Shown piece by piece: positions 1 through 64,000 of a stretch of 64,000 nt of DNA. Within the stretch, counting starts at the first letter, position 1; each line of letters begins with the position of its first letter. A program made the translations under genes and the position numbers. The stretch is from Neofusicoccum parvum (Eukaryota; Ascomycota; Dothideomycetes; Botryosphaeriales; Botryosphaeriaceae). The stretch lies in contig CP087210.1 in NCBI GenBank assembly GCA_020912385.1, forward strand, positions 310,001 to 374,000, written 5' to 3'. The notes under the pieces were generated by a model. That model ran no database searches, had not been told where the DNA came from, and saw nothing but the letters and a program-made list of their open reading frames with translations.

Positions 1-329
1 ATATTTAGGGTTTGCACCTCCCCGGATAAATACCCCAATGCAGATCATGCCCCAGGCCACGGGGCTGGTGTGACCATCGCCAAGCTTCCTCCAAAATCCT
101 TCCTACCCGCATACATCACAATTTTAGGGAAACAGCCAACCGTATCGTCGACGTTGTGTGCTTGTGTTGCCTCGCGTGTCCAGTAGCGCCACTGTTGTAC
201 GAGGCTGTGCTGTCACGTCGCTCCTTCACATTTCAGGTTTTTAAGATATATATTGTTCGTCTGTGTGCTACGTGCTTGCTTGCTGTTTTGCTGTCTCCTC
301 CACTGCTGTTTCGAGACCACATTCTCACC
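1..329. other. Leader/upstream region of the first gene
   Basis: No gene is supported here. The start codon at 330 (context CACCATGG) is the first ATG that leads into the seven-helix protein. An upstream reading in the same frame is open from 156, but its sequence looks like leader rather than protein. No TATA motif was recognised. Confidence 0.5.
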
Positions 330-1327
330 ATGGCACGCTATACAAGTTATTACAACAGTTCGGTCTGTTGGGGCTTATTCGATTCTTCTTTGGCCAAGGC
401 AACTGTCGCCATCGAATCTATCGAAATAACTTTACTTCTACTCATTATCTTCTCCTGGCTAGTTTCGCAAAGAAGAACTCCGCCTCCATTCGAAGTTGTC
501 AAATGGTACAACTTCGGTCTGACCCTTCTATTCTGGATCACGTAAGTTCTCCAGCCACTCATCATCCTCCCGGCTTCTGCTAACTATTAATTAGCTACAA
601 AGCCTTCATTTTCATCGTGTTCTTCCTACAAGGTTGTGATGTCGTCGATAGCGTGGCGGATTCCTGGCGACTGGGCATCGTGTCTCAAATTTTGTACTGG
701 ATCTCCATGGCGTTCCTGCTCGCGACCATCCTACTACCTATCTGCCGCGGACTGGCTCGCGTGCGCAGCTCCACTGCCCACGGCTGGAGTCGTGCAGGCG
801 ACATCATGATGGTCATATTCACCATCTTCATGATCGTGTATCTCGGCCTCATGATCTGGGCCTACCAATCCGTCATCGACTCGTACAACAGCTATTACAC
901 CATCAGATACGGCAACCAATTTCCGCAGTACATCTACGTGTACATGGCTCTGACGACATTCTGGTTCCTCCTGATTATCGCCGGCATTGGTAAAATGCTC
1001 CAGAGCACGAGCGGTGCCTCTTCACGCATTCCCCAGTCGCTGAGGGCCTGGGTTTTCATTTTGGCCTTCTCCCTGTTCGCATACGGCTTCCTCAGAACTT
1101 TCTTCGCATACTGGAGTACCTTCGGAGCTTCTTCGAGGTACTATGGCAGCACCTATTATGCTGAGGCTATCACGAACCAAGTGCTCACGACCTTATTTTC
1201 TCTAATTGCTCTCTTCGCAATCACCAGGGTTGCTAAGGATTTGAGCACTGTGTTTGCTCACCCGAACTTGTACATCGTATCTGATGAGGAACAAGCCAAT
1301 GGAGAGTATCGTGGGGTTGTGCGGTAG
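330..1327 (+). CDS. Seven-helix integral membrane protein, unknown function
   Basis: Two exons, 330-541 and 595-1327, give a 314-residue protein. The intron 542-594 starts GTAAGT, has a CTAAC branch site and ends TTAG, and the phase is kept across it. About seven hydrophobic helices are visible, roughly at residues 24-46, 60-85, 105-125, 140-162, 180-202, 215-238 and 262-282. They are joined by short loops rich in Tyr and Ser. The N-terminus has an NSS sequon (Asn-10) but no cleavable signal peptide, and the C-terminus is short and hydrophilic. The layout resembles the many unassigned fungal 7-TM proteins. No GPCR-type DRY motif or transporter signature is visible, so no function is assigned. 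The ATG at 330 was chosen for its CACCATGG context. Confidence 0.75.
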
Positions 1328-2032
1328 GTTGGCGGCTCAGTCAACGGTAGAGTACCTGTAATCATGAGATGATGGATGACCGGGATGACTACTGAATCTT
1401 TTTTTTGTTATTTCCCTACGTTAAGCATTAGTTCCTGAAGCATTTGCTAAGCAAGGAAGGAGTTGCGCAGATCTTGTTAATAGACAGTATATCCAAAGGA
1501 GCTAGGGGGCATTGCGTTATACCACGATTGAGTCTCGAGCATATTTGAGGATCTTTTATTGCTTGTTCTCTGTTATATTAGCTTTTTCATTCTTTCTCTA
1601 GCCTTTAATTCTGTATTTTAAAAGTCAGACAAGCATTCTGCAAATTAATGACGAGGGGGTTTGCTTTCGGTACATATTACAATTGAGCCAGATGACATGA
1701 AAAGCCGACTTGGCGAACGCCATTTTCCTAATGTACTTCAAGTCCAAACGGGTGTATACGAGGATTGGTTGCATAAACTTCCTATGCGTAAGACAAAGCT
1801 CTAAAGAGGCACTCAAAAGAAGAGGTTTTGATTTTTCATATTGGATACAAAAGTCTAAGTCATGCTACCGTGAAAGAGGGAGGTGGTGATCACATAGAAA
1901 TTTCTCACGTCTTAATGGGGGGAATAGAAAGGCCAGTCGGGGTTGTACAAGAATGTTCGATCCTAGATTCAATTAAATTAGAATCTACATTCATTAAAGG
2001 TGATAAAGATGTGGAAATGAACTTACAAATCT
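1328..2032. other. Intergenic, AT-rich, no gene seen
   Basis: This holds the presumed 3' ends of two convergent genes. It is AT-rich with T-runs near 1390 and 1550-1620. The short open readings here do not look like protein. No repeat or RNA gene was recognised. Confidence 0.6.
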
Positions 2033-2588
2033 CTACCACACGCGAAGGAAGATCTGGAAGCAGCTCTCACCCTCGACGCGCTCGATTGTATCCATAACAG
2101 CACGACCTACACTCCTGACAGTCAGCCCAGACGAGTTGGGGACGTATACTGAGCAGATATTGTTTATCTGCAGAGGCAGTCCCCTCAGTACGACCGTAAT
2201 CTTGATCAAGCTAAGAGCGGGGAAAGCGAAGAGCTCATCGAGGACGGGGCTTCCGGAGTCAGGGTGCGGCAATTCGAGACTCTTGACGTAGACCAAGCCT
2301 GTAGGATTGTGGGATCCGACGAGAAAGGGAATGTTGGTGTTGATAGCTTCCGTCTTATTAGCCTCATTTTCCATCGACTGGGAGCCGGGGCTACTTACAG
2401 CCATGGAAGTCGTTGGGCGGGTTGGTTGCAGTGGTAGAATCCACACCCAGAATACTAACATTCGGGTTCAGGCAGTAAACGGTACTGTGGCTGTTGGTGT
2501 CGCGGAAGCTGCCAAGCTGTGATGGTGCGGTCTGCGTCTCTTCCATAGGCCAGTTGCCCTGCACGGAGATAGCGATGATGTTGGACAT
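2033..2588 (-). CDS. Small hypothetical protein
   Basis: Two exons on the minus strand, 2588-2399 and 2298-2033, give about 151 residues. The intron (2398-2299) begins GTAAGT, carries a CTAAT-type branch site and ends CTACAG, and the phase is preserved. The first exon starts MSNIIAISVQGNW. The second contains PNSSGLTVRSVGRAVMDT followed by a hydrophilic end. No signal peptide, membrane helix or known domain is recognised. A second GTAAGT lies just past the stop near 2028, so a further exon cannot be excluded. It is convergent with the membrane-protein gene. The coding assignment rests on the clean intron and phase, not on homology. Confidence 0.45.
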
Positions 2589-3076
2589 GGTTGCGGGCGC
2601 GGGACTGGAAGAAGAGAGGGAAGATGGTGTGGGGTGCGAATTAGCCACTGCACTGGAGACGCAGAGTTGAGAAGAAAACGGGCGGGTCGACATGCAGAAA
2701 ATAGGATTGTCCAACGCCTTTACGCCTGAGTGACAACGCACCCGTTTCACACATATCACGTGACGCCTTATTCACTACAGATACCGAGGCTTCAGAAGGA
2801 ATCTAAACCCATATTGAATCACGCGAAAGAAAGGAACAGAAACAAGTCAAGCAGGAGCAGAAGTCTGACAAGCGCGAAGCTAATCTACAGTTCACATGTT
2901 TCGGGAAGTCAAAAAGCCTTGTGTCATATCCAGACCAAAATCTGGTTTTCCTTGAGCAAGAAAACTCTGTGAAGAAAAGCTGTAGAACTCCAACATTCAC
3001 GGACAAATCAAGCGCCTACCAGAAGCGAGAGGAAATTAGCTGCCGATGAAAGAACCATACACACCACCCTCCACTC
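2589..3076. other. Intergenic, no gene seen
   Basis: This lies between the start of the small hypothetical gene and the stop of the CHAT gene. It is moderately AT-rich. Short open readings occur on both strands but none has splice partners or recognisable content. Confidence 0.5.
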
Positions 3077-5628
3077 TCAGATCCCAATATGCACAAACGG
3101 CGCCCAAGCTAGTACATCCTCCGCCTTCCTCTTCCTCCTCCCCAGCTTCTTCGCCCTCAGCTCTCTCACCGCCTCATGCAGACACCTCGCCACCCGCCCC
3201 TCCTCCTTCTCCGCACCCGCACTCCCCAGCAACCGGCGGTAAAACGCGTCCGCCACCTCCGTCGCGGCCACATCGTCAGCCTCCCACAGCGTCGCCACCA
3301 CGGCCGGGAACCCCATCAGCTGGAACACGGTGCCGAGGTGGATGCCCTCATCGATCAGGCCCTCGGAGTACTGCTGCGCGGTGCAGCACGCGGACAGGTA
3401 CGCCAGCTCGGCGTGCTCGTGCGTCTCGTCGAAGAGCTGGGCCACCGTCAAGCGGCCGTCGGGCGTGCCGGCGTCCCCGCCCAGGACGAGCGATGTCCGC
3501 GAGGGGTCGGAGAAGTGGGGGTCGCCGTGGCAGGCGAAGTGGACGATGGCGCTGCGGCGCATTTCGTCGACAACGGTGGCGACGGTGGGCGCCTCGAGGA
3601 TGGCGCAGGGGATGCCGGCGTGCGCTGCTGCGTTGCTGATTGCTGCCATCTCCGGGCCGGTGTTGAGGTCTGCCCAGCCTTCCTCCGGCGTGGTGGGGGC
3701 GTGCGCTGCGAAGATCTTGCGCGATGCCACTGTCTTGGATCTCCTGGCCCTTTCTCTTGAGTAGGCGAGCGCCTTCAGGGTGTGGACGTATGAGGAAATG
3801 CAACGGCTGGCGGTGTTTTCGATAGTATCGTCCCATCCTGAACCGGCGGCGTGCAGGGGCATCAAGCCCATCAGCCCGCTGGCGACCCACCAGACTCTCG
3901 GTAAGTCAGTGGTGCTGCTGTCAGGCTGACCTCTGAAACCAAGGTGATCCAGAACGGGCTTTATTGCGACGTCCCATAACCACACCAAGATTTGAGCCAG
4001 TCTGCGGTTCGATTTATTCCTCTCGACTAACGTACACTTAGTGAGCCGGGCTTCCCCGATGATGTCCCGGGAGTTTCCCTTTAGGTCATTCTCAAGGAGC
4101 GACGGTAAAGGTAAGACCTCGATACTCTCCGTGGTAACTATAAATGCATCGGATCGGAATCCAGTGACGTTGAAGCAAACGAGCGGGCCATTCGATGCGA
4201 GCTCCCTGAGTTGTTCCCCTGAAGCTTGGAGCTGGAATCGAGGTAAGCCAGAGATCTTGCGGATTTGATCTTCCAAGCTTGTTAGACGTTCGTTTAGCTC
4301 CTGGCGGTAACGGACCATATCTCCGGATGGCATGGTATCCGGCTTTCTTGAAAGTGTGTCCCTGACTTCTTCATATTCTGACGAGAGTTTTGGGTTGATT
4401 GATTGTAGATCTGAGACATCTACCCGGCTGCCAATGAGTGAGCCTGATATCAGCCCTCGGCCCATCTCAAGGAGATCCAAAGCCTCTTCAGGTTGTTGTC
4501 CAGAATTCAGTGATGCCGCTGCTGCGAAGGTAGAAAGGTTCGATAGACCGGACAGCCTGAACTGCATGTCTTGCCGTGACATGGAACGCGGACTAGCTTG
4601 GGACAACAGTGATATTGTCTTCCTGCTGAATTCATTCGCTTCCGCCCACCGTTCTCTTGACATCAACATGATGGCGGCGACCCGTGCAGCCTTCAACCGC
4701 TGTATTGGTGAAGCACTTTCGGGAGCAGATGCTTCCTTGAAAGTGACTATGGCTTGATCGAACCTAGCCCACCCCTTCTCAACATCTGTGCCGCATTTTG
4801 AGAGCTCCATCTGCCTCCATCCTAGCCAGTAAGCATAATCTGACCATTCGACATGCGTACTTGGCGTGCATTCAAGACAATTCCGAGATAGTGCGATTGC
4901 CTCCTCTAACTTCTCTATATGAGGCTGCGAGTCGCGTGTGAGGAGATATTCCTCGTATATCCGCGTGGCCAGATTGTGGGTGTACATTGCATGTCTCAAT
5001 GTCTCTGAGTTCGGCGTGACCTCTACTGCCTCCCTGGCAAGCCTGACGGACTCGATTCTGTCCTTTTCGACTTTCGTTGTCTCATACCTACTTGCAAGCT
5101 TCGTGCTAAGATTGCTTACGTACATGCCGTAATCGGATTTATCCCAAGCGCATCTATACGCTTCCCTGGCGGAATCGATGGCCTCATTGAGATCCTGGAG
5201 CCGTCTGAACCGGCCATATAGACAAGATAGTGACGTCCCAAGAGTATTCAATCTGACTGCGCGATGGCGACCTTTTGCAGGAGTCCACGATACGGCATCC
5301 CGGGCTTTAGCGACAGCTTCTTCAATGTCTCCTGCTGCTGCAGATGTCTCGTATCGGGCTTGTAGTGCAATGGCGAGGTTGCTTGATATCATTGCCTTGT
5401 CTTCATCAGACAGATGGCTCGATGCAAGGGCATCGCGATATGTCTGTATTGCCTCGTCGAGCACTTTTGTATGTTAGTCTCTCGCCTTTGCGTAGCTGAG
5501 AATAGCACTTACGAGACCGTTCCCCACTGTATTCGAATAACAGTTTCAGGCAGATGGCAAGGTTTTGATGGTAGTTTGGCCTCTCCGGGTGCTCAGATAG
5601 TGCTGCAATCAATAGTTGTTTACCATAC
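3077..5628 (-). pseudogene. TPR-CHAT protease gene, 3' part (disrupted by Copia insertion)
   Basis: This is the downstream part of a gene whose upstream part lies at 16613-17558. Exons are 5628-5513 and 5463-3077, with an intron 5512-5464 (GTAAGT..AAAAG) in phase. The N-terminal two thirds are helical repeats typical of TPR arrays (for example DEAIQTYRDAL, LEEAIALSRNCLE). The last ~280 residues are a CHAT domain, a caspase-family peptidase fold. The His of HFACHG (codon 3529-3527) and the first Cys of SACCTA (3388-3386) form the expected catalytic dyad, and the active-site surroundings (LWEADD) are intact. No stop or frameshift occurs within this part. The first in-frame ATG after the insertion is at 5392. 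Known CHAT proteases (separase relatives, metacaspase kin) cleave protein partners. Here the likely partner is the gasdermin-like protein at 17845. Confidence 0.85.
5624..5628. repeat. Copia target-site duplication, left copy (CATAC)
   Basis: Five bases CATAC lie directly before the left LTR. The same five bases follow the right LTR at 16613-16617. This is the usual 5-bp duplication of LTR-element integrase. Confidence 0.93.
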
Positions 5629-5836
5629 TGTCGAACGGCGCGAGAAAGAATAACACCGCTGTCTTCTTTGATTACTGCTATCGAGTGCTACATAAATATC
5701 TGATCGCAAAGGGGACGCGTAAGTAAAAGAGGCTGTGCTAGGTACTAAGAATTGACGCGTACGGGGTGGAGTGATGGTGGTGTAGTGATCAGAAGAGGAA
5801 TACGAGACACGTGATTGCGGGCCAATGTGGTTGACA
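5629..5836 (-). repeat. Copia 3' LTR
   Basis: A 208-bp direct repeat, identical by eye to 16405-16612. On the plus strand it begins TGTCGAAC and ends GGTTGACA, with short inverted ends TGTC/GACA. It abuts the CATAC duplication on its left and the polypurine tract on its right. Confidence 0.95.
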
Positions 5837-5846
5837 CACCCCCTTC
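5837..5846 (-). other. Copia polypurine tract
   Basis: On the minus strand the sequence GAAGGGGGTG sits directly before the 3' LTR. This is the position of the plus-strand DNA primer in LTR elements. Confidence 0.8.
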
Positions 5847-5933
5847 AGAATGAGCAGTCTAGTGCTTATTCTGATAAAGGAAAGAGTAAAGGAAGTAGGA
5901 AAGATGTCCAATTTAGAAAGTATTTGCTCGAGT

Positions 5934-6633
5934 TTAGTTCTTAATAGGAGCATTGTCTATTGCCGTAATGCTTGAAGGCTGAATGAGCTCCTTGATGTCT
6001 GAAAGGTTCAGTTGTTTGACAAATTGCTTGAATCGTTGAGGCGGAAGTGGCTTTGTTAAGCCATCTGCCACCATCTCGGCCGAGGGAGTCCACTGAAGCC
6101 TGATGCGTCCATTTTGGATCTCCTGGCGTAGCCAGTGCTGGTGGATATCCACATGGCGTAGCTTGGTAGTAAGCTTAGGTGTAGACTCGTCGAGCAGGCG
6201 GATTGTTTGCGTATTATCACATTGAATGAACAAGTGATGGTCTGGATGGAAGCGGATGTGTCGAAAGAGTCTTTCCCACCAGAGAAACTCTTTAGCTGTG
6301 GTTGAAAGGGAGAGAAACTCTGCTTCAGTGCTTGAGGTAGTAACAGTCTTTTGCTTACTTGCTTTCCAGTCAATGGGACCACCAAAGAGCTGAAAAACGT
6401 AGCCCTGGGCAGATCTTCTAGTATCCAGGTCATCTGCAAATGAGGCATCGCTGCAGGCTAGGAAGATGTTCTTTGGTTCCGTCTGTAGAGCATTGAACTC
6501 AATTGCAAGGTACTTGGTTGCTGTAAGATATTGAATAACCCGTGTAGCAAGCTGCTGGTGTCTTTGAGAGGGGTTCTGTAGGTATTCTGCAAGCTTTGAG
6601 GCTGCTTGTGCAATATCTGGACGCGTAACGACT
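5934..6633 (-). pseudogene. Copia pol, RNase H end (severed from gag-pol by the LINE)
   Basis: This is an open frame of about 233 codons with no start codon of its own, beginning exactly at the LINE's left target copy. It carries the Copia connection and RNase H region: VTRPDIAQAASKLAEYLQNP, then SDASFADD, SSTEAEFLSLS (the key Glu), IQCDNTQTI (Asp) and HVDIHQHWLR, ending MVADGLTKPL as in other Copia RNase H domains. The frame continues that of 16184-12181 without change, so the polyprotein was intact (about 1567 residues) until the LINE landed. Confidence 0.9.
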
Positions 6634-6646
6634 GCCGCAAAGTTGA
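6634..6646. repeat. LINE target-site duplication, left copy
   Basis: The 13 bases GCCGCAAAGTTGA occur here and at 12181-12193, flanking the LINE. Five of them (TCAAC on the minus strand) match the LINE tail unit, so the true duplication may be 8-13 bp. Confidence 0.85.
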
Positions 6647-6662
6647 GTTGAGTTGAGTTGAA
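6643..6662 (-). repeat. LINE 3' tail of TCAAC repeats
   Basis: About four tandem units of TTGAG (TCAAC on the element strand) mark the 3' end of the LINE instead of poly(A). Short-repeat tails of this kind occur in I/Tad-type non-LTR elements. Confidence 0.85.
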
Positions 6663-6817
6663 TTCATTTACCCTGACCCATCGCCCTGAGCGATATGCAG
6701 GCTACGACTATTCAAAGAATTTCAATGCTAGTATACATGTTGTGTGTCAATTTGAGAGAAGGAGAAGGTAAAGAGAGGCGGAGAGTGAGGTGTTAGGTGT
6801 GTGGTGTAAAGAGTGTT

Positions 6818-9800
6818 TTACGCTATAGGTTCATCTCTGTTTATGAACCGCTGTGTGTCTTGCGCAAAGCTGAGAACAGCCTGTAGCTGTGACGTTGTTA
6901 TCCTCCACTTATTTTCTTTGCTCTGCGTGGCTACTGTGTTACTTGGTGGCTTTCCACCTAGCAAGGCTGATAGGCTGTTCTTTTGTAAGCCACTTTCTTG
7001 AAGCATCTTCTGACGGCCTTGCTGAAGCAGGTAACAGTCAAGAAGGACATGTGACACTGATTCAACTTCTCCACATTCACACTGCTCATTGTTGATGCGG
7101 CCCATCCGCTTACGGTGTTGGTTAAGCCAGCAGTGGCCTGTCCGAAGCTGGGCAAGGAGACCAGCCAGGCTCCGTGGGAGCTTGTCGTATAGGTGCCGGG
7201 TGTGAGGGCCTGGTGGGGCTGTGTCGATGCCTCGGAGGTGCTGGCCTTTGTCTGAGATTTCCCATTGTGCTGCCCAGGTTGCGTGTGCTGTTTCCTTGGC
7301 TGCCTGGGCCTGAAGTGATGCTAGTGGTCCAAAGCTGTGTTCTCTAAGGCGTGTGGTTGCAGCTTTAGCGAGCCTGTCCGCTTCATCATTCCCTCTGATC
7401 CCACTGTGGCTTGGCACCCATTGGAGAGAGAAGCTGATTTGATAGCTATCCTTGATATGCTTGGCTGTTTCTGTAATTGACCGTACTATGCCTTGACCTG
7501 ATCGTCGCTTGTGTGGGTCTGCTAGTGCTTGTAGGGCTGCCTTTGAGTCGCTGTAGATTGTATATATTACTGGATTTGAGTTGCCTTCTTCGAGGTTCTG
7601 CTCCACTGCTAGCTCCATGCCGGTGTTAATAGCGATAAGCTCAGCGGCCGTGATGCTGTAAAACTTGCTGGAGCCAACCCCTTTCTGGGCTTGTCTATGG
7701 ATTCTCTGCTCCTGGTTGAGGATCACTGCAGCTGCTCCAAGTTGTCCTTTTACTTGAGATGCGTCCGTGAAGATCCTCTTAGCCCCGTCTCGTTTAAGCT
7801 CTTCCTTGAAAACCTCTAGGGTCTGAGATTTGGGTAGCTGCAGTTGGATGTTGTCTAGTAGCAGGGGTTTCCATGGTGGAAGGGGGCATGTATCAATTAC
7901 TTCAGTCTCCTCAGCCTGGCCTGGGCTTTGTAATTTGAGGGTTGCATTCAGTGGGCTCAGGAAGCTGACTGCCAGATTGAGTGTTGATATTGTTTTGTTG
8001 ACAAGCGTCTTGCATGGATGAGAGGTGGGGAGTGTTTTGAGGTTAGTAATGACCCTCTCTGCCCTAGCCTGTAGGCGTAGCTTTGTTGGTAGGAGAAAGT
8101 TCTCGTAGTCTAGTGCTTCAGTTGAAACGGTTTGGAAGGCTGAAATAGCCTTGGTTGTTGCCAGCCGCTGAATCCTGGAGAGTACTGCCACTTGCCATTT
8201 GCATCTCTTTGGGGAGTGCCAGACGGTTGAGGCGTAGTCCAGTTGAGGAATCACGCATGCTTGATAGAGCTGGCGCATCTGCTTTGGTCGGAGGTGCCTC
8301 AGTCTACCTATGGCCAGGCAGGTCTTGGTTGCTCGTGTGGCAGCTCTCTGAACGTGGGCTCTCCACCGGAGTTGCTGGTCAAAGATAACTCCTAACAGCT
8401 TCACTTCTTGCCTAGGCTCAATTACATGGTTGCCCATGACTATTGCTCCTGAGCAGTTCTGGTCTGGACTTCTTGTAAAGTGTATGAGCTCTGTCTTGTC
8501 TGCTTCAAAGCTTGATCCAGTTTGCTCTGCCCAGCGCTGCATTCTTGGTATGTCCTCCCTTTGCAAAGCTGCAAGGTTTTTGCTTGCAGATAGGCTTGTT
8601 CGCCACCGGCAGTAATCATCAATGTAGGCAGATGATCCTCCAGTGAAGTCAACTGGCTGGTCAACTAGGTCGGCGTTGTAGAAGGCAAAGAGAATTGGTG
8701 AGAGAGGTGAGCCTTGAGGGAGACCAGGGTGGTTGAGAGCTGCAGCTGGCTTGGTGTAGTTATCAAACGATATTGAAGCTGTTCTGTTCTCCATAAAGCT
8801 CTTGATCCAGCACCTTGCTTCAGTTGGAATCCCTCTCTTAGCCAGGCAGTGGTCTAGTACCTCCTTGCCAACTGCATTAAAGGCACCTTTCAGGTCGAAT
8901 GCCATAAGCGTGACCACTTTGTGTTCTTTCCAAGCCTTCCATATAGCATCAACTAGGATAAGGAGAGCTTGCTCTGTTGATCTACCTGGTCTTGCCCCAA
9001 ACTGGGTGGCTGGCAAGAGATTGTGCTTCTCAGCATAGTAGGATAGCCTCTTTGCCATTACTGCTTCTAGCAACTTTCCGAGTGTGTTGAGTAGTGAGAT
9101 TGGGCGGTATGCTTTGGGAATTGTGTAGTCAGGCTTGCCAGCTTTCCGGAGGACAATGATTGCTGCTGTACGCCAGGCTTTAGGATGGTGGCCAAGGTTG
9201 ATAGATGCAGAGAAGATGTGGTGGATATATGTAGTAATGTAGGGCCAAAGCTTCTGCCAGACAAGCATAGGAAGGCCATCATCTCCAGGGGCAGAGTTGG
9301 GTTTGGTAGAGCTTAGACTCTGGTGGATTTCGGCTTCTGTGATCGGTTCCCACCCTATAGGAGTTGCCATAGTAGATTGAGCTGGTGGTTGTGGGCTGGT
9401 TGGCTTTGGAAAGAAGGTGTCTAGTAGAAGTTGTGCCTTCTCTGCATTTTCTGTGGCTTTGTTGTTGCCTGTAGAGAGTGGGGGAATGTTGCTGTAGTTA
9501 TCGCTTGGGCTAGCGTATTTAGCTGCCTTCCATAGCTGGTTGCCTTTCCCTGCATTATCTAGAAAGTCCTTCCAGTGGCTGCTCTTTGCATGTGCTATTG
9601 CTTTTACCCATTCTCTACGGGCCATCTTCATTGCGCTGTATTGGTCCACTGTGTCTGGGTTGTCTCTTCCAAGGCTTGCGCTAAAGGTTTGCCAGAGCCG
9701 GCGGTGCTTGTTATATTTAGATTGGTGATCTTTGAGTTCTGGGTTAAACCACTGCTTCGAGTATGGACATGGCTTGGCAGTTGGCGTAAACTCATTTGTT

Positions 9801-10690
9801 ATAGCTGTGGTTGTACTAATAAGCTGCTCGACTGCTTTGTCGAGCTGTCCACATGTGGCAATCTGCCTTGCCTGCCCAAGGGCGCGCTGAATAGCCTGTC
9901 CTGTCTTTGTCCAGTCTGTTCGCTCATAGAGCTTGCGTGGTGGTCGTGTATTGGCCTGTTCGACCTCCATGTTCCATTCAGAGAAGATGGCTCTGTGGTC
10001 GGACCCGTAGTTTTGGTCTAGAAGCTCACACTTAACTAGCTGGTTTGGAATGTTGCTAAGAGTAAGGTCTAGTGTCGTTCTACTGTCGGCTTTGTTACTG
10101 GCGTAGCAGGTTGGTGTGCCACGATAGAGGTGGCTCTGAAGGTGATGTTCTTCCATAAACGAGATTAAGGATGCTGCGCTTCCTACCAGATATGGTTTAA
10201 TATTGTCTCCGCCCCATAGCGGGTCTTGTCTGTTGAAGTCTCCTCCGAGGATCAGGCCTAGGGTGTTGCATGTTGTCTGCTTTGCTATGGACTGGCGGAT
10301 TGCTTGGAGAGCTGCAAGCATTTCGTTCTCTGCCGACTGTTGGGTTCCTCCCATTGGCGGTATGTAGACTGAGAAGATGAGGATTGGCTGGTTTGGTGTC
10401 TGAATTTGAACAGCTGTAAGGTCTCGGCTATTGCATGGAACTTGCTGCTGTGCAGAGGAGGAGATTCGTTTATTAACGTAGATGGCGGATCGTTTTTTCT
10501 GAGTTCCAGTGTAGGTTGGGGTGTATAGGTGCCATGAGCGGTGTTGTGGTAGGTTTTTAAAGAAAGAGACTGGTGGTTCTTGAATAAGAAGGATGTCGAG
10601 TTTTTCCGTGTCTGGGTCGTTGATTAAGGCTTCCATGCATTCGTTTGTTTTCCAGATGTTCAATTGGACAATTCGTAGGGGCTCTAGCAT
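6818..10690 (-). CDS. LINE ORF2: endonuclease, reverse transcriptase, RNase H
   Basis: A 1290-residue protein that nicks the target, copies the LINE RNA and degrades RNA in the hybrid. The N-terminal APE-type endonuclease (about residues 1-240) shows LLIQEPP, GDFNRQDPLW and SDHRAIFSEW. The reverse transcriptase (about 440-740) shows SAPGDDGLP, RPISLLNTLGKLLE, MAFDLKGAFNAV, GLPQGSPLSP and the catalytic YIDD. The RNase H (about 990-1130) shows IFTDASQ, a TAAELIAI Glu, YSDSKAAL and RGNDEADRLAK. A cysteine/histidine cluster (CECG..H..C) near the C-terminus resembles the zinc-binding end of Tad/I elements. The start ATG overlaps the ORF1 stop in the string ATGCTAG, suggesting stop-restart translation. 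No internal stops are present. Confidence 0.95.
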   Translation of the reverse strand: MLEPLRIVQLNIWKTNECMEALINDPDTEKLDILLIQEPPVSFFKNLPQHRSWHLYTPTYTGTQKKRSAIYVNKRISSSAQQQVPCNSRDLTAVQIQTPNQPILIFSVYIPPMGGTQQSAENEMLAALQAIRQSIAKQTTCNTLGLILGGDFNRQDPLWGGDNIKPYLVGSAASLISFMEEHHLQSHLYRGTPTCYASNKADSRTTLDLTLSNIPNQLVKCELLDQNYGSDHRAIFSEWNMEVEQANTRPPRKLYERTDWTKTGQAIQRALGQARQIATCGQLDKAVEQLISTTTAITNEFTPTAKPCPYSKQWFNPELKDHQSKYNKHRRLWQTFSASLGRDNPDTVDQYSAMKMARREWVKAIAHAKSSHWKDFLDNAGKGNQLWKAAKYASPSDNYSNIPPLSTGNNKATENAEKAQLLLDTFFPKPTSPQPPAQSTMATPIGWEPITEAEIHQSLSSTKPNSAPGDDGLPMLVWQKLWPYITTYIHHIFSASINLGHHPKAWRTAAIIVLRKAGKPDYTIPKAYRPISLLNTLGKLLEAVMAKRLSYYAEKHNLLPATQFGARPGRSTEQALLILVDAIWKAWKEHKVVTLMAFDLKGAFNAVGKEVLDHCLAKRGIPTEARCWIKSFMENRTASISFDNYTKPAAALNHPGLPQGSPLSPILFAFYNADLVDQPVDFTGGSSAYIDDYCRWRTSLSASKNLAALQREDIPRMQRWAEQTGSSFEADKTELIHFTRSPDQNCSGAIVMGNHVIEPRQEVKLLGVIFDQQLRWRAHVQRAATRATKTCLAIGRLRHLRPKQMRQLYQACVIPQLDYASTVWHSPKRCKWQVAVLSRIQRLATTKAISAFQTVSTEALDYENFLLPTKLRLQARAERVITNLKTLPTSHPCKTLVNKTISTLNLAVSFLSPLNATLKLQSPGQAEETEVIDTCPLPPWKPLLLDNIQLQLPKSQTLEVFKEELKRDGAKRIFTDASQVKGQLGAAAVILNQEQRIHRQAQKGVGSSKFYSITAAELIAINTGMELAVEQNLEEGNSNPVIYTIYSDSKAALQALADPHKRRSGQGIVRSITETAKHIKDSYQISFSLQWVPSHSGIRGNDEADRLAKAATTRLREHSFGPLASLQAQAAKETAHATWAAQWEISDKGQHLRGIDTAPPGPHTRHLYDKLPRSLAGLLAQLRTGHCWLNQHRKRMGRINNEQCECGEVESVSHVLLDCYLLQQGRQKMLQESGLQKNSLSALLGGKPPSNTVATQSKENKWRITTSQLQAVLSFAQDTQRFINRDEPIA

Positions 10691-11952
10691 TGGAAGCTAA
10701 TATGGGGGAGGATCTGGGCTCTGCACTGGCTGTCTCCTGTTGGGTGGCTGCCGCGGCAGTCTGCACACTGGGGAGAGCTGCCTGGTGGGCAGTTCCTCGT
10801 GTTGTGTCCTCCGTTGCAGTTTCCGCATCTTTCCTTTTCCCTACAGTTACTAGCGAGGTGTCCAAATCCCTGGCATCTATAACACCTCTTTCTTTCCATG
10901 CGGTAGAATTCAACACGGTTGACAATTTCCTGTCCAAAGAGAAGCCCATTCTGAACTGCATTTTGGGCTGCTTCTTCAGTGTTGAACCATATCCCCAGGG
11001 ACGCGTGTTGGCCGAAGGGGTTATCTTTCTTCTTCATCCAGGCTATATCCTCAATCTGCGTGTCTGTCTCTAAGAGCTTGTTCTCAAGAGTGATCTTCTG
11101 GATTGCGTTTTCCTTTTCTTCTATCTGGACTTCGCCTGTTGGCGTGCGGTGGGCTACCACTCCAAATCTTGGGCGATTGATTTTCGTGTCTTTTCCTAGC
11201 ACCGTGGTCCATTCTTGATTCTGAATTGCAAGCTGTTTGGCTTCTTTATTCTTAAAGCGGATGAGGTATCCTCGCTTTGTTGCCTTTGCTCCTAGGACTT
11301 CCGCTTGTTTGGTTGGCTCTTGGCTTTTAAGTGCTCGGGATACGAGGTTCACTGCGGTTGGGGTAGGCAGGTTCCGGGTGAAGCCGTTTGCTGGTGTCTG
11401 GTCAGGGCCTGGTGGTGGAACGTCGATGAGTATCGTCGTAGGGTTGTTTCCGGATTGCCTGTTGTAGGTTGGGGGCGTTTGGAGTGCTCCGCGGGCTGCA
11501 ACTGTTGCCCAGCTTTGGCTTTGCGGGGGACTGGTGGCTGCTGGTTGGAGCTTGCTCTCGAGTTTCTGGACTTGCTCAGCCAGGTTGCTGATAAGCTTGG
11601 TTAGTTCCTGGTGCTCTTTCTTGGCCTCCTCTCTTTCCTTTTGGAGGAGTTGGATTGTCTTTTGCTGCTGGGATACTAGTAGGGCTAGTGTTTCGGTGTT
11701 CGGGTTTGTCTCTACTTGGAGGGTTGCTTGCGTGGATTGTATGGTCTGGCTACTAGGGGGGTCGTCTTCTGTGGAGCTCGTGTGGGTTTCGTCTTCTGTG
11801 TCTTGATTGTTTCTATAACTGGCGGTACGTCGTTTCTCTCTGATTTTTCCGCTAGGAGCGGCTGACTTGGATCTAGTAATGATTTGGCTGTTGGGTGGAG
11901 CAGTAGTTGACTTGCGCCGTCCGCGTTGCAGGGGGCCTGGATTGGGAAACAT
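10684..11952 (-). CDS. LINE ORF1: gag-like RNA-binding protein
   Basis: A 422-residue protein expected to coat LINE RNA. After a basic Ser/Thr-rich N-terminus, residues about 85-135 form a coiled coil (LLQKEREEAKKEHQELTKLI). A central RRM-like region follows, ending in three cysteine clusters near the C-terminus: CYRCQGFGHLASNC (classic CCHC), CGNCNGGHNTRNC and CADCRGSHPTGDSQC. This is the usual ORF1 plan of Tad/I-type LINEs. The last seven bases overlap the ORF2 start. Confidence 0.9.
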   Translation of the reverse strand: MFPNPGPLQRGRRKSTTAPPNSQIITRSKSAAPSGKIREKRRTASYRNNQDTEDETHTSSTEDDPPSSQTIQSTQATLQVETNPNTETLALLVSQQQKTIQLLQKEREEAKKEHQELTKLISNLAEQVQKLESKLQPAATSPPQSQSWATVAARGALQTPPTYNRQSGNNPTTILIDVPPPGPDQTPANGFTRNLPTPTAVNLVSRALKSQEPTKQAEVLGAKATKRGYLIRFKNKEAKQLAIQNQEWTTVLGKDTKINRPRFGVVAHRTPTGEVQIEEKENAIQKITLENKLLETDTQIEDIAWMKKKDNPFGQHASLGIWFNTEEAAQNAVQNGLLFGQEIVNRVEFYRMERKRCYRCQGFGHLASNCREKERCGNCNGGHNTRNCPPGSSPQCADCRGSHPTGDSQCRAQILPHISFQC

Positions 11953-12180
11953 GGTTTCATGTAGAGTGCCGAGCCTGAGCTTTGACCAGTAGAGGGAGAA
12001 TTTTGCGTCTGGTGAGTGTGGATGGCGCTGTACGATAGCCTAGCCTAGCGGCCGCGCTTTGGCGGTGCAGGCTTTGCTACTAAGTTGAAGTGGTGTGGCC
12101 GCTGTGCGCTTTCTTTTGGTAGTGGTTTGGTCACGGGCCGAGCCTTGGTTAGTAAGATCCCTTTCTCGGGGGAGGTCCTG

Positions 12181-12193
12181 GCCGCAAAGTTGA
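12181..12193. repeat. LINE target-site duplication, right copy
   Basis: GCCGCAAAGTTGA, the partner of 6634-6646. It marks the 5' boundary of the LINE within Copia pol. Confidence 0.85.
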
Positions 12194-15100
12194 TTGATCC
12201 AATCTTCTGTTGATAGGCGTGAATGTCTTGTGCTGAGGCTTGTTCCTGGGAGGCCTGGAGGTCTTCCACTGGAAGAGGCGTTGGTGGTGGTTTTCCTTGA
12301 ATATTGAACTTTGTTGCAAGCTTCTCAATGTAGGAATCCTGGCAAAGCCAAAGTTTTCTTTGAGGTCTGTTTCTGATGATTCTGATTGCGAGGAACCATT
12401 CAAGTTCACCAAGGATACGTAGCTGATAAGTGTCCTGAAGTCTACGTTGGAGATTGTCCACCTTGTGCTCATTCTGCTTTGCGTAGATGACTGCAATGTC
12501 ATCCACATAGAAGAATAAGAGCATGAAATCGTTTGCGAAGAGACAGTTAACTCCTGGTACTTGTGAGAGCCCAAGCTCTTGTAGCGTTGCTGAGAGATGA
12601 TTGCTCCAAAGGGCAGGGGATTGCTTAAGTCCGTATAGAGCTCTTAGAAGCTGAAGAATGAGGCCTAATTCAAGCCCCTGATATTCTTCGAGAAGGTAAA
12701 TTCCTTCTGGGAGCTCACAGTACGTGTCCTCGTCAATTGGGCTATTCACGAAGGCGTTTACTGCGTCCAATTGTCTTGATTCAAAGTCAAAAGCGGCCAT
12801 GATCGCAGTAAGGCTTCGGAAAGTCCGGGCAGCTAATGTAGCCGCGTAGGTGTCTTGTTCCGTGATTTGCAAGTCTCCTCGAACACAGAGTCTTGCCTTG
12901 TGCTTGATAAGGTATCCTTCAGTGTCGAATTTGTACTTGAATACCCATGTGAGTGGAATAACTCGTTTATTGGCTTGTATAGCAGCATGGCGTTTAACTA
13001 GCTTCCAGGTTTTAAAGCTTGCAAGTCCGCGGATTTCAGTCTTTAGTGCCTGAATGAATCCTAAGGATTCCGGGTGTTTGAGCATCTGTTTGAAGGATTT
13101 TGGCTCAGGTGGAAGTTGATCTCTGTGAATCCTTGCTTTCTCATTGGGTGGGGGCCTTGAAAGGCTGAGTGCTGCTGCAAATGCATGGTGGAATGATGCG
13201 TTGGTTCCTCCTTGCGTTTCTGTGAGTACTGAAGCGTACGCTTGTCTTCGTGTAGAGCGTCTTGGTCCTCCTTGGTGCTGTTGGTCCTGAACGATGTTTT
13301 CCTGGCTGAATTCTGCAGATATTAGGTTCCCTCTTGGTGCTCTATTACCTCGCGCTGCGCCAGGCGCAGGCGGGGTGTCGTATTGTACAGGAAGAAGGCG
13401 TGGAAGACGTAACGTGTTATCTTCCACTTCTTCGTCAGGTGACTGGATTTCATGCGGTTGGCCATCTGAATTGCTTTCTTGCTCTGAAGGACCTGGAGTG
13501 GGAATTTGTTGATTTTCTTTAGTTGACTGGTCTGTTTGCTGCTCTAAGGGCTGATCTGGAGCTTGATCTGAGTGCTGTTGTGTTGGTTGCTGTAGCACGT
13601 GATCAGAGCTATTATCTGATTCACCCCCTTGGTCTTGGACAGTCCTCTGACCTGGACCATCTTCCTGTTGTGTGGCATGATAGGTAGGAATTTGTACCAC
13701 AATCTCATCTTCCATTTGGTCTTCTACCTGTGGTAGTTCAGGCAGTACTGGAATTTCCAACGTTTGAATGAACTCTGAGGGTTCTTCTTGGAGTAGTTGT
13801 GTGAGATCTGGGTCCTCTGGATTGTAGAATTCGTCTTCATTGAAGAGAACGTCTCTAGTACGAATCACTCTTTCTTGGCTAGGTATCCAGATGCGGAAGA
13901 TATTCGTTGAGTCGTATCCAACGAGGTGACCAAGATGTGCGCGCTCTGCGAGCTTCTGCGTGCGTGGAAGTCCTTTCCTTAGTGCATAGGCTCTGCAGCC
14001 AAACACACGAAGGTGTGAAATGTTTGGTTTCTTGTCTGTGACCTTCTCAAATGGTGTTTTCCAGTTGTGCTTTCTCATAGGAGTCCTGTTGTGGATATGG
14101 CCGGCTGTCTTGATGATTTCTGGCCAAATGGACTCGGGAATAAGTGCACCAATGCGTAGGGCTCTTGCTTTGGTAAGTAGTACACCTCCTGAGCGTTCAG
14201 CATGTCCATTTTGCTCAGGTGTATCTGGTGAGGAGGTTTCCAAGGTGATTCCCTTGCTTTCGAGAAAGTCTTTGGCTTCCCATCCAATTGTACGTTCTCC
14301 ATCTGTTCTAAAGAACGCCACTGTTCTCTCATAGCGTGTTTCAATCATATTAATGACGAATCGAATGAGGTATAGGATGTCTGACTTATTTGGGTGGGTA
14401 AACACGAAAGTGAAGTCCGTTTTAGTGCATGCAAAGTGGGAAATCCACTTGTCTTGGTTGTAGGCTCTTTGCATCTCAATAAGATCAAATGAGATTCGGA
14501 AGAAAGGTTTCTGAGAGTCCTCTTCCTTGTCTGGGCTTCTAGAGATGATTTTGTGTGCTTTGGAAAGCGCACAGGTCTGACATTGGGCAGTCTTGGGAAC
14601 ACTGAGGTCTGAGGTAACTGATGCTCCTTCCACATTGCTTTGTAGGTGCTCAATCACTTCTAAGTTGGCATGAGCAAGAGTTCTGTGCCATTTCTCTGCA
14701 GTGGAGGCTCGAATGGAGGCTGGATTTGCAGTATATCCGGTCTTTACTGAGATGGAGTTGTTTTCCAGGAGGAATAGGCCTTGCTGTCGCTGAACCTTGC
14801 ATACATGCCTTCCATGCTGGATGAGTTGCATGTTTTCTGTGTCCCAAAAGCAGTTCTTGCTTATAGCAATGTCCACTGACACAAGGTTGGTCATGAACTG
14901 TGGAACAAAGGCCACGTTTGTGAGAGTGATGCTGGAAGTGCCTGTGTTTGTCTGTACATAGACTTCTACTGTTCCCCATGCTTCAATCTTGCAGGTTTGA
15001 GTGCCTGACTCAAGTATGGTATTAGGAACCGCGTCGTGAGTTTTACTGAAGCGCTGAAGCATTGTATAATTGCACACGTGGATGTCTGATCCTGAGTCTA

Positions 15101-16184
15101 AGATCCAAGAATCCTGTAGGGTATTGCTCTTGGCTGAAAATGAGCAGTGATGCGTGGATAGCGTGATATGCTGTTGTTGCTGACTTGACTCTTGAGCGTT
15201 CTGGCTTGCTCTCGCGGCTCTGAACTCCTGGATTCTCTTGTTCTTTGCAAGTGAATAGTTCACTCTGTCTTTGAATGTTGAGTCCTGCATTTTCTTCTGA
15301 ATTCGGGCTTGAATTGATGGATCAGGTCTCCAGTCCTTCTGGCGTAAGTCAGGGTTCAAGTAAGAACATTGGGGTATCCAGTGGATCTGTCCACATTCAC
15401 AGCGTGGAGGGTTTGGAAGCTGCCTGCCTTGGAAGGTGGCTGAAAAGGCCGAATGTGAGGCACCGGTCCTTAATGGCTTATTAGCTTGGTTCTCTCGGTG
15501 TGTCTTGCGGCAGTGCTCAATCAAGGTAAACAGGTCCGTAATTTCCGTGAGGGGATTCATCTGTTGGGCTTGACAGGCTGCAACAAAGGCAGGTTCTATT
15601 GGCTGGAGGGCAAAGAGGAAGTCTCTAATGGGCTTCTGTCCTTCTACTTCCCAAAGCTTATGCTTGGTTGCTTCTGTGTAAAAGGTTTCCCATTGCTTGA
15701 GCCATTGCTCGATGCCTTGAAGTTTAGGTGGCTTGCAGAGCTGTCGGTATTGAAGTTCAAGCTCCATGAGTCTCGCTTGGTCTGTAGGTGCAAGGCGCTT
15801 CTTCAGTGCTCTGAGAATGTTCCAGGGATGAGGTTCCGTTGAAATGATGAAGGAAAGGTTGTCAATTGAGATTGAGCCTTGAATGAAGACTGTGAGGTCT
15901 GAAAGGGCCTTTTCTTGACGTTCGAATCGTGTAAAAAGGTCTCGGTATCGGACTGACTGAGACCTGTAGGCCTCATAGGCCTCTGGGGTAATTGCCTGGC
16001 CTTCTCTTGGCTCAGCGAGTTCCGGGAATTGCGGTTCTAATAGCTGTGTGGGCTTGGTCTCCTTTGAAGGATCCACAAGGTCCCAAATGCGTGTTGCTTT
16101 GGCGCGGCTTTGCACCAAGTAAAGCCATTTGTCCCAATCTGATGCTTTGGACAGAATGACGGTCTTCTTTGATGGTTCTGCCAT
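12181..16184 (-). pseudogene. Copia gag-pol, N-terminal 4.0 kb (interrupted by the LINE)
   Basis: The frame starts at ATG 16184, 220 bases after the 5' LTR. Gag covers about residues 1-300 and has only a reduced cysteine cluster (CECGQIHWIPQC) instead of a full CCHC knuckle. The aspartic protease shows ILDSGSDIHV (Asp-363). The integrase shows WHRTLAHANLEV and CQTCALSKAH (HHCC zinc site), then FRTDGERT and SPDTPEQNGHAERSGG (catalytic core). An acidic, Gln-rich linker follows. The reverse transcriptase shows LDAVNAFVNSPIDEDTYCE and FFYVDDIAV (YVDD). The frame runs into the LINE leader and stops at 12045, so RNase H is lost from this product. No other defect was seen. Confidence 0.93.
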
Positions 16185-16380
16185 GGCTGAGGCTTGAACC
16201 GAGTAGGAGTAGGCTGCTTGGAAAGCTGTAGCAGGTCTACTAAGGGCTGAAGTGAACTACCGCGTGCTGTTGCGTGTAGTTACGTGGAAAACTAGGTACT
16301 AAACTGCTTGCTCATCGCAGTATATAGTATTGAAAGACTTGTTGTAGAAGGTTTGCTTGAAAGAATGCTCATTGGCGCAT

Positions 16381-16404
16381 GGTATGCGCTTCCGGGCTCA
16401 TAAC
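16381..16404 (-). other. Copia primer-binding site, half-tRNA(Met) type
   Basis: On the element strand, GTTATGAGCCCGG follows the 5' LTR directly. Its complement, CCGGGCTCATAAC, reads as the 5' side of an anticodon stem, the loop CTCATAA with CAU anticodon, and the next base. Copia-type elements are known to prime from a 5' half of initiator tRNA-Met cut in the anticodon loop, and this fits that pattern. Confidence 0.75.
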
Positions 16405-16612
16405 TGTCGAACGGCGCGAGAAAGAATAACACCGCTGTCTTCTTTGATTACTGCTATCGAGTGCTACATAAATATCTGATCGCAAAGGGGACGCGTAAGT
16501 AAAAGAGGCTGTGCTAGGTACTAAGAATTGACGCGTACGGGGTGGAGTGATGGTGGTGTAGTGATCAGAAGAGGAATACGAGACACGTGATTGCGGGCCA
16601 ATGTGGTTGACA
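16405..16612 (-). repeat. Copia 5' LTR
   Basis: A 208-bp LTR, identical by eye to 5629-5836. It is the 5' LTR because the element runs on the minus strand. The 5-bp duplication CATAC follows at 16613-16617. Confidence 0.95.
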
Positions 16613-17558
16613 CATACTCAATTGCAAGATGCAAAAATCTAACGCCTTGCCCTCGTTCATACGCCTCTCTGTGCCTGTTCGTCATATTGGCAAGTATCCC
16701 CACCCGATCTTCGCTTTCAGGAGGACACATCCGCATTGCTGTATGTAGTATTTCAATCGATTCGTCCAAGCCAGATAATGGCACAAGTCCGGCCTCGTAG
16801 TTCTCTGCCAAGACGGTGCTCAAGTGACTGAACATGTTACATCCATGAGGGAAATCCTGGGGCATGGCTTTACAAGCCGCTCTCGCGAGTGGTAGGGTTT
16901 CCCGCAGATCTGCGACATTTCCAGTCTTCTCGAAGCGTTGAAAGAGCCCTCTTCCAAGGTCATCCTCGTCCCGCCACCGATCTGCGTCGTTCCTTCTTGT
17001 TGATTCTTCCAGAACGTCACGTCTCGCCTGTATCAGGCGATCCAGTATTTCTGGCTCCTCGAAGCCTTTGTAGATACGGTTCAGCTGTTCCTGGACTGTG
17101 CGCAAGTACACGAGGTGATAGCTCGGGTCGAGAGCAGATAGGTCGATGGCTTGGTACGCGAGCCGAAGCGCTTCCTCTAGGTCGCCTCGGTTGTTGGAGT
17201 ACTTGAATCGATTTCCAAGAGCTCCAGCTAGTAGACATAGAACGAAAGGCCTCTCAAAGTGGTCGTCGGGTGCCTCTTTGCTCCAAGTATTGAACAGACA
17301 GATCGATGTCTCAAGATCCACCGGGACTCCATCGTGAACACCACCGCGCAGAGAAACATGGTGCGCGAGCATCCAAATCATGTTCAAAGACTCCTCGGAA
17401 GACCTGGGAGCATGCTTTATCACCGTTTCAGCATTGATGATGGCGGATTCCAGGGCATCCGGGCTTTTGTCGTTCCTGTACGCTCGAAAAAGCTCCTTGG
17501 CCTTTGCATGATGGGGTGTGATGTCGACCTGTGCTTCGGAAAGTGCGAAGTCTCCCAT
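16613..17558 (-). pseudogene. TPR-CHAT protease gene, 5' part (disrupted by Copia insertion)
   Basis: This is the first 313 codons of the TPR-CHAT gene, starting at ATG 17558 (MGDFALSEAQ). An in-frame ATG at 17687 would add 43 residues, but that stretch is rich in Arg/Pro/Cys and looks like leader. The sequence is all-helical with repeat-like spacing (DLEEALRLAYQAIDLSA, VADLRETLPLARAACKA), consistent with TPRs. The codon interrupted at the Copia junction is completed exactly on the other side at 5628 when one CATAC copy is ignored, so the insertion is the only lesion. As it stands, the frame runs about 32 codons into the LTR and stops at 16521, giving a truncated protein without the CHAT domain. 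It is divergent from the gasdermin-like gene, with 286 bases between start codons. Confidence 0.85.
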
Positions 17559-17844
17559 GGTAGTCTGTGAAGCGTAGCAGTTACGTTTCGTCTCAGCGCG
17601 CCTCTCACACAGCGGTGTTGCAAGCGGGCGGTCCTGCCACCCCACTCCAGCCTGGCGGGGTTTAGGCAGCTCAGCCTCTGGGGCCAAAACTCAGCAGGCA
17701 GGAGCGAGTGGGTGCACAGACACGTCACCCGGGTGGCAAGAAAAAGAAACTCACCAGGAAACCTGTTATCTTGACAGGTTATAACACAGCGCGACCTTTT
17801 CTCGGCGGCCTTGCAGCGAGCAGACCACAGAGCAGAATGCCACC
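17559..17844. promoter_or_regulatory. Shared divergent promoter of CHAT protease and gasdermin-like genes
   Basis: Only 286 bases separate the two start codons, so both promoters must lie here. No clear TATA box was seen. An ATG at 17837, eight bases before the gasdermin-like start and in another frame, could act as an overlapping upstream start and lower translation. Confidence 0.55.
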
Positions 17845-18690
17845 ATGGCTCCTCCGTTTCTCGTTCTTCCGCAACTTCTCCCCGCGCACTCCGTGCCCGT
17901 CGGCAGCTTGGTATGCTCGCTTCTGGAGCCCCATGTCGATATCCTCAAGGAAGAGCGCGGCATCGAAGAGGAGTCCGGCTTCCAAGCCACGGCCATCGAC
18001 CTTTCCGGCTTCATCCAGAAATCCCGAAGCACCCGGTTCTCCGCTGCTCTCACTCAACTGCTGAACGTCCACACGGAACCCGGCTCTGCTGGTGGAACGC
18101 ACCTCTCAAGCAAGGCTGTCAAACGATACGAACTGGCTTCCCATAGAGAGAGATTCGCGGAGCTCTGCACCGGAGAAAAGACCAAAACGTGGCTTGAAGA
18201 GAGTGTGAAGGCGGGGGAGAAGTGCTACATGGTCGTCGGCGTCATGACCGTTCTGGACGCGAAGATATCGCAGATTCATAGCAAAAGAGTTGCTACGGGA
18301 GTCGACTTAACGGCACCGGTCAGCACGGCTTTGACGGGCGGCATTGATGTCTTTGGTATCATGGATCCAGGCGTTGGCATCGAGAAGAGCAGGCGCACCG
18401 ACGAAGGTGTGTCGTTTGAGGCGCCGGGTGAGATGATCTGGGCGATCGCATACCGGGCGATCAAATTCCAGTCGTTCAAGAGGAAGACTGTCAACACAGC
18501 GTTTCTTGATCATGCTATCCACTGGAAACCACTCATGGGCCAACGAGCTAAGGATTCAGGGGACGTAGAGGAGCTGGAGGTGGATCTGGAAGACATTGAT
18601 ATGAGTGAGGAGGAAGAACTGGTCGACTTCGTTCGTGATGAAGATGATGATACCTTTGTACTACCAAGATCGTCGGGTGGTGTTGATTGA
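17845..18690 (+). CDS. Gasdermin-like protein (candidate pore-forming cell-death effector)
   Basis: A single-exon gene of 281 residues. Length and order of elements fit fungal gasdermins (HET-Q1, RCD-1, about 260-280 residues). After PVGSL (18-22) comes a strand-like AIDLSGFI (50-57), comparable to the segment after the first strands of animal gasdermins. Then come KCYMVVGVMTV (126-136) and APGEMIWAIAYRAIKF (193-208), resembling the conserved strands VYVVTEV.. and IPxGSxLAFRV.. of the pore-forming domain. Residues 240-281 form an acidic tail (EVDLEDIDMSEEEEL), a plausible removable inhibitory end. There is no signal peptide or obvious helix in the membrane. In known fungal pairs a neighbouring protease cuts such a tail, freeing the core to make plasma-membrane pores. 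Its head-to-head neighbour here is a CHAT protease gene, which strongly supports the idea. The start at 17845 lies in CACCATGG. It could instead be an unrelated fungal protein family. Confidence 0.6.
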   Translation: MAPPFLVLPQLLPAHSVPVGSLVCSLLEPHVDILKEERGIEEESGFQATAIDLSGFIQKSRSTRFSAALTQLLNVHTEPGSAGGTHLSSKAVKRYELASHRERFAELCTGEKTKTWLEESVKAGEKCYMVVGVMTVLDAKISQIHSKRVATGVDLTAPVSTALTGGIDVFGIMDPGVGIEKSRRTDEGVSFEAPGEMIWAIAYRAIKFQSFKRKTVNTAFLDHAIHWKPLMGQRAKDSGDVEELEVDLEDIDMSEEEELVDFVRDEDDDTFVLPRSSGGVD

Positions 18691-20877
18691 GTGGCGTTTG
18701 CTAAGACGTGTCTTCCATAAGTGTACCGTGGCAAGCATTGCAGAGAATTCCGTAAAACGAGAGCAACCCACTGATCCTCTTTCAATTTATAACGGACCAA
18801 TTCAAGAGCACTGAACACTAATGCTGTAGACCTGGCTGGTTTTGCTCACGATGTCGTGCAAAGATCCACCTCAAGTCAGATTTCGGGCACAAACTAATTG
18901 CAGTCAACAGGGGTCTCTTCAGTGGCGTCCTTTGCTGCAAGTCGCAGGATGTACAGGCGTTGCCGGTGTTCTGTGCGGCAGCGGAGGGAGAAGAAGGGCC
19001 GCAGCCTAACGAGCGGTCAGTGACGTCCGCCGTCGCTCTAAACCTCACCATTTCCTTTCCCGAGCTCCCAAAACACAGCCTCGCAACCCAACCAGCAGCA
19101 TCATGTGCTCTGCGCAATCCCTTTCCAGCACATGAACAGCCTTGCTCCCCTCTCTGGCCATGGCAGCAATGCAACGGCACCCCGTCTGCTCTGGACGAAC
19201 CACCACACCCACACGCTGAAGACCCTCGCACACTTGAGCGAACAAGGCAGTGATCCCACCGTCGCAAAGCTCCAGAACGTGGTAAGTACCAGAGAGACCC
19301 GGCGCGCAGGAGGCGACCTCACGGAGAGGCCCTTGTCGAGGAGGCAGAGCCGCGGTCTTGCGGGCTGCGCCCAGACTTGACCCAGCAACTCAACACCTAG
19401 CCGTGATGGATGGCGTGCCTCACAGCTGCACCATGCCAAGTGGATGATCTGAGCATGCTCGAAAGCCAGACGAACATGCTGCAGCCGCGCTGTGCTTTGA
19501 TCCAACTGCCGCGGCCGCAAATGGCGGCGCCGTCGCCCGCATCCGGAGCAAGCCACGATCCCACCCGACCGCAGCGCCAGAGGTGGTGTTCGCGTCAGCG
19601 AGCGCCCATAGGATGCTCAAGACGAGAATGCGAGAACTGACAACGGGCATCTTTAGTGCTTTGGGCTTCGCCGATGCCATTGACAGCAGCGCCTCCGTTC
19701 GTAGAGAAAAGCAAGTCTGCACCCGCAGGACGACCGCGCTAGGAGAGAGGCGGCGACAGCTAGTGCCAGCTGGAGGGATTCAGCATACTGGGATCCGAGC
19801 CTGTAAGCAAGAAGGCCATCGTCGGTTTCTCCAGCGCCATGTTGTGTGCCGCGACGAGGCCAGACGACTGTGCCAGAGTGGAGTCTGAGATCATGACGGT
19901 CAGTGCTACTGGGAAGTTACAACGACGACGAAGATCCTGGCAGGCTGAAAGGCGAGTAGGAAGATGACATACCGTTGCACCTGCTCGACGCAGATCGCCG
20001 AATCGAAGATCCATAACAGCCGCAACAGGCAGCGAATGCCTTCCAGCAGCCAGGAGAAGTCAGCAACCATTCCAGGACGAACCAGCCATCTTATGAAGAC
20101 TTACAAGGTAATCGAAGACCGCAATCGCGATCCTTAAGCGCAGACACAACGATAGTACCACCCTTCTGCAAGACGGCAAGTAGAAAGGGAAACGCAACCT
20201 TCACCCTTCCCTACGCCGCGTCATCCTTGCTTTTATCAGCGACCTGTTCATCATAAGCAGCACAACAAGCACCTATCAACGGTGTCAGGAGCACACAGCC
20301 AATAAAGACCGGAAGTGGAAGAATTATCAGTCTTCATATAAAGAGGAGAGCGGTCGAGCTACTCTTCTAGCTACGGTACGTCCCCATCTCCCTTCCCGTC
20401 GAAGAAGACCATGACGTAGTGCATGTCGTGTGGTTGAGAGCGATTTGTGTGAGTGTGTCTTTTTGCGTCCGCGATAGCTGAAAGAAGAAGCAAGACCGTG
20501 TTCTGCGTTCTGCAAAACACACGGCTGGGTATCTAGCGCTGAGAACGGAAGCAAGTTCATCAACAACCTCCCATGCAAAAGAGGGATGAAGAAATGAGAG
20601 AAATAAGAGAACCCCATGGAAAGCACTGACTCCAACCAGCAACCCAGAGCCGCATAAGGAATAACGTACGAGAAATCCTGAGAGACCCGGTCCCGCCCTG
20701 TAAGAAGAGAAAGAACCTGCCAAGATGAAAGAGCTAGAAAAAACAAGAAGATTCCCCATCGTCGACCGTCATTCGTTTTCGTTCCGTTCATTCTTATCGT
20801 TCGTCCATAATGTTCCGGCCACCTTTAATTAAAACCGACCACTTCCTTCAACAACTGAGAGGGCCAGGGGATTGCGT
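18691..20877. other. Intergenic; possible unassembled small gene on the minus strand
   Basis: No gene could be assembled. The minus strand between about 20230 and 19750 has several short protein-like stretches (around 20210-20110, 20050-19920 and 19880-19760) next to splice-like GTAAGT and GTATGT sites. None joins into one convincing frame. The part from 20300 to 20800 is probably the 3' untranslated end of the coiled-coil gene. Confidence 0.4.
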
Positions 20878-23800
20878 TTATGAATCGGCGGGCGAAGCCT
20901 CGATGTTGACGGACTGCTTCCTCGGAGTACCGAAGCCATTACGGATGAAGCCCGAGACGTCTTGGTTGTGCGAAATCAACTCATCGTTGAGCTGACCCAG
21001 CTGACGAACTTGTTCACGGATACCAGCCATCTTCACATTCGATACCAGTTAGCCCCAGACCAGCAGGGTGGAAGCCGCGGCATGCCGGGCAGAAGACGTA
21101 TTTGGGTGTAGAAGGGGGTGAGGGTGAAGGTGAGTGTTGGAACAACATAGGAGATCTGACCATTGCAGGCGTTGTGAGCCCGGTCTTTTCATAACGCACC
21201 TGGCCGCTAGCCGACTTATCGTTCAAGTTATCCCTCTCCTCCTCGCCAGAGTTCCGGTACTGCGGAGGAGCGCCACCATTCTGACGGTAGGAGGCGAGTT
21301 CGGTCTCGAGTTCGATAAGACGCTGCTTGTATGTCTCGCACTCACGGATGAGCTCAGCGACACGAGGGCTCTCGCGGGTGCCGGCAATTTCGACATGGAG
21401 CTTGTCAATCTCGGTGTTGAGACGATCGATTTCGGCCTCGGCGCGCTTGATCTCGGAGAACTGGTCGTTGATCTCGGCCTTGGCGACGTCGAGTAGGTCA
21501 GTGAGCTTCTGGACGGTTACTTGCTCAGTCTTCTTCATTTCGGCCTTGATTTGCTCCTCACGAGATGCAGCCTCCATATGAAGCTTCGCCCTCTCCTCCT
21601 TGAGTGCCTCCTCGAGCGCTTGCTGGTACAGCTTGTCAGTCTCGTCATGCTGTTTCTTGACACGAGCGATCTCTGCCTCGAGCGACTCCTTCATGGTCGA
21701 GTGCTCGTGCTTGAAATTCTGCTCGATGGCAGCCTTCTCTTGCTCGTAGATCTGTTCCAGGGTCTGCTCCATCGAGGAACGCTCCTTGGCGTGCTCCGAC
21801 CACAGCTTCTCGAGCAGCTGGTCGTGCTCAGTGCGGCTAAAATGATGCGTCAGTTATCAGCTTCACGAGCGTTCCTAGTTACGTTACCTTTCCTCGGCCT
21901 CCTTCTTGAGCTGCTCGAGCTCTGCCAGCTTCTGCTTCAAGAGAGCCTCCTTTCCGGTCTTCTCATGCTCGAGCCTCTCGTTCGCCTCGGTCAACTGTTG
22001 GTTGAGCGTCTTGAGCCTGACGATCTCGTTCTCCAACTCGACACGAACACGGGCAAGCTCAGACTCAAGCTCGCGCTTCATCTTCTCGAGACCAGAGGCG
22101 TGGTGGCCATCGCGTTCCTCGTGAGCTTCATCAAGAGCCCTCAAGGTCTGCATGAGACCATCGACTTGGCGAGACTTCTCCTCAAGCTCCATGGTCTTCT
22201 CGTCGAGGTCGCGCTTCATGGCCCTGTAGTCATCGAGCTGAGGCATGGCCTCGTCAATGGACTGGCGACGGGCAGCAAGTTCCTGGTTCATGCGGGACAT
22301 CTCGGCATCCTTCTCCGCGATCTTGTCGGCCATTTTGTATTCGGCGTCCGCAATCTTGTCTTGGAGGGACTTGATCACCTTAGAATGCTCCTTGTCAACG
22401 CCCTTCAGCCTATCGTGGGCATCATTCAGCTGGCGCTCAGCCTCCTCAAGCGCACTCTGAAGTTCCTCGATCTCCTCGTGGAGTCTATCGAGCTCCTCGT
22501 GCAGCTGAGGAATCTTGTCCGCGTCCTCCTCGTTGGCTTGACGCGCAGCGAAGAGCTGCTTCTCAAGGACATCCTTCTCCTCAGTGAGGCCATTAATGCG
22601 ACCCTCGAGCTTCCTGGTGCGGTCTTCAAACTCCTGACGGACCTCGAAGACGTTGGGGCCCTTGACAGCCTCCTCGAGCTCAAGATGCAAGTTGTCAATG
22701 GTTTGACGAAGACTTTCGATTTCGTGGTCACGGCCCTGCAGAGTCTGGGCGCTCTCCTCAAGCTGCACGTTGTAGACACGAACAATCTCCTGGACCTGCT
22801 CCTCGTACTCAGCCTGGACAGCCTTGGTGGCGCGCTGGTGGAAGTCGATGGTAGCGAGAGCATCCTGGGTCTCAGTCTTCTTGGCATCGAGCTCCTCGGC
22901 GACCGTCTCGATTCTGGTGCAAAGCTCGGTGATCTGGTGAGTCTTGGACTCCAGCTCACTAGTCAGGCCATCCACCTCGTCCGAGCGCTGCTGCTCAAGC
23001 TCCTTGATCCGGTTCTGAAGGTTCGACATGATCTCGTCGTGAGCGATCTCGCCTTGGTGCTCGCCACTCATCTTCTCGCGCAGATCCTTGACGGTTTCCC
23101 TGGCGTTCTGAAGAGCACCGTCCCTCGCCTCAAGGTCATCCTCGAGGTGGGCCTTGTCGGTGATGAGCTGAACAATCTCATCAGTCAGGCTGTGGAGGCT
23201 CTGCTTCCTGGTCTTGATGCGAGCAGAATCAGCGATCTTCTGGAGACCAAGAGTGTAGTCATCCTGAAGCTGCTCGACAACAGCAGCATGTTCCTGGGTG
23301 GACCTCTCGAGGCGCTGGAGGAGGAAGTTGTAATCGTCCTGGTGCTTCTCAGTGGCGATGGCGTTGCTCTGAGCCGCATCCTGGGCGCGGCGGACCATCT
23401 CGGCCTTCTCCTGCTCAAGCTCCGAGCATTCTTGCCTAAGCCTCTCAACCTCAGCAACAAGATCAGAGCTCTTGTCGGAGGTATCCTGCTGTAGGCCGAT
23501 GACCTTGTCTTGCAGAGCCGTGATTGTCGACTCCATCGAAGCCTTGTCCATCTCAAGCTCCTGGATGCGCTGGTTGAGCTTCTCAGAATCATCATCGGCG
23601 CCACGAGAACCGTCGGCCTTCTCCTGCTGCAGAACAGTAACCTTGTCTTGCAGAGCCGCAATGATTGAGTCTGCAGAGCCCTTCTCCTGCTCGAAGTCGG
23701 CGATTTGCTTCTTCAGCTTTTCGACCTCAACGCTGGCAACGGTCTCAGTCTCAGAGCGCTCTTGCTCCAGACCCCGGATCTTGTCCTGGAGGGACTCGAT

Positions 23801-26800
23801 GGCAGACTGAAGGGAGGCCTTGTCACTGTCGTACTCGACGCTTTGCCTCTTGAGGTTGTTGGAGCTGTCTTCGACGAGGCGGGCCTTCTCGGCGGCCTCC
23901 TTCTCAAGCTCGGCGACCTTGTCTTGCAGCTGGGTGGTGATGGACTGCATCGCCTCCTTCTCGGTATCCATAGCGGCACGCTTCTCGTCCAACTCGGCGA
24001 GTTGCTTCTTGAGGGTCTCTTGCTCACGCTCGAGCCTTTCGGCCATTTCCTTCTCGATTGCGGCAATCTTCTCTTGGTGAGCAGCGGCCTCTTCGGCGGC
24101 CTTGAGGCTTTCATGCTCAAGCTCCTGGATGCGCTTCTGGAGACGTTCCTCAGACTCGGAGGAGACGTTGGCGTGCTCGGCCTTTAGAGCCTCGTAAGCA
24201 GCACGTTGGGCTTCCATGCGGCGGTTAGCCTCAGCGCTCTCATCTTCCAAATCCTTGAGTTTGTCGGCGAAAGCCTTGCTCTCGGACTTGGCATGCTCCA
24301 GGTCTTCGTAAGCCTTCTGGCGAACTTCATCCATAGTGTTGTCGAGCTCGGCGGTGCGCTGCTTAGACTGCTCGTACTGCTTCTGAAGCTCCTCGAACTG
24401 GTTGGCCTTGTCGGAGATGCTGTCTTGGGCAGCCTTGACTGTCTCCTGGAAGGCATCAAGCTGGGTAGTCAGGTTCTCGTTGTCTTCCTTGGCCTTGCTG
24501 AGGGCGTTCTGAGCTTGGTTGTAGTCGTCTAGGATCTTCTGAGCACGCTCGGAAGCCTCACGCTCGATAGTAGCCATCTTCTCCTCGTAAGCAGCAGTCT
24601 CGGACTTCTCCTTCTCAAGGTCCTCCTGAAGCTTCTTGGACTCAGCCTCGGCAGCAGCGATCTTCTCTGCAGCATCCTTCTTGACTTGCTCAACGAGCTC
24701 ATCAAGTTCAGTCTGGGACTTAAGAGCGCCACGTTCCTCGCCGAGCTTCTGCAGATCCTCCTGCAGCTTCAGCTTCTCTGCCTCAGCGGCAGCCAGCTTC
24801 TCAGCAGCCTCCTTCTTGACCTGCTCGACAATCTCCTCGATCTCATGTTGAGACTTGAGAGTGCTCCGCTCCTCCTCGTGCTTTTGAAGGTCCTCCTGGT
24901 GCTTCTGGAGATCCTCCTGAAGCTTCTTCGCCTCAGCCTCAACAGCAGCGACCTTCTCATCAGCGTCTTTCTTGGCTTGCTCGAGAAGTTCGTCGAGTTC
25001 AGACTGGGTCTTGAGAGCACCACGCTCCTCCTCATGGTTCTTGAGGTTCTCCTCAAGCATGCGGAGCTTCTCAGCGTGGTCCTTCTCGGCTGCAACAAGC
25101 TTCTCCTCAATGGCAACAATGGCAGCAGCCGAGGTCTCCCGCTCCCCGCTGAGTGCAGCGGCGTGCTTCTCGGTGGCCTCAGTCACCTCAGCCTTGAGGT
25201 CAGAAATCTGCTTCTCAAGGGATTCGATGGTGTTGGTGAGAGTCTCGCGTTCCTCTTGAAGCTGCTTTTGGTACTTCTCGGCCTCAGCCTTGAGAGCGAC
25301 GACTTCGTCGTTGGGGCCGTCCTTTGCGGAAGAGACCTGGGTCTCGAGCTCGGTGATCTTGTCAGAGGCAGTCTTCCTCTCGGCCTCCAATTCATCCTTA
25401 AGACGGCTGACCTCATCGTTGGAGCTGTCCTTGGCGGAAGAGAGAAGAGCCTCCAGCTCGATGATCTTATTGGCAGTAGTGTTCCTCTCTGCTTCCAGTT
25501 CAGCCTTCAGTCGGTTGACCTCCTCGTTGGTGTCAACCTTCGCAGAGGAAAGTTGGGTCTCAAGTTCGATGATTTTGTCGGCGGCAGAGCGTCTCTCGAC
25601 GTCGAGTTCGTGCTTGAGGCGAGACACCTCCTCGCCGGAGCCATCCTTGGCAGACGAAAGCTGAGTCTCAAGCTCCTCAATCTTCTCGGCCGCCATCTTC
25701 CTTTCGGCTTCAAGTTCTGCCTTGACCCGGCTGACCTCATCTCCAGTGCTTTCCTTGGAAGCCGCGAGCTCGGACTCAAGCTGGCCGATCTTCTCTGCGG
25801 AAGTTTTCTTCTCCGCCTCGAGTTGCTCAGTGAGAGCCTTGACCTCATCGCCGGTGTTCTCCTTGGCGGCGGCAAGTTCAGATTCGAGCTGGCTAATCTT
25901 TTCCGAGGTAGTCTTCTTCTCAGCCTCAAGCTCATCAGTAAGGCGAGCAACCTCATCGTTTGCGTTGTTCTTGGCGGTCGCCAACTCAGACTCGAGCTGA
26001 GAGATCTTCTCGGTCGACAGCTTCATCTCGTCCTGGATCTCCTTGAGGCGGTTCACCTGGTCGTCGGAGCTACCGCTGGAAGCCTTGAGGTCTTGCTCCA
26101 GTTGTTGAACTCGCTCGTCCGCGAGATTCTTCTGGGACACAAGGGCTTCTTGGAAATTCCTGACGTTGGCTAGCTCTTGCTCAAGGTGCTTGAGCTGCTC
26201 AGCAGAGGAAGTCTTGAGTGCCTCGAGCTCCTCCTCGAGATGCTTGGTCTTCTCAGATGCGAGGCGCTTCTCTTCCTCGACAGCCTTCTCGCGCTCATCG
26301 ATTTCTGCCGAGGCGCGTTCAAGCTCCTTCTGCAGCTCTTCAAGAGTGTTGGCGAGATCTTCCTTCTCTTCGCTGACCTTGGAGGCCTCATCCTTGGTCT
26401 GTTCAAGACGATGCTTGACATCCTCAAGTTCGACAGCCTTGACTTTGAGATCCTCATTTCGACGGCGAATATCCTCGGTCTGAGTCTCCCAGCTGGAGTT
26501 GGCAGAGTCGAGCGCGGAGCTATGATCTTCTCTTGCGCGTTCCAAATCCCGCAGAGCCTCGGAAGCCTTGTTGTCCGCCGCTTCCTTGTCAGCCTGGAGC
26601 TCTTCGATGTTCGCCTCAAGCTCTTGAATCTTGGACTCAAGAGCCTTCCGTTGGTCGAACTCCCGGGTAAGATCCATCATGATCTCTTGGGCGTCTCGGG
26701 AGGCGCGGGGTGATCTTACGGGTTCGTCGGCGGCGGAAGCGTCCGCTGGCACAGGCGTCTCGAGTTCTCTGACTGATTCAGCTACGGACGGAGCCGACTC

Positions 26801-27545
26801 CTCCTCGTCCTCGGGGTCAGCTGCCTTGGGAGCGGCACTGTTAAGGAGATTGTTAGCAAGAGCTGGCAGCATAAGGTGAGAACCCGTGAGTGACTAACCT
26901 CTCAAGATCTTCGTCGACAGGCTTAGGCGCAGCAGCAGGCTTCTTAGTGTCGACTGATGCCCGCGACATTGATGTTCTTGTGCTGGGGCGGGCAGTGGTC
27001 GATGTGGAGGCCCTGCTGCCTGCGGCCGCACGCGGAGTTGCATTGGAGACAGCAGACGGTCTGGAAGAGACGGCGGGCCGCTTCGGAGCTGAAGAAGCCG
27101 CGGACGATGTGGGAGCGGTGCTTGTGCGTCGGACAGAAGCAGACGTGCCCGCAGTTGCAGATGAGCGAGAGGCCGAAGAAGCGGTGCCGGTTGTCGACAA
27201 CCGCTTCGATGCCACGCTCGCCGGTCTCTTGTCATCGCTCGCAGTGTCGGTCGTTGAACGCCTGACGCTGGATGTGGTTGTGGAGCTTGCACCAGGACGT
27301 GTCGGGGGCTTGTTGATGGTGCTGCTGGTGGAAGTGCGTGTCGCAGAGGATGAGGTCGGCTTCGTGGCCGTCGAGGTTCGCGTCGCGGCAGGCGTGCGTG
27401 AGGTCGAGGACGAGACGGTCGAGGTGGGCCGACGCGGGGGGGCAGAAGCACCAGTCTTCGCAGCCGACGCAGCGGTGCCGGCCACCGAGGACGTCTTCCT
27501 GTGAGTCCTGGACTCAGCCGAGTCGGGCTTCTCAGTGTCGGCCAT
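20878..27545 (-). CDS. Giant coiled-coil protein, 2128 residues
   Basis: Four exons: 27545-26899, 26837-21888, 21836-21200 and 21030-20878. The introns are 26898-26838 (GTTAGT..ACAG), 21887-21837 (GTAACG..TTAG) and 21199-21031 (GTGCGT, CTAAC branch, GAAG). All phases match. Residues 1-210 are basic and low in complexity (Ser, Thr, Ala, Arg, Pro), the type that often binds microtubules or other polymers. About 1750 residues of almost unbroken coiled coil follow, including seven 36-residue repeats and three longer repeats. The C-terminal exon is compact: MAGIREQVRQLGQL..NDEL..FIRNGFG. It resembles 'M protein repeat' or tropomyosin-like proteins annotated in fungi. A structural role (spindle pole, septum or cell cortex) is possible but not shown. 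The last exon is preferred over reading through to a stop at 21014 because of its good splice sites. Confidence 0.8.
24620..25045 (-). repeat. Three degenerate ~50-residue coiled-coil repeats
   Basis: Within the coiled-coil gene, three units begin EERGALKTQSELDELLEQ, EERSTLKSQHEIEEIVEQ and EERGALKSQTELDELVEQ. Each continues into an Ala/Glu/Lys stretch ending KLQEDL. The first unit is longer because the piece QEDLQKH is doubled. Confidence 0.85.
25257..26013 (-). repeat. Seven tandem 36-residue (108-bp) coiled-coil repeats
   Basis: The units have the pattern EKIxQLESELxxAK followed by xxDEVxRLKxELEAERK. Seven consecutive copies are spaced exactly 36 codons apart and show modest divergence. 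Thirty-six is one more than five heptads, so each copy shifts the coiled-coil phase by one residue. Confidence 0.88.
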
Positions 27546-30500
27546 GGTGGTGGATGAGCGGTGGGCGTCCGGCTCTCTGTGCTCTGGTGGGAAGGGAGAA
27601 GTCGAGAGCCCCGCAGCCGCCGTTTGACGACACGAGGATGCAATTACAAGAGCCTACGAAGAAGAGAGGGAAGAATGGGAGAAGGGAGGAGGAAGACAGC
27701 CGCAGACGGGTGAGGTTGTCGGTGTAGGAGCTGCGGTCGTTCGTGGGCGGATTGTGCCTTCCACTCTTCCAAAAAGACGCGCCGAGTGGTGTCGGCGCGG
27801 AGAGCAGGGTCCCCCGGTGGGCTCCCGGTCAAGCCCCTAGATCAAGAGACGATCACAGCGTCCCTGGCAGCCGCCCGAAAGGCGAGGGAGGGGCACCTTC
27901 TGGAAGCTCGAACGTGTCTGAAGACGGCATTGACTTACACCGCTCTCTGTGTTTTCTCGAGAGGCATTGTGGAGCGCTGATGATGCCATGGGCGTCGTAC
28001 CGCCAGCCCGCCCTCTGCCCGCCCGCCCGCTGTTCCCTGTGTCTGCTCAAGTCGCACACACGCACCTGCATGCGCGCAAGAGCGCGTCGCCGTGCCGTGG
28101 AGGGGGAGGAGACGGCGCCGGAGCAGCGCGTCTGCCCGGCACGAAGGCGGCGGCCGAGAGCCGTGCCGGGTCTTGTCGCGTTTCGAGGCCCCATCCGCCG
28201 TCTTCCTCAGCATGTTGTTCACACGTTGCGCCTGTGGACAGACGCATGCTGCACAAGCCCAGCCCATGCAGCCGCCTATGAATTCGCGCGCATGTCTCCC
28301 GCGAGGGCGCCACACATCTCACAAGCTCTGCTCCGGCACGAGCAGCTCCCCAGACGCGACCCCGGTTCTGAGACGCTCGCACTGCATGTCCGGCACGCAG
28401 CAGCCCGGGATGGCGAGCGCTCATCAACAGTCCCGAGTGAAAGGCGAGGCGAGCTGCCTGCTCATTGCTCAACGGAACGGTCAGACGGCTCTACAGCGGC
28501 TCCTCAACGGCCCCGGCGACGCGCGCTCTGACCCCGTGAACCCTAATGGTTCGCATCATGCGTCAGTCCGTCCATGAATCTGCCTGGCCGCACCAAACGC
28601 CAGGCGTTGTATCTTGCACAGCCTCCTCTGCCCCGCGGAGTGAGATGACCGCGTCTCATGCCTTATCTCGCGGCAGACGGCCGTTGGAGCACATCACAGC
28701 AGAGATGAAGCGTAGGGGCGCGCGGTATTTCGTCGATAAGGCCACGGTCAAAGAGGCCGGGGGACCCGCTGATCGCACACCGCAATGGGGACTCTGGCAG
28801 GCATCGGAACAACCGCGACGGGCAGCATGCGGCGCAAGCATAGCAGAGCAACAAGTACGTACTATCATCACGTTGAGTAAGCAGCATGCAGCAGGCGGGA
28901 CGACGCAGCAGCATGAAAGAGGCGCTTGGCGACTTTTCCGCTCCGTCAACACCAGGAGCAGAGCGAAAGGCTGCGTGCGCTGGCCTTCTCGCTCCCGTTG
29001 AGCTGCGGGATCCGCCACTGCTCGAGCTTTTTGGCGCCGGACGGTGCTGACTGCGTGGAGACCGCCCTTGCGGGGGTGCGCCCTGAGCACCCAGCTCTCC
29101 CGGTGACGACCGCTGCTCGCCGTCGCTACGGATTGCTGTTACTGGGGAAGAAGCAGGTGAACAGCCAGATGCGCTTTGCTTGCTCGCATCATTACCCTGC
29201 CTGCGCGCGTGCGGCCCAAGCAACTGAGTGAAAGACGAGCGCTCTCCTCTCCATGCGTTTTCCACACCCCATCCCGTGCGGGTATCGGACGTCCACCGGA
29301 TGTGCACACAGAGCCGAGATGACCATCTTCTCCTCCACGCATGCCCTTTCACATGTTTTTCATTCCCTTCTCTTCATCTCACACCGCACGCACCGGTGAA
29401 AAATTCACGAAAAGTCACTTGGAAGTCTCACGACCGATGACACCACTTCCCGCCCTTCCCCGTCCTCACGCCAAGCCCGCGAAGCCAATGCTCGGACTAG
29501 CATTCCCACCTGCAAAAAGACGGAGGGAAAAAAGAAGTGGGGGAAAGGGCGTAAGCCTGTACGGTGCACGTTCGCCCGCACGCCCAATGTGCCGCGCCGT
29601 AGCCCGCAAGGCAAAGAAGCCCGGCCCTCGGGGCCTCACGATCGCGCGCGCTTGGCTTCGATTGTTGAACTACTACGCAAGTGGGTGGGGAAAGCGGTTC
29701 GCGCTTTGCGAGGCAAGACCACACTCCTTCCCGTTTCCCCCCGAAAGGCGGTCCAAGAGGCGGTGGGGGCTTTGATCGGTCGAGAAGAGGGACGTGTGGG
29801 CAGGCAGATCAGGGGAGGTTGGGGTTGTCGATGCCTTCGTGTCGTCTGCCTCCGTGAATGACACCAATGTGCGTGACCAGTGACGGCTTGACAAGCTCCC
29901 AAAGCCCGTAGGGCTGACTCCGTTTCTTCTCCGCCGAACAGAACGACAAGGCGAACATTCTCGAAGGCGGCCTCGACACTAGCAGAGGAGGGGTTCCAGC
30001 CAAACAGAATACACGCCGTCGAGCCCTCCCTCCCTTTGACCAGACCGTTTCCCCTTCGTCCCAGCCATCATCAACCACCGGCCACGCGCCGTCCGCTTGT
30101 CTGACAGCCGCCGTCGCTGCCGCCGTCCCCGCCGTGCCCCATCCCCCGCCGCTCTGCCGGCACGGCCCGGTGGCTGTTAACTGACAACCAGCCATTCCAC
30201 CCACACCAACCAGCCCTTTTTCCCTTCGCGACGCGCGACGCGCCCGGCGCCCTATTTGCAGGGTCTCACGCAACTGCGATGCCCGCTGACCTAATTTCAA
30301 CCTCTCATCCGCCACCCTCCCTGTCGGCGCCCCAGCCCGGTCCATTTCGTTCGCAATTCATGCAAAAACGCGGACGATTGCGCTGCCCGCCCGCGCCATT
30401 GGTTGCACGTCTCGATGGTGCAAGCTGCCTTGGAAAAGTTGGCACCGTAGCTTTTTTTTTTATTTTCGTTTTCTGCCCTTCGCTCGCATTTTCGTGTCGT

Positions 30501-32764
30501 TCGCGTCATCATCGACCGCCAACCGCTTTGCGTGGGGACCGAGGGGAAGCCGCGGCAAGAAAGAGTCTCCCTCTCCGTAGCGCCGCCAGAGGAAGCACCT
30601 CCGAAAAAAGAAACTTTCGACGAAATCCGAGGTTCAGCTCGCGAAGTGCTGCAGCGAATCCACCTCGTATACCACGTACTGTGGGCAGGCAGTCGAGCAA
30701 CGACTCAGTCGCGCGTGTGTGTCTATCTTCGGCCGCGTGTTGGTGACGCAAGCGCAGGCTATCTATAACGCATGAGCGACTATTCTCAGCCCTCAATCGC
30801 ATCCGCGAAAAATCCCACGGCCGCGCAGTCGGAGCGTCGGCAAATGCTGGCTAAATGCGTCCAGCTGCCGCGGCGCCACGGCCTCGTTTTCCCTCTTGTG
30901 TACGCAGCACAATGCTTGGCTAGGCCGGGCTGATGGGTTTGTCCGATCTTCAGATTTGCAGGCACGGGGAAGGGCTTAGCACGGGTGTGCCCAGCATTAT
31001 TTCTTGCTGGTGAGCTAAACCCGTGAAAACCGTGAGCTAGAAGGTAGGTGCAGTAGCTCGGTGCCCGGCTTGCGTCGTTGGGCTGGTTGGCCAGGCTTTT
31101 TTATCAGCCGAACGAAGCTAATTCCTTCCCGGCGGAGGGGGGCAATAGCGCGATGCGGTGCATCTGATCGGTGACCGGTGCTTACACGTACATCTTCCTC
31201 CTTCGCTAAGGGCAGGAAGGAAGGAAGGGAGGGATGGTGAGATAAGATCCATCAGCTTAGGGTGCGAGATGATACTGGTCAGAAGGAGGAACTGGAGTGC
31301 TGGGTGATGTGTACTCCCTTGATCGCCACCACGATCACTCCTCCATCGCCCACGGCCCATTCGCCTCTCTCCCAGACCAACGAACGGCCACGACCAGGGC
31401 GTAAGCATTCGCCAAGAGCAAGTGTCATTGCCTGCCCCTTCTTCATCTTTCATCAATCAAAGCACAGAAGCCAGAGCACAGAGGCAGGCCGATCGTTCGG
31501 TACCAAGCACATACTTTCGCCCTGCACCTTGCATCATTAATGGAAGATCTTAACGGGCACCAACATAGAGCACAGGCAGGAATGAAAAAAAGCCACAAAA
31601 TCGTACTCAGGAAATCTTTTTTTATGCACGCTGCCAAGGACGACGGAACTTCCCTCTACGCTCAACCATTCACTCACAGGCAAACGAGGCATCTCACTCA
31701 CCTGTGAGGAAAGACAACAGAGAAGAGGACGAGATGTTTGTTCTCAGACCAAGAGCAAAAGAGCCATGAATTTAGTGTTGAATTCAAAGAAATCCGAGTA
31801 TCGCTTACGCTCTCTTTGTGAGGTTTACCGACCGTTCCCCTGTAGTAGTAATCGGAAATAACAAGACCAAATCAGACCAAAAAGAGCAGCAAAAGCTCGC
31901 ACGCTTAGTGTTAATGTCCAGCAAACCAGTAGAGCAGCAGCAGTCATCCAGGAGAGAGTTAACAGAGCCAGAAAATACACGAAGACACGATAAGAGAAAA
32001 ATGAAAACGCCAACGCATGCCTCGCCATGGCTCCTCCGCCGCTACCAAGCGCGAGCCAGGATATCTCTTTCGTCAAGAAACAACAGCCCAGACCACACAG
32101 ACACAGTCAAAAGGGGGGCTCGCAATCGCGAAGAAAGCGCAGATAGAAGAGAAGACAATCAAAAAAGACCAGGAGTGAACAAAGTGACGGCAGATGCGTC
32201 CGCTTTATCCGTACGTCCAGTTTACCATGATCAAGTGTTACCCATAATTCCCAATCACCGCCAGATAAAAACTTTATTGTGTGCCAGCCAGCCAGTTTTC
32301 CCAGTTGTCTGGGCCACTCCCCGCCATTTTGATTTGCAGATGAAGCCAAACAATTCCAGCAGCAAAAAGGAAAGAGGCCCTCATCAGAAAAGAAGGGAAG
32401 TGAAGAAGAAGAGCAGAAGCCTGAATGCGTCATAACAGCCAGCCCCAAGTCCACGCGCTCGTAGATAAGGTAAAGCTCGTGCTATGTCCTCGGCCGGTGC
32501 CAAATCGAAGAGGGCCATCGAAGAGAAAAACTCGCTCTGACGACAAAAGGCTTTCGCGGAGGTTATTGTTGCTGGGTATCCGAAGGAGTTGTCGCAATGA
32601 CACGAATGCTGCACAACTAGACGCTGTAAGGTCGAATCGCTCCATAAACTTCATCGAGGTCTTTGTAGGGACGGTATCGTGCTCGCAATTCGGCCCAGTA
32701 TGCATCACGCTCTAATAAACAAAAGTATTAGTTGGGCTCCACCTCAGGGATTCGTCAGAGCAAG
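27546..32764. other. 5.2-kb stretch without a supported gene
   Basis: This lies between the start of the coiled-coil gene and the stop of the PAK kinase gene, both on the minus strand. Open readings up to 262 codons occur on both strands in the GC-rich part (27.7-29.4 kb), but they overlap each other, are rich in Arg/Ser/Pro/Cys and have no known domain. The part 31.7-32.7 kb is A-rich on the plus strand and probably holds the kinase 3' untranslated end. No tRNA or repeat was recognised. Confidence 0.5.
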
Positions 32765-35439
32765 CTAAGCTCCACCCTTCTTGCGGCGCTCTTCGGCACG
32801 AGCCTGCCGGGCGGCCTTGACAAGAGGCGCAAGAGTAGCGAGAGGCTCAGCCGTCTGAATGAACGGGTGCTAAAGTAGATGTTAGCAAACAGTTGGGGAC
32901 TTGTTGAAACCTTGCAGAACTTACAGTGAGCAGGTCGTGTGCGCTCGCACGCTTATCAGGATCAACCTTTAGCGCGAAAGCCAGGAAATCCTTGAACACA
33001 GGTGTGAGGTTGTGCTCCTCCTTGATCGTAGGAGTGCCGTTTGTCGCAATGAGCCAGAGAGCACGGAGAGGAGACTCGTTTAGGTACGGCGGCTCTCCCT
33101 CAATCATCTCAATGGCCATGATGCCTAGCGACCAGATGTCGACCTTGCGGCCGTACTCCTTCCGAGTAACAACCTCCGGAGCCATCCAGTAGGGTGTGCC
33201 AACCATTGTTGTCCGCTTCCGCTCCGACTCGTTGATCTGAGCACAAAAACCAAAATCGGTGAGCTTGATGTTACCCTCCAACGAAAGGAGAATGTTGTCC
33301 GACTTGATATCGCGGTGGATTACGCCCTTCGAGTGAAGGTGTTGAAGGCCGCAAAGAACCTGTCGCTGTTAGTAAAAGCCTGGAAACCCGCCGGTGGAAT
33401 ACCCTACCTCACGGGACACCGCCGCAATCTGGCCCTCGCTCATGATGTTGAACGTCACAACATCCGTCAATGAGCCACCCTCCATGTACTCCATCACGAC
33501 CCAGAGATCGCCCTTCACCAAGAACGAATCCATGAAGTTGACAATGTTGCGATGCTTGGATTCACGCATGACTAGAATCTCGTTAATGATCAGGTCCTTC
33601 TTTGGTTGCTGGTCCAGGTTCATCTGCTTAATGGCAACGCAGCGGTTGGTTCCGACCTGGTACGCGGTGAAGACACCTCCTGAAGCACCCTGGCCGATCT
33701 TGGTCAGATTCCGGTACATCTTCGTCGGGTCCTGAGGGTTGCAGATCGCATTGAGTCTCTCAATGATATCGCTGGGCTGAGCGCTTGCACGCTGTCGTCT
33801 CTGGCCGGGGCGACCACCCGGCGGCGCGGGTCCCATGCGCGGTGCTTGTGCCGGAGCAGGAACATTGTTCGGATCAGTTGCTTGAGCAAACTGCTGCTGC
33901 GGGTTTGGCGATTGGTAGGGGTGCTGTTGGTAGTGCCGCTGGCTCCGAGTGCGTTCGATCTGTGCTTGCTGGCGGGCGATTGACTGCTGGGCCTGGAGCA
34001 TTGCCTGCTCCTGCTGAGCCTGGTACTGCTGGGTGGAACCTTGCGTTGGGGGCGGGCCATAGTTGGCAGGGCCTGCATCAGTGGTGGTGTTCGAGCGACT
34101 GGGTTGACCGGCGGGCTTAGCATAATCACTTTCATTGGTAGCTGGAGGGGCATACGCGAGAGAGGAGTGATCTTCGGGAACACGCTCCATTCCGGCGGGC
34201 GCGGGTGGCGCGGGGCGGAGCGGCATGACCTTGGGCTGCTGCTGAGCCTGAGGCGGCCGGGGCGCCGGACGGTGCGGAACCATTTCGCCATTGATCTGAG
34301 GCGACGGAGCCTGTGTCGAGGCATGGCCTGGGCGAGGAATGGGCGGCGGCGCACGAGGATTCTCGAATGAATCTTCGGCATTGCGGGGGAATCGAGGGCT
34401 AACGGGAGGGCTCATCAGCGGCGTCATGCCGCCTTGCTGGGGCGTTGCTTGGTTGTTGCTCGGCTGGGCATGGCCCAGCTTGTCCCAGATGTGCTCGTCG
34501 GCGCGGCCGCCCTGGCTTTCCTGGAAGAAGTTGACGACTTCGACGAGAGCCTCGGGGTGCTGTGTTTGGTCCTGCTCGGTGATGCCGTTCGCCTTGAGGA
34601 TGTTCTGCCATTCTCGCGGCAATCCCTGCGACAGACGTGTCAGCTCGGCTGCGCGACGCGCGCGCTTTGAGGAGCAAGCTGCGCTGTTTATGCATGAGCA
34701 GGCGACTTACCGTGAACTCGCCAGTGTCGTTGTCGATCGACACATGGGTGACGTGGAGCGGGTTGGTTGGGGTGCTGATGGTGGGCCGGCGCGGCGAGCC
34801 CACGAGGCCGCTCACGAAGCTGCTGAAGCCGGTCTTGGTCTTCTTGAGGGCGTCGGGGCGGGTGAGCTTGGACGACTTGACCTCGCCCGAGAAGCGCTTG
34901 TGGTGGCCGTCGTCGGACTTGGGCGGGGTGATGGTCTCCATCTTGCGACCCAGCGCTGCGAAGCTGGCCGACTGTCTGAGGCGCGGGGTGAAGAAGCGGG
35001 CATCCGCTGTGTGGGAGTGGGCGGGGGGCGACGGGCGCGCGGGCGAGTGCGAGGCCTTCTTCTTGCTCAGGCTGATAGCGTTGATGTTCTGGTACAGGCC
35101 CTGGGCGTCAAACGGCGACCCAATGAGCTCCTGGGAGCTCTTCTCGGTGACGGAGCGGCGAGCCTGGCGCTGCTGGTGGGCGTACTGGCTGTCGTCGACG
35201 GCGCTGTGCTGGCGCTCGAGCGACGAGCTGGACGACGACGGGAAGTCGCCCGTGGGGGAGCGCTGGTGGCCCTGGCCGAGCGAGTGGAAGTGCGGGTAGG
35301 TCGGGGCGGAGGGGGCGCGGCGCAGCGAGCGGTGCGCGTTGTAGGCGACGGGCGGAGGAGCCTTCTTGGTCAGGCGGCGGTGCTCGCGATGGTGGTGGTG
35401 CTGCTGCTGCGAGCTGGTGCTGGACGGGAGGTGCTCCAT
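32765..35439 (-). CDS. ste20: p21-activated kinase, Ste20/PakA type
   Basis: Four exons: 35439-34711, 34625-33408, 33359-32925 and 32869-32765. Introns of 48-85 bases all fall between codons. The product has 828 residues. A disordered basic N-terminus leads to a Cdc42/Rac-binding CRIB motif ([20 protein letters not shown], about 221-240), continued by [12 protein letters not shown] Pro/Gln-rich linker follows, then the kinase domain (about 546-800): [42 protein letters not shown] and [23 protein letters not shown]. The end LAPLVKAAR matches Ste20 rather than Cla4, and no PH domain is present, which also excludes Cla4. It should phosphorylate Ser/Thr targets downstream of Cdc42 in polarity and MAP-kinase signalling. 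All catalytic residues are present. Confidence 0.93.
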
Positions 35440-38400
35440 GGCGGATGGCGGGCGCCGGGCCGGTGTCCTTTCTTTGACGGGCAGGCTGCTCGCGAGCGCC
35501 GTTTGCCAGGGCTCAGGCTGACGGTTCCAGGGCGCCGGGGAGCGTTACCTCGAACTTGCAGCGGCGCGGATGCGGGCAATATACAGGCAAGCACAGGAGC
35601 AGCAGCAGAGGGCGCACCCGAGGCGTCTTTGGTGATAGTCGCTCACAAACGCCCGAAGATGGAGACGTCCGCACGACCAGCCCACGGGCTACCCTACCAC
35701 CCACGCACGGAGCCCCAAAACGCGTCAAGGTCAAGCACTCGGCGGCCCTGGCCCAGCACCGGGGCACCGCTGCCTCGGGCACTCAGTCTATTTCCAGCGC
35801 AGGCGGGCAGCGCGCGGGCGCGGGCGCGAGCGCAACGCGGGCATTATTCACTGGGCGCAGGCTGTTGCTGTTTATACCCAGCGGCCAGCTGCGCCCCCTG
35901 CGCGCAACGCTGCCAGCCGCTCGACTGCAGCGCGGGCGGCGGCACAACGACAGGCGGCCGGCGCCAGCACTGCCTGCCCGCCCGTGGCCCGGCGCTCTCC
36001 TCTGGGCCCGCGCCCGCGCCAGAGCCCGCGCCAGCGCCAGCACCAGCTCGCCGCCCGCGCAACCCTGTGCGGGCCTCTGGCAGGCGTTTCAGACGGCGCT
36101 CCCTAATCTCTGGCGGGCCATGAAACCGCGGCAAGGATGGCCCGTCATCACGAGTGGTGATGGTGTCGGCTGCATGAGCGTTGCACCCCAGCCCGACGCG
36201 CGCGAGTAATGGCCCGGCCAAAAAGGAGAGCGCGGCGGGTAAACGCCCAAGGGCCGCCCGCTCGCCGCCCGCGCTGCTGGCTGCCAATACTGCGCGCCTG
36301 TGTCTGGGGCGCGCAGCAGCAAGCTGGGGGTGCGGCGGAAACCAGATTGCTGCCCACGTGTGTGCGGCCAGAGGATCCTGGGATCACCGCCCAGCGCCGG
36401 CTCCAGCCATTCCCATCCATGGAGCGCTCGGTCGCCGCGGCGCGATCGGATCGACACCTTCTTTTGCCCACCCTCGTCCATAAGGTTCAGCGTCCACCGA
36501 CGCCTGATGTGCGCGCCGCCCTGATCGTCGCCCGCCGCCGCTGCTCGCGGACCCGCCCTCATATTTCCGCACCAGGCGCAGAGCCCCATCCTCCAAGCCA
36601 GGACGCCCGCAAGGCCGGAACTGACAGCCTCAGCGTCCTGAAATAATCTGCAGCCTCGTCTGGATGCGGCAGCATCACACAAGAAATTTGACGGGAAGCG
36701 CATCCCTGCCGCTCGATCTCGACCGGGCGGCCCCATGAGAGCCCGCGGCAGTCCCCTCCGAGCGATCGGACCACACGCCCAACTCGTCGTCTGGAGAGTG
36801 GCCGGACACGCAAGAAAAAGCCCTGCGAGCCCTGCGTGCCCTGCAACAAGCGAGATGAGCCATGATCAGCCACCGCCCAGCCTGCCAGGAAGCTGCCGTT
36901 GGCGGCCCGGCGGCATCGAGACCAAGAGCCGCTCGCTGGGCCTCCAATGTCGACCTCGCTGCGCAGACAGTCTTCCTTCGCATCCTCACTGCCGACTCGG
37001 CTCGCAACCGAGACGCAGCCGCTGATGGCCGCCTGGCCGTCTGCAGCACCCGCAGCCAACCAACCGCCCCATTGCGCCGGCTGGCTTTGGACGAGCAGGC
37101 AAGCAGCCTGTCTAAGACAGCCGGAGTCGCGTCCTCCATGCTGAGTCCCTGGACGCGTTCCCAAGCCACCAACTGGGTCTTCCTTGCCTCCAACGCACGT
37201 CATCTCGTCTGATGCACAACATTGTGGTTTCCACCGCCAGCCTACGCATGAAGATCCTCTTATCAAACCGAAAGAGAGGGCGCAGAAAGCCGCGCTGGCC
37301 AAGCGGACCAGCCCCCAGCTGGACACATGCCATTTCGAACCGTTGGCGGCACGGTCCGAACCATGCAGCGCCGTCGACGCTGGGGGTCCATCACCTGGGG
37401 ATCATCAGGCAGGTTGCGGCCCAACCTACCATGATCAACATGGCTACGATTAGATGCCTGGCCACGGCATCCAAGATTGGCTGACGCAGTGCCCCTCATA
37501 CCCCTCACTCTTTACGTCAGTGTCCGTTGGCCCAAGACCTGTTTTCTGTTATCTCAAATCATGGGCATTTGCCTTCAATTGCGGTGTGGCATGTTGCCCA
37601 TAACTTGGACGCCAACTAAGCTTGCGGTTTTACTTTTTTCCCCACAGTCTCTCTGTACTTCGCCATGTCTGCCCGAGCTTACGATTCCTGGTGACACAGA
37701 AGACTCATTGAACAGCCCGTTTCTCTGTGGGCCGCGGCTACAGCTGCATTGACAACTAGCGGTGTTGACGCATTAACTGCACATCATTCCTGCAGACCCA
37801 AAGGTGTCAGACCACGGCGCGTGGTTTTGCAATGCTTTTCGCGCCAGGTCTCGGAATTGGACATGCAGCACGCCAGCCCCATCCCCTCCTCCTGAAACGG
37901 CGTATGCAGGAACAAGCAAGCCACATTCTGCGAGCAATTGCGGCGTCAGCTTTTAGTACGATGGAGTACAATAGGCAGCAGAAAGCAGCGGCTCATGCAT
38001 TGTGCGTCGCTCCCGAGCCACGCTGCCTCGTTGCTTTCCCATGGCTCTCCCAGGAACGCCAAGCTTATTCTGCTATTCCTATGCAGACGGCCACTGCCGG
38101 TCTCAGCGATTCTGGACTTACAAGGCTTGACGTATAGTCGGCGCTGCCAGCGGCCTCTCACTTCACTTGTAGCGCTGCGGATGGCGAATACGCACGTACA
38201 CGCCGGACGGCGATGATCGACGCTCGCTTATCGTCACCGAGCTCCTGGTCGTCCACCCCTACCGGGCCCAGAATGATCTGTTGGGTCATTGAGGCGCTCT
38301 TGGAAATGCGCACGATCTTCACCGCTTTCACGCATCGGCACAGGCGCCTACCCTTCCCCATTGCAGGAAAAAGCCCAGGCGCACTGCACTCGCCATTCGC

Positions 38401-41400
38401 TAGGCGTCGCACGCAGACGCCGTCATCACCAACGGCGGCGCCCGGGGATGCGGGGAGGGGGGTCCGCGCAACGGACTGCCCCGCGTCCCCGCCGCTAACC
38501 ACGTTAGGGTACCGCGCATGGAGAGCGAGCCAGCGAGAAGAACGGCACGCTCTCGTTGTGGCGACGCTGTAGCACGCCTGCGTGTTCTTCGGGTTCTCGC
38601 GCGTACAGATGGGGCCCATGCCCCGGGTGGAGGAGAGACACCTCATCATGCAGTCTCAATCACATTCTCCCGGGGACGTCGTCTTGTTCTGACACCTCAC
38701 GCCTTGTCACCCCGCCGCTAGCCTGGTGTGCAACACATTCCACCGCAGAACCGTACCTGCAGCCTCTGTCCACATTGATCGGAGAAGCACGATCGTACGA
38801 ACGGTCCTGGAAGGCCAGCGCATCGCTCCGAACCCGAGTGAAGAGGCGCAGGCGGCGCAGCAAGGCAGCATTAGCTCCCCGGAGAGAAGGCTGAAGGAAT
38901 CACAAGGCAAGTCGAACATGCACGTGGTGGCACAAGACGTTGAATTTGGGTTTCTCCCGCCTTTATTTTTGGAACATTCTTGAGTTGCTTGGCCTTCTGT
39001 CGTCTAGTTTGTCCTCTTTCTTTAGCCTCTTTTGGGGCAGAATGTGGTCTTTTGTGGCTGAGTAACCTGGGTGTTGGACGCACAAGATCTCTCGATCGCC
39101 CGCGCACTTACAAATCTTCTCGCGGTTTTGTCAGGGCGGGCTTGTGGGAGGCAGTATCCCTCTTGGGAGGAATATCGGCAAACAAATAAACACTGCCGTC
39201 ATAGGCATGGCATGCCGTGGCATGCTTGGCTGTCTCAGTGACCATTCGAGCCAGTGTGGAATTTGTCTCCAAATCAAATAGGACACTTGCTCTGTAAGCT
39301 GCCGCTTAGAATAGACCGACCTACATGGCAAGCAGGTACTAATGACTATTGGTCGGTCCTCTATTAGGCTGCAGCACCATCGGTCTACCAATTCTTCACA
39401 TAGACCAGCATGGGCTATGTACTTGAGATTCACTTGGGTACATCCGCAGCATGCACGTGCTTGCTTCAAAACACATTTGCAGAAATATAATTCTGAAGCA
39501 CAGATATTGAACATCTTAACGTGCAAATACACAAATCCTGACGGACTCGGAAGTAGTTCCCCATCTAGTACTCATATTATACACATTGTGATGGATTGTG
39601 AAAGCAAACCAAAGTCGCTTGGCTCACTGTTCTCTCCGGCGCCGGTCCAAGGTGGAAGAGTATAGACTAATCAGTCCTAAACGTTGCAGAGTCAACGCTC
39701 CATCATTTGGACTTAATGATCCTTGCAAAACGTAAACAGTACTGATATCACTCCGCATTCAAATGACGATAATACTCACTACATTCTCTCGTCGCCGCTT
39801 ATCGCCGGCATAAATGCCTCACCATACCTTGAAAAGCAAGTTCAACCTGTCATCGCCTTCACCTGAATTAAACAGTGTTAATGTACACGTACATAAAAAT
39901 TCACATGCTGCTTCGGCTGCGCCACCGCATGAACGGAACATGCTGCCGCCGAGCAACTCTCCCAAACCGGACAACGGCTTCACCAAAGCTCCGGTTCCAA
40001 GATGTGTAGCAAAGCTGCGGACCGAACCCCGGCCCAACCAAACAGCCTTGCAGTTTTTTGTGATCTTTTACTTTCGACCCGCAAACCCGCGCTGAAGCAA
40101 GGCGGCAGAACCAGTGACATCACCAGCCCCTTCTGGCACTGACGAAATGATAAGTCCGTTGGGGTTGGAAGGACAAGTCTGCCTTGCGAGGAGGTGGCGG
40201 TGATGGGGTTTACGTAGCAGTCATGATTGGGCGTGTTTCAGGCGCACCTTGTGGCTGGTATATTACGCCGCAGCCTTGTCCACACGTGAGCGGAACAGTG
40301 TACGCCTGCGGGTCCATCAGGGTCCGATGCCAGTTGCATAACCGAACACCACCCATGTGACCTGGGTATTGCTTCTGGCGGCTTTTCCGCGAGAGATTTG
40401 CGAACGGAGAGAAGACTGCTTTTCCGCCGCCGGGATACTCGGAACGTCCTTAGTCTATATCTCATTCACTTAATATCGACGAAAAAACGCCACGCCTAGA
40501 CATCGTCGTTCCGAACACCGTTCAGGCCACCAAAAGATCGGCAAGACATCGTCCGAGATGGCAATAAGTGCACGACCGCTATACGTAGGATGTCTCGCCG
40601 ATTAGAACGGTGGCGAAGCGAGCGGAAGACTTACAATGCCCGTACTTAACGAGCTCTGATGATGATTCGCGCGGTGGCTGTGATTAGACAGAGAAAAAGC
40701 GATCGGCGGGGACGAGTGTCGTCGACAGATTATGATTGTTGAATGTGCGCCGGTCCGAATCAGGGAAGTTGTGAACGGCGACCCTTGTTCCCTGTCGCTG
40801 CGGCCGTCCTGCTCATGTCGGGCCCTCCGCCCAGATGACAAGCGAGGGGACGAACGCGGTAGTTCTGACGCACGAGAGAAGGAAACCCTAAACCCCGGAC
40901 TCGATGCCAAGAGGAAAGTACTTTGGGGGCAATAAGAATTGCAGCCAATCACCATGTTGTGTTGTGGGGCATCGTCCTGAACCAGAGCTCTATAGAGCGC
41001 GACGTTCGAACATACCCAATATGCAGGATTCCGTAAAGGGACTAGCCCGGCCACCTTGCATGTTCGAACGTGGGAAGCTGAAGAGGCAGTGTTCGGAAGA
41101 CGCTGCGATCATATTGAGGCACTGTTTGCACTGCTTTTTCGCCGGGGTGGTGTGTTTGAGGCTGTGTAAAAACGCGGGTCGACAAAAGGAGGAATACTCG
41201 GTGGATTGAAACTTTGAACGTCTGAAATCCAGAAGGAGCTGCCAATGTCTTGTGGACGTCTTGTAGGATCTCTGTGATCCCGGGAGAGAAGATACCGCTA
41301 TTGATAGCCTGGTGCCACCGCCGGATACCTTCTCTATTTCAACAATTGGCCCAGCCAATATGGCTGTGTTGTGACGTACCTAAGGACGCGATTAACTTTG

Positions 41401-42598
41401 ATCAATCTTCCGGCTGCCCTTCCAATTCCTGAGACAGAATCGTTACCTTGCCTCGAAATTTCGCAAATTTGTCTCTCCAATCGCCCAGGGCTTTGAGATA
41501 CACCGAAGCATAGTCGTTCAAGAACCTGAACACACCCATTGACAGCTCCTGCGAGAGATGCTCATCAGTATTTGTAGACAGTGATGGCAAGTTTGCATAA
41601 TGATTCTGACCATCATTATGCCGGCCCGAATATTGAAAACGGGACAGCGAGGCGGGGGAGGGGGCATGGCTAAAGGGAGGACGTAGAGAAGCAGTCTCGT
41701 GGTTCTTTTCGACAATAAGACGCCCAGAACACAGCTTGAAGAATTGTTCTCCAACTATTCAGCACTTCATGTGTCGTTCATGAGATTACGATGTTGAGGT
41801 TCAAGAGTCAGACATGCGGTTCCTTGACAATGGCACTCCTGGAGGCGCAGGGCTCTGATCATATGACAGCATGTCAGAGTAGTCAGGTGGCCCAGAAGGG
41901 AACCGCATTTTCCAAGTTTTCTAGCCATTCTAGACCATTAAACGTGCGCCCAGGATTTCATTATTGCTGAGTTTGATCACCCGTTGGCACAGTTTTGATG
42001 CTTCCTATGTTGATGAAGGCGCCCGTCCTATCTCACAAACCTTTCGGATTAATATCTTGCATTATTGTAGCATAATTGGCCTCTTTAATATCGCTCAGCA
42101 GACATGGGCATAGCGTGTTGAAAGTCTTGGCTCTTCTTCAACGAATATTATTAGCAATTTAGCAAACACTGTTCGAAAAACCGCAGAGTCACGATGACTT
42201 TGGGGGTCCTGCACGATATGTCTCAGTATATACGGACCCATTGAACACCAGAACATCTTCCTGTTTCAAGCTATTTGGTGAACTGTGTAGAATTCCTCGA
42301 ATGTGCTAATCATCTCGATTCATGGAGCCCGAATGAAACGCGACAGATGCTTGAAAGAATATCTGCGTGTCTCTTCCAAGGTGTTTACTTCTTTGATTAA
42401 AGTGCAAACAGCTTCTCTTACGGACCATCGGCAGTGAAGGAGTTGAGGTGGTGAGAATCGACATTGACGATAGCGATAGGCACGAACGATGGTGTTGATC
42501 GACTCCACGTGGGTCCCGTCGGCCAATCCCTGCATGGCGTCATTCCGGGCCCTGGCGGCAGGCAGGCGGGGCATCAGAATTTCTGAAGCTCACCATTC
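35440..42598. other. 7.2-kb stretch without a supported intact gene
   Basis: This separates two divergent genes, the PAK kinase (minus) and MTA phosphorylase (plus). The first 3 kb is GC-rich and has long but incoherent open readings on all frames; from 39 kb it becomes AT-richer. Only the small possible gene remnant at 41400-41640 stands out. No tRNA, mobile element or tandem repeat was recognised. Confidence 0.5.
41400..41640 (-). pseudogene. Possible gene remnant, unknown family
   Basis: A minus-strand segment reads like the inside of a protein: SLSTNTDEHLSQELSMGVFR, then LNDYASVYLKALGDWRDKFA. It has no start codon with flanking exons and ends at a stop near 41402, with a possible GTAACG donor just before. 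A second protein-like stretch lies downstream around 41330-41215 in another frame. It may be a decayed gene; no family was recognised. Confidence 0.25.
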
Positions 42599-43792
42599 AT
42601 GCCAGCCCAACTCCGCCCTCAACTCCGCCGCACCCTCAACCCTCTGCGCCTCAATCGCTCCGTGTTCCTGCCCTCCAAGCGCATCATGGCCAACGTCGCG
42701 ACCTCCTACACGGGTAATGCCCTTCCCACCCCGCGCCCGCGCAAGATTCTGCGCCTCGAGGTCCCGCCGTCGCGCTGACACCTCTGCCCTCCGCCAGACC
42801 CCGTCCACATCGCCGTCATCGGCGGCACCGGGCTGCAGTCGCTGCCGAACTTCACGCACGCGGCGACGCTCAACGTCAGCACGCCATGGGGGGCGCCGTC
42901 GTCGCCCATCTCGATCCTGCACCATCCGTCGCCTTCGACGGGCGAGAACATCGCGGTAGCCTTCCTGTCGCGGCACGGGCTGAACCACGAGCTGGCGCCG
43001 CACGAGGTGCCCAACCGCGCCAACATCGCGGCGCTGCGCAGCCTGGGCGTGCGCACCGTCATCGCCTTCAGCGCCGTGGGCAGCCTGCAGGAGGAGGTGC
43101 GGCCGCGCGACTTCGTGGTGCCGGACCAGATCATCGACCGCACCAAGGGCGTGCGGCCGTTCACCTTCTTCGAGGGCGGCATGGTCGGCCACGTCGGCTT
43201 CGGCGACCCGTTCGACGCCGGCATCGCCCAGGTCGTGCGCCAGTGCGGCCACAGCCTGGAGGGCGAGGGTGTGACGCTGCACGACCGCGGCACGCTTATC
43301 TGCATGGGTACGTACACACGTGCGGCTGCCGGCTGCGTGTTCCCTGTGCGCCCGCGAGGTTGGCTTTGAGTGCTGACGCCGTCTGTGTCCGCAGAGGGCC
43401 CCCAGTTCTCCACCCGCGCCGAGTCGAACCTGTACCGCAGCTGGGGCGGCACCGTCATCAACATGTCGGCCCTGCCTGAAGCCAAGCTGGCCCGCGAGGC
43501 CGAGATCGCGTACCAGATGATTTGCATGGCCACCGATTATGACTGCTGGCATACGACTGAGGACGTCAACGTTGAGATGGTCATGGGCCACATGAAGGCC
43601 AACAGCGAGAACGCCCGCCGCTTCATTGGCGCCGTGCTGGATGCCCTGAGCGCTCAGGAGCACAGTGATCTCGTTCTGGCGAAGCATCTTGAGCAACAGT
43701 CGAAGTTCTCGGGTAGCATCACCAAGCCCGAGGGCCGGAAGCCGGAGGCGGTTGAGAAGCTGAGCTGGTTGTTCCCGGGATACTTCAGCTAG
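42599..43792 (+). CDS. MEU1: S-methyl-5'-thioadenosine phosphorylase
   Basis: Exons 42599-42713, 42798-43307 and 43395-43792 (introns 84 and 87 bases, GT..AG, phases kept) give 340 residues. It splits methylthioadenosine with phosphate into adenine and methylthioribose-1-phosphate, the first step of methionine salvage. Family marks: AVIGGTGL (phosphate loop), FLSRHG, PHEVPNRANI, FSAVGSLQEEVRPRDFVVPDQIIDRT, EGPQFSTRAES and NMSALPEAKLARE, with the ATDYDCWH stretch of MTAPs. The protein is complete. The first ATG adds an Arg-rich stretch (MPAQLRPQLRRTLNPLRL) before a second in-frame ATG at 42686 (GCATCATGG), where most relatives start. Either start, or both, may be used. Confidence 0.95.
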
Positions 43793-45150
43793 ACTTAGAA
43801 AAAAGTGTTGTTTGGTAAGTTTTCTGTTCGCGTCTAAGCATATCGACTTGGGAATGAAAATTCCTTTTTCATAGAATATAGAGCTTCTGGTATACGAATA
43901 TCCAAGGTGAGCGTCCGCTTGGTCTTTTTGCACGATACTCGCTGACTTAAAGTCAAGCCGTTTCAACACGTCTTGTTGCTTTAGTTCAATTGATGGCATT
44001 CAAAAAGAAATTACCGTTCTGTGTCTGATGGAAATGACTATCTTTGCCTCTATTGCATTTTCGGCGATGATGCAAACTTACCGTCCTGCTGGAAATGAAG
44101 CCACTTAAATTTACTCAACTCCATGCAAGTCTGACATGTAAGTCTGACATACATCTAAAAACCGCCAGGCAGGCCGGAGTCGTTTGTTCCCAAACCGGGA
44201 AATCGAAAGGCGTTCGGATCAATTATCGCAGCCATGCAGCGCCATGTCCTGGGTGGCGGGCGTGATCCGGGCTTGGACACGCCAGACTTGCAGAACTTCG
44301 AACGTAGGAAAAAAAGCCTCTTCACCCTATCGCAAGCCTCACCCCCGCCTCATCCTAGATGTGGCGGCAAAGTTTCACGGTCTGGTTGCCGAGCATCTTG
44401 AAGCTGACGACCAAATGGACCATCGGTGAACAAGCATTGAGCGCACCATCTTCATCTTTACACCCCGTTCCATGGACCCGGGGTCAACCACCAGAAACGG
44501 CCTTTCCAACGGCTTGCGCCATCACGTACGCGCGTTGAGTGACGACTGTGGCTGTACGTCGGCCAGCCCCTAAACAGGCCACGGAACGGCAGAGGCTGAG
44601 TTAAGGTTAATCCTTCCCGCGGTCACCTCCACTGATGTCCATTATTTCTGGGCCAAATCTGTTGTACAACATCCGCCGATCCTTCGTTCCTGCTATCATT
44701 TCAGTGGGACATGTATAAGAATCCGACGCGTCCGGCACGGGTTCCACCAACCAGGTCTCAGATTGTGGAGAAAACGGAGTCCGCGGACCCGCAGCATACA
44801 TATGCGCGCTCGTACCCCCTTGTTCGCACTCCTTCTAGGCACGCATCCCAAGCTTCTTAGCTGGAGCTGTGAAGAGATGGAAGACGGTGTCGGTGACGGT
44901 CTCGTGCTGTTTCGTATGCATGTCTCGATGCCAGCTACGGCAGTCAAGGATCACAGTTCCGGCATGTGTGCAGACCGGAGCTCGGGGTCATGGATCATCG
45001 TTCCTTCAGCCCATCCGAGCAAAGCAAAAAGAGAATGGGTATAAAAACGGTTTCGCAGAGCAGTAGAATCTCGCCGCACTCCCAACAACACACGTTCTCA
45101 TCCGCTCGTTCGCAATCCCTTCCGCCACGAACACCCACACACCCGCCACG
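43793..45150. other. Intergenic, no gene seen
   Basis: AT-richer sequence after the MTA phosphorylase stop, then the former promoter of the monooxygenase pseudogene. Short open readings on both strands look random. The repeated string AAGTCTGACAT near 44130 is too short to classify. Confidence 0.5.
45040..45047 (+). promoter_or_regulatory. TATA box of the monooxygenase pseudogene
   Basis: TATAAAAA lies about 110-140 bases before the first recognisable codons of the FAD monooxygenase remnant, a fitting distance for its former promoter. Confidence 0.55.
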
Positions 45151-45156
45151 CCGTCA

Positions 45157-46155
45157 GCACAGAAGCCGCGCATCCTCATGGCAGACGGCTCCACTGCCGG
45201 CCTCGCCCTCGCGCTGATGCTCGAACGCGTCGGCGGCGACTCGGCCGGCTTCATCGTCCTGGAGCGCAACGCCGACGCCCACCCGCAGGTCGGCGCTGGC
45301 ATCGCTTTCGGGGGCAATGCGCTGCGAGGAGATCCTCGAGAAGGCCGGGGGGCAGATTGATACGGTTGACGGACTGAGTCCGGATGGGAAATTGACGGTG
45401 GAGTGGACGGGGGCGTCTGGGAAGCTTCTGGGAAGCTTGTGGACAGGTGAGTGTGCTGGTCGGCTGGGGCGATGGGGGTTTTTGACGTGCTGGCAGGCTT
45501 GGCTGTCCGATGGTTATCCTGGACCGTCAGATGGTGCTGGAGACGTTGTATAATCACGTCAGGGATAAGTCGAAGATCCTGATGAACAAGAGAGTCGTCT
45601 CGGTGGCCAACCTAAGGACTGCGTTGAGGTGAAGACGGACGATGGGTGCACCTATACCGGGGACATACTGGTTGGCGCGGATGGGACTCACAGCATTGTC
45701 AGGAAACAGATGTGGAGAATCGCGAACGAGGCAGAGTCGAGATGAACGGCCGAGGAGGACCAGAACTGCATGAGCCGCCCATCAACTCCCACACCATCGA
45801 AGCGTCGTTGACATCTGCTCCAGCCGTCTCGGCGCCCTACTCCTGCATGTTCAGCATCTCGGCCATGAACGGCGAGATTCCAGCCGGCATCGCCTGCAGC
45901 TACTACAAGGACAACCGCTCCCTCGTTGTGCTCACCGGCGCCAACAACCGCGTCTACTGGTTCTACAGCAAGGCCTACATCTCCCACCTCTACGGCCCCG
46001 ACATCCCCCGCTACACCGACCCCGACTGCAACAGGTTCACCGAGGAGCACTGGAACAACACCCACCCCGGCGTCGCGTTCAGTGACCTCTGCAAGACCCG
46101 TGTCCGCGCCGTCCTGACCCCGTTCCACAGCCACGTCTTCAAGAAACAGCACTAC
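45157..46155 (+). pseudogene. Decayed FAD-dependent monooxygenase
   Basis: The remnant follows the family order but in broken frames. KPRIL then MADGSTAGLALA corresponds to the FAD-binding GxGxxG, with the second Gly changed to Asp. VLERNADAHPQVGAGIAFG follows. A frame change occurs at about 45310-45330, then EILEKAGGQIDTVDG. A well-formed intron (45447-45496, GTGAGT..GCAG) follows, then ILDRQMVLETLYNHV, a second shift at about 45620, TGDILVGADGTHSIVRKQMW, a stop, and a third frame with SLVVLTGANNRVYWF and HPGVAFSDLCKTRVRAV. Similarity ends near 46150, before the second FAD motif (GDAAH), so the C-terminus is missing. It resembles salicylate hydroxylase-like enzymes of fungal secondary metabolism. 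No start ATG precedes the first motif. Confidence 0.85.
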
Positions 46156-46566
46156 GTGGCGTTTGGGGTCGTGTTGGCGGTGAGGGTGGGGGTGGAGGGA
46201 AGGCGTCGTTGGTTGTGGGATGGTGAGGACGGTGCTATGGTGGGGGAAGGGGATGTGGTTGGTTAATGGAAGGAGGTGGAGAGTAATGGTTGGGAGACTG
46301 GGTTGAGAGGAGTGAAGTTGGGGTGTGATGGAGGCGCTTGGGGTGTCGGCCGTTGCATGGCACGGTTCAAGATTTAACGGAAGTTAAGATGGTGGGTATC
46401 ATGTTGAACTACCAGAATGCTATCCTCCAAGCTCCGCCTTGCTTGCATTAAACCGACACATGTAGTTACTCGTATTATCATCATCTTTGTAATCCTACAC
46501 TCGTTCGGATGTCTCTTGCAATCTCCAGAACCGGGCTGAAGGCAGATGACACGGAACCCCAATCAC
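46156..46566. other. Intergenic, no gene seen
   Basis: Sequence after the last recognisable monooxygenase codons, G-rich up to about 46340 and then AT-rich. It carries the 3' end of the convergent PAP2 gene. Confidence 0.5.
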
Positions 46567-47935
46567 TCAAACCATATGGTCCACACCATGGCGATCCTTG
46601 GACGGAGGAACCGGGCGCCTATCAACACTGTGCCTTGTAGCAGTGCTGCCGCTAGGATATGAGTGTCCGTTACCCACACCCGTCGCTGCGTGGCCGCCGC
46701 CCAACACACCAGACCCGGCACCGCCGGCACCGGCGAACCCACCAACGGCGCTCGCATCGAAGGGCGCACCACCGTACGACGACCACGCCTCGGGGGCGCC
46801 CCAGCCAGCCTGGCGCGTCCACATGGCGTCGTGGAAGCCGGAGAACAACTCGGAAGCGTGACCGGCGCCGTAGGTGAAGGGCACCTCGCGGCGCAGCGGG
46901 ATGTGGTTGAAGCGGAAGTCCCAGACGGAGGCGTAGACCATGCGGTAGCTGGTGAAGGCCATGAGGGTGCCGATGATGGCGCCGGCGAGAACGTCATACC
47001 AGTTGTGGAACTCGTCGATGGTGAGGGCGCCGCCGATGAGCGTGGCGCCCAGCAGTGGGGCCATGACGGCGATCAGCTTCCAGAAGGCCGGGTGGTAGTT
47101 GGAGGCGAGCTTGAGCTTAGCGTTGAGGTAGAGCGAGAGGAAGACAAAGCCGCCGAAGGCAGCGGTGGTGTGGCCAGAGGGGAAGGACTCCAGGCTGTCG
47201 TCGATCTGGTCGGGGTCGCCGGTGCAGATGGTGCGGTCGTACATTATGCCGCGCAGGCCGTTGCCGGAATTGACGCCCTGGAGCGGGACAGCAGGCTTAC
47301 AGACGTCAAGCTGGAGAAGGGGTTAGTGGTGTTTTGCGGAGGCAGTGATCGGTGGGATAGTGGGACTTACGAAGTGCGGCCTCAAGCCTCCAATGAGCCA
47401 CTTGAGAAAGACCTGGAAGACGGCGGCGCTGATCAGGGAGTACAGCAGGCCAATGGTGGCGTTGTTCACGTCCCAGAAGCTGCGGATCCTGATCTGCATA
47501 ATGAGGAAGACGGCGATGGGGATCAGAGCAGCCATCATTGCGGCGGCCCAGATGGGGATGATCTCGTTGCGCAGAGGGTACGCGAACTCGGGATAGACGA
47601 TCTCTCCATTCTCAAAGTAGACAGGGAAAGATCGGGACGGAGCTGGCTTGGCTTCGTAGACACCAAGGCCAATGGCGCCCATGCAGATCATGGTGAGAAT
47701 ATCGGGCCTGGCCGCTTGTCAGTGCTAGTTCAGTGAGACGGTGCAGTGCGAGAACGCACCAGGTCATTTTCAGCCACTGGCCGAAGGGAGGCCTCTTGTT
47801 CAGGGCGCCGTCAGAGGGCCATGTGTGCTTCCGGGTCGCATGATCCGAATGGTGGTGTCCGTTCTGCGCGACTGGGGCGGTGCTAGTCGTGGTGCTGTCA
47901 TCCGCGGTCTGCGGGCGGCGGTTGAAGAAGCGCAT
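46567..47935 (-). CDS. PAP2-family lipid phosphatase (DPP1-like)
   Basis: Exons 47935-47760, 47707-47371 and 47310-46567 (introns of 52 and 60 bases, GTGCGT..CCAG and GTAAGT..CCAG) give 418 residues. Six membrane helices are likely. The first phosphatase motif is KWLIGGLRPHF (K..RP) and the second is FPSGHTTAAFGG (PSGH). The third reads ALTIDEFHNWYDVLAG: the His and Asp of the catalytic pair are present, but the usual Ser-Arg at its start is replaced by Ala-Leu. The family removes phosphate from diacylglycerol pyrophosphate and phosphatidate in vacuolar or ER membranes. The C-terminal ~90 residues are Gly/Ala-rich and likely disordered. Confidence 0.9.
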
Positions 47936-49144
47936 TGTGGTGAGGATGCGCGTAGAAAATTAGGCGGACGGAGTGGAGCGAGGACGGCAGGTGAGGGCGC
48001 TGGACGGCTTTCAGCAGTTCGAGCTGAAGCAAGGGCCGCGTCGCGTGCAAGACGGTTGCACTCGGGGAGGCGGGCAAAGGCAGGCGCGTGGGAGAAAAGC
48101 CTTGCAGACGGCGCGGCCTTTGTATACCGCTGCAGCGGCAGGAAAACAGGAATGGCGGGTTGACGCGTGCTTGAGCGCATCCTCCGCAGCGCCAGCAGAA
48201 ACTTGGCAGAGCTTGTCCAGAGCTTGTCTGCAGCAGGCGGTGAATGACGCCATGTCCCTGTCAGCGGCTTCCCATTCGCCGCTTGCGCCGTCACGTGCCG
48301 TGGTGGCTGCCCCGTCCTTTCCGGGTCGAGACTACCGCTGGCCAGTGTCAGTCCAGCCGTTGCCTGGCTTGCGGCGGTCTGCATTGTGCAATCAAACCAG
48401 CACGAAGAGCGTGTGGAGCAGCGCGATGCCACGACTGGGCGCGGAACGCTGGAGTGGCCCGATTGGGCGCTGGTGCGGAGTAGTGCTGGGTGACGGTCAC
48501 GCTTCGTCGCGTATTCGCGAGTCGCAGGGCTGTTCGTGACTCTGGTGTTCATGGACTGGTCCACTGTTTCCGCGCTGGTTCCTGACAGGCGTCCGACACG
48601 CGCGCCAGGCCGCATGCAACCTAGCTCCCACTGCCTCCTCGCTCCAACGCTCCAACGCGCCCTCGACCCCCGAGACACGCGTCGCCCTCCACCTCACGCA
48701 CGCGTCGATCGATCCACGGCTCAACTATTGCCCGTCTACTTCAGCGCGCCTTGCCTGTCCAGCACGCGCTCCGTCTTCGCTGCTCCCCTCCTCCCTCGCT
48801 TATACACGCTGCTATATTAGGCCGCGGCTCGTGCAGTCCCCCCCGCCTGCCATTGGCCCGACTCGTCAACCCTCGCGCCACCCCTGATAATCACCGCCAG
48901 ATTCTACCGGAATGTCCGACAAGCCCGGCACCGTGCCATCACATGGAGATCTCAATGGCCGCACCTTGTCGTTCCGCACGCTTGGCTACACAGGCACGCT
49001 TAAAGCTTAGGCCGCAATAGGCAGGCCCGTCGGCCCAACGCCAGAATCTCGCCTGCTGGCATTGGCATCCGCAGATATAAGAACTATCGTGTTTGTCCCT
49101 CAGGCCGCCAGCAGCCAGCCCCCAGCTCCAGCTCCAGCACCACA
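47936..49144. other. Intergenic, divergent promoter region, no gene seen
   Basis: This separates the PAP2 gene (minus) from the secreted EEP gene (plus). It is GC-rich with long overlapping random open readings on both strands. CT-rich tracts occur at 48640-48880. The only clear signal is the TATA motif at 49076. Confidence 0.5.
49076..49081 (+). promoter_or_regulatory. TATA box of the EEP-jacalin gene
   Basis: TATAAG (in CAGATATAAGAAC) lies 69 bases before the start codon at 49145, a typical position for a core promoter with a short leader. Confidence 0.55.
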
Positions 49145-50664
49145 ATGGCCCGCTCGCAGTCCCTCGCTATTCTGGCTTCGGCCGCCATCCCTGCTGCCCT
49201 CGCCGCCACGAGCGGCTCCTTCACTGCCCTCACCTTCAACGTCGCCGGCCTGCCTGAGATCCTGCAGAACAACGACGTCCCCGGCGACAAGACCGAGAAC
49301 ACCGCCACCATTGGCCAGAAGTTCGCCGAGTACGACTATGACATCATCCACGTGCAGGAGGACTTCAACTACCATGCTACCCTCTACGCCGCCGACACCC
49401 ACCCGTATCGTACTGCCACTAGCGGTGGTGTGCCTTTCGGCTCTGGCTTGAACACCCTGTCCAACTTCGACTGGGTTGATTTCACCCGTGTCAAGTGGGA
49501 TACATGCTCGAATGCCTCTGGTTCTGATTGCTTGACCCCCAAGGGCTTCACCTTCATGCGTGTGAAGGTTGACGACGGTGTCTGGATTGATGTCTACAAT
49601 CTGCACACCGATGCTGGGTATGTGATTCTTTTACAACATTAATTGCAGCTTATTTCTCTATCCAAAATGAATGTTTTTGCAGCTGGGCAAGCGTGCATCT
49701 GTTTTCTACTTGATGAACCCCCAGCACTTCATTCTTCCGTACTTGTTTCTTTCTGTCTCACAAATCTAAAAACTATCAAAATCCTTACCAAATCCACCTC
49801 CACTAACCCCCACCCAGCACCGAAGACGGCGACGAAGCCGCCCGCACCGCCAACGTCCAACAGGTCGCCGACTACATCGACACGTGGTCGACGGGCAACG
49901 CCGTCCTCGTCTTCGGCGACACCAACAGCCGCTACACGCGCACCGCCGACAACATCGCGCTCTTCACCACCCAAAACGGGCTCACGGACGCCTGGGTGCA
50001 GATCGAGCACGCCGGCACGCCTCCTAGCACCGAACTCCTCTGCGCCAACCCCAGCACCACCGACGCGTGCGAGACGGTCGACAAGCTGTTCTACCGCGGC
50101 TCTTCGCTGGTCTCGCTCACCGCGACCGACTTCCAGTACGCGAGCACCAAGTTCCTGCAGGCCAACGGCTCCATCCTGTCGGACCACAACCCGATCCTGA
50201 TCGACCTGGCCTGGTCGGTCGACGACGTCTCGCTCCGCCAGAGCGACTACTTCGGCGGGCCCCACGGCACCTGGTTCAGCGACGTGCCGTCGCTGCCGTC
50301 GGCCGCGTCGCCCAGCGCCGCCACCCTGACCCTGCGCGGCGCCAACAGGGTCGATGGCATCGCCATCAAGCTGGCCGACGGCTCGAGCTTCACCCACGGC
50401 GGAACCGGCGGCACCGAGAGCAGCTTGACCCTGGCCGCCGGCGAGTATGTCAGCAGCGTCAAGCTGTGCGAGGGCCAGTACAACGACCACACCCGGATCT
50501 TCTACTTCGAGGCTACGACGAGCGCGGGGCAGACCCTGAGCACGGGCGCGACGACGAGCGATTGTGTGACTAGGACCGCGCCGAGTGGGTTTGGGTTGGT
50601 TGGGTTTGCTGGTCAGGATGGGGATGAGGTGGATCAGTTGGCGTTGGTTTGGGGGAAGGTCTGA
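49145..50664 (+). CDS. Secreted endonuclease/exonuclease/phosphatase-fold enzyme with jacalin-like lectin end
   Basis: Exons 49145-49617 and 49818-50664 give 439 residues. The 200-base intron (GTATGT..CCCAG) is long for this window, but the phase is exact. Residues 1-20 form a signal peptide (MARSQSLAILASAAIPAALA). The EEP fold (about 25-285) shows LTFNVAGLP, VQEDFNYH (metal Glu), VYNLHTDAG, VFGDTNSRY and LSDHNPILID (catalytic Asp-His). This fold covers sphingomyelinases, phosphoinositide phosphatases and nucleases; the substrate cannot be told. The last ~145 residues look like a jacalin-type beta-prism: FGGPHGTWFSD, VDGIAIKLADGSSFTHGGTGG, LTLAAGEYVSSVKL. This suggests the enzyme is held on sugars of cell surfaces. 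Confidence 0.88.
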
Positions 50665-52150
50665 GGTGGTGCGGGTCTGTGTTGGCGGGCTCTAGTGGAG
50701 ATCTATTGGTCAGTTAACGTAATGGCAGTTTTAAGTTCAGCGCTGTATATATGAATTCATGCCGTTCGTACTTGTTGTCGTCATCGCTGCTGTATTGGTG
50801 GGAGTAAAAGGTTGATGAGAGGAAGGGAGAATGAAGGGAAGATGAAGGAAGTAGTCCCTTGAGAGGAGAGAGGAGTGGGGAGATTCAGGAGAAGATGAAA
50901 GAGGGAGGGAAGAAGAGGAATTAGGGAACATAGAGGGGGGGATGAGAAAGACTCCGAGAGAAGAGGATGGGCAGAGAGCCTTGGGAGGCTGCGTAAGCGC
51001 AATTGGAACGCAAAGGCTGTGTAACTTTCTATCGGTAAGTTTTCACCTAAATGCATCGTCATTGGCGCCTCGTATGACCTCGCGAGCCCGAAAGGCCGAT
51101 AGATGGAAGACAAAGTGCTGAAAGAGGCCCATTGTGCATAGGCTTTGTCGGAAAACTATGTGTTGAGACCCTATGGGGAATCATTGTCTCGGCTGCGCGG
51201 TTTTTTTCAGCTGGGTGGAACAGGAATTATCTTTCAGCTATCTGCAGGCGCATCAGCACTCAGATTTCCTGAAGATGGTCGTCAACTCCGAACACGAGGA
51301 AAAACAAAAAGTACAGTCTTCCTCAGCCGCAGCTACAGCCTCATGTGGTCCCGAACCGAACTTTGGTCTTTAATGGCATGCATATAGCGTTCAGCTCCGA
51401 GATTGATCACCTTCCCTGTACAACGTGAGGGTCCATTTTTGTGACAATTTTACTGGGAAAGCGGGAGTATAGTGCAAGATCGACATGCAACAATCGATAA
51501 GTCCAATCAACCACAGGCAGTGAGCCGTCGATAGAGGCGGTAACTGCGGAGACGACCTGAAGTACTGCTCCACCAGGATGTCTTGGGCTGAGAAAAAAGT
51601 AGCATATTTTTTTTTCATCTAAGGAAACGTAGAGCATGTAGCGTCGATCTTGAGATCACCGTAGCCAGAGGCAAGGAAATGATGATTTTGGAGGGCTCAG
51701 CTCCTACCTACAACCTCGACTACGCGCGAATGTTGGACCTGCGAATTGGCATGCCTGTGATAGGAGCTTCGGTAATATTTCCCATATTCGTGCTGCTTCC
51801 GAGACAATCCCATACCTGTGCACCTCCACATTGTACAGCACATAATATCTCATAGGCGTTTGGCTGAATTTATTCGGGAAAAGAATCAATATCCTGTCCT
51901 AAGGACGAATGGAGATTCGATCTTCGTTATGCTTTTTCTGAGTTACGTGGGCTGTGAAAGATACCTCCGTGATAACGATTCATCTCAAAGGGCCCAATTC
52001 CCTATTTTGCTCCGCCGTCCGCCATAGTCTAGCTTATAAGACTAGTTCTGGCCTGCTTTCTGATCAAACCTCGCACTTTCATCCCTTCATTACCTCATAT
52101 TTGCTCGTACGGCTTTCATCTTGTCATATTCAAGACTAATCCGCACACCC
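50665..52150. other. Intergenic, no gene seen
   Basis: A purine-rich tract (GGAGAGAAG-type) lies at 50800-50960. Elsewhere only short, random open readings are seen. The region just before 52151 is the promoter of the CorA-like gene. Confidence 0.5.
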
Positions 52151-55100
52151 ATGGCACATACAAACGGGGATGTTCCGGTCCCTAAAGGGCCAGGAGTGGA
52201 ACAGCCGGAGGGCCAAGACTATTGTCATGAAGAATCTCGAAATCGCACAACTTGTGAGCTCAACCCTAGGGAGCGAGAAAATTCTTTTCTAATTAACGCC
52301 TTTGAAGTCGATTGGAAGCCCTTGTCCACCCCGGAGGAGTATCGGACGAGAACCCCCGACAATGGGGAAAGCAAGGCACGAAACAGAGAAACCTACGTAT
52401 CCTTCGGCAATGAAGGCACAACGGCGAGCGTCAACGCATACGGACACATCATGCAGATCTCTCGCTTCTTGGGACATGGAAAGTCTGGATTCTTTTGTGT
52501 TGATCTATTCAATACTCCAGAACCATACTTAGTCACAAGTCGCATGCAGCATCTTGTGGATGTTGCCAAGGATTGTGAAGAAGGCATTCGGCTCGATTGC
52601 AAAGAAGGACCCGAGTATTTCTGGGAGTCTAAAACAGCCAGACCATCCTTGGAATTTGTCCACGACCGTTGGCCACGTTTCACATCTCAGAAGAAAATCG
52701 AACCTGAAAACCGAACTCCAATAGAACTCGACTCTGTCCAGTACTTTTGCGATGGAGGGATTATCTTTCAGAAGTATACCTGGAAACACGGATCCAAGGA
52801 TGAAGAAATTCCAGAAGCTTGCCAATTCGGATTTCGCTCTGATCTTCGCATTCGGGATCTGGATTTCGTGGATGGCTCAAACAGTTTCAACGATTCATAT
52901 AACAATTATTCATGCGAGACGATTTCCGACGATCACAGCCTTCTTATCCTCCACAAGATACCATCGAAGCCGATAGAAGAAACTGGCGAAACCGATGGAC
53001 CCAATTCATCTAAAGCTAGGGGGGAGCTAGCTATTGGTCTGATTGTAACCCCATTCGCGTATGATGAGGTTCAAGAAATACACCCAGACAACGATGACAT
53101 ACATGTTATCACTCTATCTCCAGAGGCAAAAGCCCGGTTCCAGAGAGAAAAGGTTTTGAAGATCACCATGGCCTATAAATTGGAAATAGGCAATGCGACA
53201 AAGAGATGGGAGCAGGCAATGGTCACCGCCTATGACCTCAAAAAAATGGAGACAACGCTATCAAACTGCACCGACGATACTTATCGGCCAATCAGGTTTT
53301 CCACTCATCGTCACCTTGACTTTATCATCAGACGGAACTTAGAGCATATTCTATCTGTCTGCAGTATTCCAGTGTCGCCAAACAATACTAATGGCCACGA
53401 GGATGTGGCCATTGCTTTGACATGCGGAGACATTTCCGGTCATCGAGTTGCATTGCATGCTAGCTTGTAAGATTTCTACTTTAATTTCCTAGACAATCAT
53501 GCTGATTATGTTTAGTTTCGCTTTCCAGTTTCTACTCTCGATCTTCAAGTATCTTGAGAACGACAAGTCTGCAAAACAATACCTGCCACACGAGCAATCC
53601 CAGCGTTGTAAATGCGAAGAAAGCAAAGGCCGCTGTGGACCTTGCCAGGATCTGCAACCTTATCTTCAGCAACTTCGTGATCGAATCCAGGAGACATGCC
53701 GAGGTCACATGAAATGGGTATGTGAACAAACCCAGCCGACGGATCGGGGGCAATTCGCACCTCACTACTGGGCATCGGGAGAAACAATCCCTCCTTCGGA
53801 GTATTTGCCGCCAGCATCGCTTGTCGACTCTCCTTTACAAATCCTCAAGGTCTCCGACTTTTCTTCGCATTTCATGTCCCAGCCTATCGGAAAGCTGAGA
53901 ACGAAAATCAGACCCTGGATTAAGGAATTGGATGCCGTAAACATGCGCGGGAAGTATGTATTCTCGCGAAAATTCGAAAAGGGCGGCGATCCCAAGTACT
54001 TCCTTGCGGACCATGTGTGGATTTGCAGGGCCATAGGATCTGTCGAGAACCTTTCGCTCAAAGAGGAATTAGAACGACTGAGAGGAGACAAAGACCGACA
54101 CGAGCAAGACCAGATTTTCAACGAATACCGCTCTGAGGAGATCAGCGAGATCATAATCAAGCGATTTACAACGGAGAATCCGTTTTCGAATCAGCGAATG
54201 CTTGCGACTCGCCGTACCTCCTCAGAAAGCAGATTTCTGTTCCATTCGAAGGACACAGCCTTGTTTCATGCGATGGAATCAGAATTCTTCAGAAAAGAAG
54301 TGGGAAAGGGAAACCAGCGTGGAAAGGAATATGAGAAGAAAAGACACTTGAGTCCGGAAAAAGCCTTGAAATACACGCTTGATCGATGGAAGAATACGAT
54401 TGAGGCTCAATCTTACCACAACGAGTACCAGGACTTGGATTGGAACAAGCCGCTATGGCATGCTATGGTACTTATCCTATCTTCCAAAAAGCAACGAGTC
54501 AACACCCTACCACCAGACACGATTTTCGACACAACATCCCAATTTCTCTTGGACTGCTCTTCTCCCAATGGCCTACTTCCTGGACTTCTCAACAGCAACA
54601 AACAGCCTGTACCCTTCGAAGATGAGACCCAACGGGATAGCTATTGGCATACGACGTTCGAGCTTCCGTATATACTCTGGGTGTATGGAAGAGATCAGCT
54701 TGCACAAATCATGAGCACCAAAGACTCTCAGTCTGTTCGCGTTATAGCGAACTATCTGCAAGCGAGAGATGGTGGAAAGACTGGCAAATTGATCACGAAA
54801 GCCTTGCCATTCAACAATCTCAACAAGCTCATTGACTTGAAAGGTCTTGTAGAAGTATCTGATGATTGGCTTCAAGATGGTCCGACAGCGTTGGACTTCG
54901 GATCAAAACCAAATCTGGCGGACTCCCAAGCAAACAATGGACTACCCGACGATAAGAGGAAAAACGGTGTGGTCATAGACATACCTAAAAAGAGCAATGG
55001 AGAAGAGATCTGGAATACACAAACAAATAATAAGGGAATCCTTTCAATTCTGGAAAAGCGGCGATTGGTCCAGGACGCCAAGAAGAGATTGATCTGGCTG

Positions 55101-56882
55101 ACTAATGGGGACAAAGCAACCGTATCACTTTGTTGCGATGCATCTCCGGAATCGGAAAGGGATGCTATGGCACATTTCTTCAAGCGACATAGTGCTCATG
55201 AAACGTCCTTCTTGGACGAGACGTCAGCAGCTCGGAACATGTGGGAAACGGAACTTCACCTCTCTTTCTTTCGACTTTCTGACTCTATTCCCGAAATCAC
55301 CACGAAAATTTTGGAACAAAGCGCAGGAGGAATTTCTGAAGTGAGTTTTGTGAAGATAAGAAAAACGCAGCCTGGCATTGCGCAACAGCCCGATGAAAAG
55401 CGAGAATTTCTTTTCTCACGCGCGACAACCAGCTTCCGGTTCACGGGGGATTTCTTTGACCGCTACTGGACATGCCATTTTCTAGAGCACGACCGCAATA
55501 CATATTATCCCACACTGGCAGATCGTCTACCGAGATTGGTTCACCCGGATCCTGGAAGCCCACTCGAGGATCTTCAGCAGAAGAAAGTATGGCAACAGCG
55601 GAAAGTCCTTGAGCTTGCTCTATTTCATGAAATGCTGGAAGAAATATACTCCAATGCAAAAGAAATTCTGGGGTGGGTCAGGGGCATGATTCTCCCTGAC
55701 TCTGAGAAGTTGGCTCCTAGGGTGACAGGGTTGGAAAATGATGTGGTCCGCCTACTCGAGAAAAACTCTATCGTAGACGCCTCGAAGCCTTTTAACACTC
55801 TTGCAGAAGCTCTTCGAGGGACAATTCAGCTTCTACAACAAGGACGTAGTGAGAACTACTTTTCAATCGTTCAGCGCTGGCAGTTGTTTGAGCAGGTCCT
55901 CAAGGCTATGGAGGATGACTTGAGCAAGAATCTTGAGATAATCTACCAATGGAATCGCCGCGCGGAGGATCGCAAAACACAGAAGCCTAGATGGACCATA
56001 AACGACGAAAAGACGTACAGCACGACCATCACCAGATTTACAGTACTAAATCAAAGGAGGACCCGCGACTTGGAAAGCTTAAAAGCGAGCATCAATGATT
56101 TCCGTGTATCCCTGACGGACCGATTGGCGTCCATTCGGGATGATCTCAGTTTCCGTGGTTCAGAGAACATCAACCTCTTTACCTACGTTACAGTCGTTTT
56201 TCTTCCACTTGGGTTTGCAATAGGAGTCTTCAGTATGAACGGGGCTCCGAACCGTTCTACTCTTGTGAGCATGGTTGAGCTTGCTCTCATTGCTACAATT
56301 CTCACCATATTTGCCCTGGCCAACGCAAAGACCACAGGGCAGAAGGTTGTGGAGCCTATCATCTGGATCTTCCGCTGTATCAATGCCATGGTACTCTACC
56401 CGGTTATCAATGCCCTCTACCTGGTTATCAATTCCCTCTATGAGGCCACAAAACTACCTTCTTGGGTGAGGCATTTGTTCCTGTGCCTGATCGATGTTAT
56501 TAAATATTACGTACTCTACATATTCTACCTCCACATTGGCTACCCAATAGCTCGTTCCACCAGGGAAAATGTGAAAGAGCCTCTGAACAAGCTCTGGGGC
56601 TTGGAAAGGAAAAAGGAAAAGTTGAAGCTCGACATATCTCGGTTCGAGAATAGGTTGAGCAACCGCGATAATCCCGTAATCGAAGCGCACAAAAGCTACG
56701 AGGGACACCTCAAAAAACAAAGGCAAGACAGACTTTTCTTACTAGCTCAAAGCATCATCAGATCAAAGATGAATCAGGGGTCAGAACCTGGAAGCAGCAC
56801 GAATGGTACCATAACCGGGGATCTTGAGAGCGGGATAGAACTGCGAGAGTATACCAGGGCTCCTTCAAATGCCAGGGTGTGA
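52151..56882 (+). CDS. Large protein with CorA-like membrane C-terminus
   Basis: Exons 52151-53466 and 53516-56882 (intron GTAAGA..TTTAG, 49 bases, phase kept) give 1560 residues. The ATG at 52151 (ACCCATGG) is preferred. Residues 1-1300 are soluble with no recognised domain; a cysteine-rich patch (CKCEESKGRCGPC) lies near residue 470. After a predicted coiled coil, ENINLFTYVTVVFLPLGF..IGVFSMNG (about 1345-1375) matches the first helix of CorA magnesium channels, with SMN in place of the GMN filter. A second helix (MVELALIATILTIFALAN) follows, then two more hydrophobic segments and a basic, helical C-terminus. In fungi such CorA-like ends occur on big modular proteins, often with ankyrin repeats. 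Ion transport is uncertain given the altered filter; a membrane anchor or sensor role is equally possible. Confidence 0.8.
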
Positions 56883-57200
56883 AATCACCCGTGTCTACGA
56901 CATTTGCATACCGGCCGCCGCGTCGTCTAAAAAGCTTAGAGTAGGATTGATGGCGCCAGACATTTGGATATAAGAAGTTGAACATAGGTAAATAAGAATA
57001 ACACTAAGTGCGGCATCAAGGATTAATACACAAGCTGTCATTGCTCTTGGGTACCTTAATATCATGCGATCAACAAGAGAAAGTATTTTGTCCATAGAGA
57101 AGGAAAATCAGTCACAAATATATCAAGTTAAGCTGCGAGCGGGCTCTATGAAATATCCGTCGTCTCGCTGAAGTCTCTTTTTATTCAGTGTTTTCGTTTC
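56883..57200. other. Intergenic, no gene seen
   Basis: AT-rich, convergent 3' ends of the CorA-like gene and the ankyrin-type remnant. No element recognised. Confidence 0.5.
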
Positions 57201-58700
57201 TTAGACAAGTTCAGAATGCATCATGTCTTTCAAAATCTCTCCATTACCTGTTAACCCAAGATATTGTTCGAGTGAATTGATCATATCCCAGAAGAACGCC
57301 TGACTTCTACTCGCCAACGCCCGATCAACCGCATCGCGCATCCTCTCCGTGAACATCATTTTATTCACGCGCTCCTTCATCAACCTCGCCCACTCCTCTC
57401 TATCCCCATCCCCGTTACCCCCCTCCAGATTCCAACCCAGCAGCACCCGCAGCAACTCACCCGCACGCCTGTAACTCCCCGCCTTGCCCCCCTCCTCGAC
57501 CCTGAACCCGTCCTCCGCGCGGGCAAGCAGGAACGCCAGCTCCGCCGGCCCCTTCGCCGCCTGCAGCATCGCCCCGTCGACGCGCAGTCCCGGGTTCCGC
57601 TGCCAGAGCAGCTCGAGCACGCTGCTGTCCGGCGCGGCGCAGCAGCAGTGCGAGGACGGCGCGTGAGGACGGCGCAGAGGGCATGGGGGCGCAGGGCGAG
57701 CAGGGTGTCTAGGTTGCGGAGGGCATGGGGCATGGTTGCGGTGATGGCGCCGGGGGTGAGGGTGCGGGCCAGGAGGACATGGGGGAGGGCGTGGTCGGCG
57801 GGGCGGCGCGGGTGGTGGTGGTGGAGGTGGCTGGCGACGGCGATGTCAGGGGCGAAGACGAGCAGGTCGGCGGTGGTGATGCGTAGGCCTGGTGTGGTGG
57901 TGAGGAGGCTGCCGACGCAGGTTTCGCTGTCTGGGAGGGGGCGGCGTGGCGTGGGCTCGTGGATGGCGAGGGTGAGCGGCGTCTTACCAGCGGCGTCCTC
58001 GACGTTCGGGTCGGCGCTGTGGCGCAGGAGCACTGTGTTGTATTGGTGGGTAAACAATGCTCGAATGTTTGTGGATCTCCTGGCGTGGCTGCTGGTGAGA
58101 TCCATTCAAGAAGTTCGGCGTAAAGGGCGTCTGATACCGTCTTCTCATGGATCGTTTCGTCAGATGCCGTGCGAGTGTGCAGGATCGGCAGTGAAAAAAT
58201 TGTTTCTCCAATCCTGGACTGAATGTCTCGTTGAGAAGTCTGATTTCCCATGATTCGAGCTCTCTTCTGCTCAGGATAGTGTAGAATGCCTGCGGAGTAT
58301 CATTCAGTGTTCTGTTTCGAGTCCGCATAAGGGATAGCAAGAGTCTTATGACACCACCGTAAAATGACAGCAGAGATCGTTCAGATTCCTCATGATCCAC
58401 CTGGAACTGTGAAAGGTTGAAAGCCCGGTAGCATGCAAGTATAGGCTTCTGCCTACATTGTGGACTCCACGTGTGTTCATGAGGAGGCGCGGGCTTTCGA
58501 CTTCCATATCCGAGACCGCACGTGTGTAGCAGTAAAAGTCGAAAGGTTATCATCAATGACAGGATCCTCCAGTCTGGCACGGCTTGGGCCTCGTAAGTTG
58601 TCGACACCGCAAAGTCAAGACTGAGCGTTCTCTTTCCTCCTCTTTGTATACATGAACACTTCGGTGGCCTCACTATCCGTAAATGAGGTACATTCTGCAA
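57201..58700 (-). pseudogene. Probable decayed ankyrin-repeat gene
   Basis: Protein-like pieces follow one another on the minus strand but in different frames. About 58450-58200: LSLMRTRNRTLNDTPQAFYT and SRRELESWEIRLLNET. About 58170-58100: SDALYAELLEWISPAA. About 58050-57960: VLLRHSADPNVEDAAGKTPL, a clear ankyrin unit. About 57620-57201: VLELLWQRNPGLRVDGAMLQ, then an acidic helical C-terminus ending at a stop. No GT..AG pairs were found that repair the frame changes near 58040 and 57640, so decay is more likely than splicing. The neighbouring CorA-like gene is convergent. Ankyrin-type units are common in fungal NLR and CorA-fusion proteins. Confidence 0.5.
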
Positions 58701-59436
58701 GAGCTGGTGGCTGATGACGAGAGTTGGAGCATTCGTGAGCGACAGATGAACCAGAAACGCGCGGTAATTGCGAGTAGAACGGAAGACGGCTACATGCCAA
58801 CGAGCAATGAGATGGCAGGTGTTGAAGACGGCAAATGATTGGTGCCTGGTTCCTGATGCATTTTCTCAGAGCGACAGCGCCAGAAACAGAAGGGCCTGGC
58901 AGTAGTGCCGTTGGCTGTGAGCGCGGGGAAAGAATTTAGTAGGTGCGGGGAAGACATGATGTCAGAACTCCTATGCGGAGAGCCCGACGACAATTCTCGC
59001 ACCAAAGTGAAGAGACACGAGAAGCCGATTATCCGGAAATCACCAGGGCAGTTCTGGATTCGACAAATAGGTTAAACCGCGTAGAGCTCTCACATGGCGC
59101 ATATTTTGACATGTCCCAACACTGTATTTCACCCCCCACTCTTCATGCCTCTGGAGCCCTCGGGCGGGCAAGTCGCACTAACGATAACAGCTCGCCTAAA
59201 CCTTGCCTTAGGGAACATGCTCTGCGCAACGACGTTCCTTTCGCGGTTCTGTCGGATCGTTTCACCATCCTCGGAACTTGACGCGTGATACACGGTACCT
59301 GCGGGCGCCAAAGGCGGCATCCGTCTTCTTTAGAGTTGATATTTAAGTGCTCTGGCTGAAATTATGTTCGTTCTCCACACTCAACTTCAGTCCATTGATA
59401 TCGGAGCTCTCCACACAGCCGTCTCGTTCTTCCACC
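58701..59436. promoter_or_regulatory. Promoter region of the amine oxidase gene
   Basis: No gene is supported here. A TATTTAAG motif at 59340 lies 97 bases before the start codon and may serve as the TATA box. A CT-rich stretch between it and the ATG is typical of fungal leaders. Confidence 0.45.
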
Positions 59437-61576
59437 ATGGCGCCGTCTCCGATTCCACATCCCTTTGACCCGCTCACACCAGAGGAGATCCGACTGGTAA
59501 GTGAGGAGCATTGATTGTTGGTTTACTCACTAACCGGGGAGTTTCAGGCCTCAACCATCCTTCGGAATGAGTTGGTAGGTAACGAAATCGTCTTCCGGGT
59601 AGTCACACTGCGCGAGCCCCCCAAGAGGGAAATGATACCTTTCCTGGATTCCGAGCACTCCGCTTCTGGGCCGACTACGCCTCCTGCACGTGTAGCCAAG
59701 ATTCAGGCCTATGTCGGCCATCCGGGAACCAAAAAGAACTTCACCGAGTTCATGGTCGACCTCGGGCGGATGTCGATTTTGAGCAGGGAAGAGCTTGTCG
59801 GGAAACATTCATACATCGACGCCGACTACATGCGCCAGGTTGAGGAGGCGTGCCTCGCAGACCCCGGTGTTCAGGAAGAGATCAGATCTCTCAAGCTCCC
59901 AGAAGGTGCCACAGCTGTGGTCGAGCCATGGGCATATGCAACAGACGGTATGAACGACATGAGCGAGAGGCTCACGATGGTGAGTGCCGGTGTCAGCACC
60001 CTTGAACCAGGTATCGGCTGAAGGGAAATAGTGCTGGTTCTATATGCGATCTTCGTCGCACCTGGACGCAAACTACTACGCCTACCCGCTCGACCTCTGT
60101 GCAGAAGTGTCAGAAGAGCTCAAAGTCGTCAAGATATACCGCTTGCCTTCGGGAGCCGACGAGCGCATCAACAACATCCGAAAGGAATTCGACAGCCGGA
60201 AGATCCACACCACGAGCGAATACCACCCTGATCTTGCTCAGGAACGCCGCAAAACAACCAAGCCCTACCACGTCTCACAGCCCGACGGGCCCTCTTTCCA
60301 CTTCACCGGAAACCACCTCAGCTGGGAGAAGTGGACGATGCGTGTTGGCTTCAACTATCGCGAAGGCATGACTCTTCATGACGTGCGCTACGACGGCCGC
60401 AGTCTCTTCTACCGTCTCTCTCTGTCCGAGATGTTCGTCCCGTATGGCGACCCACGTTGCCCCTATCCCCGCAAAGGAGCCTTCGACCTGGGCAACGACG
60501 GCGCCGGCGTCAACGCCAACAACCTCAAGCTTGGCTGCGACTGTCTCGGCCACATCAAGTACATTGACGCCTGGCACAACACCTCCACCGGCGAGCCGCT
60601 CGCACTCCCCCACGTCATCTGCTGCCACGAGGTCGACGACGGCATCCTCTGGAAGCACACCAACCCGCGCACCGGCAACGCCGTCGTCACCCGCTCCCGC
60701 GTCCTTATCCTCCAAACCATCATCACCGTCAGCAACTACGAGTACATCTTCCTCTTCCACTTCCGCCAGGACGCCTCCATCCGCTACGAAGTCCGCGCGA
60801 CCGGCATCCTCTCCACCGCCCCCATCGCCCTCAACACCACTGTCCCCTACGGCACCACCGTCGCCCCCGGCGTCCTCGCCCCCTACCACCAACACCTCTT
60901 CTGCCTGCGCATCGACCCCGCCCTCGACGGCCACCGCAACACCCTCGCCGTCGAAGAATCCCACCCGCTCCCCCCCTCCCCCTCCCACAACCCCTTCGCC
61001 ATCGGCTACACCACCACCACCACCCCCATCCCCACCGAACGCGCCCTCGACCTCTCCCTCCCCACCAACCGCGTCTTCAAGCTCCTCAACGAGCGCTCCC
61101 TCCACCCCGCCACCGGCGCCCCCGTCGCCTACGCCCTGCAGCCCTGCCCCAGCGCGCTGCTGCTCGCGCACCCGTCGTCGTTCCACGCGCGGCGCGCCGC
61201 GTACGCCCGGCACGCGGTGTGGGTCACGCGGCACGCCGACGCCGAGCTGTATGCCGCCGGCGCGCACACCATGCAGTCGGCCGGCGACGGCGACGACGGC
61301 GTCGAGGCGTGGATACGGGGGCGGCGCGAGAGCGGCGCCGACGTCAGGGTCAGGGATGAGGATATCGTGGTTTGGCATACGTTTGGCAGCACGCATAATC
61401 CGCGGGTTGAGGATTGGCCGGTCATGCCGTGTGAGAGTATGGTGGTGGGGTTGAAGCCGGTAAATTTTTTTGGGGGGAATCCGGGGTTGGATGTGGCGGT
61501 GGCGACGCGGGAGGGGAGTGGGAGTGTGCTGGTTGGTGGGGAGGAGGGTGAGGGTGGGTGTTGTGGGAGGGCGTAG
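59437..61576 (+). CDS. Copper amine oxidase (topaquinone enzyme)
   Basis: Exons 59437-59496, 59548-59979 and 60032-61576 (introns GTAAGT..TTTCAG and GTGAGT..AATAG, all between codons) give 678 residues, the normal length. It oxidises primary amines to aldehydes, releasing ammonia and hydrogen peroxide. The cofactor Tyr is in TVSNYEYIF (T..NY consensus). The base Asp lies in GAFDLGNDGAG. The copper ligands are both His of YHQHLF and the His of STHNPRVEDWPVMP. The GANANNLKLG-like stretch (VNANNLKLGCDCLG) is also conserved. There is no signal peptide and no C-terminal SKL, so the location is open. Use of C- and G-ending codons is extreme in the second half of exon 3, with a switch from C-rich to G-rich coding strand near 61330. 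All catalytic residues are present. Confidence 0.95.
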
Positions 61577-62535
61577 TGTTTCGTGACACAGCCCCAGTCG
61601 GTATTTACTCGTTTTATCATGGCATGCGGCTTCTCCGATAAGGCATTCTGAGATAGTCTTCATTATTCGGCTACTCGTAAGTGCGAGAAGGAATGAAGGA
61701 AATGGGTAAGAGGGAGGAGGAAAATAGCGTACGGAGAATTTTAAGTATGTACAGGATATCAAGGAAAGTCGAAGTAAAACGATACTAACGAATTGTGCTC
61801 TTCAGTTATTGGCTTGCAAGAACCTTAATATGGAGGGGCCTCTGAGATCCACAAGGAGTTGCGGGAAAGGAAAGGGGCCATTTCGATGACAGCACCGTAA
61901 TGACCATCCTAGTATCTCAAGTGTTTCTAGTGCGTCGTCGCTCTCGTCGCCAATAATCGCCAGCAGCTCTATTGCCTTGGGGAGGTGCCGTCACATCCGG
62001 ATTCGGATGTAAAGAGACGGCCATGCCCCACCAGCTCATGTCAATTCATATTATATTGCGTTGTGAAGGCCTTTCGAATGTGAAATGAAGAGATATTGAA
62101 TGTTATGAGAGCGTGGAATAGACATGCCTTCCTGTGTACCCCAACTTCTCCAGTTCGTCAAAAAGCTGGATCATTTATACTGCTTTCTCTATTCAAAACT
62201 CGTAGATAGTGCCTTCGGACTTTTCCAGGGGATTTTCGGAGTCATGGGTAGAGACGAGAATGTCAATGTGCAGATAAGAAAGCTTGAGTTTGAAGGAACC
62301 AACTCGATTGTGGTGAAAGCTTAGGAAGCTTGGAAAGGGCGCTCGTTAATACGGCTGGGGTTGAGTTAAAGGAGACATAGAAGAGGCGATGCGGGTTATC
62401 AGATTATGTAGGGCTGGTCGATGATCGGATGTCTTGAGATCCTGCTTCTACAGATGCTTGGTCTCGGGTCGACAAGGGCGAGAGTGGTCAGGTTGGCAGA
62501 AATGGTATCTTGATTGTAAAATCCAACCCGCGTTC
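61577..62535. other. Intergenic, convergent 3' ends, no gene seen
   Basis: AT-richer sequence between the amine oxidase stop and the BUD22 stop. Short open readings only. No repeat or RNA gene recognised. Confidence 0.55.
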
Positions 62536-63937
62536 TTAGTCGAATACGACCTTCTTACCCTGAAACTGAACATTACCAAGCTTCGCCTTCTCCTTTGCCT
62601 TCTTGGCAGCCTCCCAACTGGGATGCAGTTTGCCCGCATCATCTCTGTGGTCCTTCTTCTTCCCCAACTCCACAAGATTGGCGTCCGTCGCTTTCGGACC
62701 ACGACCGCCCCGATTCTCTCCCCTGTCGCTTCTCCCGAACCTGCCCTTTCCTCTGCCACCAGCCCCGTCTACAGCACCACGTTTGGCGTCCCATCCTGCA
62801 TTCCTGTCGTTCTTCTCTTTCTCCTTCTGTTTCCCCAGATGTTTGGCTTCCTTGCCATACTTCTTCTCCCACAGCTGCTGTCTTGCGCGCTGTCCACGGC
62901 GGTTCTTCTTGGGCGGCGCGATATCCTCATCCAGATCTTCCGCTTCCGATTCTGAGCCACTGATGTAGCCAACGGCTGATAGCGAAGGGAGGAAGGTGGA
63001 CTTGTTCGTAATGACCGGACCTTTTGCTTTCGATTTCGACTTGGGCGCTGACTCCGAGGATTCAGATGCCGAGTCATCAGAGAACGTCGGTTCTGGCGAC
63101 AGCGAGGGAGAAGCTTCTCGAGAAGACGGAGGCGTGAAAGACAAGTCCCGAACCGGCTTGTAGTTGCGCTTGAGCGCAGCCTTAATGTCCTCCTCTGACT
63201 CTTCATCCGAAGATGCAGCGATGCGTTCCGAGAAGCCCTCAAACTCCTCGCTATCCCACTCACCCTCCTCTCCATCATCCATCGACTCCTCGTCACTACT
63301 CTCCTCAGAGCTCTCTGGTGTTGCGACCCTCGCCTTAGCCTTCCCCGCCTTCTCCTCCCCGCCCTTCGCCTTCTTCGCCTTCGGTCCCTTGCCCCCGTCC
63401 TCCAGCCCCAAGATCGCCCGCACATCCCTCACCACCTCCCCCATCGCCTCCTTCGTCGGGTTCGCATTGAACAACCTCGCCTGCACGTTCATAGCCGCCG
63501 CATCTCCCTTCCCCTTCCCCTCCGGCACCTTCACCCAAGGCGGCAGCGCCGGATGTTCCGCCACGCTCTTAATCTTCAACAACGTCTTATACAGATGCGT
63601 CTCGGCCAGGACATGATACTCGACTTTCTGCGCGCACGTCAGCCCCTACCCCAAACCCCAGCCTCGCCCCGGCAGCAGAGCCCAGCGACGCCCTCACCTT
63701 CAACGCCTCGATCTCGGCGTCGATCCTCTCGACCTCCTTCGCCTTCCCTTCCTTCTCCGCGGCCTTGCGCCGCCGGCTCAGCTTCTGCCGCTCGAAGCCG
63801 CGCGACACCCGGAGCGCCTTGTTCAGCGCCTTCTTGCCCTGCTCGAGCCGCGGCGGGAGGTGCTTGCGCTGCTTGGCTGTTGCGCGGTCGGAGGCGGCGG
63901 GTTGCTCGCTGTCGTCGGAGCGCTTGCGTTTGGGCAT
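62536..63937 (-). CDS. BUD22: Bud22-family nucleolar protein (ribosome small-subunit biogenesis)
   Basis: Exons 63937-63698 and 63627-62536 (intron GTGAGG..CGCAG, 70 bases, between codons) give 443 residues. The N-terminus is basic (MPKRKRSDDSEQ, a nuclear signal) and helical. The middle has long acidic Ser/Glu/Asp tracts (SSEESSDEESMDDGEEGEWD) typical of nucleolar proteins. The C-terminus holds the family signature: NRRGQRARQQLWEKKYG, then LHPSWEAAKKAKEKAK and the end FQGKKVVFD. Yeast Bud22 acts in 18S rRNA maturation. The start ATG is the first in frame and the 63 bases left in the window are its promoter. Confidence 0.9.
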
Positions 63938-64000
63938 GGTGGTGGTGGCGGCGGCGGTCGCGTGGCCGTGCGGGTCGGCGCGCTCTCGGGTAGGGAGGTA

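Follow-up and report, generated by a model that had tools for sequence, protein, structure and literature searches.

A candidate gasdermin/CHAT-type gene pair with a retrotransposon-interrupted protease gene in Neofusicoccum parvum

A divergent gene pair and a nested retrotransposon

Two genes lie head-to-head in a 64,000-nucleotide stretch of Neofusicoccum parvum DNA (contig CP087210.1, positions 310,001 to 374,000; hereafter the window). One, on the minus strand, encodes a protein with a CHAT protease domain; the other, on the plus strand, is a single-exon gene for a 281-residue protein, and 286 bp separate the two starts. Re-reading of the sequence recovered both the open frame of the small gene and this arrangement, in agreement with the initial annotation. 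The same annotation had taken 3077–17558 as one gene, which does not hold: the span is interrupted at 5624–16617 by a retrotransposon of ~11 kb that had gone unmentioned. The features of the locus are as follows.

17845..18690, plus strand: 281-residue protein gene, single exon, candidate gasdermin-like pore-forming effector (open frame, 11 relatives)
18559..18687, plus strand: acidic C-terminal tail, residues 239–281, candidate inhibitory segment (composition, alignment)
17559..17844, no strand: divergent intergenic region of 286 bp, possible shared promoter (read from the sequence)
3077..17558, minus strand: CHAT gene, overall span, ATG at 17558 (sequence, PF12770)
16618..17558, minus strand: CHAT exon 1, 5′ part, N-terminal helical/TPR-like region (P0015 match)
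16613..16617, no strand: target-site duplication CATAC, copy 2 (sequence)
5629..16612, minus strand: Copia LTR retrotransposon within CHAT exon 1 (LTRs; RVT_2, SH3_retrovirus and Pol_BBD over cut-off)
6647..12180, minus strand: LINE-type element nested in Copia, ends approximate (Pfam, 13-bp repeat)
5624..5628, no strand: target-site duplication CATAC, copy 1 (sequence)
5513..5623, minus strand: CHAT exon 1, 3′ part, past the insertion (matches P0015 residues 324–350)
5464..5512, minus strand: predicted CHAT intron, 49 bp (GTAAGT, CTAAC, AG; frame change)
3077..5463, minus strand: CHAT exon 2, repeat region and CHAT domain (P0015 and P0011 matches)
3083..3988, minus strand: CHAT protease domain, His codon 3527–3529, Cys codon 3386–3388 (PF12770, invariant columns)

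The Copia element spans 10,984 bp, and its LTRs (5629–5836 and 16405–16612) are identical at 208 of 208 positions. With identical LTRs and CATAC on both sides, the interruption of the CHAT gene is, as judged from the sequence, recent. Nested within Copia is a LINE-type element with endonuclease, reverse transcriptase and RNase H matches in Pfam, together with an ORF1 whose CCHC match falls below the cut-off; a 13-bp repeat flanking this element (6634–6646 and 12181–12193) is read as its target-site duplication. The LTRs, the target duplication and the element genes led us to reject an intron as an explanation of the 11 kb.

Both flanks of the insertion align to P0015, an intact full-length CHAT relative of 1140 aa. 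Upstream, 313 residues match P0015 residues 1–312 (63%, E=3e-133); downstream, the alignment takes in residues 324–350 and then, in another frame, approximately 351–1140. Exon 2 matches residues 352–1140 of P0015 at 62% and residues 229–1027 of another relative, P0011, at 71%. A 798-codon frame (3077–5473) was ruled out as a complete CHAT gene, P0015 having 350 residues upstream of it, and the relatives P0010, P0012 and P0014, which start where exon 2 starts, are probably incomplete gene models.

The earlier description of a TPR-CHAT gene with an intact catalytic dyad survives in part. The CHAT domain matches PF12770 with E=7.7e-34 (117.9 bits against a Pfam cut-off of 24), and His649 and Cys696, numbered in the 798-codon frame, are invariant in 15 rows (the window and 14 relatives), but the gene that encodes them is broken by the Copia element. 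These residues are assigned as the catalytic pair from the CHAT motif. The TPR label is weakly backed in the window, where every match lies below the Pfam cut-off (TPR_10, E=0.003 and 0.16; TPR-S, E=0.16), and better backed by P0011 and P0015, which carry precomputed TPR domains (PF20308 and PF13374). Since the Copia element disrupts the CHAT gene, its protease function has probably been lost in this strain, and the candidate effector of 281 residues has most likely been left with no activator.

The 281-residue family and its CHAT neighbors

A profile search that scored 7,995 candidates, with matches taken up to E=10, yielded 11 relatives of the 281-residue protein (nine from the first search and two added later). 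Nine of the 11 are 55–97% identical to it in the first alignment, the 97% relative being P0001 from Neofusicoccum parvum. Five have a named genus (Neofusicoccum, Lasiodiplodia, Diplodia or Macrophomina, all Botryosphaeriaceae), and the family has so far been named in few genera. An open length of 281 codons is by itself weak evidence for a gene, because the longest frame among 300 shuffles of the region reached 285 codons; the existence of 11 relatives, rather than length, indicates that this is not a chance frame. In its own genome the gene is the sole copy at E≤1.

Conservation is concentrated in a core at approximately residues 112–232, and the two motifs initially quoted for the protein were located at residues 126 and 193. 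Nearer relatives keep both length and core, and rapid turnover is not obvious in the alignment. The acidic tail is likewise confirmed, with 19 D/E and 2 K/R among the 43 residues of positions 239–281 (4.86 kDa). All aligned rows but P0107 (11 of 12) have 14–21 acidic residues from the start of the tail onward.

Linkage of the small gene to a CHAT gene is conserved in some relatives. As judged from identical contig size, at least four of the 11 share a contig with a CHAT relative: P0002/P0011 from Lasiodiplodia (1,090,748), P0005/P0010 (9,568), P0006/P0014 (65,220) and P0007/P0015 from Macrophomina (203,696). For P0005/P0010, proximity is forced because the contig measures 9,568 bp; a protease gene thus lies within 10 kb on that contig, as it does here at 286 bp. 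The remaining seven relatives, P0001 included, have no CHAT relative on an equal-sized contig among those listed. The initial annotation named, as an observation that would refute its reading, homologues of the small gene that never neighbor proteases; the linked CHAT genes refute that possibility.

A putative cell-death module and competing readings

On balance, and with moderate confidence, we read the locus as a cell-death module that consists of two genes, belongs to fungi of the Botryosphaeriaceae type and has had its protease gene disrupted here. In such a module, a cytosolic sensor-protease composed of helical TPR-like repeats and a CHAT cysteine protease would be transcribed, together with a small effector, from the shared 286-bp region. 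Sensing of a trigger would lead the CHAT protease to remove the acidic tail (~5 kDa) from the 281-residue protein, and the remaining part of ~235 residues would form a gasdermin-like pore in the plasma membrane, causing the compartment to die. The Copia element, with the LINE-type element inside it, has recently disrupted the protease gene in this strain. We infer the gasdermin fold, the tail cleavage, the membrane pore, a role in allorecognition or defense and the loss of protease function. The assignment of CHAT activator and 281-residue effector, proposed initially, gains from the linkage in relatives; the module as drawn is not intact in this strain, because the proposed activator gene is interrupted.

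Identification of the 281-residue protein as a gasdermin is a best guess from its size, acidic tail and CHAT partner, held with moderate confidence. Profile searches in Pfam, PADLOC, NCBIfam and PDB sequences were run without a fungal gasdermin as positive control, and none linked the family to gasdermins. The Pfam Gasdermin family gave no match in the 10 of 12 family sequences scanned, in which the sole Pfam match was OB_cyt-4 in one member (E=0.069), and the Gasdermin model gave no match in the fungus's own genome. PADLOC profiles did not match the family, NCBIfam returned nothing relevant (just a lasso-peptide model at E=0.056), and PDB sequences, among which the RCD-1 structures (8JYY and 8JYZ, PMC12881547) are expected, gave no match to the family profile.

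AlphaFold models of the protein reached a mean pLDDT of 32.4 with 10 sequences and 45.5 with 12. In the better model, values above 50 are limited to approximately residues 89–134 and 199–230, and helices and parts of three strands are present with no discernible fold; strand 128–138 of this model exceeds 50 over only part of its length. Both models are too poor for a verdict on the fold. Foldseek returned 29 rows, all at E>3 and none naming a gasdermin, and VIA-align gave no meaningful fold match.

A bridge to a reference gasdermin through subtilisin-type (S8) clusters of the same genome was sought and none was gained. Among 25 S8 matches in that genome, the A2 profile was compared with the open frames of 33 loci (all 25 small S8 loci, two larger S8 stretches and six around other CHAT genes), with a best E of 0.11 and no significant match. 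Six further S8 stretches, inspected by eye and with the A2 profile over 361 frames, gave a best E of 0.72, larger surroundings being covered for 8 of the 25 S8 matches. The A2 profile was also applied to 105 loci (80 of 205 bacterial CHAT-relative loci and the 25 S8 loci) with 9,710 open frames in all, where the best E was 0.55.

These results leave some room for a 281-residue protein that the CHAT protease cleaves and that acts as its effector, yet is a non-gasdermin, membrane-active or signaling protein of a lineage-specific family, which we consider unlikely but credible. The lack of a relevant match in curated families or PDB sequences, and the mere 11 relatives with named members in four genera, favor such an effector. 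CHAT proteins of this type can also adjoin other partners, as 49 of 80 loci of actinobacterial CHAT relatives show a different recurrent neighbor that looks hydrophobic on inspection (clustered from open frames including shadow frames, with the 25 largest clusters listed); in the fungus's own genome, a second CHAT gene has another ORF, of 359 aa, in its vicinity. The protein's size, its acidic tail and the divergent CHAT pairing nevertheless match described fungal gasdermin clusters. The more specific proposal, that the family consists of CHAT-activated non-gasdermin death effectors and that the Copia insertion marks a cell-death locus losing its sensor-protease, is doubtful; should intact and broken protease alleles segregate in the species, the insertion could then supply raw material for a new incompatibility allele.

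It is improbable that the pairing is real and neither gene serves cell death, the CHAT protein instead processing a housekeeping partner. Such a role would suit the preserved length and core, but fungal CHAT proteases have been tied to incompatibility and to gasdermin clusters (PMC11138114, PMC12881547). The CHAT gene is also probably dispensable, because this strain carries an interrupted copy. Persisting protease activity, whether through splicing of Copia, through read-through or through a same-orientation LTR that drives a shortened CHAT protein, accords with the shared strand of element and gene and with an open 798-codon frame (dyad intact, first Met at codon 28), but has little chance of being correct, since fungal introns of 11 kb that hold the gene sets of two elements would be highly unusual, a constitutively active protease beside its own effector should be lethal, and a young insertion is expected to leave the downstream frame open anyway.

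Relation to known fungal gasdermin systems

The favored module reading has clear precedents. For 19% of gasdermin genes in fungi, a CHAT gene lies no more than 10 kb away (PMC10197012), approximately 17% of clustered proteases are cysteine proteases, CHAT among them, and a tested Podospora pair has a TPR-CHAT protease activating the adjacent gasdermin (both PMC12881547). A CHAT protease in place of a subtilisin is therefore already known from fungal gasdermin clusters, and the locus is a probable further case of this arrangement, in which a transposon has recently split the protease gene.

If the protein is a gasdermin, a fungal family with plant pathogens among its members gains a CHAT-type case, and the locus exemplifies a death effector whose activator gene has been lost. 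One could then ask directly whether protease loss leaves the orphan neutral or turns it into a new allele for incompatibility, an idea proposed as the "pseudogenization" model for het-Q1/het-Q2 and rcd-1 (PMC10197012).

RCD-1 of Neurospora crassa is a similarly small fungal protein (257 and 244 aa, PMC12881547, against 281 aa) but needs no protease, its activator being the other RCD-1 allele, whereas the 281-residue protein is paired with a CHAT protease gene. The hetB gene of Aspergillus fumigatus also encodes a large CHAT protein, at an incompatibility locus where the alleles are idiomorphic (PMC11138114). The TPR-CHAT pair of Podospora anserina (Clave et al. 2022, via PMC12881547 and PMC10197012) likewise has a TPR-type CHAT gene next to a small gene of effector size and differs in that here gasdermin homology is not detectable in the 281-residue protein and the protease gene is retrotransposon-interrupted. 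With HET-Q1/HET-Q2 of Podospora anserina, the likeness is the postulated removal of a C-terminal tail of ~5 kDa by a protease, HET-Q1 losing ~5 kDa on cleavage (PMC12881547). HET-Q2 is a subtilisin-like serine protease, whereas the protease here is of the CHAT type, and het-Q1 and het-Q2 occupy a single locus as idiomorphs (PMC12881547), whereas the genes here are neighbors.

A head-to-head gene pair with one member split by a retrotransposon

An intronless 281-codon gene and a CHAT protease gene lie head-to-head in this 44-Mb, 18-contig assembly, and the sequence bears out the 286 bp between their starts that the initial annotation had given. The match to PF12770 (E=7.7e-34) leaves no doubt about the CHAT domain, and the proposed His-Cys dyad is kept: His649 and Cys696 of the 798-codon downstream CHAT frame, which we assign as the catalytic pair by the CHAT motif, do not vary between the window sequence and the 14 relatives aligned with it. 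The CHAT gene is real but not the unbroken gene first described, being split by a retrotransposon that had been missed.

Features of the window
17845–18690, + strand: intronless 281-codon gene
ATG at 17558, strand opposite to the 281-codon gene: CHAT gene
5629–16612: Copia element, with LTRs at 5629–5836 and 16405–16612 identical over 208 bases
12045–16256: Copia open frame, with RVT_2 (Copia-type reverse transcriptase), retroviral SH3-like and Pol_BBD matches over cut-off and a weak integrase match
21887–26893: 1669-codon open frame of coiled-coil appearance, with a sub-cut-off Pfam match only
60032–61573: copper amine oxidase gene, ordinary
62539–63645: BUD22 gene, ordinary

The 10,984-bp element separates the CHAT N-terminal part (16618–17558) from the remainder (3077–5623), and the 5-bp sequence CATAC is present outside both LTRs. 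A LINE-type element encoding an endonuclease, reverse transcriptase, and RNase H is nested within it, bordered on both sides by a 13-bp repeat; the CCHC match of its ORF1 falls below cut-off. Each flank of the Copia element was compared on its own with CHAT relatives. The upstream flank corresponds to residues 1–312 of P0015, an intact 1140-residue Macrophomina relative (63%), and the downstream flank to residues 324–350, followed by a predicted 49-bp intron with visible splice signals and then by residue 351 to the end. Since the flanks match P0015 on either side, the insertion lies in the coding sequence of exon 1. Three predicted CHAT proteins (P0010, P0012, and P0014) begin at the exon 2 boundary and are probably gene models lacking exon 1.

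The identical LTRs, together with at least 16 further matches elsewhere in the genome to all or nearly all of the LTR at 95–99% (a lower bound, as 40 of 78 candidates were scored), indicate that this Copia family was recently active. The remaining CHAT frames are free of stop codons, as would fit a young insertion.

The 281-residue protein and its relatives

Profile searches returned no match of the 281-residue family to the gasdermin models in Pfam, PADLOC, and NCBIfam or to PDB sequences, and the profile matches listed were at chance level only (OB_cyt-4, E=0.069; a lasso-peptide model, E=0.056). AlphaFold models had mean pLDDT values of 32 (10 sequences) and 45 (12 sequences), with values above 50 in the better model confined to approximately residues 89–134 and 199–230, which form helices and parts of three strands but no fold; fold searches with these low-confidence models gave nothing informative. 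The family is narrow, with 11 members listed up to E=10 in the last database search. The body of the protein has a pI of 7.8 and is followed by an acidic tail of 43 residues (4.86 kDa) present in 11 of 12 aligned family rows. Two strand motifs are similar to the hairpin at the center of animal gasdermins. Size, the pI 7.8 body with its acidic tail, and the partner gene point indirectly to a gasdermin, which we consider somewhat more likely than not.

No second genomic copy of the 281-codon gene was found at E≤1, and its nearest relative, P0001, filed under Neofusicoccum parvum, is 97% identical, which makes that species or one close to it the source of the window. Linkage was scored for 11 relatives (nine from the first search, two from a later one) as a contig of exactly equal size shared with any of 97 listed CHAT relatives, using the longest contig of each protein cluster in the protein tables. 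Four relatives matched, on contigs of 1,090,748, 9,568, 65,220, and 203,696 bp; the 9,568-bp contig forces the two genes to be close, the other three establish a common contig alone, and none of the four reveals gene order. The other seven (P0001, P0003, P0004, P0008, P0009, P0107, and P0108) had no matching CHAT relative among the 97, two of them lying on short contigs of 5,418 and 937 bp. For P0001, no full-length CHAT protein at 97–99% is among those listed, the sole piece at 99% being P0013 (501 residues, 1,781-bp contig); either that genome shares the insertion, or its CHAT gene was lost or is unannotated.

Other CHAT loci

Actinobacterial TPR-CHAT relatives (L017–L096) were found at 27–36% identity. 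A neighbor of median 335 residues, hydrophobic by eye, recurs in 49 of the 80 loci examined, which suggests a two-gene bacterial system with a different partner. At a second CHAT gene of the source genome (G000:C1:195614-196489; L006:2482-3561), a 359-residue open frame lies ~3 kb from the CHAT-domain match. By eye it is similar to a frame found at the beginning of another locus (L129), close to an S8 protease gene, and may represent another effector family.

Proposed mechanism and known systems

The gene pair is real, linked in relatives, and of a kind already described, with one member broken; it is probably of gasdermin type. Most likely, the CHAT protein would sense a trigger via its helical repeat region and then cut the acidic tail off the neighboring 281-residue protein, whose tail-less body would form pores. 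As read from its sequence, the strain carries a broken putative sensor gene beside a whole effector gene, and an effector left inhibited and without its activator would do no harm, consistent with the intact 281-codon frame. Expression of a shortened CHAT protease from the LTR, which is oriented like the CHAT gene itself, is less likely, as such a protease next to its own effector should be lethal.

The literature search found no paper on gasdermins in Botryosphaeriaceae, so the locus seems undescribed in the literature searched. The find is only mildly surprising, and its most useful part is the transposon interruption, whose presence or absence among isolates could test the origin of incompatibility alleles. 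According to one review (PMC10197012), ~80% of fungal gasdermin genes adjoin protease genes, with ~63% being S8, and 19% have a CHAT gene no more than 10 kb away. A second review states that HET-Q1 loses ~5 kDa from its C-terminus and that, in Podospora anserina, activation of a gasdermin by the CHAT protease with a TPR region from the same two-gene cluster has been demonstrated (PMC12881547). One allele of Aspergillus fumigatus hetB is a CHAT gene (PMC11138114). Given these published CHAT/gasdermin cases, the replacement of subtilisin by CHAT, the core of the initial proposal, is already in print.
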